28,500 nt of DNA, taken from a virus. A program made the position numbers and the translations under genes. How positions within the stretch are numbered: position 1 is the first letter of the stretch; each line of letters starts with the position of its first letter. The DNA lies in the IMG/VR virus record IMGVR_UViG_3300008448_000462, positions 1 to 28,500 of that record. The stretch is one strand, 5' to 3'. The notes beneath the pieces were generated by a model. It searched no databases. It saw only the letters and a list, made by a program, of their open reading frames with translations, and was not told the origin of the DNA. This document shows positions 1 to 28,500 of this stretch, one piece after another.

Positions 1-1
1 C

Positions 2-1798
2 GGCAACCTCGCTCTGGCCAGCCTAGAAGGTGGCGGTCGTCAGTCCATTGCAACTGCTGGCGGCACCACGACACTTACTGTTTCCTCGCCTCGGTACACG
101 CTGTTCACCGGCACTCTGGCGCAGACCGTAGTCATGCCGGTTGTCTCGACGTTGGCACTCGGCACCCAGTTCGAGATCGCAGCGGCGAGCGGTATCACCA
201 CCATCACCGTTCAGTCCTCCGGTCTGAACCAGATCACCGTCTTGAGCCCCGGTGTCGTCATCAGGCTTACGTGTATCCTGATCACCGGCACTGGCACTGC
301 GTCTTGGGACTGGCAGTTTGTCGGGTCCTACTCGGGCTGGACAGGCAGTGGCCCTGTGGCCCTTAGCACCAGCCCGGTACTTATTACCCCCCGCGTCGGT
401 GACGGCACAGGTGCACCATACCTCGCGGTTAACGGTGCTGCCGCAAACTCCCGTTACATTTGGCACCAGACTGCCGGGTCTGATCGCTGGGCCATCGGTG
501 CGAACAGTAGTGCAGAAAGCGGATCGAATGCGGGCTCGACGTTCGTCATCAACCGCCACAGTGATGCGGGCGCGTACATCGACACGCCGTTCTTCATTGA
601 CCGCGCAACGGGCGCAGTCGGCGTTACATACCTTGCAAGCGGTACCGATGTCGGTACAGCAAACGGAAGCAGTCAGTTCCTCATTATCAACGGCAGCGCC
701 GCAACCAGCCGTTCCATCTTCTACCAGACCGCAGGCGTAGATCGCTGGCGCACGCGCGCAACATCTACCGCCGAAGGTGGTGCTGATGCAGGCTCAGACT
801 TTGCTATCGACAGTTACACCGATGCTGGCGCGTTCAAAGAGCAGGCACTTTCGATTGCCCGCACCACAGGGCGCACTACGGTCAAGCAGCTTGATGTGAC
901 GGACTACGTTTCGTCTGGTGTAAACTTCGGCACCAATGACGGCACTTACTCTTCTATCGACATCAACGGTAGCGCAGGTCAGGGTAGGGTTATCCGCTAC
1001 CAGACCGCTGCCTCTACCCGATGGGAAGTTGGAGTAAGCACCGCTGCTGAAAGCGGGTCGAACGTCGGGTCCAACTACATGATCAATCGCTACAGCGATG
1101 CTGGAGGGTATCTTGATACACCAGTCAGTATTGATCGTGCTGGCGGCTCTGTCTACATACCGTATATCGACCCCGCGTCTTCGTTCGGTATTGCCACTTC
1201 CACTAGCGCCTTCGTCAAGCTGAACGCCGCCACCGCTACCCAGAGAATGTTCCAGTTCCAGACGGCAGGCGCTAACCGCTGGCTGTTCGGGGTGGAAAAC
1301 AATGCTGAGAGCGGCTCTGACGCTGGCTGCGACATAGTCCTCTACAGCTACACTGACGCGGCGGCTTTCAAGGAAACCCCGCTCAAAGTTGTGCGGTCGA
1401 CCGGTAACACGTTGCTGAAAAGCATGAGTGCCACTGGAAACGTAGTCATCACCGGAACTGGTGGCCTAGGCTACGCTACAGGCTCTGGCGGCACGGTCAC
1501 GCAGATAACAAGCCGCATAACCGGCGTCACGCTGAACAAGACCAACGGGCAGATTGTCCTAGTCTCAGCATCCGTATCAGCGGGCGACAGAACGTCGTTC
1601 ACAGTTACCAACAGCACAGTTGCCGCAACTGATGCTGTCACTGTCAACATCGCTTCTGGCGCGACTGCTGACAGGTACGTTGTCACTGTCACGGCTGTTG
1701 CCGCTGGTTCCTTCCGTGTTCAGATTTACGCTACAAACTCACAAGCAGCAGAAGTTATGACGCTAACTTTTGCAATCACTAAGGCGGTAACAGCATGA
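2..1798 (+). CDS. Tail fibre-like repeat protein (5' end outside window)
   Basis: The frame is open from the left edge, so the true start lies outside; the first in-window ATG at 134 is probably internal because the codons before it (ending TLAQTVV) continue the same beta-rich, Thr/Gly-rich composition. About 598 residues are visible. From about base 410 to 1440 there are four modules of about 86-92 residues, each with a QTAG-x-x-RW core, then AESGS-x-x-GS, a Y-[ST]-DAG-x-[FY] turn and a DR-x-[TG]-G strand. The last ~120 residues (from GYATGSGGTVTQ) form a separate beta domain that recurs in the gene at 11308-12072. Composition and modular repeats indicate a fibre or spike exposed on the virion. 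Which end attaches to the particle cannot be seen. The stop overlaps the next start (ATGA at 1795). Confidence 0.75.
   Translation, partial: GNLALASLEGGGRQSIATAGGTTTLTVSSPRYTLFTGTLAQTVVMPVVSTLALGTQFEIAAASGITTITVQSSGLNQITVLSPGVVIRLTCILITGTGTASWDWQFVGSYSGWTGSGPVALSTSPVLITPRVGDGTGAPYLAVNGAAANSRYIWHQTAGSDRWAIGANSSAESGSNAGSTFVINRHSDAGAYIDTPFFIDRATGAVGVTYLASGTDVGTANGSSQFLIINGSAATSRSIFYQTAGVDRWRTRATSTAEGGADAGSDFAIDSYTDAGAFKEQALSIARTTGRTTVKQLDVTDYVSSGVNFGTNDGTYSSIDINGSAGQGRVIRYQTAASTRWEVGVSTAAESGSNVGSNYMINRYSDAGGYLDTPVSIDRAGGSVYIPYIDPASSFGIATSTSAFVKLNAATATQRMFQFQTAGANRWLFGVENNAESGSDAGCDIVLYSYTDAAAFKETPLKVVRSTGNTLLKSMSATGNVVITGTGGLGYATGSGGTVTQITSRITGVTLNKTNGQIVLVSASVSAGDRTSFTVTNSTVAATDAVTVNIASGATADRYVVTVTAVAAGSFRVQIYATNSQAAEVMTLTFAITKAVTA
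410..1440 (+). repeat. Four ~86-residue modules within the fibre gene
   Basis: The anchors are the QTAG/QTAA-x-x-RW segments near bases 451-490, 709-749, 987-1024 and 1241-1282, spaced about 258, 275 and 258 bases. Copies are clearly related in protein but divergent in DNA, so the duplication is old. Confidence 0.75.
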
Positions 1799-2301
1799 CC
1801 ATTCTAACTATATGGACTGATGCCTCCTTCGCTGTCCGGCTTCATCAACTGTCGGATGAGCCCGATGATGGCACGGCGCAGGAGCAGATCGACTACCTCG
1901 CCACGCTCGGCATCTTCGCTGGCTGGTCTTGCGTTGACCCGGCTTTTACCGGGGATACACCCGGTGGAGACGCTGCACAGTGGCGCTGGTCTGACGGCCA
2001 GATCGTGTACGTACCGGCGGTACCTGCTTCGATCACCTTTGCTCAGCTTCTGATCGGGCTCGTCTCCGAGGCGTGGATCACCGAGGCTGAGGGCGAAGCG
2101 TGGCTGGCAGGTACGCTCCCGGCTCCCGTGCTGGCGCTGATCGCCACGCTCCCTGCAGAGGTGCGCTTTGCAGCCAAGGCTCGCGCCATTCAGCCGTCGA
2201 CGGTGCTTCGGCACGATCCGATGGTGGAGATGCTCGGCACGGCACAGGGCAAGACATCGGAAGAACTCGACACCTTCTTCATAACTTATTCGCAGGTTTA
2301 G
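1795..2301 (+). CDS. Hypothetical protein, possible fibre-associated chaperone
   Basis: This is a 168-residue acidic protein beginning MTILTIWTDASFAV. The ATG at 1795 overlaps the fibre stop (ATGA), and an AAGG stretch lies just upstream, so translation is probably coupled to the fibre gene. No signal peptide, membrane segment or catalytic motif is apparent. The N-terminal half carries the Asp/Glu-rich SDEPDDGTAQEQID; the C-terminal part is helical and ends KTSEELDTFFITYSQV. I do not recognise the family. Position directly after a fibre gene is where fibre-assembly chaperones often sit, but that is inference from context only; a minor virion component is equally possible. Confidence 0.6.
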   Translation: MTILTIWTDASFAVRLHQLSDEPDDGTAQEQIDYLATLGIFAGWSCVDPAFTGDTPGGDAAQWRWSDGQIVYVPAVPASITFAQLLIGLVSEAWITEAEGEAWLAGTLPAPVLALIATLPAEVRFAAKARAIQPSTVLRHDPMVEMLGTAQGKTSEELDTFFITYSQV

Positions 2302-2304
2302 CAC

Positions 2305-3096
2305 ATGGCCATCAACACATTCGATCAGCTTATCGCTGCACCCAAGCAGAGCGTCTCCATCGTCAAGACCGCCTCGCGTACCTCGGTCGCGGCAAACTGG
2401 TTCTCGGTGTTCGACCTCGGCGGCAACCCCGGTGCGGGTGTGCTGGCCGGTACCTCGACCACGGCTGGTGTGGTACCGACTGACGCCACTGCCGGGTGTC
2501 CGATCATCAACGCCTTCGGCGGTGGTGCAAAAGGGTATCTTGCGCACGTTGACTACGGTAACGCCGTTGCCTGCCGCATCAAGCTGTTCGACCTGCTGTG
2601 GAAGGGCGGTGCGTACGCCTTCAACGCCAACACGGCCCTGACCGCGCAGCCGTCTTATGTTTCGCGCCTACCCGGCGGTACCTACGAGGACACGCAGATT
2701 TGGCTGGAGCAGGTCACGGCGGGTACAGGTAACCAAGTCGTCACCGTGACCTACACCAATCAGTCAGGCACTGGCTCGCGCTCGACGGGTGCGTACACCA
2801 CCGCCGCCAACATCGTGGGTCGCTGCTGGCAGTTGCCACTGCAGGCGGGCGACAGCGGCGTCCAGAAGATCGACAACGTGCTGGGTGCCACGGCTACGGC
2901 TGGTACGTTCAACATCCTCGTCCTGCGCCCCCTGTGGTCGGGCCGCGTGAGGATTGCCAACGACGGTGATGTGCATGACCTGACCAAGACCAGCATGTCG
3001 GAGGTGTTCGCTGACAGCGCCTTGTTCATGCTCATCAACGCAGACAGCACCGCGACCAGCTTCCCTGAACTCGAAATCACCATCGCTAACGGGTAA
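2305..3096 (+). CDS. Hypothetical beta-rich virion protein
   Basis: This is a 263-residue protein beginning MAINTFDQLIAAPKQS. The start is 3 bases after the preceding stop. The composition is Ala/Gly/Thr-rich with many predicted beta strands (for example QVVTVTYTNQSGTGSRSTG), low charge, and no membrane segment. The first ~60 residues include SIVKTASRTSVAANWFSVFDLGG, then a segment GGGAKGYLAHVDYGNAVACRIKLFDLLW. The C-terminus (SLFMLIN-type helix, then FPELEITIANG) looks folded rather than repetitive. No named family is recognised with certainty. It sits between two fibre-like genes, so a structural or decoration role is likely. Confidence 0.6.
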   Translation: MAINTFDQLIAAPKQSVSIVKTASRTSVAANWFSVFDLGGNPGAGVLAGTSTTAGVVPTDATAGCPIINAFGGGAKGYLAHVDYGNAVACRIKLFDLLWKGGAYAFNANTALTAQPSYVSRLPGGTYEDTQIWLEQVTAGTGNQVVTVTYTNQSGTGSRSTGAYTTAANIVGRCWQLPLQAGDSGVQKIDNVLGATATAGTFNILVLRPLWSGRVRIANDGDVHDLTKTSMSEVFADSALFMLINADSTATSFPELEITIANG

Positions 3097-3099
3097 GAA

Positions 3100-4545
3100 G
3101 TGGCCGACAACCCGCGCAGCAGGGGCCTATACCTAGGTAATCTCTGGCTCCCAATAGGGCGCGGGGCTGTAATCCCTATTGTCCAAAGCCACACATTGCC
3201 GAAACCGGCTGTGCCGGGAACCTTCGACACTGGTATCTTCGACCAGAATATCTTCGACAACACCCTCGGACCTGCCGGGGCTAGCCTTACACTCGCCCTT
3301 AACGCTGGCACCTACGCCATCACTGGCGCGGCTGTGTCGCTTGAGCAGGGCTACGAGGTAGCGGCTGATGCTGGCACCTACGCCATCACTGGCGCAGCCG
3401 TATCGCTTGAGCAGGGCTATGAGGTCGTAGCCGACACCGGCACCTACGCGCTGACCGGCGCGGCAGTGTCGCTTGAGCAGGGCTACGAAGTCGCTGCTGA
3501 CGCAGGCACCTACACACTTACTGGTGCTGACGTATCGCTGGAAGAAGGCCACGTAATAACCGCTGATGCAGGCACCTACACACTTACTGGTGCTGCTGTG
3601 TCGCTGGTCAAGCTACGCGGTGTTGTCGCTAGCAACGGCATCTACACGATTACCGGGTCGAGCGTTACGCTTACCAATAGCGGTGCTGCCAAAGTGCTCG
3701 CCGCTGACGCTGGCTCCTATGCGCTGACCGGCGCAGCAGTGTCGCTTGAACAGGGCTACGCTGTCGCCGCCAACGCTGGCACCTACGCGCTGACCGGCTC
3801 TGCGGTGTCGCTTGAGCAGGGCTACGAGATCGTAGCTGACCCCAGCACCTACGCTATTACCGGCGCAGCAGTGTCGCTGCTTGACAAGAAGCTGGTCGCC
3901 GCCAACGCTGGCACCTACGCCCTCACCGGTTCTGCGGTGTCGCTTGAGCAAGGCTACGAGGTCGTAGCGGCGGCGGGCACCTACGCGCTCACCGGCTCTA
4001 CTGTAAACCTCATCAAGTTTAAGGGCATAGCCATTGGCCCCGGCTCCTATGCTCTCACCGGCTCTGCGGTGTCGCTTGAGCAGGGGTACGAGGTCGTAGC
4101 AGCGGCTGGCACGTACGCCATCACGGGCTCTGCCGCTACGGTCGAAATTATCTACCCCGGCTTTGACAACGGCGGGTACCAGTACCTAGCATACCAGACC
4201 CTTAGACAGTTCCGGTCGACCGCCTGTAATGCTGGCACCTATGCACTGACCGGGGCTCCTGTGTCGCTCATCTGGGACTTGGACCGTGTCATCGCGCTGC
4301 CGGGCACGTACGCGCTCACTGGTTCAAGTGCTACCACCCTAGTTGGGCATAAGGACCAGTTCGGCAACGGTATTTACAACATCACTGGCAGTTCTGCCAG
4401 CTTGCGCCAGCCTATGAGAATTGGGTATGTATGGGTGTACACGCTCGACGGGTGGATTGAGAAGCCCATGAAGGTGTGGGACGGCGCTTCGTGGGCAACA
4501 CAGCCTGTGAAGTTTTGGAGTGGTTCTCAGTGGAGGCTTGCGTAG
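3100..4545 (+). CDS. Sixteen-copy 22-residue repeat protein, probable virion surface protein
   Basis: The GTG start at 3100 lies 3 bases after the previous stop; no ATG occurs before the repeats in this frame, and upstream Shine-Dalgarno support is weak. The protein is 481 residues. After ~67 N-terminal residues come sixteen tandem units, near bases 3301-4411, with consensus AGTYALTGSAVSLEQGYEV plus a short linker. Units 1-3, 7, 8, 10 and 12 keep the LEQGY form; others diverge, and unit 13 carries an insertion (IYPGFDNGGYQYLAYQ). The C-terminus has two Trp-rich strands (KVWDGASW and KFWSGSQW), a kind of terminal tag seen on phage tail proteins. Each unit probably forms a beta hairpin in an elongated rod. 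Host attachment is plausible but inferred. Confidence 0.7.
   Translation: MADNPRSRGLYLGNLWLPIGRGAVIPIVQSHTLPKPAVPGTFDTGIFDQNIFDNTLGPAGASLTLALNAGTYAITGAAVSLEQGYEVAADAGTYAITGAAVSLEQGYEVVADTGTYALTGAAVSLEQGYEVAADAGTYTLTGADVSLEEGHVITADAGTYTLTGAAVSLVKLRGVVASNGIYTITGSSVTLTNSGAAKVLAADAGSYALTGAAVSLEQGYAVAANAGTYALTGSAVSLEQGYEIVADPSTYAITGAAVSLLDKKLVAANAGTYALTGSAVSLEQGYEVVAAAGTYALTGSTVNLIKFKGIAIGPGSYALTGSAVSLEQGYEVVAAAGTYAITGSAATVEIIYPGFDNGGYQYLAYQTLRQFRSTACNAGTYALTGAPVSLIWDLDRVIALPGTYALTGSSATTLVGHKDQFGNGIYNITGSSASLRQPMRIGYVWVYTLDGWIEKPMKVWDGASWATQPVKFWSGSQWRLA
3301..4411 (+). repeat. Tandem 66-bp repeat array, about 16 units
   Basis: The 66-base units encode the 22-residue motif in frame. Several units keep nearly identical DNA, such as the stretch coding VSLEQGY that ends with 'cttgagcagggctacgag', while neighbours diverge. 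This pattern suggests unit gain, loss or conversion by recombination. The array is coding and in phase, so it is not CRISPR. Confidence 0.9.
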
Positions 4546-4547
4546 GA

Positions 4548-4751
4548 ATGACGCAGCAATTACCGGACGCGCAACGCCCACTCTCCGCTGAGGAGATAGC
4601 CGAGCTACGGTCCATCATGGAAAAAGAGAAACGCATGGTGTGGGTATGGTCAACATTTCGCGTTTGGGCGGGCTGGGTAGCCGCCGTCGTCGGTGCCTAC
4701 TTTGCGGCAAAAGCCTTCTTGGTAGATGTTGTGGCAAGACTACCAAAGTGA
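4548..4751 (+). CDS. Small single-span membrane protein of the lysis region
   Basis: The product is 67 residues, MTQQLPDAQRPLSAEEIAEL onward. The same frame extends upstream into the previous gene, but ATG 4548 is chosen because it is 2 bases after that gene's stop and gives a compact protein. Residues 1-38 are polar and helical with EEIAELRSIMEKEKR; residues about 40-59 (VWAGWVAAVVGAYFAAKAFL) form one membrane span; a short basic tail follows. Its stop overlaps the next start (GTGA). Small one-span proteins beside an amidase can be holin or antiholin components, but no specific family is recognised. Confidence 0.65.
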   Translation: MTQQLPDAQRPLSAEEIAELRSIMEKEKRMVWVWSTFRVWAGWVAAVVGAYFAAKAFLVDVVARLPK

Positions 4752-5197
4752 AGCTCGTACAACACCTATCCGGGGCTCTTATCGCCCTGATTGTCCTGTC
4801 GCCATTCGCTCTGCTGGTGGAGCCCATCCCAGTTTTGAGCTATACTCGCAATTATAGCACGCTTAACGTGTTACCGGGCGAGACTATTGGCGTGACTGCT
4901 ACTATAGAACGTGCAAGTGCTTGCGACAGCCGAGTGTATCGACAGTGGATTGACGTTCAAGGCAACACTCTTGGCGAAATTACAGTAGAGTTGCGCCGTA
5001 ATCTGCCCGCTGGTGTCGAGGACTACTTTGACCAAGTGCAGATACCGGACAATGTACTTCCCGGTCCACTACGTTACCGTGTAAAAACTAGGTTTTACTG
5101 CAACTTTTTGCAGCGTCTGCTCGGGATTGGCGCTGAGTTTGTAATGCCGGATGTGATCTTCACAGTCCGCAGCACAGGAGAAGCCTACAATGGGTAA
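4748..5197 (+). CDS. Membrane-anchored hypothetical protein with exported beta domain
   Basis: The GTG start at 4748 overlaps the preceding stop (GTGA). The frame is open further upstream but would then run inside the previous gene, so the GTG giving 149 residues is preferred. Residues ~8-27 are a hydrophobic signal-anchor (SGALIALIVLSPFALLV) without a lipobox Cys. The rest is beta-rich, with two Cys (in ASACDSRVYRQW and RFYCNFLQ) that could pair outside the cytoplasm. The segment around VLPGETIGVTATIERASACD resembles an Ig-like domain. I believe similar one-anchor proteins occur near phage endolysins without assigned function. The DNA from 4820 to 5160 is visibly more AT-rich than its surroundings. 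A spanin-like role is possible but unsupported by motif. Confidence 0.65.
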   Translation: MKLVQHLSGALIALIVLSPFALLVEPIPVLSYTRNYSTLNVLPGETIGVTATIERASACDSRVYRQWIDVQGNTLGEITVELRRNLPAGVEDYFDQVQIPDNVLPGPLRYRVKTRFYCNFLQRLLGIGAEFVMPDVIFTVRSTGEAYNG

Positions 5198-5630
5198 TCG
5201 CATCAGGACTAACTGGATCGTAGTGCATTGCAGCGCCACCCGCCCGACCCAAGTCAACATCGGCGCGAAGGACATCCGCCAGTGGCACATCGCCAAGGGC
5301 TGGGCCGACATCGGCTACCACTTCGTCATCAAGCGCAACGGCAAGCTGGAAACGGGCCGGGACGTACGCGCGGTCGGCGCGCATGTCGAGGGGCACAATC
5401 TTGACAGTATCGGCATCTGTATGGTCGGCGGCATCAACGACCGAACGTTCCGCCCCGAGAGCAACTACACGGCGGCACAGTGGGCCACTTTGAAGACCCT
5501 TGTAGCCGATCTCGTTAAAAGATATCCTAAAGCGAAAGTTCTGGGGCACCGTGATTTCAAGGGTGTTCAGAAAGCCTGCCCGTGCTTTGAGGCCAAGTCA
5601 TGGGCCAAAAAGAGCGGATTTCCAACCTAA
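5190..5630 (+). CDS. Endolysin: N-acetylmuramoyl-L-alanine amidase, T7-lysozyme type
   Basis: The 146-residue length matches T7-type amidases (Amidase_2 family), which cut the bond between MurNAc and L-alanine in peptidoglycan. Zinc ligands fit H13 (in WIVVHCSAT), H120 (in LGHRDF) and C130 (in KACPCF); Y43 (IGYHFVI) and K128 match the catalytic Tyr and Lys of T7 lysozyme. The family features GYHFVIKRNGKLE, VGAHVEGHN and SIGICMVGG are present. There is no signal peptide, so release through a holin is expected. The start overlaps the previous stop by 8 bases and has AGGAG upstream. In T7 this protein also inhibits the phage RNA polymerase; whether this one does cannot be told. Confidence 0.95.
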   Translation: MGNRIRTNWIVVHCSATRPTQVNIGAKDIRQWHIAKGWADIGYHFVIKRNGKLETGRDVRAVGAHVEGHNLDSIGICMVGGINDRTFRPESNYTAAQWATLKTLVADLVKRYPKAKVLGHRDFKGVQKACPCFEAKSWAKKSGFPT

Positions 5631-5632
5631 TC

Positions 5633-5638
5633 GGAGAG
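5633..5638 (+). promoter_or_regulatory. Ribosome binding site fixing the holin-candidate start
   Basis: GGAGAG lies 6 bases before ATG 5645 and immediately after the amidase stop. It supports 5645 rather than the in-frame ATG at 5600, which lies inside the amidase gene. Confidence 0.6.
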
Positions 5639-5644
5639 CAACAT

Positions 5645-5818
5645 ATGTTCACCTCTATTGATAAGGCCATCGCTGCGCTCATCATGGCAGTGGTGTTCCT
5701 CCTCAACTACTTCCTCGGTGTCAACCTCGGTTGGCTCACGCAGGACACGGTCGCCACGCTCGTTGCGGCGCTCACCCCGCTGATCGTGTGGATGGTGCCG
5801 AACAAGAAGCCTGCCTAA
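5645..5818 (+). CDS. Holin candidate (57 residues, two membrane spans)
   Basis: The protein MFTSIDKAIAALIMAVVFLL onward has two hydrophobic helices, about residues 8-24 and 32-50, joined by a short turn (GVNLGWLTQD), and ends in the charged tail PNKKPA. Size, two spans and charged C-terminus fit small class II-type holins, and the gene follows the amidase directly. Similar proteins with a LTPLIVWMVPNK-like end are, to my knowledge, common next to phage endolysins but rarely proven as holins. Its TAA shares one base with the next ATG (TAATG). Confidence 0.7.
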   Translation: MFTSIDKAIAALIMAVVFLLNYFLGVNLGWLTQDTVATLVAALTPLIVWMVPNKKPA

Positions 5819-6087
5819 TGACTTGGCTAGACTGGACGGCGTACATAGTGATCTTCGCCGCGCTCTTTTGCGTGGTGTATCTCTATGCTCGTCGTCCGGC
5901 CTTCTGGGTTGAGTTCTCCGCGCGGGCTATTGTGGCCCTGCGCCCGTTCCTCATATCCGCTCTTTCTGCGGCCCTCGCCTACGTCATCAACCGCAACACC
6001 CCCGAGATCGAAGCACAGATGGCGGAATGCACCCGCCGTGGCGGTCGATGGGATAATTTCCGCAAGAAGTGCGTGGAGAATAGATAA
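5818..6087 (+). CDS. Small membrane protein with basic cytoplasmic tail
   Basis: The product is 89 residues starting MTWLDWTAYIVIFAALF. ATG 5818 overlaps the preceding stop by one base; the frame is open upstream inside the holin candidate, but no reason favours an earlier start. Residues ~7-24 and ~42-60 are hydrophobic; the tail (from NRNTPEIEAQMAEC) is charged and has two Cys in a C-T-R-R-G-G-R-W-x-x-x-x-x-K-x-C pattern. It may be an antiholin, second holin subunit or spanin-like protein, but no family is recognised. The stop overlaps the portal start by one base. Confidence 0.65.
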   Translation: MTWLDWTAYIVIFAALFCVVYLYARRPAFWVEFSARAIVALRPFLISALSAALAYVINRNTPEIEAQMAECTRRGGRWDNFRKKCVENR

Positions 6088-8162
6088 TGGCTGGGCTCAC
6101 ACTCCTTCGCGTGGTCAGTAACGACGACATCACCAAGCAGGAAAAGCAGCGCCAGCAGGCTGAGCTTGATGCGCGGCAGAACAGCCCGCTGATGCTCGGC
6201 TTGGCCGCACATCTTCGTACGTGTTGGGATGCTGCCCAGATGTCGAAGCGCCCCATCGAAGACCTCATGCTCAAGGCCATGCGGCAGCGCAACGGTGAGT
6301 ACGAGGGTGACAAGCTGAACGCCATCCGCGCGCAGGGCGGCTCCGAAGTCTACATGATGCTGACCGAGATCAAGTGCCGCGCTGCCGAAAGCTGGCTGCG
6401 TGACATCCTGATGGATAACGGCAGTCCGCCATGGGACTTGCAGCCCACCCCTATCCCTGACCTGTCGCCGCCCGACATGGAGGAACTCAAGGCTGCGTTT
6501 GCCGAGCAGGTGGTCATCACCATGCAGCAGACCGGCCAAGCCCCCACTCGCGGCGAGATGTTGGAACTCAAGGAGGTTGTCTCCCAGCAGTTCCGCTTCA
6601 AGCTCCTGCAGGCGGCGCAGAACCGCGTCGACCGCATGAAGACCAAGATCGAAGACCAGTTCGTGCAGGGCGGCTTCTCTGACGCCTTCAACGAGTTCAT
6701 CACTGATCTGGCCACGTTCCCCGCAGCGTTCCTCAAGGGACCGATTGTCCGCCGCCAGCGGTACCTCAAGTGGAACACCACCCCCGAAGGCAAGACCACA
6801 GTCGAGCCGGGCGAGCGCATCGCTCCCGAGTTCGAGCGTGTCAGCCCGTTCGATATCTACCCGGAGCCGGGCATTACCCGTATCAGCGACGGTTACATTT
6901 TCGAGCGGCACGAACTTAGCCGTCAGTCGCTGGCCGACCTTATCGGCGTGCCGGGCTACGACGAGGCTGCGGTGCGGTCTGCGCTGGAGATCGGCCCCAG
7001 CACATCGTGGGTGTATATGTCCTACGATGACCAGCGTGAGGACGCCGAGCGCAAGTACTACACCGAGCGCCGCCCCACCGATGTCTATGACGCCCTTGAG
7101 TTCTGGGGCAAAGTGTCAGGCAAGATGCTCCGCGACTGGGGCATGTCTGAGGAAGAAGTGCCGGACGAGGCCAAGGAATACGACGCCAACGTGTGGATGG
7201 TGGGCGACCTCGTCATCAAGGCGGTGCTGAACTACGACCCGCTGGGCGAGAAGCCGTACTGCAAGACCTCGTTCATCAAGACCCCCGGCTCGTTCTGGGG
7301 CCGGTCGATCCCCGAGATTATCGAAGACCTGCAGAACGTCTGTAACGCTGCCGCCCGCGCCCTTGTCAACAACATGGGCATCGCGTCCGGCCCGCAGGTC
7401 GAAGTCAACCTTGAGCGCATTCCGCCGAACGAAGACATCACGGCCATGCACCCGTGGAAAATCTGGCAGGTCCTCAACGATCCGCTGGGTAGCTCCGCGC
7501 CCGCCATCCGGTTCAACCAGCCGGAAGACAACTCCAGTTCGCTGATGGCGGTCTACGAGAAGTTCAGCCGTCTGGCCGACGACCACTCTGGCATCCCCTC
7601 CTACCTGTACGGCGACACGGATGTGCAGGGCGCTGGCCGCACGGCGTCCGGCCTGTCCATGCTCATGGGCTCAGCGGGCAAGGGTATCCGGCAGGTTGTC
7701 ATGCACATCGACGGCGATGTGGTGAAGCCTATCGTCCAGCGCCAGTTCGTGTTCAACATGCGCTACGACGAGGACGAGAGCATCAAGGGCGATGCGCAGG
7801 TCGTGCCGCGCGGTGCTGTCAACCTCGCTGTCAAGGAGACCACCAACGTCCGCCGCGTCGAGTTCCTCAACGCCACCGCCAACGAGATCGACATGGGCAT
7901 CATCGGCAACAATGGCCGCGCCGCCATCCTGCGCGAGATCGCCAAGGGTCTGCAGATGCCGGTCGATGAAGTCGTTCCGTCCCGCGAGAACTTGGCGTTC
8001 AAGCAGAAGGCGCAGGAACGTGCTGCACTGCAGCAACAGATGGTTGCACAGCAGCAAGGCCAGATACCCGGTCAGGCACCGGCACCGCAGACCCTCGACC
8101 CCGGCGGGGCACCCCCCGGCGGTACGAACACGGTGTCTAACCAGCAGACTGGTGCGGCATGA
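6087..8162 (+). CDS. Portal (head-tail connector) protein
   Basis: The 691 residues fall in the size range of podovirus portals, which form the dodecameric ring at the capsid vertex through which DNA is packaged and ejected. Recognisable stretches are the conserved core SFWGRSIPEIIEDLQNVCN followed by AARALVNNMGIASGPQVEV (about residues 390-435) and, around 514-560, GAGRTASGLSMLMGSAGKGI with a long helix after it. The N-terminus has the helical, charged start typical of the wing region, and the C-terminus ends in a Gln/Pro/Gly-rich tail (about residues 650-691). The order portal, scaffold, capsid supports the call. The start shares one base with the previous stop, and the end overlaps the next gene (ATGA). 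Confidence 0.88.
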   Translation: MAGLTLLRVVSNDDITKQEKQRQQAELDARQNSPLMLGLAAHLRTCWDAAQMSKRPIEDLMLKAMRQRNGEYEGDKLNAIRAQGGSEVYMMLTEIKCRAAESWLRDILMDNGSPPWDLQPTPIPDLSPPDMEELKAAFAEQVVITMQQTGQAPTRGEMLELKEVVSQQFRFKLLQAAQNRVDRMKTKIEDQFVQGGFSDAFNEFITDLATFPAAFLKGPIVRRQRYLKWNTTPEGKTTVEPGERIAPEFERVSPFDIYPEPGITRISDGYIFERHELSRQSLADLIGVPGYDEAAVRSALEIGPSTSWVYMSYDDQREDAERKYYTERRPTDVYDALEFWGKVSGKMLRDWGMSEEEVPDEAKEYDANVWMVGDLVIKAVLNYDPLGEKPYCKTSFIKTPGSFWGRSIPEIIEDLQNVCNAAARALVNNMGIASGPQVEVNLERIPPNEDITAMHPWKIWQVLNDPLGSSAPAIRFNQPEDNSSSLMAVYEKFSRLADDHSGIPSYLYGDTDVQGAGRTASGLSMLMGSAGKGIRQVVMHIDGDVVKPIVQRQFVFNMRYDEDESIKGDAQVVPRGAVNLAVKETTNVRRVEFLNATANEIDMGIIGNNGRAAILREIAKGLQMPVDEVVPSRENLAFKQKAQERAALQQQMVAQQQGQIPGQAPAPQTLDPGGAPPGGTNTVSNQQTGAA

Positions 8163-8383
8163 TCCAGCCGGACCAAAAGGTACTCGACCAGATGGCGCGC
8201 TCAATCGGGATGTACCCCGAGCTTGCCCTCTGGTTCAACGAGTGGAAGAACCGTGAATTGGAGCGCCTACCCAACGTGACACGCGATGCGGTCGGCGTAG
8301 CCCAAGGACGGTGCCAAGTATTGACAGAGTTGTGTAAACTTGTTAATACGGCAAGAGAACTATCTGCACAATCACGCAAGTGA
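8159..8383 (+). CDS. Small hypothetical protein between portal and scaffold
   Basis: This 74-residue helical protein begins MIQPDQKVLDQMARSIGMYP and starts on the ATGA overlap with the portal stop, so it is likely translated by coupling. No membrane span, signal or catalytic motif is seen. Small helical proteins commonly lie between portal and scaffold genes in such phages; the function is unknown to me. A promoter-like element sits inside its 3' end. Confidence 0.65.
   Translation: MIQPDQKVLDQMARSIGMYPELALWFNEWKNRELERLPNVTRDAVGVAQGRCQVLTELCKLVNTARELSAQSRK
8321..8349 (+). promoter_or_regulatory. Candidate sigma70-like promoter before scaffold and capsid genes
   Basis: A perfect TTGACA (8321-8326) is followed after 17 bases by TAATAC (8344-8349), a weak match to TATAAT (3 of 6). 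It lies in an unusually AT-rich patch of a GC-rich window and would drive scaffold and capsid genes from 8427. It overlaps coding sequence, so it is only a candidate. Confidence 0.35.
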
Positions 8384-8411
8384 TAGCGACACACACCCGT
8401 ACGCATACCGA

Positions 8412-8417
8412 GAGGAG
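8412..8417 (+). promoter_or_regulatory. Ribosome binding site fixing the scaffold start
   Basis: GAGGAG lies 9 bases before ATG 8427. It decides against the upstream in-frame ATG at 8340, which would add 29 residues overlapping the preceding gene. Confidence 0.75.
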
Positions 8418-8426
8418 CGTTTGTTA

Positions 8427-9428
8427 ATGGCCCTACCTGAGCAGCTTAGAAAGCAGACTGAGGCTATCTCCGAGTTCTACAAGGGAGCTAACGCCGAAGA
8501 TGATGGTGCCGAAGGCGCTGTCACTGGCGGGGAAACCCCTCCGAACGACGAAGCCGACAGTGCCGACCAACCTGCACCCGAAGCCGCGCTTAACGAGCAA
8601 AAGCGACCGGCTACCACCGCTGATGATACTGCTGAGCAGCGTTACCGGACCCTACAGGGAATGTATAACGCCGACACTGCCCGACTTCGGGCTGACAAGC
8701 AGGACCTCACGGCACGGATTGAGCAGCTTGAAAACCTGCTCTCGTCTCTATCTAGTAAGGCAGCACCGGCCCAGACACCGGCCACTACGGAAAGGCTCAT
8801 CACACAGAAAGATATTGATGAGTATGGAGACTCCATCGAAGTCATGCGCCGCGTGACGAAGGAGGAGACGCATACTACTCAGGCTGAGCTCGCGGACCTT
8901 AAACGGACCATCAACGAACTCAGGGCGCAGATTATCCCGCGCGTCGAGCAGGTAGCCCAACGGCAGGCCCGCACTGTGGAGCAGACGTTCTGGTCAGACT
9001 TGACTGTCGCTGTACCCAACTGGAAAGAGATCAATCAGAGCAAGGAGTTCCACGCTTGGCTCCTAGAGGAAGACCCCCTGACGGGCACCACCCGCCAGAG
9101 CTACCTCGAAAACGCCCAGCGCAACTTCGATGTTCGCCGTGTCACCGCGTTCTTCAACGCGTGGAAGGGAAACGAAGGCCACAGCATTGCTCAAGAACCT
9201 CGGGACGCTGCAAAGTCTCAGCTTGAGAAGCAGGTTGCCCCCGGTCGAGGTCGCACAGCGGCACCGCCAGCGGCAAACCAAGCCAAGACGTACACGCAGA
9301 AGGATATTGCTATGTTCTTCGATGATGTACGGAAGGGTGTTTACAAGGGCCGAGAGACCGAGCGCGACCGTCTTGAACGCGATATCTTCGCCGCACAGCG
9401 CGAAAATCGCATTGTCGCAACTGGTTAA
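8427..9428 (+). CDS. Scaffolding protein
   Basis: The protein is 333 residues from ATG 8427. It is charged and largely helical: an acidic, disordered N-terminal region (NAEDDGAEGAVTGG through PAPEAA, ~25-65), a coiled coil around residues 75-115 (RYRTLQGMYNADTARL, then LTARIEQLENLLSSL), a second long helix near 150-195, and a C-terminal charged helical part (IAMFFDDVRKGVYKGRETE). This composition, plus its position directly before the capsid gene, fits a podovirus scaffold, which directs capsid assembly inside the procapsid and then leaves. Sequence-level homology of scaffolds is weak, so the call leans on architecture and order. It ends 13 bases before the capsid ATG. Confidence 0.8.
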   Translation: MALPEQLRKQTEAISEFYKGANAEDDGAEGAVTGGETPPNDEADSADQPAPEAALNEQKRPATTADDTAEQRYRTLQGMYNADTARLRADKQDLTARIEQLENLLSSLSSKAAPAQTPATTERLITQKDIDEYGDSIEVMRRVTKEETHTTQAELADLKRTINELRAQIIPRVEQVAQRQARTVEQTFWSDLTVAVPNWKEINQSKEFHAWLLEEDPLTGTTRQSYLENAQRNFDVRRVTAFFNAWKGNEGHSIAQEPRDAAKSQLEKQVAPGRGRTAAPPAANQAKTYTQKDIAMFFDDVRKGVYKGRETERDRLERDIFAAQRENRIVATG

Positions 9429-9441
9429 ACGGAGCCTCTAA

Positions 9442-10368
9442 ATGGCATTCCCCACCGCCCCCGGTCGCCCGAACTATTCGGGCAACTTCATCCCCGAAAT
9501 CTGGTCGGGCAAGCTGATTGAGAACTTCTACGACGCCACCGTTCTCACGGCTATCTCCAACACCGACTACGAAGGCGAGATCAAGCAGTACGGCGACACG
9601 GTCAACATCCGTGGCACGCCGAACATCACGATCCGCGAATACGTCAAGGGCCAGAACCTTGTCGTGGAAACCCCGGACAAGCCGAAAATCCAGCTTCTCA
9701 TCGACAAGGGCGAGTACTTCTCCTGCGTCGAGGACGACATCGACCGCGTTCAGACGGACATCAAGCTGATGGACGAATGGGCGAAGGATGCGTCCGAGCA
9801 GATGAAGATCAAGATCGACCAGCGCGTCCTCACCGACATGCTGCCGGACATCGGTGCCCTCAACAAGGGAACTGCCGCTGGTGCCCAGTCGCTCGCGTTC
9901 AACCTCGGCTCCTCGGCTTCTCCCCTCACCATCACCAAGGACGGCGCAGGCGGCACCACTTCCGTGATCGACCTCATCGTCGACATGGGTTCGGTGCTGG
10001 ACGAAGCCAACTGCCCCGAGGGTGGTCGCTTCCTCGTCATCCCGGCTCGCATGGCGAACCTGATCAAGAAGTCGGAACTCAAGGACGCGTCGATCTCCGG
10101 CGACAGCCAGTCTGTCATCCGCAACGGTCGCCTCGGCATGATCGACCGCTTCACGCTGTACGTGAGCCACAACCTCAATGTGTCCTCGAACAAGTACAGC
10201 CTCATCGCTGGCACCAAGATGGGCCTCACCTTTGCGTCGCAGATGACGCAGATGGAGACCCTTCGTTCTGAAACCACCTTCGGTGATATCATCCGTGGTC
10301 TGCAGGTTTACGGCTACAAGGTCGTCAAGCCGGAAGCACTGTCCATGGCTGTGGCCACCTTCGCTTAA
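9442..10368 (+). CDS. Major capsid protein (HK97-fold expected)
   Basis: This 308-residue protein begins MAFPTAPGRPNYSGNFIPEI and is preceded by GGAG 7 bases upstream. It has the layout of podovirus capsid proteins: an N-arm with FIPEIWSGKLIENF, an E-loop region with YGDTVNIRGTPNITIREY, a long spine helix near residues 95-135 (IDRVQTDIKLMDEWAKDASE), an A-domain part with a FLVIPARMANLIKKS helix, and a C-terminal stretch FGDIIRGLQVYGYKVVKPE typical of the family. High Ala/Gly/Asp and well-optimised codons fit an abundant protein. No protease is nearby, and no long N-terminal delta domain is present, which agrees with use of a separate scaffold. Confidence 0.9.
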   Translation: MAFPTAPGRPNYSGNFIPEIWSGKLIENFYDATVLTAISNTDYEGEIKQYGDTVNIRGTPNITIREYVKGQNLVVETPDKPKIQLLIDKGEYFSCVEDDIDRVQTDIKLMDEWAKDASEQMKIKIDQRVLTDMLPDIGALNKGTAAGAQSLAFNLGSSASPLTITKDGAGGTTSVIDLIVDMGSVLDEANCPEGGRFLVIPARMANLIKKSELKDASISGDSQSVIRNGRLGMIDRFTLYVSHNLNVSSNKYSLIAGTKMGLTFASQMTQMETLRSETTFGDIIRGLQVYGYKVVKPEALSMAVATFA

Positions 10369-10383
10369 TAGGAGCACAGACAC

Positions 10384-10854
10384 ATGGTTGCTTATACGGA
10401 CAGCCTCGGTATCAACAAGGGCAGCGCCGCCCTTGCTGGTTCCTACACCAACCGCCTCTCGGTGATCGAATACGTCATCGACTTCGCCAAGATCGCTGCC
10501 GCCCGCGTGGCTGCTGGTGCTACCGCACTGGCCTCTACCGACACGCTGGTTCTGGCGACCCTGCCGAAGGGCACCTACATCATCGGTGGCAGCACTCGCG
10601 TGCTCACCGCTGAGGGTGCTGCTGGCACCATCGACCTCGGCATTACCGGCTCGCTCACGCTGTTCGGTAACGATGTGGACTGCAACGCGGCGGCGGGCAC
10701 CATGCTCGGCACCACGACTGCGGCCTTCCTCGCCGCCGACACCTCGCTGGTGATGACGGTGAACTCGAACAGCATGGATGCCGCCAAGGTTCGTCTGACG
10801 ATCCTTGCCATCGACGCCGGTACCAACGCTGGTACCATCCCCAACGAGACGTAA
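10384..10854 (+). CDS. Small beta-rich virion protein, candidate capsid decoration
   Basis: This 156-residue protein follows the capsid gene by 15 bases with GGAG at 10371. It begins MVAYTDSLGINKGSAALAG. The core alternates short strands typical of jelly-roll or Ig-like structural proteins: VIEYVIDFAKIAAARVAAG, then LVLATLPKGTYIIGGSTRVL, then AGTIDLGITGSLTLFGND. There is no membrane segment and few charges. Position directly after the capsid gene and strong translation signals suggest a head decoration or similar high-copy protein; I know of comparable proteins after capsid genes but no name is certain. A UUCG hairpin follows the stop. Confidence 0.65.
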   Translation: MVAYTDSLGINKGSAALAGSYTNRLSVIEYVIDFAKIAAARVAAGATALASTDTLVLATLPKGTYIIGGSTRVLTAEGAAGTIDLGITGSLTLFGNDVDCNAAAGTMLGTTTAAFLAADTSLVMTVNSNSMDAAKVRLTILAIDAGTNAGTIPNET

Positions 10855-10856
10855 CA

Positions 10857-10876
10857 GTAGGGGCTTCGGCCCCTAC
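10857..10876 (+). terminator. UUCG tetraloop hairpin terminator
   Basis: An 8-bp stem (GTAGGGGC pairing GCCCCTAC) encloses a TTCG loop, 2 bases after the stop at 10854, followed by CCTTTC. The U-tract is weak, so attenuation or mRNA 3'-end protection is as likely as full termination. Confidence 0.7.
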
Positions 10877-10896
10877 CCTTTCATAGGAGAAATCTC

Positions 10897-11265
10897 ATGG
10901 GTGTGTATTCCGGCGTTGCACAGGACAATGTGGCCATCAACAGTGGCCGCGCTACCCTGCAGCGCATCCGCAACACGAACGATGCTCCGGTCACGAAGAC
11001 CGCCAGCTTCACTCTTGGTGCTGACGAAAACTTCGTCATCTGCAACGGCGCGGGTTCGATCACCGTGACCTTCCCGGCGGCTTCCACCGCTCCGGGTCGG
11101 CAGGTGGTCATCAAGACCATCGCTGCGCAGACCGTTGTGTCCGCTTCGTCCAACGTAGTCCCGGCGAACTCTGCCACTGCTGGTACGGCGATCCTCGCCG
11201 GTACTGCCGGTGCTTGGGCTCATCTGGTCAGCGACGGTACGAACTGGGTCATCATGGCCTCGTAA
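10897..11265 (+). CDS. Small beta-rich structural protein, fibre-like fold
   Basis: This 122-residue protein begins MGVYSGVAQDNVAINSGRAT with GGAG upstream (near 10885). After ~25 residues it has a pattern familiar from phage fibre and head-decoration domains: FTLGADENFVICNGAGSITV, then TFPAASTAPGRQVVIKTIA, and a final SDGTNWVIMAS. It could be a decoration, a head fibre or a minor tail component. Being bracketed by two hairpin terminators suggests its level is set separately from its neighbours. Confidence 0.65.
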   Translation: MGVYSGVAQDNVAINSGRATLQRIRNTNDAPVTKTASFTLGADENFVICNGAGSITVTFPAASTAPGRQVVIKTIAAQTVVSASSNVVPANSATAGTAILAGTAGAWAHLVSDGTNWVIMAS

Positions 11266-11267
11266 CG

Positions 11268-11292
11268 GGTGGGGGCTTCGGCCCCCTCCTTT
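11268..11292 (+). terminator. Second UUCG hairpin terminator
   Basis: A 6-bp core stem (GGGGGC pairing GCCCCC, 11271-11286) encloses a TTCG loop and is extended by two G-C pairs past a T/T mismatch. TCCTTTCT follows. It lies just after the stop at 11265 and nearly repeats the hairpin at 10857. Confidence 0.7.
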
Positions 11293-11307
11293 CTAAATGA
11301 GGGTTAG

Positions 11308-12072
11308 ATGCCTACTTCGCTTACCGGCTCGCGTGTAAAAGACACGTACACGCAAATTCTCCATGTCGACGGCGGCGTGAGCGCCACCGAACGACTGGTT
11401 CGTACGGCGTCCGGCACAGCCACCGCCCTCAGCCTCGGCACGACCTCGGCGGCAGTCGAGAACATCCGCCTTGACGGCAACACCATCTCCACGCTCAACG
11501 CCAACGGCGACCTCAACCTGACCCCCAACGGTACGGGTAAAGTCGTCATCTCGGCTGCGCAGCTTACCGGCGGCACCATCGCTGGCATCACCGACCTCGC
11601 TATTGCTGACGGCGGCACAGGTGCCTCGACGGCGGCAGACGCGCGCACCAACCTCGGCCTCGGTTCGATGGCCACACAGAATGCCAGCACTGTTGCCGTT
11701 ACGGGCGGCTCGCTCTTGGCGTCTTCCACTCTGGGCTACGGTGTCATCACAGGCACCGGTGGTTCGGTCACGCAGGCTACAAGTAAGTCTACGGGCGTCA
11801 CGCTCGACAAGCCATGCGGGCAGATCATAACCGACGCGGCCAGCTTGTCTGGTGACACGCGTGTCAGCTTCACGTTCACCAACAGCACCATCGGTGCGTT
11901 CAGCACGGTGATCGTGAATATTGCCAGTGGCGCTACAGTGGACGCTTACGTTGTGTCCGTAACTGCGGTAGTATCTGGTTCGTGCCGCATCCAAATTGCC
12001 AACCTCACGGCTGGTGTCCTTGGTGAGGCGTTGACGTTAAATTACACCGTTCTTGGCGGAACCAACGCCTGA
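11308..12072 (+). CDS. Tail or head fibre protein
   Basis: The product has 254 residues. The N-terminal ~90 residues carry short beta repeats (LRLDG/NGDLNLTPNGTGKVV type). The middle has the hallmark phage side-tail-fibre motif GGTGASTAADARTNLGLGSM followed by ATQNASTV. The C-terminal ~120 residues (from GYGVITGTGGSVTQ) match the C-terminal domain of the truncated fibre gene at the left edge: both have VTQ-x-T-S-[KR], GVTL-[DN]-K and VNIASGAT. The ATG at 11308 follows a GAGGG stretch and the second hairpin. It is probably a trimeric fibre. Location among head genes suggests it could be a head fibre, but this is inference. Confidence 0.8.
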   Translation: MPTSLTGSRVKDTYTQILHVDGGVSATERLVRTASGTATALSLGTTSAAVENIRLDGNTISTLNANGDLNLTPNGTGKVVISAAQLTGGTIAGITDLAIADGGTGASTAADARTNLGLGSMATQNASTVAVTGGSLLASSTLGYGVITGTGGSVTQATSKSTGVTLDKPCGQIITDAASLSGDTRVSFTFTNSTIGAFSTVIVNIASGATVDAYVVSVTAVVSGSCRIQIANLTAGVLGEALTLNYTVLGGTNA

Positions 12073-12086
12073 TAAGGAGCACGACT

Positions 12087-12758
12087 ATGGGTAAATCTAC
12101 GCAGAACAAAAGTGACGGGTCCGGTTATCAAGGCCCCGGCGGCGGGCAGAAGTCTGATTATTCAAGCGGGGCTAAGAACCCGTACGACAAGGAGATCGCT
12201 AACAATCAGCGGATTAACAACCCGCCGAAGACGACCACTCCGACCAAGAACATTCCGCGCACGTACGTGCCCCCGGCGCGTAAGCCGGTGCCTGCCGCAG
12301 TTGTGCCCCCCAAGCCGCCCGTTCCGCGCAAAATTCCGAGCGTGGTCAACGTCATCAAGGCCAAGCCGTTTTCGCCCGGCGGTAACTCCTCCAGCGGCGG
12401 CAACACGCCTACTGGTCCGACCAATCGCGGCGGCATGAGCGACAACAACAGCACTGGCGTCAACGCTGCACAGAACGGTGGCGTCAGCCGTGGCACGTAC
12501 AATGCCAAGAACGACGCTGCTGGCCCCGGCGCTCGCAAGGGCGGCGTGACCACTGGCAAGACCGTTACCAAACCTGCTTCGGGCTCGCAGCCCTCGCGCG
12601 GCGGCTTCGGCGGCGGCTTCGGCGGCGGCGGCGGCGGCGGCGGTAATGGCAGCGCCACTGGCGGCAGCAATAGGGGCGGCGGTGTAGGCGGCGGCAGCAG
12701 CCGTGGCGGTGGCTCCCAGAATGGTGGCCTCGGCGGCGGCGGTTCCGAGAAGCGTTAA
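12087..12758 (+). CDS. Gly/Pro-rich low-complexity hypothetical protein
   Basis: The product is 223 residues, starting MGKSTQNKSDGSGYQGPGGG, with AAGGAG upstream. Residues 1-50 are polar and Gly/Lys-rich; ~50-95 are Pro/Lys/Val-rich (PPARKPVPAAVVPPKPPVPR); after that Gly dominates, ending in GFGGGFGGGGGGGG and GGGSSRGGG tracts. No folded domain is seen, so it is probably disordered and basic. Its position between a fibre and adaptor genes suggests a virion component or an assembly aid. Codon-level constraint has to be checked before excluding relaxed selection, but the frame, ribosome site and spacing argue for a real gene. Confidence 0.65.
   Translation: MGKSTQNKSDGSGYQGPGGGQKSDYSSGAKNPYDKEIANNQRINNPPKTTTPTKNIPRTYVPPARKPVPAAVVPPKPPVPRKIPSVVNVIKAKPFSPGGNSSSGGNTPTGPTNRGGMSDNNSTGVNAAQNGGVSRGTYNAKNDAAGPGARKGGVTTGKTVTKPASGSQPSRGGFGGGFGGGGGGGGNGSATGGSNRGGGVGGGSSRGGGSQNGGLGGGGSEKR
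12600..12652 (+). repeat. GGC-rich microsatellite in the Gly-rich gene
   Basis: Runs of GGC/TTC triplets code for the GGF and poly-Gly tracts. Such a tract is prone to in-frame slippage. Confidence 0.7.
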
Positions 12759-12759
12759 C

Positions 12760-12764
12760 AGGAG
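12760..12764 (+). promoter_or_regulatory. Ribosome binding site fixing the 41-residue gene
   Basis: AGGAG lies 7 bases before ATG 12772, just after the previous stop. It supports this start over upstream starts within the Gly-rich gene. Confidence 0.65.
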
Positions 12765-12771
12765 AATACGC

Positions 12772-12897
12772 ATGAAGAAAGTAGTCAAAGGCGGCACCTC
12801 TGGTGGAGCCAAGCAGCCCGGCAACAAGGGTGGACTTAAGTCCATCTCGTCCACCAAGGCTCCCCGCAAGGGTGCCAAGAAGATGCCCGGTTGCTGA
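12772..12897 (+). CDS. Very basic 41-residue protein
   Basis: The protein starts MKKVVKGGTSGGAKQPGNKG and ends KGAKKMPGC. Lys, Gly and Ser dominate; there are about eleven Lys/Arg and no acidic residues. It has a strong ribosome site. Such a peptide would bind nucleic acid or an acidic surface and is most likely disordered. The final Cys is the only Cys. No family recognised. A small virion or DNA-binding component is an inference from composition. Confidence 0.55.
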   Translation: MKKVVKGGTSGGAKQPGNKGGLKSISSTKAPRKGAKKMPGC

Positions 12898-12899
12898 CC

Positions 12900-13172
12900 A
12901 TGAAGATGTGGCTCAAGCACCGGGAGGACGGTTCAGTCTATGACTGGAACCAGCAGCTTGCCCGGCATCCGAAGCTCTATGAGATTTCGGATGAAGACTT
13001 GTTCCCCGAGAAGTACGCTCCTCCTGCGGTGTCGGCCAAGATTGCCGAGATCAAGGAGAAGGGTACCGAGCAGCTTGGACTGTTCACGGCAGACATCCCC
13101 GAGGAGCCCGCTCCTACCAACGAGGAACTCAATGCCGAAGTGACTGTCCGTACGAGGAAACGCGCTAAGTGA
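12900..13172 (+). CDS. Hypothetical acidic protein
   Basis: This 90-residue protein starts MKMWLKHREDGSVYDWNQQL from ATG 12900, 2 bases after the previous stop. Alternatives are TTG 12891 and ATG 12906; the Shine-Dalgarno signal is poor, so coupling to the upstream gene is likely. The first 45 residues look folded (short strands then EISDEDLFPEKY); the rest is charged and helical with EIKEKGTEQLGLF and a basic end RTRKRAK. Proteins with a similar W-x-x-x-x-x-x-x-P-x-L-Y-x-[IV] pattern occur among phage head-tail genes, but no function is known to me. The stop overlaps the next start (GTGA). Confidence 0.6.
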   Translation: MKMWLKHREDGSVYDWNQQLARHPKLYEISDEDLFPEKYAPPAVSAKIAEIKEKGTEQLGLFTADIPEEPAPTNEELNAEVTVRTRKRAK

Positions 13173-13831
13173 CACCGTCTGAGATCATGGTCGAGTGCCG
13201 CCGGTTGCTCAACGATACGGTTATCCCGTACCGCTACAGCGATACGATGCTGCTTGGCTATGTGAACCAGACCCTCAAGCGGACTGCGGTGCTACGCCCC
13301 GATCTCTTTGGTGAGGTCGGGGATATCATCGTCGTTGCCAACTCTGCCATGCAGGAACTCCCCGCTGGCGCGCACCGGCTCATCGACATCTTCCAAGTCA
13401 AGGAGGGTGACACGATCACTGAGGTCGACCGCGAGACGCTGAGCAGGCACACCCCCGGTTGGATGACTGAGCGCGGTACGCCGGTCAACTTTGTGCGGCA
13501 TGTCCGCAACCCCACCCGTTTCTTTCTGTATCCAGCCCCAGCTACCGGGATCACTATCGTCGGTGAGTACTCTAAGTCGCCGGACGATGTGACACTGGAC
13601 GAGGAAATCCCGCAGCCGCCGGAAATGTTCTTCGGCGCTCTGGTGGATGGCGTGATGTTCCTCGCTTCGTCCATTGACGATGAGCATGTCAATCAGGGGC
13701 GTACAAAGATATTCCTCGACAGCTTCACCCAGCAGCTTGGTGTGTCGCTGCAGAACCGTGCGCTCACCGATACCAAGCAGTCGGGGCTCAGGCCGTCCGC
13801 CGCTGTCGACCAACTTGGCGAGGTATTCTAA
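13169..13831 (+). CDS. Head-tail adaptor-like protein
   Basis: This 220-residue protein starts at GTG 13169 on a GTGA overlap. The N-terminus TPSEIMVECRRLLNDT, then YRYSDTMLLGYVNQTLKRTA and VLRPDLF, is the pattern of phage adaptor proteins: a helix, a short ...RWSDAELLGYLNDA-like motif, then beta strands (YPAPATGITIVGEYSKSP). In short-tailed phages such proteins bind below the portal. The length and place (after capsid genes, before nozzle-like gene) agree. I recall a DUF6682-type family with this start but cannot confirm it here. The C-terminal helix (VNQGRTKIFLDSFTQQLG) is typical. It ends on TAATG with the next gene. Confidence 0.75.
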   Translation: MTPSEIMVECRRLLNDTVIPYRYSDTMLLGYVNQTLKRTAVLRPDLFGEVGDIIVVANSAMQELPAGAHRLIDIFQVKEGDTITEVDRETLSRHTPGWMTERGTPVNFVRHVRNPTRFFLYPAPATGITIVGEYSKSPDDVTLDEEIPQPPEMFFGALVDGVMFLASSIDDEHVNQGRTKIFLDSFTQQLGVSLQNRALTDTKQSGLRPSAAVDQLGEVF

Positions 13832-14598
13832 TGGCCGTCAAGAACTTCGCCGCACTGGTGCCGCTGGTATCCCCCTCGGTGCCGGGCGCTCCGCAGCCGC
13901 TCATCATCAAGCATATCCGTGACGCGGCCATCCGCGCCTGCGAGACCTCACTGCTGTGGCGATACGCCGAGCCGACCTACCCGCTCCAGCCGGGGTCGCA
14001 TGAGAACTTCTTCCGCAAGCCCAACGAGACGGCTGTTCATGTCGTGTTCCGCGCGCTGTGCAATAACCGCCCGCTTGAACGTCTCCCGCTGGAAGAAGCA
14101 CTGGACAAGTATCCGCAGTGGGCCGACCGGTTCAACGGCCTGTCGGGTGAGGAGCTTTGGGCGCTGACCGCCCCGGAGAGCCTCAACTCCGAGGAGTACA
14201 ACGAGCTTCTATACAACGGCGACACCAGCATCACGATCCCGGCTGAGGCTACCGCTGGTGGCAGCACGCCGAGCACCATCACGCAGATCAGCCCAGACAA
14301 ATATGTTGTCCTGCCTATGCCGGACGACCAAGTCTACACCATGCGGCTTTTCTACGCGCTCAAGCCGACCCGCAACGCTTCGGGTATGGACGAGACCGCG
14401 ATGGACGAGCTTGAGCAGGTCATCACGCATGGTGCACTGCAGCAGCTTCTCGTAATGCCGAAGGTCGTGTGGAACGACAACACGCTGGCCAGCTACCACG
14501 CTCGGCAGTATCTTTCGCTGGTCAACGAGCGCCGCGCTCGGGCCAATCTCAACAACTCGCGCTCGTCTCTCACCGTGCGCATGGTGCCTTTGGCTTAG
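13831..14598 (+). CDS. Second tail adaptor or tail tubular A-like protein
   Basis: The product has 255 residues and starts at ATG 13831, sharing one base with the prior stop. The N-terminal half has an adaptor-like helix-rich pattern (IKHIRDAAIRACETSLLWRY) followed by AEPTYPLQPGSHENFFR. A central Thr/Gly linker (TIPAEATAGGSTPST) leads to a beta/alpha part with DQVYTMRLFYALKPTR and a helix rich in Glu/Gln (MDELEQVITHGALQQLL). The end is Arg-rich. Its job is probably to extend the head-tail connector and hold the nozzle, by analogy to tail tubular protein A. Confidence comes mostly from order and general pattern. Confidence 0.7.
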   Translation: MAVKNFAALVPLVSPSVPGAPQPLIIKHIRDAAIRACETSLLWRYAEPTYPLQPGSHENFFRKPNETAVHVVFRALCNNRPLERLPLEEALDKYPQWADRFNGLSGEELWALTAPESLNSEEYNELLYNGDTSITIPAEATAGGSTPSTITQISPDKYVVLPMPDDQVYTMRLFYALKPTRNASGMDETAMDELEQVITHGALQQLLVMPKVVWNDNTLASYHARQYLSLVNERRARANLNNSRSSLTVRMVPLA

Positions 14599-14607
14599 GG
14601 GGTTTAG

Positions 14608-15912
14608 GTGGCTATCAAACTTTCTAACAACGCGTTCTCCCTTCTTGCCGCCGATATCACCAACAACGCCACCTCCTTGACGGTGACTTCTGGCGACGGT
14701 GATCTGTTCCCGGTACTGGGTGCAAACGACTATTTCTATTGCACGCTGCTTGATGTCGACAACAACATGGAAATCGTGCAGGTCACGGCCCGCACGGGCA
14801 ACCTGTTCACCATCATCCGTGCGCGCGAAGACACCACGGCGAAGTCGTTCAATGCCGGTTCTCGCGTAGAGCTTCGCGTCACTGCGCAGTCCGTGCTGGA
14901 CGCGGTGACGACCAACCTTACCTCCGTCACACTGGTCTCGTTCGGCGTAACGGCCACCGCTTCCGAACTGAACGTCCTCGACGGTATTACGTCCACCACC
15001 GCAGAGCTTAACCTGCTCGACGGCGCGATCATCACTACCTCCGAACTGAACATCCTCGACGGTGTTACCGCTTCGGCAAACGACATCAACAAGCTGGTCG
15101 GCCTCAACGCGACCACCGCCGAACTGAACAAGCTGTCCGGTGTTACTGCCACCCCCTCGGACATCAACAAGCTGTCCGGCCTCACCGCGTCGACTGCAGA
15201 ACTGAACAAGCTGGCCGGTGCCACGCTGACGACTGCAGAACTGAACAAGCTGACCGGTGTCACTGCCACCACGGCAGAGATCAACAAGCTCGCTGGCGTC
15301 ACCGTCACCACGGCGGAAATCAACCGTCTGGCCGGTGTCACCTCCAACATCCAGACCCAGATCAACAGCTTCGCCACGTTCCCCGCCGGGTCCGTGATCT
15401 CGTTCGCTGGTGCCACCGCACCTGTTGGCTGGCTGCTGTGTGATGGTGCGGCGGTTAGCCGGACCACCTATGCCACGCTCTTTACAGCCATCGGCACCAC
15501 GTACGGTGCAGGCAACGGCTCCACCACGTTCAACCTGCCTGACATGCGCGGGCGCGTAGCGGCTGGCAAGGACGACATGGGCGGCACTGCCGCCAACCGT
15601 CTGACCGGCACCTCCGGTGGTGTGGACGGTCTTACCCTCGGCTCTGCTGGCGGCTTGGAAACCCACGCGCTCACGACTGCCCAGATGCCGCTCCACGGCC
15701 ACCCGTGGTTCAGCACCTACACCACGCAGACTACGTTCCAGTCGAAGTCGACCGGCGGCTTCCCGCACTCTACTAACTCCACAGGTGTTCGCCCCGCCTA
15801 CACCGGCACGCCCAGCGGCGCGCAGGGTCAGCAGATCGGTGGCGCTGGTGGTAACCAAGCTCACAACAACGTCCAGCCAACCCTTGTGATGAACTCCATT
15901 ATCAAGACATGA
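14608..15912 (+). CDS. Tail fibre with collar domain
   Basis: The GTG start at 14608 follows a GGGGG stretch (near 14598-14602). The protein is 434 residues. Residues ~1-90 form a beta attachment domain (NNATSLTVTSGDGDLFP, FTIIRAREDT). Residues ~117-246 contain ten tandem 13-residue repeats of T-T-A-E-[LI]-N-K-L-[SA]-G-V-T-A type. After a helix (NIQTQINSFATFP) comes a phage tail collar domain (PF07484): AGSVISFAGATAPVGWLLCD, then GDGAAVSRTTYATLF-like, FNLPDMRGRVAAGKDDMGG. The C-terminus has HALTTAQMPLHGH and ends in NNVQPTLVMNSIIKT, as in many collar proteins. It probably forms a trimeric fibre. It overlaps the next gene (ATGA). Confidence 0.9.
   Translation: MAIKLSNNAFSLLAADITNNATSLTVTSGDGDLFPVLGANDYFYCTLLDVDNNMEIVQVTARTGNLFTIIRAREDTTAKSFNAGSRVELRVTAQSVLDAVTTNLTSVTLVSFGVTATASELNVLDGITSTTAELNLLDGAIITTSELNILDGVTASANDINKLVGLNATTAELNKLSGVTATPSDINKLSGLTASTAELNKLAGATLTTAELNKLTGVTATTAEINKLAGVTVTTAEINRLAGVTSNIQTQINSFATFPAGSVISFAGATAPVGWLLCDGAAVSRTTYATLFTAIGTTYGAGNGSTTFNLPDMRGRVAAGKDDMGGTAANRLTGTSGGVDGLTLGSAGGLETHALTTAQMPLHGHPWFSTYTTQTTFQSKSTGGFPHSTNSTGVRPAYTGTPSGAQGQQIGGAGGNQAHNNVQPTLVMNSIIKT
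14956..15345 (+). repeat. Ten tandem 13-residue repeats (39 bp)
   Basis: The units have the form TTAELNKLAGVTA with variants SELN, NDIN and SDIN, all in frame. Such repeats likely form a beta-helical or triple-stranded fibre shaft. The DNA of adjacent units is similar but not identical. Confidence 0.85.
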
Positions 15913-18548
15913 CGGCGCTCAAGATCACCAAGTTTCTCGGGACGGCTCCGCGCAATAGCCCAGAGCTTCTGTCCGACACATCTGCGCAGGTTGCGCGGAA
16001 TGCGAAGCTGTATTCTGGTGACCTCATTCCGTATCCGCAGCCCCTCATCGTGGCCAACACCAAGCGTACCGGCACGATCAGGACGATCTACGGTCTGCGT
16101 CAAGGTGCCAACGACGATCCCAAGTGGCTGTCGTTCTCCGACAAGGTCGACATCGTAACCCCGGCTACCGACGAGCTTGAGGAGCACCGCTTCTACTATG
16201 CTGGCGACGGCGTGCCGAAAGTCAGCACGTATGCTCTCGCCACCGGCAACAGCGCCGGTCCTTACCCTGTCGACTACTACGAGCTTGGGCTCCCGCTTCC
16301 GACTACGAAGCCGACCATAACGCCCACGGAATTTACGTCCGTCACTGCGCTGTCCTTCGCGCGTGATGCGTCCAACTTCGTCACGCTCACCACGTTCGAC
16401 AGTCACAATTTGAAGTCGGGCGCAGTCATCACTGTGTCTGGATTTGACTACCGCACCGGTACCTACAGCCGGTCGGGCACGACTATCACGGTGACGCTTA
16501 CTGATCACGGGCTGTCGTCGGGCTCCAACGTGTACATCGAGTTTACGTCCGGCACGGCCACGACCAACATCTACACGGTCACGGTGACCGGCACCAACAC
16601 GTTCACCTGCAGCGACACTGCGTCTGGTTCCACCAGTGGCAACATGCGGTTTGACATCCGCGACTTCAACACGATCACTGAGGTTGTCGTCATAGACGAC
16701 ACCACGATCTCGTACTTCGCTCCCGGCCCAGAAGTCGCGCAGACGACCGTCATCAAGTACGGCGAGTACACGCAGGTGGCTTCGGCCACGGCGACCGTCA
16801 CTTGCACGGCGCACGGCTTGGCTTCCGGTGATGTCGTCTATCTTCGTGTCACCTCTGGCACCGCCACCACTGGCGCGTACCCGGTGACTGTCACCGGAGC
16901 AAATACCTTCACAGTGATCTTGCCGGTCAGCGAGACAACCAGCGGTGATGCCGATATCTATCTCGTAGTAGGTAAGATCGACCTTGGCGATCAGGTTCAG
17001 GGCCGCGCATATCTGTACACTTGGTTTACACCGTGGCGCGAGGAGAGCATCGGCTCCGACCCGACTGAGCCCGTGTACATCCGCGAAGGACAGATCGTAA
17101 CCGTCACGGACCTGCCGAACTTCAAGCCTTCGGGCAAGAACAACATCGCTGGCGTCCGCCTGTACCGCACGCTGTCGTCGCCCACCGATAGCGACTTCTT
17201 CCTGCTCAAGACCCTGTGGTTCCCTGCGCTCGTCTCGCAGCTTAGCCGCACTGGCGGCACCGTGCGTGTTAAGATGGCGCAGTACCACAACCTCATCAAG
17301 GGCGACCGCTTCAAGCTGATCTGCGACACGGCCCCCACGTTCGATGCCGAGGGCGTGCTCGTCTCCCGCGTGATCAATGCCACCGAGTTCGAGTTCGTGC
17401 AGACCGGCGACGATGTTGCAGTCGCCAACGTGATCGGCACGCTCTACTACGATGTGTCGGAGAAGGAGGAGAACACGGCGCGCTACTGGGGTGACGCTGG
17501 CAACTTCACGTTCACCGACGACTTCAACTTCCGCAGCCTGCTCGACATCCTCAAGTCCACCGAATACGAGAAGCCGCCCGAAGGGCTCAAGGGGCTCACC
17601 GTTATTCAGTCGAACATCCTTGCCGGGTTCGTCGGCAACGATCTCTACCTGTCGGAGCCGGGGCAGTACCATGCTTGGCCCAGCCAGTACCGGCGCTCGT
17701 TCGAGTATGACATCGTGGCGCTTGCCTATGTCGGCGGCGTGCTGCTGGTGCTCACCACCGGCTACCCCTACATCGTGGAGGGCTCCAGCCCGGCTACCAT
17801 GGTGCCGCAGAAGATGGCGGTAATGTATCCGTGTCTAAGCGCAGCCTCTGTCACACAAACAAGTTTCGGTGTGATATGGTCTACGCACGACGGACTTGCC
17901 GTGTTCAGCACGGGCGGTACGCAACTGCTTACCAAGATCGTCCATCACAGCGACACATGGAATGACGCCATTGACCCCACCGAGATTGTGGGCAGCGTGT
18001 TCAAGGGCAACTTCATCGGGTCTGCCGAGACGGCTGCGCTCACGCTGGAGAGCCTTGAGACCACGGACGGCACCGGCATGTCGTTTGTCGACCTCGACTT
18101 CACGTTCACCTCGGCGTGGTACGACCCGGTCACCAACCGCTTGTACGCGGTGAGCGGCACTAACGGCGACATCTACCAGTGGGACGACCGCGCGCAGGGG
18201 GCTATGACCCTGCGCTGGAAGTCGAAGGTGTTTGTCACTCCGCTGTATGTCAACCTCGGCGCAGCCAAGGTCGTGGCCGACTACGATGGCGAGAGCGAGA
18301 GCCCGCTGTGGGAAAACATCACAGAAACTTGGAACACCTGCAATGTGCAGTGGAACGGCGGCGTGTCTGTCACGTTCAACCTGTACGCTAACAAGCAGCT
18401 AATATTCACAACCGAGCGCACCGACAGTGGCATATTCAGATTGCCCGCTGGGTACAAGAGCGATACGTATGAGGTTGAGGTGCTCAGCCCTGTTCGCGTC
18501 CGCTCCGTGCATCTTGCAGACACACCGTTGGGATTGCAGACAGTATGA
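15909..18548 (+). CDS. Tail nozzle / tail tubular B-like protein
   Basis: The 879 residues and position after adaptor genes fit the nozzle of short-tailed phages. The start TKFLGTAPRNSPELLSDTSA with QVARNAKLYSGDLIPYPQPL is the common nozzle-type opening; GLRQGANDDPKWLSFSDKV and LYTWFTPWREESIGSDPTEP followed by RLYRT-like core follow, and late parts have QYRRSFEYDIVALAYVGGVL, LVLTTGYPYIVEGSS and MYPCLSAASVTQTSFGVIWS. Between residues ~145 and 355, and again near 445-520, there are inserted beta modules with H-[GN]-L-x-x-G-x-x-V signatures. The protein is expected to form a hexameric tube. The start overlaps the collar gene; the end overlaps the next (ATGA). Confidence 0.82.
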   Translation: MTALKITKFLGTAPRNSPELLSDTSAQVARNAKLYSGDLIPYPQPLIVANTKRTGTIRTIYGLRQGANDDPKWLSFSDKVDIVTPATDELEEHRFYYAGDGVPKVSTYALATGNSAGPYPVDYYELGLPLPTTKPTITPTEFTSVTALSFARDASNFVTLTTFDSHNLKSGAVITVSGFDYRTGTYSRSGTTITVTLTDHGLSSGSNVYIEFTSGTATTNIYTVTVTGTNTFTCSDTASGSTSGNMRFDIRDFNTITEVVVIDDTTISYFAPGPEVAQTTVIKYGEYTQVASATATVTCTAHGLASGDVVYLRVTSGTATTGAYPVTVTGANTFTVILPVSETTSGDADIYLVVGKIDLGDQVQGRAYLYTWFTPWREESIGSDPTEPVYIREGQIVTVTDLPNFKPSGKNNIAGVRLYRTLSSPTDSDFFLLKTLWFPALVSQLSRTGGTVRVKMAQYHNLIKGDRFKLICDTAPTFDAEGVLVSRVINATEFEFVQTGDDVAVANVIGTLYYDVSEKEENTARYWGDAGNFTFTDDFNFRSLLDILKSTEYEKPPEGLKGLTVIQSNILAGFVGNDLYLSEPGQYHAWPSQYRRSFEYDIVALAYVGGVLLVLTTGYPYIVEGSSPATMVPQKMAVMYPCLSAASVTQTSFGVIWSTHDGLAVFSTGGTQLLTKIVHHSDTWNDAIDPTEIVGSVFKGNFIGSAETAALTLESLETTDGTGMSFVDLDFTFTSAWYDPVTNRLYAVSGTNGDIYQWDDRAQGAMTLRWKSKVFVTPLYVNLGAAKVVADYDGESESPLWENITETWNTCNVQWNGGVSVTFNLYANKQLIFTTERTDSGIFRLPAGYKSDTYEVEVLSPVRVRSVHLADTPLGLQTV

Positions 18549-18886
18549 CCCGCTTTATCGGTATCCCTTCTGTTCCGTTCGAGATGGACAACACCACCGT
18601 CCGCATCCTGCTGGCGTTGAAGGAGAACGTCGAGCTTCTCACCGGCCAGCGCGGGGAAAGCGATGGCGCAAGTGCGGCCATCACATCCGGGTCCCTTACT
18701 GTCAATCAGGTGAGCGGAGATTTCCGTGGGCTGTCTGCTCGCGCTACGGGGGCGACAGTGGGCAACGTGGACGTACCCCTGCTGGAGGACTACACTAAAG
18801 CCTTGCGTGATATGCAGCAGCTTGCCATTGACGTTGCTGCGCTGCGCGACACAGTGAACCAGTTGATTAAGCAGTTGAGGAGCTAA
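18545..18886 (+). CDS. Small hypothetical tail protein with C-terminal coiled coil
   Basis: The 113-residue protein starts on the ATGA overlap with the nozzle-like gene. The N-terminal half holds a helix (VRILLALKENVELLTGQ) and a disordered Gly/Ser stretch; the C-terminal half has a heptad-like helix (YTKALRDMQQLAIDVAALRDTVNQLIKQL) that would oligomerise. Its location between nozzle and internal protein genes suggests a virion role. No family recognised. Confidence 0.65.
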   Translation: MTRFIGIPSVPFEMDNTTVRILLALKENVELLTGQRGESDGASAAITSGSLTVNQVSGDFRGLSARATGATVGNVDVPLLEDYTKALRDMQQLAIDVAALRDTVNQLIKQLRS

Positions 18887-18888
18887 CC

Positions 18889-19704
18889 ATGGCCGAAGTA
18901 TCACCCGCGCTTGCCAGCTTGCTCAACATGACAACCATGATGTCTCCCGTGCAGGCTCCGTCCGGCCAGCCGCAGGAGAACAACCCCCTTACCGGTGATC
19001 CTGCGGCGCTGATGCCGTCCTTTGCCCTCGGCGGCATGGTCGGTCCCGGCGGTCAGCCTATCCGCCCCAACATCCCCGGTATGCCCGGCCTATCCGGCCC
19101 CTCCTCCGGTGGCATGGGACCCCAGCAGATGGAGCTTGAGGCACGCCGCTTTGTCCAGCAGAACCCCCAGCAGGTCGCTCAAATCCGTGAAGCCGTCGAA
19201 GAAGCACTGTCTGAGGGCGATATCACCATGGATCAGTTGCAAATCCTCACCAATATGGCGAAGGTGGCTCTCCAAAACCCGGAGATGTATCCTCAACTGA
19301 GGCAGTCGGTATCTGCCCAGATCGGTATTGGCGAAGACGAACTGCCCGATGAGTTCGATCAGGGCACCATGTTCATCTTCCTATTGCTTGGGCAAATCAT
19401 GCAATCGGCACCGGCAGGACCGGCACCGACAGTCGCCGGGGGCGGGCTTCAACAGACTGCACCTGCCGCCCCCGGCGGCGACCAATCCATGCCTATGTCG
19501 AACGGCCAGCCACCCATGGCGTCCATGGCTACCGGCGGGTCGCTACCGGCGCAAAGTCCGAACCCTGACGGCTCGATCCCGATCAATGCACACGAAGGGG
19601 AATATGTTATACCGTCCCATGTCGTTCGGGCTAAGGGCACAGAGTTTTTCGACAAGCTCGTACAAAGCTATACAGAGCAGACAAAACCGGATAACATGAG
19701 CTAA
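18889..19704 (+). CDS. Virion protein with EGEYVIP motif
   Basis: This 271-residue protein begins MAEVSPALASLLNMTTMMS. GAGGAG upstream supports ATG 18889. The N-terminal ~75 residues are Met/Pro/Gly-rich; the middle (~80-170) is helical (EARRFVQQNPQQVAQIREAV, then MDQLQILTNMAKVAL); the C-terminus has the motif IPINAHEGEYVIPSHVV with RAKGTEFFDKLVQSY. I know this short 'GEYVIP...V...G...FFDKL' tail motif from proteins next to ejection or tail genes of many phages; its function is unclear to me. The neighbours imply an internal or ejected virion protein. Confidence 0.7.
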   Translation: MAEVSPALASLLNMTTMMSPVQAPSGQPQENNPLTGDPAALMPSFALGGMVGPGGQPIRPNIPGMPGLSGPSSGGMGPQQMELEARRFVQQNPQQVAQIREAVEEALSEGDITMDQLQILTNMAKVALQNPEMYPQLRQSVSAQIGIGEDELPDEFDQGTMFIFLLLGQIMQSAPAGPAPTVAGGGLQQTAPAAPGGDQSMPMSNGQPPMASMATGGSLPAQSPNPDGSIPINAHEGEYVIPSHVVRAKGTEFFDKLVQSYTEQTKPDNMS

Positions 19705-19717
19705 GTCGAGGGTCGCA

Positions 19718-20725
19718 ATGGGTCTCTGGAACACCATCAAGAAAGCTGCCAAGGGCGTTGGCAAGTTCGTCAAGAAGAACTGGAAGACCATCGTCGGCGT
19801 AGCCGCCGCTGTGGCGATCCCGTTTGCCGCTCCTATGATCGGTGGCCTGCTTGCTGGCAGCGCGTTCCTGTCGAGTGTCGCCCCCGGCGTAGCCACATTC
19901 CTAGGGGGTAGTCTAGGGTCCGGTCTTATTGGCGCTGGCCTCGGCGCTGGTGCCGCCGCTGTAACTGGACAGAGCCCGCTTCTGGGTGCCGCCCTCGGCG
20001 GTCTTGGCGGTTACGCTGGCGCTGCAGCCGGTCTTGGTGGGATGTTTGGTGGTCCTGCTGCATCCGCCGCTGTCCCGGCCACGGGCGGCATCATTGACAT
20101 TGGTGCTGCTACCGGCGTTGAAGCTGCCACTGGTCTTGCGGCTACTGGCGCTTCCGGTGCTGCCGCCGCTGCGGGTGGCATCAACATCTCCTCACTGGCC
20201 AGCACGCTTGCTGCCAACCCGAAGGCCATCGGCGCTCTCGGCCAGTTGGCCATGGTCATGTTCAACAAGGACATGACGGAACTCACCAAGGAAGAAAAAG
20301 CCCAGCTTGCTGACGCTGCCCAGATGGCGGCGACGAACCGCGCCCTGTTCGAGCGGCAGGTTGAGGAAGCCCGCAAGATCATGCAGATGGGCACGCCCAA
20401 CCCCGAACAGGCGTACGCTAACGCTCGTCTCTCGTCTGACGCCCAGATGTCCGAAGCACAGCGCGGCATGCCCGCTGGTCTGCAGGAAGCCAACGAGCGC
20501 AAGATCGCCATCGAAGGCACCAAGCTGGGTACTGGCGGCATCGCATCTGACTATGTGCAGTCGGCGGCTGTCCGCAAGATGGGCGCATCCATGCTCCCCG
20601 ATGTTGCCCCCTCCGGTTACGCGGGCCTCGCGCTCCCGACATACAACGATCTTTACGCGCGCCGAAACGACTACGACGAGCAGATGAGCAAGGCCGTTGG
20701 TGGCTTGTTCGGTTCCTTCGCCTAG
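19718..20725 (+). CDS. Internal (ejection) virion protein, Gly/Ala-rich hydrophobic
   Basis: This 335-residue protein starts MGLWNTIKKAAKGVGKFVKK with GAGGG upstream. The first 25 residues form a basic amphipathic helix. Residues ~27-180 are dominated by Gly/Ala/Leu with glycine-zipper-like tracts (GGSLGSGLIGAGLGAGAAAV) able to insert into membranes. Residues ~185-335 are soluble and helical, with KDMTELTKEEKAQLADAAQM and a Met/Ala-rich end GLFGSFA. This architecture is typical of internal virion proteins that leave with the DNA and line a channel across the cell envelope; the next two genes are also ejection-type. Exact homologue not identified. Confidence 0.72.
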   Translation: MGLWNTIKKAAKGVGKFVKKNWKTIVGVAAAVAIPFAAPMIGGLLAGSAFLSSVAPGVATFLGGSLGSGLIGAGLGAGAAAVTGQSPLLGAALGGLGGYAGAAAGLGGMFGGPAASAAVPATGGIIDIGAATGVEAATGLAATGASGAAAAAGGINISSLASTLAANPKAIGALGQLAMVMFNKDMTELTKEEKAQLADAAQMAATNRALFERQVEEARKIMQMGTPNPEQAYANARLSSDAQMSEAQRGMPAGLQEANERKIAIEGTKLGTGGIASDYVQSAAVRKMGASMLPDVAPSGYAGLALPTYNDLYARRNDYDEQMSKAVGGLFGSFA

Positions 20726-20733
20726 GGGGCTAG

Positions 20734-22806
20734 ATGACCACGCAAAACTATAATGGTGGCGCAATCCTCGGCGGTGTGTCTGCTGAGACGCCTGACTGGC
20801 TCGGCTCCTACAACGAGGGCATGAACGCCGCCATCGACCAGAACACTGCGCTTCTTAACCAGAAAGAAGCCAAGCAGCGTATGGTCGAGAACGCCGCCGC
20901 CGAAGCGCGCCGCGCGCAGACGCATGGCTGGCTGGCTGATGAGCATCAGCGCATTCAAGACGCATGGGGGGCTACTCCCGGTAGTCTCGGCCCGATTGCA
21001 CGCCCGCAGGGGCCGGGCCTCGGCCCCATGCCCATGGTCAACGTCCCGGTTCCCGGCGCGCCTATTGCGCCCAACGCCGGACTGCAGACCGAACTGAACG
21101 CCCCCGCCCCGGCGGCTCCCGCTGCCAACCCCACAGATATTGTCACGCAGCTTCTGCCCGAGTGGGCACGCATGGAGCAGCAGGTCGGTCTGCCGCCCAA
21201 CTACATGGAAACCGTGTCGATGCTGGAAAGCTCCGGCGGCACGAATACCGGCGACGGTAAATATGTTGGTGTGTTCCAGATCGGTCCCGAGGTAGCAGCC
21301 GACTTCGGCGTCACGCCAGAGCAGCTTAAGGACCCGCGCATCAACTCGCAGGTCGCCGCCAAGCTGGCTGGCCGCAATGCAGCGGCACTTCGTGGCGCTC
21401 TTGGCCGTGAAGTGCAGGGCTGGGAAGTCTATCTCGCCCATCAGCAAGGGGCTGGTGGCGCGCTGGCGCTGCTCCGTAACCCGCAGATGAAGGCCCTCGA
21501 CGCCCTTGCGCAAGCATACGGCGGCGACCGCATGCAGGCTCAGCAGGCCATCATCCGCAATGGCGGCAACACCAACATGACTGCCGGTGAGTTCGCCGCT
21601 CTCTGGCAGCAGAAGTTCTCCGGTATCCGCCCGCAGCCGTTTACTGGCGAGGCCACCGACCCGCTCGCGCAGAAGCCTACCCTTGGCTCGCCCGCGCAGG
21701 CCCGCTTCGATCTCGGCCTTTCCGGCTACCCGGAAGACGGCGGGGCGTACAATTCCGACGCAGTGCAGCCCCTTGGCGACCTCCCCGCCGGGCTCAATAC
21801 GGACGGCACGTTCAAGACTGATGCACCTGCTGCGGCTCCTCCTGCCGCACCGGCCAACCCTAGTCCTGCCCCGGCTGCTCCTGCTCCTTCCAGCGCGCTA
21901 CCCGCTGCAGCAGGTACCCCCGGACTAACGCCGCCTTCGTCCGCTGGCGATGTGGTCCCTGCCGTCTCGCGTGGGGATTTTGCCGGGATTAACGCGCCGG
22001 GGCAGGGCACCATCGCTCAGCAGATCATGCGCACGCCCACCGGGCAGCAGACCGCGCTGCCTGACAGCGGCCAGTACATGGTCGAGCCCGCCAAAATCCA
22101 GTCGGATGCGTACGAGCTACAGCAGCTTCGCAACACGCTGGAAGTCCAGTATGCCGAAGCCGTACGGTTCCGTGACCGTGAGAGCATGAACGCCATTCGC
22201 GGTAAGGCCGTGGAAGTCGACGCCGCCCTGCGCCTCATGGACAACATGAAGTCCATCGCTGCCCTGCAGGGTGGAGATGTGAACCGGGTGTCGCAGACCC
22301 TGTCCCGCCTCACCGGTGGTAAGGTGCGTATCGAACCGCGCTCGGACGGCAAGTACAACGTGTACTACAACGGCCAGATGACTTACGAGGGTGTCACGCA
22401 GGACGCCTTCATTGCTGCACTGCGGTCGGAATACGACCAGCAGTATCAGGCTCAGGTGTCTGCTGCGCTCAAGCAGCAGGACGAGATCGGCATGGAAGTC
22501 CTCAAGAGCCAGCTTAAGACCAACGAGAACGTCACCAAGGAGACGGCGGTCGCCCTGCGCGAGCGCGCGACGAAGATGCTGGAAGCTGAACTCAAGCGCA
22601 TGGACCCTGAGAGCACTGTCAACGTGACGGAAGGCGCAGACGGCCCGTACGTTATCGTCACGCCCAAGACCGGTGGCGGCTCGCCGCGTATCTACGCAAT
22701 GCAGCCGGTGCGTGGTGTAGATGGTTCCCCGATGCTTGATGCCTCTGGTAATCCGAAACTTAAGCCGGTACTCTTGAACGGCGACAACTCCGTACCTGTT
22801 CAGTAA
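20734..22806 (+). CDS. Internal virion protein with lytic transglycosylase domain
   Basis: This 690-residue protein starts at ATG 20734, 8 bases after the previous stop, behind a GGGGG stretch. Residues ~140-297 form an SLT-type lytic transglycosylase: catalytic Glu is E165 in SMLESSGGTN, followed by GVFQIGPEVA (179-188) and YLAHQQGAGGALALL (233-247). Such domains cut the glycan strand so DNA and proteins can cross the peptidoglycan at infection. Upstream, residues 1-135 are helical then Pro-rich; residues ~345-405 form a Pro/Ala linker; the C-terminal ~250 residues are helical (DAYELQQLRNTLEVQYAEAV, later EMGMEVLKSQL-like). The role is thus virion-borne peptidoglycan opening rather than lysis. 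Confidence 0.85.
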   Translation: MTTQNYNGGAILGGVSAETPDWLGSYNEGMNAAIDQNTALLNQKEAKQRMVENAAAEARRAQTHGWLADEHQRIQDAWGATPGSLGPIARPQGPGLGPMPMVNVPVPGAPIAPNAGLQTELNAPAPAAPAANPTDIVTQLLPEWARMEQQVGLPPNYMETVSMLESSGGTNTGDGKYVGVFQIGPEVAADFGVTPEQLKDPRINSQVAAKLAGRNAAALRGALGREVQGWEVYLAHQQGAGGALALLRNPQMKALDALAQAYGGDRMQAQQAIIRNGGNTNMTAGEFAALWQQKFSGIRPQPFTGEATDPLAQKPTLGSPAQARFDLGLSGYPEDGGAYNSDAVQPLGDLPAGLNTDGTFKTDAPAAAPPAAPANPSPAPAAPAPSSALPAAAGTPGLTPPSSAGDVVPAVSRGDFAGINAPGQGTIAQQIMRTPTGQQTALPDSGQYMVEPAKIQSDAYELQQLRNTLEVQYAEAVRFRDRESMNAIRGKAVEVDAALRLMDNMKSIAALQGGDVNRVSQTLSRLTGGKVRIEPRSDGKYNVYYNGQMTYEGVTQDAFIAALRSEYDQQYQAQVSAALKQQDEIGMEVLKSQLKTNENVTKETAVALRERATKMLEAELKRMDPESTVNVTEGADGPYVIVTPKTGGGSPRIYAMQPVRGVDGSPMLDASGNPKLKPVLLNGDNSVPVQ

Positions 22807-22815
22807 GGGGAACAC

Positions 22816-25800
22816 ATGGCTGGGCTAAACGATCCCCTCACGCAACTTGACTATGGCGTGGATTACGCCCGTGGTCCGCAGAGCACCACGCAGCAGACCG
22901 GCCTTGCTGGGCTGGCTACTCCTGCCAACCTCGACATCGCCCGCGCCAACCAGAACGCCCTCGGCAGTCTGTCTCAGCTTGGCAACATGCAGCTTTCAGC
23001 ACCCCCGCCGCCCAGCGCCCCGCGCGGGCCGGTCCTCGCCATCAGCCGGTCCTCCGGCCAGATTTGGGCTAACGGCAAGCTGTTCACTATCGACGACGCG
23101 CAGGGTGCGCTCGACAGCCAGCAATATCTTTCTGCGGCCCCGGCTCCCGCCCCGGCTGCCGCCGCTGGCGACTGGGAAGCCCTCGACATGGACGCCTACA
23201 GCCAGCACATTGAGCAGATCAAGAACCCCGGCATGGGCACGCTGGCGTCCAAGAACTTCGGCATCGGCGTCGACAACATGCAGATGCTGGGCGGCTACGG
23301 CATGCAGTTCCTCGGTGCCGAGGAAACCGGACAGGCTGTCGTCAGGAGCCAGCTTGACGACCTCGCCAAGAACGCGCCGTACCAGCGCAACTTCGATGAG
23401 ATCGGCTCCGACCCGAACCGTGGCGTCATGGATTGGTTCATCGCCAACCTTGCGCAGCAGGGTCCGAACATCGTTGAGAGCGCGGTCACCGCAGCCATCG
23501 GTGCTGTAGCTGGCGGCGCAGCCGGTGGCGGTCCTAACCCGGCCACTGCCGTAGGCGGTGCCGTCACTGCCATGGTCGGCAAGCAGGCGTTCAAGCAGGC
23601 GCTTCTCGCTGCCGCCAAGAAGTACGCCGCTGGTGAAGCCCTCGACGCTGCCGAGACGAAGCTGCTCCGTGAGGCCGCTGGTCTTACCGCCGCTGCCCGT
23701 CAGCAGATCGCTTCCAAGGTCGGCACTTTCACTACTGACACCGCTGGCGTTACAACCCAGTTCGGAAAGCAGCAGGCGGTCAACGCAGCCAAAGATATTG
23801 TAGACGCCGGTACCAGCAAGATCGCCGCAGGCGGTCTCGCCCAAGCCAAGGTCGGCGGCGCAGCCATCGCCACTGGTGCGCAGAACTATGCCACTGGCGT
23901 AGCCGATATGTACGGTGAGAGCGTCGAGGGCGGTGATCCGTCTCGCGGCATGGCCGCGCTTGCTGGCGTTCCCTACGCCGCGCTGGAGACCCTGCCCGAG
24001 TTCATCGCTGCTGCCCGCATCTTCAAGGGTTTTGGTGCCAGCACCAAGTCGCTCACCGGCATGTCCACACTGGGCAAGACCGGCGAGATCGCCAAGCGTA
24101 TCGGCACGGGCGTAGCCGCTGGTGGTGCACTGGAAGGTTCCACCGAACTGGGGCAGGAGAGCCTCGGCATCGGCATGAACGCCGAGGTCGACCTCAACAG
24201 CCCAGAGGGCGTGTCGCGGATGCTGAACGCATTCGCAGCCGGTGCTGCCATCGGCGGCTTTGTCGGCGCAGGTTCCAACCTCAATACGGGCAAGCCGCAC
24301 AATCTCCTTGCTGGTGGGCTGCAGCCCGCTGACCAGAGCGGCAACACCATCCTCAGCGGCGAGATCATCCCGCCCACGCCGCCCAGCGGCTTGAAAGTGC
24401 CTGACGGTTCTGTGCCTCTGCTGGGTGGACCCACCCCGGCACAGCCTTCACTGGGTGGCACCACCATGTCCGGTTCGCCGTTCAGCGGCAACCAAGGCTC
24501 CTACTACACTGGCAACCCGGCAGACGATGCTGCGCTGAACCCGGCTGGCCCCATCCCCATGGGAGCCCCCGCGACACCCATGTCGCCCCTCCCCGGTCAG
24601 CCGCCTGTAAATATGTTGCCGAGCGCCAGCACGATCTATCAGGGCCAAGACCCCGGTGCGCAGCCGCCGCTGCAGATCACTGGCTCCACCGCGCCGACCC
24701 CCGTGCCGCCCCAGCTTCCCCCGGTTATGAACATGCCGGGGCCGGACCAGTACGGTTCTGCCCTGTCGCAGGTCGCCGCTGGTGATCTGCCGGGGGCCGT
24801 GCCGCCGCCCACTCCGGGGCTCAACCGGCTGCAGCAGTTGCAGCAGCAGGCCCGCACACAGACCACTGAGGCCAACAGCCAATCTGCGCTCGCGCAGACT
24901 GCTCGCGCCGAGGGGGGCAACCCCCTTACGCTTAAGCAAATGCTTGGGCAGAAGGTCGAGCAGTCTGCGCCAGCGCCCGCTGGCAAGGCGAAGCTGGCCA
25001 AGGGCAAGGCACCCAAGGTCGTAGCTCCCAAGGCTACGGTGCCGGTCACCACGGACGCGCCCGCTGCCCCGGTCGGCAAGACCAAGTTGGCGGCGAAGGT
25101 CGCTGCACCCGTGGCGGTTCCCGCCGCACAGGCCAAGCTGCAGAAGGGCAAGGCCGTCCAGAAGGTCGCGGAAGAAACCAGCACGCACCCGGTCCATGAC
25201 AAGTTCATCGTGGAACTGGACGATGCGCGCATGAACCTTGAGAGCAAGGGCAAGCTGCGGGCTATCGCCACGCGGGCGCTCAAGGCTGGTGTGCTGACAC
25301 AGGCCGACCTCAAGGAAGTCGAGCCGATGTTCAAGGACCGCGACATGAGCGCGGACGACATCGCGCCCGAACTGTCCAGCATGATCGAACGCAACAAGGA
25401 AGCCGCAGCGGCTCCGGTTGCCGAGGAGAAGCCCGCGCCCAAGGAGCGCAAGGCTTCGCCTGAGAAGACCTTCTCGCTCAAGCCTAAAGAGGAGGCGAAG
25501 GCACCGGAGGCTCCAAGCCCAAAAGCGGAAGGGGCCGCAGCCGCCCCTTCGCAAAAGGCTGAGGCGGTAGAGGACACGGACGCTGACGAGGAGTTCGAGC
25601 AGGCGGTCAAAGAGATCGTCCTTATGAACACCGAGGAAGCCTACGACCAGCGGAGCGAGTTTGAAAACCTCGACACCGCCCTGTGGATTTATTGGGACAA
25701 CATTGCCGACACCATCACCGAGAACTACAAGGACAAGGACCGGGATCGCGCTTACAAAGTTGCTGAGTACCACTTCGGTAAGCAGCACGATCACTATATG

Positions 25801-28500
25801 GCACGGGAAGCCAAGGAGCGTGCCAAGACCGCACTGGCTCTCGTTGACCAGAACAAGCCGCTCGTCGACCCCGAAGTTGAGGCGCGTATTGCGCGCGTCC
25901 AGCGGGAAGACGCAGAGATCGCTGCACTCTCCGAGCAGGATGACATGGCCGAGGTCGAAGACCTCATCAAGTCGGTCAACACCAACGAGCCCGGCAGCGT
26001 GGAGTACGAGGACAGCCTGTCTGCCCTGATCGGCTATGCCAAGGACGGCAAGACCGAGAAGAAGGCGCGAGCGGCTGCGTCCGAGTACATCGAAAACGAG
26101 ATCGACCCATCCGAACTCAAGGTCTTTGAGCGGTCCACGCAGGACGCTGTGACCCAGACGGAACTCGACTTCAACAACATCACGACCACCATGGAGCAAG
26201 TCAACAATGGGGAGGTGACGCTTACTCAGAAGTTGGTGGGTATCCTTGTGTCGGCGTGGAAGCGCATCAAGGATAAGAACTTCAAGTACGGCGACATCCC
26301 GCTGTCGGCCTACATCAAGGGTGGCCCGCAGTTCTTCCACATGAAGGACGGCAAGGTGGTGCCCAAGAGCGATGGGCGCTTCTCCACGACCATGTGGGAC
26401 AAGCCGGACGCCACGTTCAACGTCGGTAAGATGCGGCTCAGCATCGGCAAGTTTGTTTCCAAGCTGTCGATGAAGCCCACCGTGTACGTGTACAAGGATC
26501 AGGCCGACCTCAAGGCGCAGAACCCGGACCTGCACAAGAAGCTGGCGGCTGGTCGCCCCGGCGACTTCGATACCGTTATGGCGTCCGGTTACTCCATGGG
26601 CGATATCGTCGTCATATTCTCTGACCGCATCGGCAGCGAGCAGCACCTCGCCTTCGTGCTGGCGCACGAAACGCTGGGCCACTTCGGTCTGCGCGGCCTG
26701 ATGGACAAGGGCGACTTCAACAAGATTATGACCAGCCTCTACGACACCGACAGTCGACTGACTGCGGCTGTCGACGCGGCCATGCAGATACGCGGGCTGA
26801 GCAAGGCGGAAGCCGTAGAGGAATATCTTTCTGACTACGCAGCGCAGCTTCATACCAGTCTGGTGCGGCGCGTGTGGAACGGCGTCAAAGGCGCTCTCAA
26901 CCGGGTGGGTATCCAGTTCGGTGACGAGGCCATGCGCTATATCCTGAGCCAGTCTAAGCGGTACGTGAAGACCGGAGAGAAGACCGGAGTGTTCACTTCC
27001 TCGTCGGTCATGCACCGCATGTGGGGCGTGGAGAACGCACAGGTCGGACGCTTCGCCCAAGTGGATACCGCCAGCCAGAACGAGATGGTGGCCGACATGC
27101 TGCGCCACAGCGCGGCCATCCCCATGAACCTCAAGGACGCAGGGCGCACCCTTGCAGACGCACTTGGTTCGTGGGACAGCTTCAAGACGGCGGTGTTCAG
27201 CCTCTCCAACTATCAGGCGCTGCGCAACCCCGGCCTCTATGCGTTCGAGAAACTGCTGGACGAAACCCGCCAGCACGAACAGTACGTGTACAACAAGTAC
27301 AACGCTAAGCTGGAAAAGCTGCTGTTCAAGAGCGAGGCGCATCGCGCCGCTGTCAGCCGTATGTTGCTGGAAGGCCGCGCCGTGTCGGTCTACCGCTTGC
27401 TGCAGGAACCCTTCGATCCCAAGGACCGCAGCACCCAGCTATTCAAGCTGAACCCCACCACTGGTGATCTCGAACAGAACATCACTGCCGTCGATGAGTT
27501 CATCAAGAAGGGCATCCTGTCCTTCGATGAGATGAAGAACGGCGTCGAGTACACCCGCGAGGTGATGAACAAAGACGGCGCGATGGAGAAGCGCAAGGAG
27601 AAGTTCAAGGGCTACCCCGAACTGACCCAAGACCAGTACGATGATTACGTGCTGTCTCGCCGCACCGTGGCTGACGTTGAGATGGAGTTGCTCAAGGCCA
27701 AGTACGCCAACTTCCTGCAGACCGAGGGCGTGTCGAAGAAAGCTGTCCGCCGCTTCCTCAAGAACAGCAAGGTGGGCGATGAGGCCGACAAACTCGTAAA
27801 GCGCACGTTCAACAAATACAAAGAAATCTACACGGCTGGTTACACCGTCGATGACCGTGGCAACCTTGAGCCCGGCACCAAGGAGATGGCGGACGCCGAC
27901 AGCTTCCTTGAGGCGGTCAACCGCGCCATCATCAGCGCCGACGACAAGAATGACCAAGCCGTGCGCGACTTCTTCGACAAGCAGAAGGTTGCCGACGACT
28001 TCATGGACAACCTCAAGGAGTTCCGTGCCAACCGCAAGGTGCCGGACGGCGACTTGACGTTCCTGTTCCAGAACGAGGTGAAGCGCATCGTCCTTGAGGA
28101 TGTGAACCTCGGCGTCGAGGAGGAGCGCGCCAAGCGCACCATGGCTGGTGGCTACGTCCCGGTCATCCGCGACAAGGCGTTCGAGCTTCGCCTGCAGGCT
28201 TACGACAAGAACGACCAAGAGGTGAAGCTGCATGAGAACCACAAGAAGCTGCTGACCTACAGCCAGTTCGGAGAGCGCAGCACGGCGGCATCCGCAGCAG
28301 AACTTATTGACGCGCAGTTCGAGGGCAAGACGTTCGAGGTCTGGGCCGACAAGGGCGATGGCACGTTCGACAAGACCGAGGTCACGCTCAAGGCCAAGTA
28401 CGGCGATGCACTATCGCAGGTGGGTTCCGACCCGGCGCTGAACCTTGACGAGTTCATTCATGGCCTGCGGCTGTTCAAGATCAATCTCGCGCCTGACAAG
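22816..28500 (+). CDS. Giant internal/polyvalent virion protein with HExxGH metallopeptidase-like domain (3' end outside window)
   Basis: The frame from ATG 22816 (GGGG upstream) stays open for 1895 codons to the right edge. Segments: ~1-200 polar with Pro tracts; ~205-255 and ~378-490 Gly/Ala-rich hydrophobic stretches, including GVAAGGALEGSTELGQESLG, a pattern I associate with large phage internal proteins; ~510-700 Pro/Gly linker; ~715-800 Lys/Ala/Pro-rich; ~800-1170 charged helices; ~1170-1400 a metallopeptidase-like domain with HETLGH (1284-1289) followed by GLRGL, then EEYLSD (1335-1340) as possible third ligand; beyond 1400, helical, with GYVPVIRD near 1778. It probably enters the cell with the DNA and may act there. 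Which part is processed, and the C-terminus, cannot be seen. Confidence 0.85.
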   Translation, partial: MAGLNDPLTQLDYGVDYARGPQSTTQQTGLAGLATPANLDIARANQNALGSLSQLGNMQLSAPPPPSAPRGPVLAISRSSGQIWANGKLFTIDDAQGALDSQQYLSAAPAPAPAAAAGDWEALDMDAYSQHIEQIKNPGMGTLASKNFGIGVDNMQMLGGYGMQFLGAEETGQAVVRSQLDDLAKNAPYQRNFDEIGSDPNRGVMDWFIANLAQQGPNIVESAVTAAIGAVAGGAAGGGPNPATAVGGAVTAMVGKQAFKQALLAAAKKYAAGEALDAAETKLLREAAGLTAAARQQIASKVGTFTTDTAGVTTQFGKQQAVNAAKDIVDAGTSKIAAGGLAQAKVGGAAIATGAQNYATGVADMYGESVEGGDPSRGMAALAGVPYAALETLPEFIAAARIFKGFGASTKSLTGMSTLGKTGEIAKRIGTGVAAGGALEGSTELGQESLGIGMNAEVDLNSPEGVSRMLNAFAAGAAIGGFVGAGSNLNTGKPHNLLAGGLQPADQSGNTILSGEIIPPTPPSGLKVPDGSVPLLGGPTPAQPSLGGTTMSGSPFSGNQGSYYTGNPADDAALNPAGPIPMGAPATPMSPLPGQPPVNMLPSASTIYQGQDPGAQPPLQITGSTAPTPVPPQLPPVMNMPGPDQYGSALSQVAAGDLPGAVPPPTPGLNRLQQLQQQARTQTTEANSQSALAQTARAEGGNPLTLKQMLGQKVEQSAPAPAGKAKLAKGKAPKVVAPKATVPVTTDAPAAPVGKTKLAAKVAAPVAVPAAQAKLQKGKAVQKVAEETSTHPVHDKFIVELDDARMNLESKGKLRAIATRALKAGVLTQADLKEVEPMFKDRDMSADDIAPELSSMIERNKEAAAAPVAEEKPAPKERKASPEKTFSLKPKEEAKAPEAPSPKAEGAAAAPSQKAEAVEDTDADEEFEQAVKEIVLMNTEEAYDQRSEFENLDTALWIYWDNIADTITENYKDKDRDRAYKVAEYHFGKQHDHYMAREAKERAKTALALVDQNKPLVDPEVEARIARVQREDAEIAALSEQDDMAEVEDLIKSVNTNEPGSVEYEDSLSALIGYAKDGKTEKKARAAASEYIENEIDPSELKVFERSTQDAVTQTELDFNNITTTMEQVNNGEVTLTQKLVGILVSAWKRIKDKNFKYGDIPLSAYIKGGPQFFHMKDGKVVPKSDGRFSTTMWDKPDATFNVGKMRLSIGKFVSKLSMKPTVYVYKDQADLKAQNPDLHKKLAAGRPGDFDTVMASGYSMGDIVVIFSDRIGSEQHLAFVLAHETLGHFGLRGLMDKGDFNKIMTSLYDTDSRLTAAVDAAMQIRGLSKAEAVEEYLSDYAAQLHTSLVRRVWNGVKGALNRVGIQFGDEAMRYILSQSKRYVKTGEKTGVFTSSSVMHRMWGVENAQVGRFAQVDTASQNEMVADMLRHSAAIPMNLKDAGRTLADALGSWDSFKTAVFSLSNYQALRNPGLYAFEKLLDETRQHEQYVYNKYNAKLEKLLFKSEAHRAAVSRMLLEGRAVSVYRLLQEPFDPKDRSTQLFKLNPTTGDLEQNITAVDEFIKKGILSFDEMKNGVEYTREVMNKDGAMEKRKEKFKGYPELTQDQYDDYVLSRRTVADVEMELLKAKYANFLQTEGVSKKAVRRFLKNSKVGDEADKLVKRTFNKYKEIYTAGYTVDDRGNLEPGTKEMADADSFLEAVNRAIISADDKNDQAVRDFFDKQKVADDFMDNLKEFRANRKVPDGDLTFLFQNEVKRIVLEDVNLGVEEERAKRTMAGGYVPVIRDKAFELRLQAYDKNDQEVKLHENHKKLLTYSQFGERSTAASAAELIDAQFEGKTFEVWADKGDGTFDKTEVTLKAKYGDALSQVGSDPALNLDEFIHGLRLFKINLAPDK
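26665..26682 (+). other. HExxGH metal-binding motif within giant protein
   Basis: Codons for H-E-T-L-G-H. Two His and one Glu would bind zinc and activate water; the later EEYLSD (26818-26835) could supply a Glu ligand. The six-residue spacing is HExxGH rather than HExxH, as in the dipeptidyl-peptidase III family (M49), and, as far as I recall, in some phage polyvalent-protein peptidases. Confidence 0.65.

Follow-up and report, generated by a model that had tools for sequence, protein, structure and literature searches.

The window analysed here, the whole 28,500 bases of the IMG/VR virus record IMGVR_UViG_3300008448_000462, ends within a gene for a predicted giant virion protein (22816–28500, + strand; ATG start, 1895 codons, 3′ end lost at the contig end). 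We read its product, with a probability of roughly 0.55, as an internal virion protein of giant size and of the polyvalent class from a Bcep22-related podovirus, which would be packed, ejected at infection and most likely cut by its own zincin domain at the flanks of that domain. What is new here is that a short motif, G[RK][FY][SA], brackets the zincin and is nearly absent elsewhere in these proteins.

The frame is coding, as follows from its conservation at the protein level in 36 other contigs together with the pattern of codon-position mismatches, which is 0.22/0.18/0.43 against the related locus L004 and 0.29/0.23/0.49 against L041 (over 709 codons). AAGGGG lies a few bases 5′ of the ATG. 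Because the record ends with the window, the frame, which runs without a stop to the last base, cannot be followed further in its own genome; the single uninterrupted frame of at least 1895 residues that had been proposed from the sequence is borne out and is open-ended. Instead of stopping right after this point, the relatives run on: L041 and L004 have another 684–689 residues past the equivalent of residue 1895, so that by comparison the full-length window protein is expected to have ~2580 residues, ~685 of which are missing here. Complete relatives have frames of ~2430–2950 aa, and in L041 and L004 long opposite-strand genes come after the giant. Inside the giant gene of the window, a 964-aa opposite-strand ORF (24448–27342, −) is most likely a by-product of the high third-position GC (79%) and is unnecessary for explaining the sequence.

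In IMG/VR, 36 loci are related to residues 1180–1460, with identity of up to 70%, and seven to the N-terminal part. The 1895-aa protein matched nothing in Pfam (E up to 1), in PHROG or among PDB sequences and, by tblastn, nothing in 50,697 phage records; from these available residues, the branch to which it belongs is unrecognised by public family libraries. The last 496 residues as a query on viral contigs and the zincin alignment as a query on bacterial genomes returned no confirmed relative.

The giant follows a series of virion genes. These include a portal-type protein (6087–8162, +; phrog_332 head-tail adaptor, E 6e-62; phrog_1216 portal, E 5e-12) at the same place as the portal of BcepIL02, a major head protein (9442–10368, +; phrog_267, E 8e-59), tail-fibre-like genes, and an 879-aa internal-virion-type protein (15909–18548, +; phrog_511, E 7e-102) that is homologous to BcepIL02 gp63 and has tblastn matches to Bcep22-like phages. 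Immediately before the giant, in line with the transglycosylase that had been noticed there, lies the gene of a 690-aa lytic-transglycosylase-like protein (20734–22806, +; phrog_4067 transglycosylase, E 4e-12), residues 184–283 of which weakly match the lytic transglycosylase 3bkh (E 0.0015). The virion genes of BcepIL02 stand in the same order, ending in a 4667-aa DarB-like giant, and by these gene matches the neighbourhood of the window giant is that of Bcep22-like podoviruses. For the giant at this place in phage JC1, mass spectrometry of virions purified with CsCl gave 51 unique peptides, covering 15.6% of the protein (PMC9144972). Judged only from homologues, namely this JC1 counterpart, the window giant is very probably packed in the particle and sent into the cell with the DNA.

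Elsewhere in the window, the C-terminal parts of the products of 2–1798 and 11308–12072 both match phrog_18251 (unknown function) and adjoin tail spike/tail fibre matches, possibly as a repeated domain at two places in the tail genes. Within 1–6086, no terminase was recognised before the portal-type gene (TerL of BcepIL02 lies two genes before the portal), and a 481-aa product at 3100–4545 is without a good match.

The genomic position, after the same virion genes, is also that of the DarB-like giants BcepIL02 gp70 and JC1 gp69, in which the zincin likewise falls within the final third of the protein. The giant might accordingly be a DarB-like antirestriction protein as in Bcep22 phages, and its expected C-terminal domain is common to several DarB-type giants: a PLxRFG-type C-terminal region is present in those of Skulduggery, Pavtok and Atu_ph08, though not found by the same profile in those of BcepIL02 and JC1. 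However, neither the 1895 residues of the window nor seven viral-contig relatives have a Pfam match to a methylase or SWI2/SNF2 helicase, whereas a helicase-type (HepA superfamily) match is reported for JC1 gp69 (PMC9144972). The complete relatives have 2.4–2.9 thousand residues, as against 4.5–4.7 thousand in BcepIL02 and JC1, whose zincins moreover carry HExxH and not HExxGH. A DarB function was rejected for the available 1895 residues, the complete relatives also being without methylase-helicase, and we give this identity next to no credence.

More broadly, the window copy has, in its 1895 residues, neither a recognised methylase, helicase or polymerase nor any other recognised effector domain. 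The original prediction of a delivery vehicle for counter-defence or host take-over activities therefore stands in one half, as an ejected polyvalent-type protein is the probable interpretation, but not in the other, as such cargo was not found in this copy.

The part of the chain that had been called peptidase-like (residues 1191–1400; 26386–27015, +) is, from alignment, AlphaFold model and fold matches, a predicted zincin, i.e. a zinc protease. It contains HETLGH (H1284–H1289; 26665–26682, +), a predicted zinc-binding and catalytic motif of the HExxGH type, and all of H1284, E1285, G1288, H1289, G1291 and R1293 (HExxGHxGxR) are invariant in 28 of 28 aligned relatives. The same holds for each residue of EAVEE (E1332, A1333, V1334, E1335 and E1336; 26809–26823, +), which lies in the second helix and includes the candidate third zinc ligand. 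In the model, built with 25 sequences (mean pLDDT 80.8, pTM 0.80), the HE motif occupies helix 90–110 and the glutamates helix 145–162, after a small sheet; two histidines and a glutamate on two helices beside a small beta sheet are thus seen in sequence and model alike.

A Foldseek search of the model against the PDB gave weak matches, the best being an M61 peptidase (E 0.14), followed by lethal factor. Upon re-alignment, zinc metalloproteases came out on top, with lethal factor at Z 8.2 (159 residues, rmsd 4.0) and with PPEP-type Pro-Pro endopeptidases, MATCAP and IrrE/PprI among the other top folds. A Z of ~8 is only modest alone; the zincin assignment follows from the fact that the top fold rows are all of one class, combined with the invariant motif, and the region hence models as an enzyme fold and not as a non-enzymatic one. 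In BFVD, the best matches of the model are entries named 'large polyvalent protein' (E 7.5e-9). Since its activity is predicted from sequence and model, the domain might also be an inactive relic, retained only for the fold, in a passive structural giant; yet every residue proposed to bind metal or to catalyse is the same in all 28 diverse sequences, which makes such a relic very improbable.

HExxGH is also the zinc motif of dipeptidyl peptidase III (MEROPS M49), a family in which natural switching between HExxGH and HExxH occurs (PMC5805324). Membership of M49 was weighed on account of this motif and not adopted: the window protein differs in being without a Pfam match, and M49 is absent among the fold matches listed for the zincin model, which are other zincins. 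In the homologous stretch of locus L002, HELFHKGLR, the motif is HExxH, one residue shorter than HExxGH, and both forms of one zincin occur within related phage giants.

The window giant is probably a member of the phage polyvalent proteins, a described class (Iyer et al. 2017). Like these, it is a huge chain among the late virion genes of portal-type phages, and its zincin shares with the HEXXXH MPTases described in polyvalent proteins the four residues between the histidines, as well as having large polyvalent proteins as BFVD neighbours (Iyer et al. 2017, PMC5512222). A zincin-like MPTase is frequent in the class, though not required, and is present here. Polyvalent proteins combine at least two domains with unrelated biochemical activities; the 1895 residues of the window have one recognised enzyme domain, the zincin, and no second one was recognised in them, while the related locus L012 has two zincins.

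A zincin of the HExxGH type, related to the window's (profile E 1e-9), is carried by the giants of Vibrio phage 1F273_PE002 and Achromobacter phage CF418P1, which also share its virion-operon position. Unlike the window copy, the former has LPD39 and a weak, below-cut-off methyltransferase match, and the latter InPase, LPD3 and LPD38. The CF418P1 giant (L058:8822-16876) is annotated as 'putative portal', apparently a misnomer; in 1F273_PE002, an annotated reverse transcriptase plus Avd (diversity-generating retroelement) lie in the tail genes upstream of the giant (L047:14874-16525).

These two giants bear on the reading of the window protein as a structural inner-core or ejection-channel protein whose zincin would be a maturation protease acting only in head assembly. 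Such a role would agree with the position of the giant in a virion operon beside internal virion proteins, and with DdrB of phage P1, which is proteolytically processed before packaging, its MPTase being the proposed agent (PMC5512222). However, the zincin recurs in giants with unrelated cargo, namely the InPase of CF418P1 and the methyltransferase-like, below-cut-off segment of 1F273_PE002, pointing to a role that goes with the giant and not with the head. We consider a pure maturation protease improbable.

A role of the zincin within the giant is instead suggested by the motifs at its flanks. Upstream lies G1187-R-F-S1190 (26374–26385, +; 18 of 28 relatives) and downstream G1411-R-F-A1414 (27046–27057, +; 28 of 28 relatives), both candidate processing sites. 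The pattern scored was G[RKN][FYW][SATV], with zones of 80–130 residues before and 115–150 residues after the HE motif. Counted from the HE histidine, it occurs at +124 to +135 in every one of the 28 relatives and at −97 to −110 in the 18, with a second match at −73 in two; of the 10 without the upstream motif, some are fragments. The two flank zones, which comprise 3.6% of residues, hold 47 of the 60 matches. Outside them, there are 13 matches in 67,047 residues, compared with 17.5 expected from shuffled whole proteins. The upstream and downstream motifs occupy non-homologous positions, and the surrounding linkers differ in length. A similar pattern, [RKQ][FYW]S[VIM], is found at +131 to +139 after HExxH in BcepIL02, JC1, Skulduggery and POI1126, where 0.005–0.01 would be expected per protein in that zone, BcepIL02 and JC1, which have RFSV at +132, being close kin and most other distant zincin-motif giants tested being without the downstream motif. 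The giants of 1F273_PE002 and CF418P1 also have no flank motif in the zone tested.

On this distribution, the flank motifs are candidate self-cleavage or processing sites. Since the upstream motif is absent from 10 of 28 relatives and most distant giants have no downstream motif, they could also be structural. The wider proposal that G[RK][FY][SA] (RFSV-type) motifs are the recognition sites of polyvalent zincins, by which the ejected giants would divide themselves, at defined places, into a free peptidase plus a membrane part and a C-terminal one, is accordingly a tentative one that we would sooner doubt than accept.

If the motifs were merely structural, the zincin might be an effector that cuts host proteins (of defence, envelope or chaperone type) after ejection. 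Its nearest solved folds do include endopeptidases of protein substrates, i.e. lethal factor, PPEP and MATCAP, host-protein cleavage is listed as a possibility by Iyer et al. (PMC5512222), and the domain is the only recognised enzyme of the window copy and also better conserved than the rest of the available protein (top-residue fraction of the columns, 0.64–0.73). Motifs flanking the zincin on both sides, though, fit self-processing better than cleavage of a host target, and the sequence suggests no such target; we regard a host-directed effector as rather unlikely and retain self-cutting as the preferred reading.

The remaining parts of the chain fit the architecture that this reading needs to different degrees. 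The N-terminal module (residues 1–504; 22816–24327, +), 66–68% identical with L041/L043, carries the motif ADMYGESVEGGDPSRG and is a candidate membrane or ejection part. It is Gly/Ala-rich (G 16% and A 21% in residues 180–500), with moderate hydrophobic peaks near residues 219, 380 and 467. The Gly/Ala hydrophobic stretches of the original prediction are therefore present, but their hydrophobicity is only moderate: the best 19-residue Kyte-Doolittle mean is 1.45, at residue 219, none exceeds 1.6, and a canonical transmembrane helix is absent from the module by this measure. Glycine-zipper spacing was dropped as evidence of membrane insertion, being not above that of shuffled sequence. With hydrophobicity and spacing of this kind, the earlier label 'membrane-active' amounts to an inference. 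The profile of the module matches residues 484–769 of gp30 of Ochrobactrum phage POI1126 (E 8e-12), a Bcep22-type giant that has this module in common with the window protein, and also L002 P0002, a separate 753-aa protein (E 2e-11). In L002 (L002:2264-12124), as in L003 and L045, the relative of the giant is two separate genes, for the 753-aa N-terminal-module protein and a 1409-aa zincin-PLxRFG protein, separated by ~3.4 kb of other small genes.

A variable slot follows (residues 505–1184; 24328–26367, +), about half of which is made up of P, A, K, E, G and Q. The long linkers that had been described from the sequence are both here: Pro/Gly at residues 500–690 (P 20%, G 13%) and Lys/Ala at residues 690–800 (A 23%, K 14%). 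Among relatives, the slot is 532–1072 aa long, with two short conserved blocks (~787–860 and ~1005–1184). The window copy has no recognised cargo domain in it. In L012 (L012:5402-14236), another zincin-like segment, HEIAHALTL, sits in the slot at protein residue ~1013; it resembles parts of gp81 of Serratia phage Parlo (E 3e-7) and of a Rhizobium phage (RHph) giant (E 6e-6), so that the slot is able to take cargo.

Beyond the zincin, the further helical part that had been predicted is seen as a mostly helical stretch from residue 1400 to 1895, with a conserved region at residues 1415–1895 (27058–28500, +; model pLDDT 75.1) that has no convincing match to solved PDB folds. An ABC transporter fold, which gave the top rows at Z ~6, was judged to be helix-packing noise. 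In L041, the PLxRFG/tail-700 domain NF032893 begins at residue 1938 with 125 bits against a cut-off of 100; L041 and L009 score 125–128 bits and L002 P0003 is also above the cut-off. The C-terminal domain of the close relatives L041 and L009 thus belongs to this family, whereas the window copy ends just before it, and its own membership rests on relatives: its helical region is predicted to lead into a PLxRFG/tail-700 domain beyond the contig end.

How such a protein might work is proposed here by analogy with gp50 of phage N4 and with P1 DdrB. N4 gp50 is packaged and ejected (PMC12633501, PMC5512222) and has a comparable layout of N-terminal membrane module, flexible linkers, enzyme and C-terminal part with an MPTase. 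Its enzyme is an RNA polymerase; searches of the 1895 residues available here with Pfam and PHROGs recognised none. The N-terminal domain of gp50 inserts in nanodiscs and is thought to be linker-anchored to the membrane (PMC12633501). By the proposed mechanism, the giant would be a late product, like the head and tail proteins, and would be packaged into the capsid. At infection, it would exit after the transglycosylase-like protein, its long disordered linkers allowing the chain to be threaded through the tail, and the Gly/Ala-rich N-terminal module might help it into or across the envelope of the cell, as the N-terminus of the N4 polymerase does. The HExxGH zincin would then cut peptide bonds, most likely in the giant itself at G[RK][FY][SA] sites. 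Such cuts would split the giant into three pieces able to act in different places: its N-terminal module, the peptidase and a C-terminal PLxRFG part. A counter-precedent is the N4 vRNAP, which has an MPTase domain and is packaged uncleaved (PMC5512222).

Giant polyvalent proteins are common in phages, and their processing is mostly predicted. The clade described here offers a cargo-poor giant with one strongly conserved peptidase, bracketed by a short conserved motif that is testable as a cleavage site. If the motif is indeed cut, relatives such as L012 would be examples of a cargo slot set free by way of a flank motif, and, given that some DarB-type giants have it as well, the motif would be a processing signal of wider use in the polyvalent-protein class. 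Sequence alone would then reveal how such giants are divided on entry.

What the first reader, a model, noticed from the sequence alone, without database searches (positions are those of the whole stretch)
26300..26990. HExxGH-type metallopeptidase-like domain with a second EEYLSD motif
HETLGH at residues 1284-1289 lies in a predicted helix (LAFVLAHETLGHFGLRGL), and EEYLSD comes 46 residues later. M49 peptidases use HExxGH plus EExx[AS][DE]; the pair here mirrors that spacing class, though overall similarity to M49 is not visible. A virion-delivered protease with this motif could process the giant protein itself, other ejection proteins or host targets.
Basis: partly seen in the sequence, partly recalled or inferred. 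Interest (0 to 1): 0.7.

Follow-up and report, generated by a model that had tools for sequence, protein, structure and literature searches.

The report
Zinc-protease-like domain in giant phage protein
A very large protein that this phage probably injects into its host carries a strictly conserved zinc-protease-like domain, a new member of a protease group already known from other giant phage proteins such as the N4 virion RNA polymerase; its substrate is still unknown.

Summary
HETLGH (residues 1284-1289, 26665-26682) and EEYLSD (from residue 1335) lie in a ~200-residue domain (residues ~1201-1400) of a giant ORF that the window truncates. The HExxGH motif alone could be chance. But all 79 aligned sequences (window plus 78 environmental relatives) keep H1284, E1285, G1288, H1289, G1291, E1332, E1335, E1336 and D1340, and the two motifs are the most conserved stretches of the ~2,400-2,950-residue protein. 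All 58 loci fetched by an unrelated C-terminal region whose ORF reaches the domain carry both motifs. AlphaFold models (pLDDT 84, pTM 0.82) give a minimal zincin-like core; structural matches are mainly zincins (lethal factor, PPEP, IrrE/PprI, ArdC) at middling Z. It is not recognisably an M49 peptidase: only the motif pair is shared. It belongs with the zincin 'MPTase' domains of polyvalent proteins, for which a HEXXXH subset was published in 2017, and is distantly similar to the HExxH domain of N4 vRNAP. The gene ends a podovirus structural/ejection operon, behind a transglycosylase gene. Most likely it is an injected zinc protease that processes its own giant protein. Motifs, kinship and fold are supported; zinc binding, activity and substrate are inferred.

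The parts
22816..28500 (+). Giant ejection-type (polyvalent-like) protein gene, ATG with AAGGGG ribosome-binding-like site, truncated by the window end (1,895 codons seen; complete relatives ~2,400-2,950 residues)
26416..27015 (+). Zincin-like metallopeptidase domain, residues ~1201-1400; most conserved part of the protein
   Evidence: conservation; AlphaFold models
26479..26493 (+). First strand of the predicted core (residues 1222-1226)
26587..26619 (+). Second and third strands of the predicted core (residues 1258-1261 and 1264-1268)
26638..26697 (+). Active-site helix, residues 1275-1294, with HETLGH (26665-26682): H1284, E1285, H1289
26803..26856 (+). Second helix, residues 1330-1347, with EAVEEYLSD: E1332, E1335, E1336 (likely third zinc ligand) and D1340
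24316..25575 (+). Low-complexity Pro/Ala/Lys/Gly-rich linker, residues ~501-920, possible site of processing (inference)
   Evidence: composition and low conservation
20734..22806 (+). Gene just upstream: 690-residue protein with transglycosylase-like segment (T7 gp16-type lysis domain on a separate protein)
   Evidence: counterpart in relative L014 matches 'internal virion protein with endolysin domain'
15909..18548 (+). Internal virion protein (phrog_511) of the same operon
9442..10368 (+). Major head protein; nearest isolate Rhizobium phage RHph_TM3_14A, 51% identity

Best explanation
The region encodes a minimal zincin-type metallopeptidase domain of the HEXXXH (HExxGH) kind found in polyvalent proteins. 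It sits in the middle of a giant ejection-type protein of a largely uncultured podovirus group. Predicted mechanism: H1284, H1289 and E1336 hold one zinc ion and E1285 activates the attacking water; E1335 and D1340 support the site. The protein is probably packaged in the virion and ejected with the DNA, and the domain most likely cuts the giant polypeptide itself (for instance in its low-complexity linker) during assembly or after entry, releasing modules. Shown here: motifs, invariance, predicted fold, family kinship, operon position. Inferred: zinc binding, proteolysis, virion packaging of this very protein, self-cleavage. My estimates: identity as a polyvalent-type zincin ~0.9; active protease ~0.6; self-processing as the main role ~0.4.
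For: Invariant H, E, H, E, E in 79 sequences, with fetch bias checked and an independent C-terminal query giving 58 of 58. Two AlphaFold models with zincin order of elements, pLDDT 84, pTM 0.81-0.82. VIA lists headed by zincins: lethal factor catalytic domain Z 8.2 (rmsd 4.2, 161 aligned), PPEP-3 6.6, IrrE 6.3 (rmsd 2.7, 91 aligned), ArdC 6.0. Viral library hits at E<=0.001 include several named large polyvalent proteins. Profile-profile match to domains of recognised polyvalent proteins, probability 99.4, E 3.6e-21 (their LPD38/LPD39/InPase/ART/PBECR5 domains). Similarity to the N4 vRNAP HExxH domain, probability 89, E 2.3e-6. HEXXXH subset and self-processing proposal published (PMC5512222). 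Position at the end of the ejection operon and C-terminal homology to an H66 giant protein annotated as verified in the virion by mass spectrometry.
Against: No Pfam or NCBIfam model matches and Foldseek against PDB gives nothing at E<=0.001; the VIA Z values are middling. The window-type profile alone matches N4 only with probability 25. No zinc site could be measured and nothing shows activity. N4 vRNAP, the best studied protein of this plan, is reported without degradation (PMC12633501), which speaks against self-cleavage before ejection in that case.
Confidence: 0.7

Rival explanations
1. An active zinc protease whose main target is a host protein: an injected effector acting on defence, envelope or transcription, rather than on the phage protein itself.
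For: The published analysis of polyvalent MPTases leaves this open. The domain is the best conserved part of the protein, as expected for a catalytic function needed in every infection.
Against: No target or host-specific feature is visible. Strict conservation across a broad phage group fits a phage-encoded substrate at least as well as a fast-evolving host target.
Confidence: 0.25
2. A zincin-like fold without proteolysis: a structural, metal-binding or pseudo-enzyme domain, or a HExxH oxygenase-like domain, serving packaging or ejection.
For: In N4 the region holding this domain is required for encapsidation while vRNAP is packaged unprocessed (PMC5512222) and without visible degradation (PMC12633501). 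The N4 authors note that HExxH also occurs in radical-SAM/alpha-ketoglutarate enzymes; the HExxH oxygenase domain of ChlB is in the VIA list at Z 4.6.
Against: Invariance of the general base E1285 together with both His and the EE pair points to catalysis; zincin peptidases rank above the oxygenase.
Confidence: 0.25
3. A member of peptidase family M49 (dipeptidyl peptidase III).
For: HExxGH and EExx[SA]D match the M49 motif pair in all 79 sequences, and M49 also alternates between HEXXGH and HEXXH (PMC5805324), as does this wider family (MetMV HELTH; Limnobacter second copy).
Against: PF03571 matches none of 8 records, this one included, while its control rings in Bacteroides ihuae. PDB profile searches find no M49 chain. 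The domain is about a third of the size.
Confidence: 0.02
4. A chance HExxGH motif in an unrelated helical region.
For: The motif pattern occurs in 19 of 100 shuffled windows.
Against: Strict conservation in 79 sequences and in an independently fetched set, plus a zincin-like model.
Confidence: 0.01

Closest known systems
Zincin-like MPTase domains of polyvalent proteins (Iyer et al. 2017, PMC5512222)
   Same: Predicted core of helix, three strands and two helices with HEXXH or HEXXXH and a later Glu; found in giant injected phage proteins; a HEXXXH subset is described; homologues found here sit beside LPD38, LPD39, InPase, ART-PolyVal and PBECR5 domains.
   Different: This podovirus subfamily has no Pfam or NCBIfam model, adds an invariant EEYx[SA]D motif, and no other known polyvalent domain was recognised in its protein.
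C1 HExxH domain of N4 virion RNA polymerase
   Same: HExxH and later Glu (NEF), position upstream of a large C-terminal part in a giant protein encoded next to other ejection proteins; profile-profile probability 89.
   Different: N4 has HEXXH, not HEXXXH, and a T7-type RNA polymerase module; the A4 profile alone gives only probability 25. No polymerase was recognised here.
Giant protein EVB41_084 of Rhizobium phage RHph_TM3_14A
   Same: Equivalent giant gene in the isolate with the nearest major capsid protein; zincin motifs HEATH and EEFVAE; related C-terminus.
   Different: HEXXH form, weak overall similarity, annotated only as hypothetical protein.
Giant 'PLxRFG' proteins of F116/H66-like Pseudomonas phages and DarB-like protein of phage Y7
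   Same: Homologous last ~500 residues; H66 protein annotated as verified in the virion; Y7 has a HELGGH zincin segment.
   Different: Domains upstream differ; H66 has two HEXXH segments that the A4 profile does not detect.
Peptidase family M49 (DPP III)
   Same: HExxGH plus EExx[AS][DE] motif pair.
   Different: No profile similarity and about a third of the size; probably convergent or very deep.
Lethal-factor-type, PPEP, IrrE/PprI and ArdC zincin folds
   Same: Predicted fold, VIA Z 5.5-8.2.
   Different: Sequence identity 8-26%; not family members by sequence; fold only.

Membership tests
Zincin-like MPTase domains of polyvalent proteins | HEXXH or HEXXXH on one helix and a Glu on a following helix | tested here: met
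   Invariant in 79 of 79; both on predicted helices
Zincin-like MPTase domains of polyvalent proteins | Core of N-terminal helix, three-stranded sheet and two C-terminal helices | tested here: met
   Order of elements in both AlphaFold models; matches mainly zincins; prediction only
Zincin-like MPTase domains of polyvalent proteins | Sequence kinship with domains in recognised polyvalent proteins | tested here: met
   hhalign probability 99.4, E 3.6e-21 against homologues in giant proteins, three of which were scanned and carry LPD38, LPD39, InPase, ART-PolyVal or PBECR5
Zincin-like MPTase domains of polyvalent proteins | Match to the Pfam model MPTase-PolyVal PF18818 (one of the clades) | tested here: not met
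   No match in this record or the four viral relatives. This model covers only part of the superfamily (12 clades), so the superfamily claim stands but membership of that clade does not
Zincin-like MPTase domains of polyvalent proteins | Placement in one of the 12 published clades | not tested
Zincin-like MPTase domains of polyvalent proteins | Zinc binding and proteolytic activity | not testable with these tools
   Needs biochemistry
Peptidase family M49 | HExxGH and EExx[AS][DE] motifs | tested here: met
   79 of 79
Peptidase family M49 | Similarity to the M49 profile PF03571 | tested here: not met
   0 of 8 records at E<=10; control rings
Peptidase family M49 | 550-740-residue two-domain enzyme with five conserved regions | tested here: not met
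   Conserved domain ~200 residues; definition from PMC5805324
Peptidase family M49 | M49 fold of the catalytic domain | tested here: inconclusive
   No M49 chain among the listed matches, which excludes nothing
N4-type virion RNA polymerase | T7-like RNA polymerase module | tested here: inconclusive
   No polymerase domain recognised by Pfam in the window part or in three complete relatives; N4-type divergent polymerases may escape such a scan
N4-type virion RNA polymerase | HExxH C1 domain | tested here: met
   Distant similarity only: probability 89 with the broad set including the window row, probability 25 with the window-type set alone

The most novel reading that the evidence does not exclude
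A widespread, largely uncultured podovirus group ejects an N4-vRNAP-like scaffold that lacks the polymerase and whose one strictly conserved activity is a HExxGH zinc protease, with a DPP III-like active-site motif reached independently, that cuts a host or ejectosome target at entry.
Probability: 0.2. Interest if true: 0.55.

Novelty: new member of a known kind. Interest (0 to 1): 0.33.

Why it matters
Zincin domains are reported as the commonest domains of injected polyvalent phage proteins (PMC5512222), yet the papers read here give no proven substrate for one. This group offers a compact, strictly conserved example in a podovirus ejection-type protein, with relatives in cultured phages (Rhizobium phage RHph_TM3_14A, Pseudoalteromonas phage Y7), where virion proteomics and active-site knockouts could show whether such domains process the phage's own giant protein or a host target.

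Tried and rejected
M49 membership: profile and PDB sequence searches negative; no M49 chain among listed structural matches. Chance motif: rejected by conservation. N4 vRNAP and P1 DdrB by single-profile HMM: not detected; only profile-profile comparison links N4. C-terminal homology to N4 vRNAP: not detected. HMO-2011, HTVC103P and H66: the A4 profile finds nothing, although H66 has HExxH motifs. The antisense 964-residue ORF 24448-27342 looks like a high-GC3 artefact: that frame is open across the domain in only 25 of 79 sequences. A first close-relative scan with low-degeneracy patterns found nothing, and an alignment of nine divergent sequences could not be used for a scan. PDB profile hits to designed helical proteins are helix-composition noise. 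Weak Pfam M48 matches in 32 of 52 members (best E 0.0054) are read as a general zincin signal, not as membership. The comparison A4 against A2 is circular and was replaced by A4 against A8.

Full report
What is there. The window is a 28.5-kb virus record with a podovirus structural operon on the + strand: head-tail adaptor, major head protein, structural proteins, tail fibre, an internal virion protein and a transglycosylase-containing protein. Last comes a giant ORF that starts at 22816 behind an AAGGGG site and runs off the window end after 1,895 codons. In relatives this gene is followed by a convergent primase/helicase gene, so it closes the late operon.

The observation. HETLGH is at residues 1284-1289 (26665-26682) and EEYLSD begins at 1335. 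The HExxGH DNA pattern is expected 0.27 times in a shuffled window, so the motif alone proves little. A pattern scan of viral contigs gave 80 loci. The alignment of 78 of them with the window shows H1284, E1285, G1288, H1289, G1291, E1332, A1333, E1335, E1336, Y1337 and D1340 in all 79 sequences. Because the scan used two motif patterns, I checked cross-retention: 36 loci that match only the EE pattern all keep HExxGHxG, and 9 that match only the HE pattern all keep EEYxxD. A scan with a C-terminal region some 900 residues downstream gave the same answer: motifs present in 58 of 58 loci whose ORF reaches the domain, the other 17 being cut by contig ends; many of these contigs are shared with the first set. 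The two motif 9-mers are the most conserved of the whole protein. The H-to-E spacing is 50-52.

Fold. Two AlphaFold runs with different alignments (52 and 70 sequences) give the same elements, with mean pLDDT 83.7 and 83.8 and pTM 0.81 and 0.82: helix, strand, two short helices, two strands, the HExxGH helix (residues 1275-1294), two helices, and the EE helix (1330-1347). Foldseek against PDB gives no hit at E<=0.001. The VIA second look lists mainly zincins: lethal factor catalytic domain Z 8.2 (rmsd 4.2, 161 aligned), PPEP-3 6.6 (4.6, 156), MATCAP 6.4 (5.2, 132), IrrE 6.3 (2.7, 91), PprI 6.0 (3.1, 91), ArdC 6.0 (3.7, 115), aminopeptidase N 5.2 (4.8, 141). These Z values are middling and would not settle it alone. 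In the viral library the hits at E<=0.001 include several named large polyvalent proteins. No coordinates were returned, so the metal site was not measured.

Kinship. tblastn of the domain finds a Bacteroides phage giant protein at E 1e-5. From there the family extends to Vibrio, Methanosarcina and Dolichospermum phages and a Parabacteroides plasmid. Three of these giant proteins were scanned and carry recognised polyvalent-protein domains: LPD38, LPD39, InPase, ART-PolyVal or PBECR5. The profile of window-type domains matches the profile of the distant domains, window row left out, with probability 99.4 and E 3.6e-21. The distant set with the window row matches the N4-like vRNAP HExxH domain with probability 89 and E 2.3e-6, pairing HE with HE and EEY with NEF; the window-type profile alone gives only probability 25. 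Some homologues use HEXXH instead of HEXXXH: Methanosarcina virus MetMV and the second of two copies in a Limnobacter protein. The isolate with the nearest major capsid protein (51%), Rhizobium phage RHph_TM3_14A, has an equivalently placed giant protein with HEATH and EEFVAE and a related C-terminus. All this fits the published description of zincin MPTases as the hub domain of polyvalent proteins, including a HEXXXH subset with a probable helix bend (PMC5512222).

M49. The motif pair does match M49, and M49 too alternates between HEXXGH and HEXXH (PMC5805324). But PF03571 matches neither this record nor relatives while its control rings, no M49 chain is found by profile in PDB sequences, and the size differs. 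I read the resemblance as motif-level only.

The protein. The N-terminal ~500 residues are moderately conserved and glycine/alanine-rich; residues ~500-920 are a low-complexity linker; then a variable stretch, the metallopeptidase, and a long C-terminal part. The last ~500 residues of complete relatives, beyond the window, match giant proteins of F116/H66-like phages, one of them annotated 'PLxRFG' and verified by mass spectrometry as part of the virion. This resembles the N4 vRNAP plan seen by cryo-EM: a probably membrane-spanning N-terminal domain, low-complexity linker, polymerase, HExxH C1 domain and large helical C2, as beads on a string that pass a narrow channel (PMC12633501). No polymerase was recognised here, and no sequence homology of the C-terminus to N4 was detected.

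Mechanism. By the general zincin scheme, H1284, H1289 and a helix Glu bind zinc and E1285 activates water (inferred). E1336 rather than E1335 is favoured as ligand because N4-like domains keep only the second position and it is invariant in the 70-row alignment. Self-processing is the published proposal for such domains, argued from P1 DdrB (PMC5512222), and fits a long modular chain. N4 vRNAP, however, is reported without degradation (PMC12633501), so cleavage, if any, may come after ejection, or the target may be a host or ejectosome protein. A non-proteolytic role cannot be excluded.

Novelty. Neither the protein nor its domain matches Pfam or NCBIfam, but the kind of domain, its HEXXXH variant and its occurrence in injected giant phage proteins are published. 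I rate it a new member of a known kind. This work adds the strict conservation, the non-M49 assignment, and its placement in a podovirus ejection-type protein group seen here mainly in environmental contigs.

Noticed in passing
24448-27342, minus strand: A 964-residue ORF lies antisense to the giant gene across the finding. The frame is open across the domain in only 25 of 79 sequences and follows GC at third positions (0.81 in the window), so it looks like a composition artefact.
   Followed up: yes
window residues 1247-1251 (26554-26568): R1247, D1250 and F1251 are invariant in all 79 relatives but not shared with the distant Bacteroides-type homologues; a subfamily-specific feature next to the active-site fold, unexplained.
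   Followed up: no
L090 residues 2175-2195; L105 (N4 vRNAP) residues 3210-3231: Each giant protein has a single strongly hydrophobic segment, about 290 residues from its C-terminus in both. Profile search finds no homology there; coincidence or a shared membrane element.
   Followed up: partly
L099: A 3,750-residue Limnobacter protein carries two copies of the domain, one of them with HEXXH instead of HEXXXH.
   Followed up: no
L100/L199 (Rhizobium phage RHph_TM3_14A): The isolate nearest by capsid protein is annotated with attL/attR sites and a putative integrase, so this group may have temperate relatives.
   Followed up: no
L098 match at 10001-10414: A Deltaproteobacteria MAG copy reads AKEKIAQ where others have A-x-EE, so one of the two Glu positions varies.
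   Followed up: no
L103 (Pseudomonas phage H66, residues 2297 and 2493 of the giant protein): Two HEXXH segments in the virion-verified PLxRFG protein, not detected by the profile of this family.
   Followed up: no
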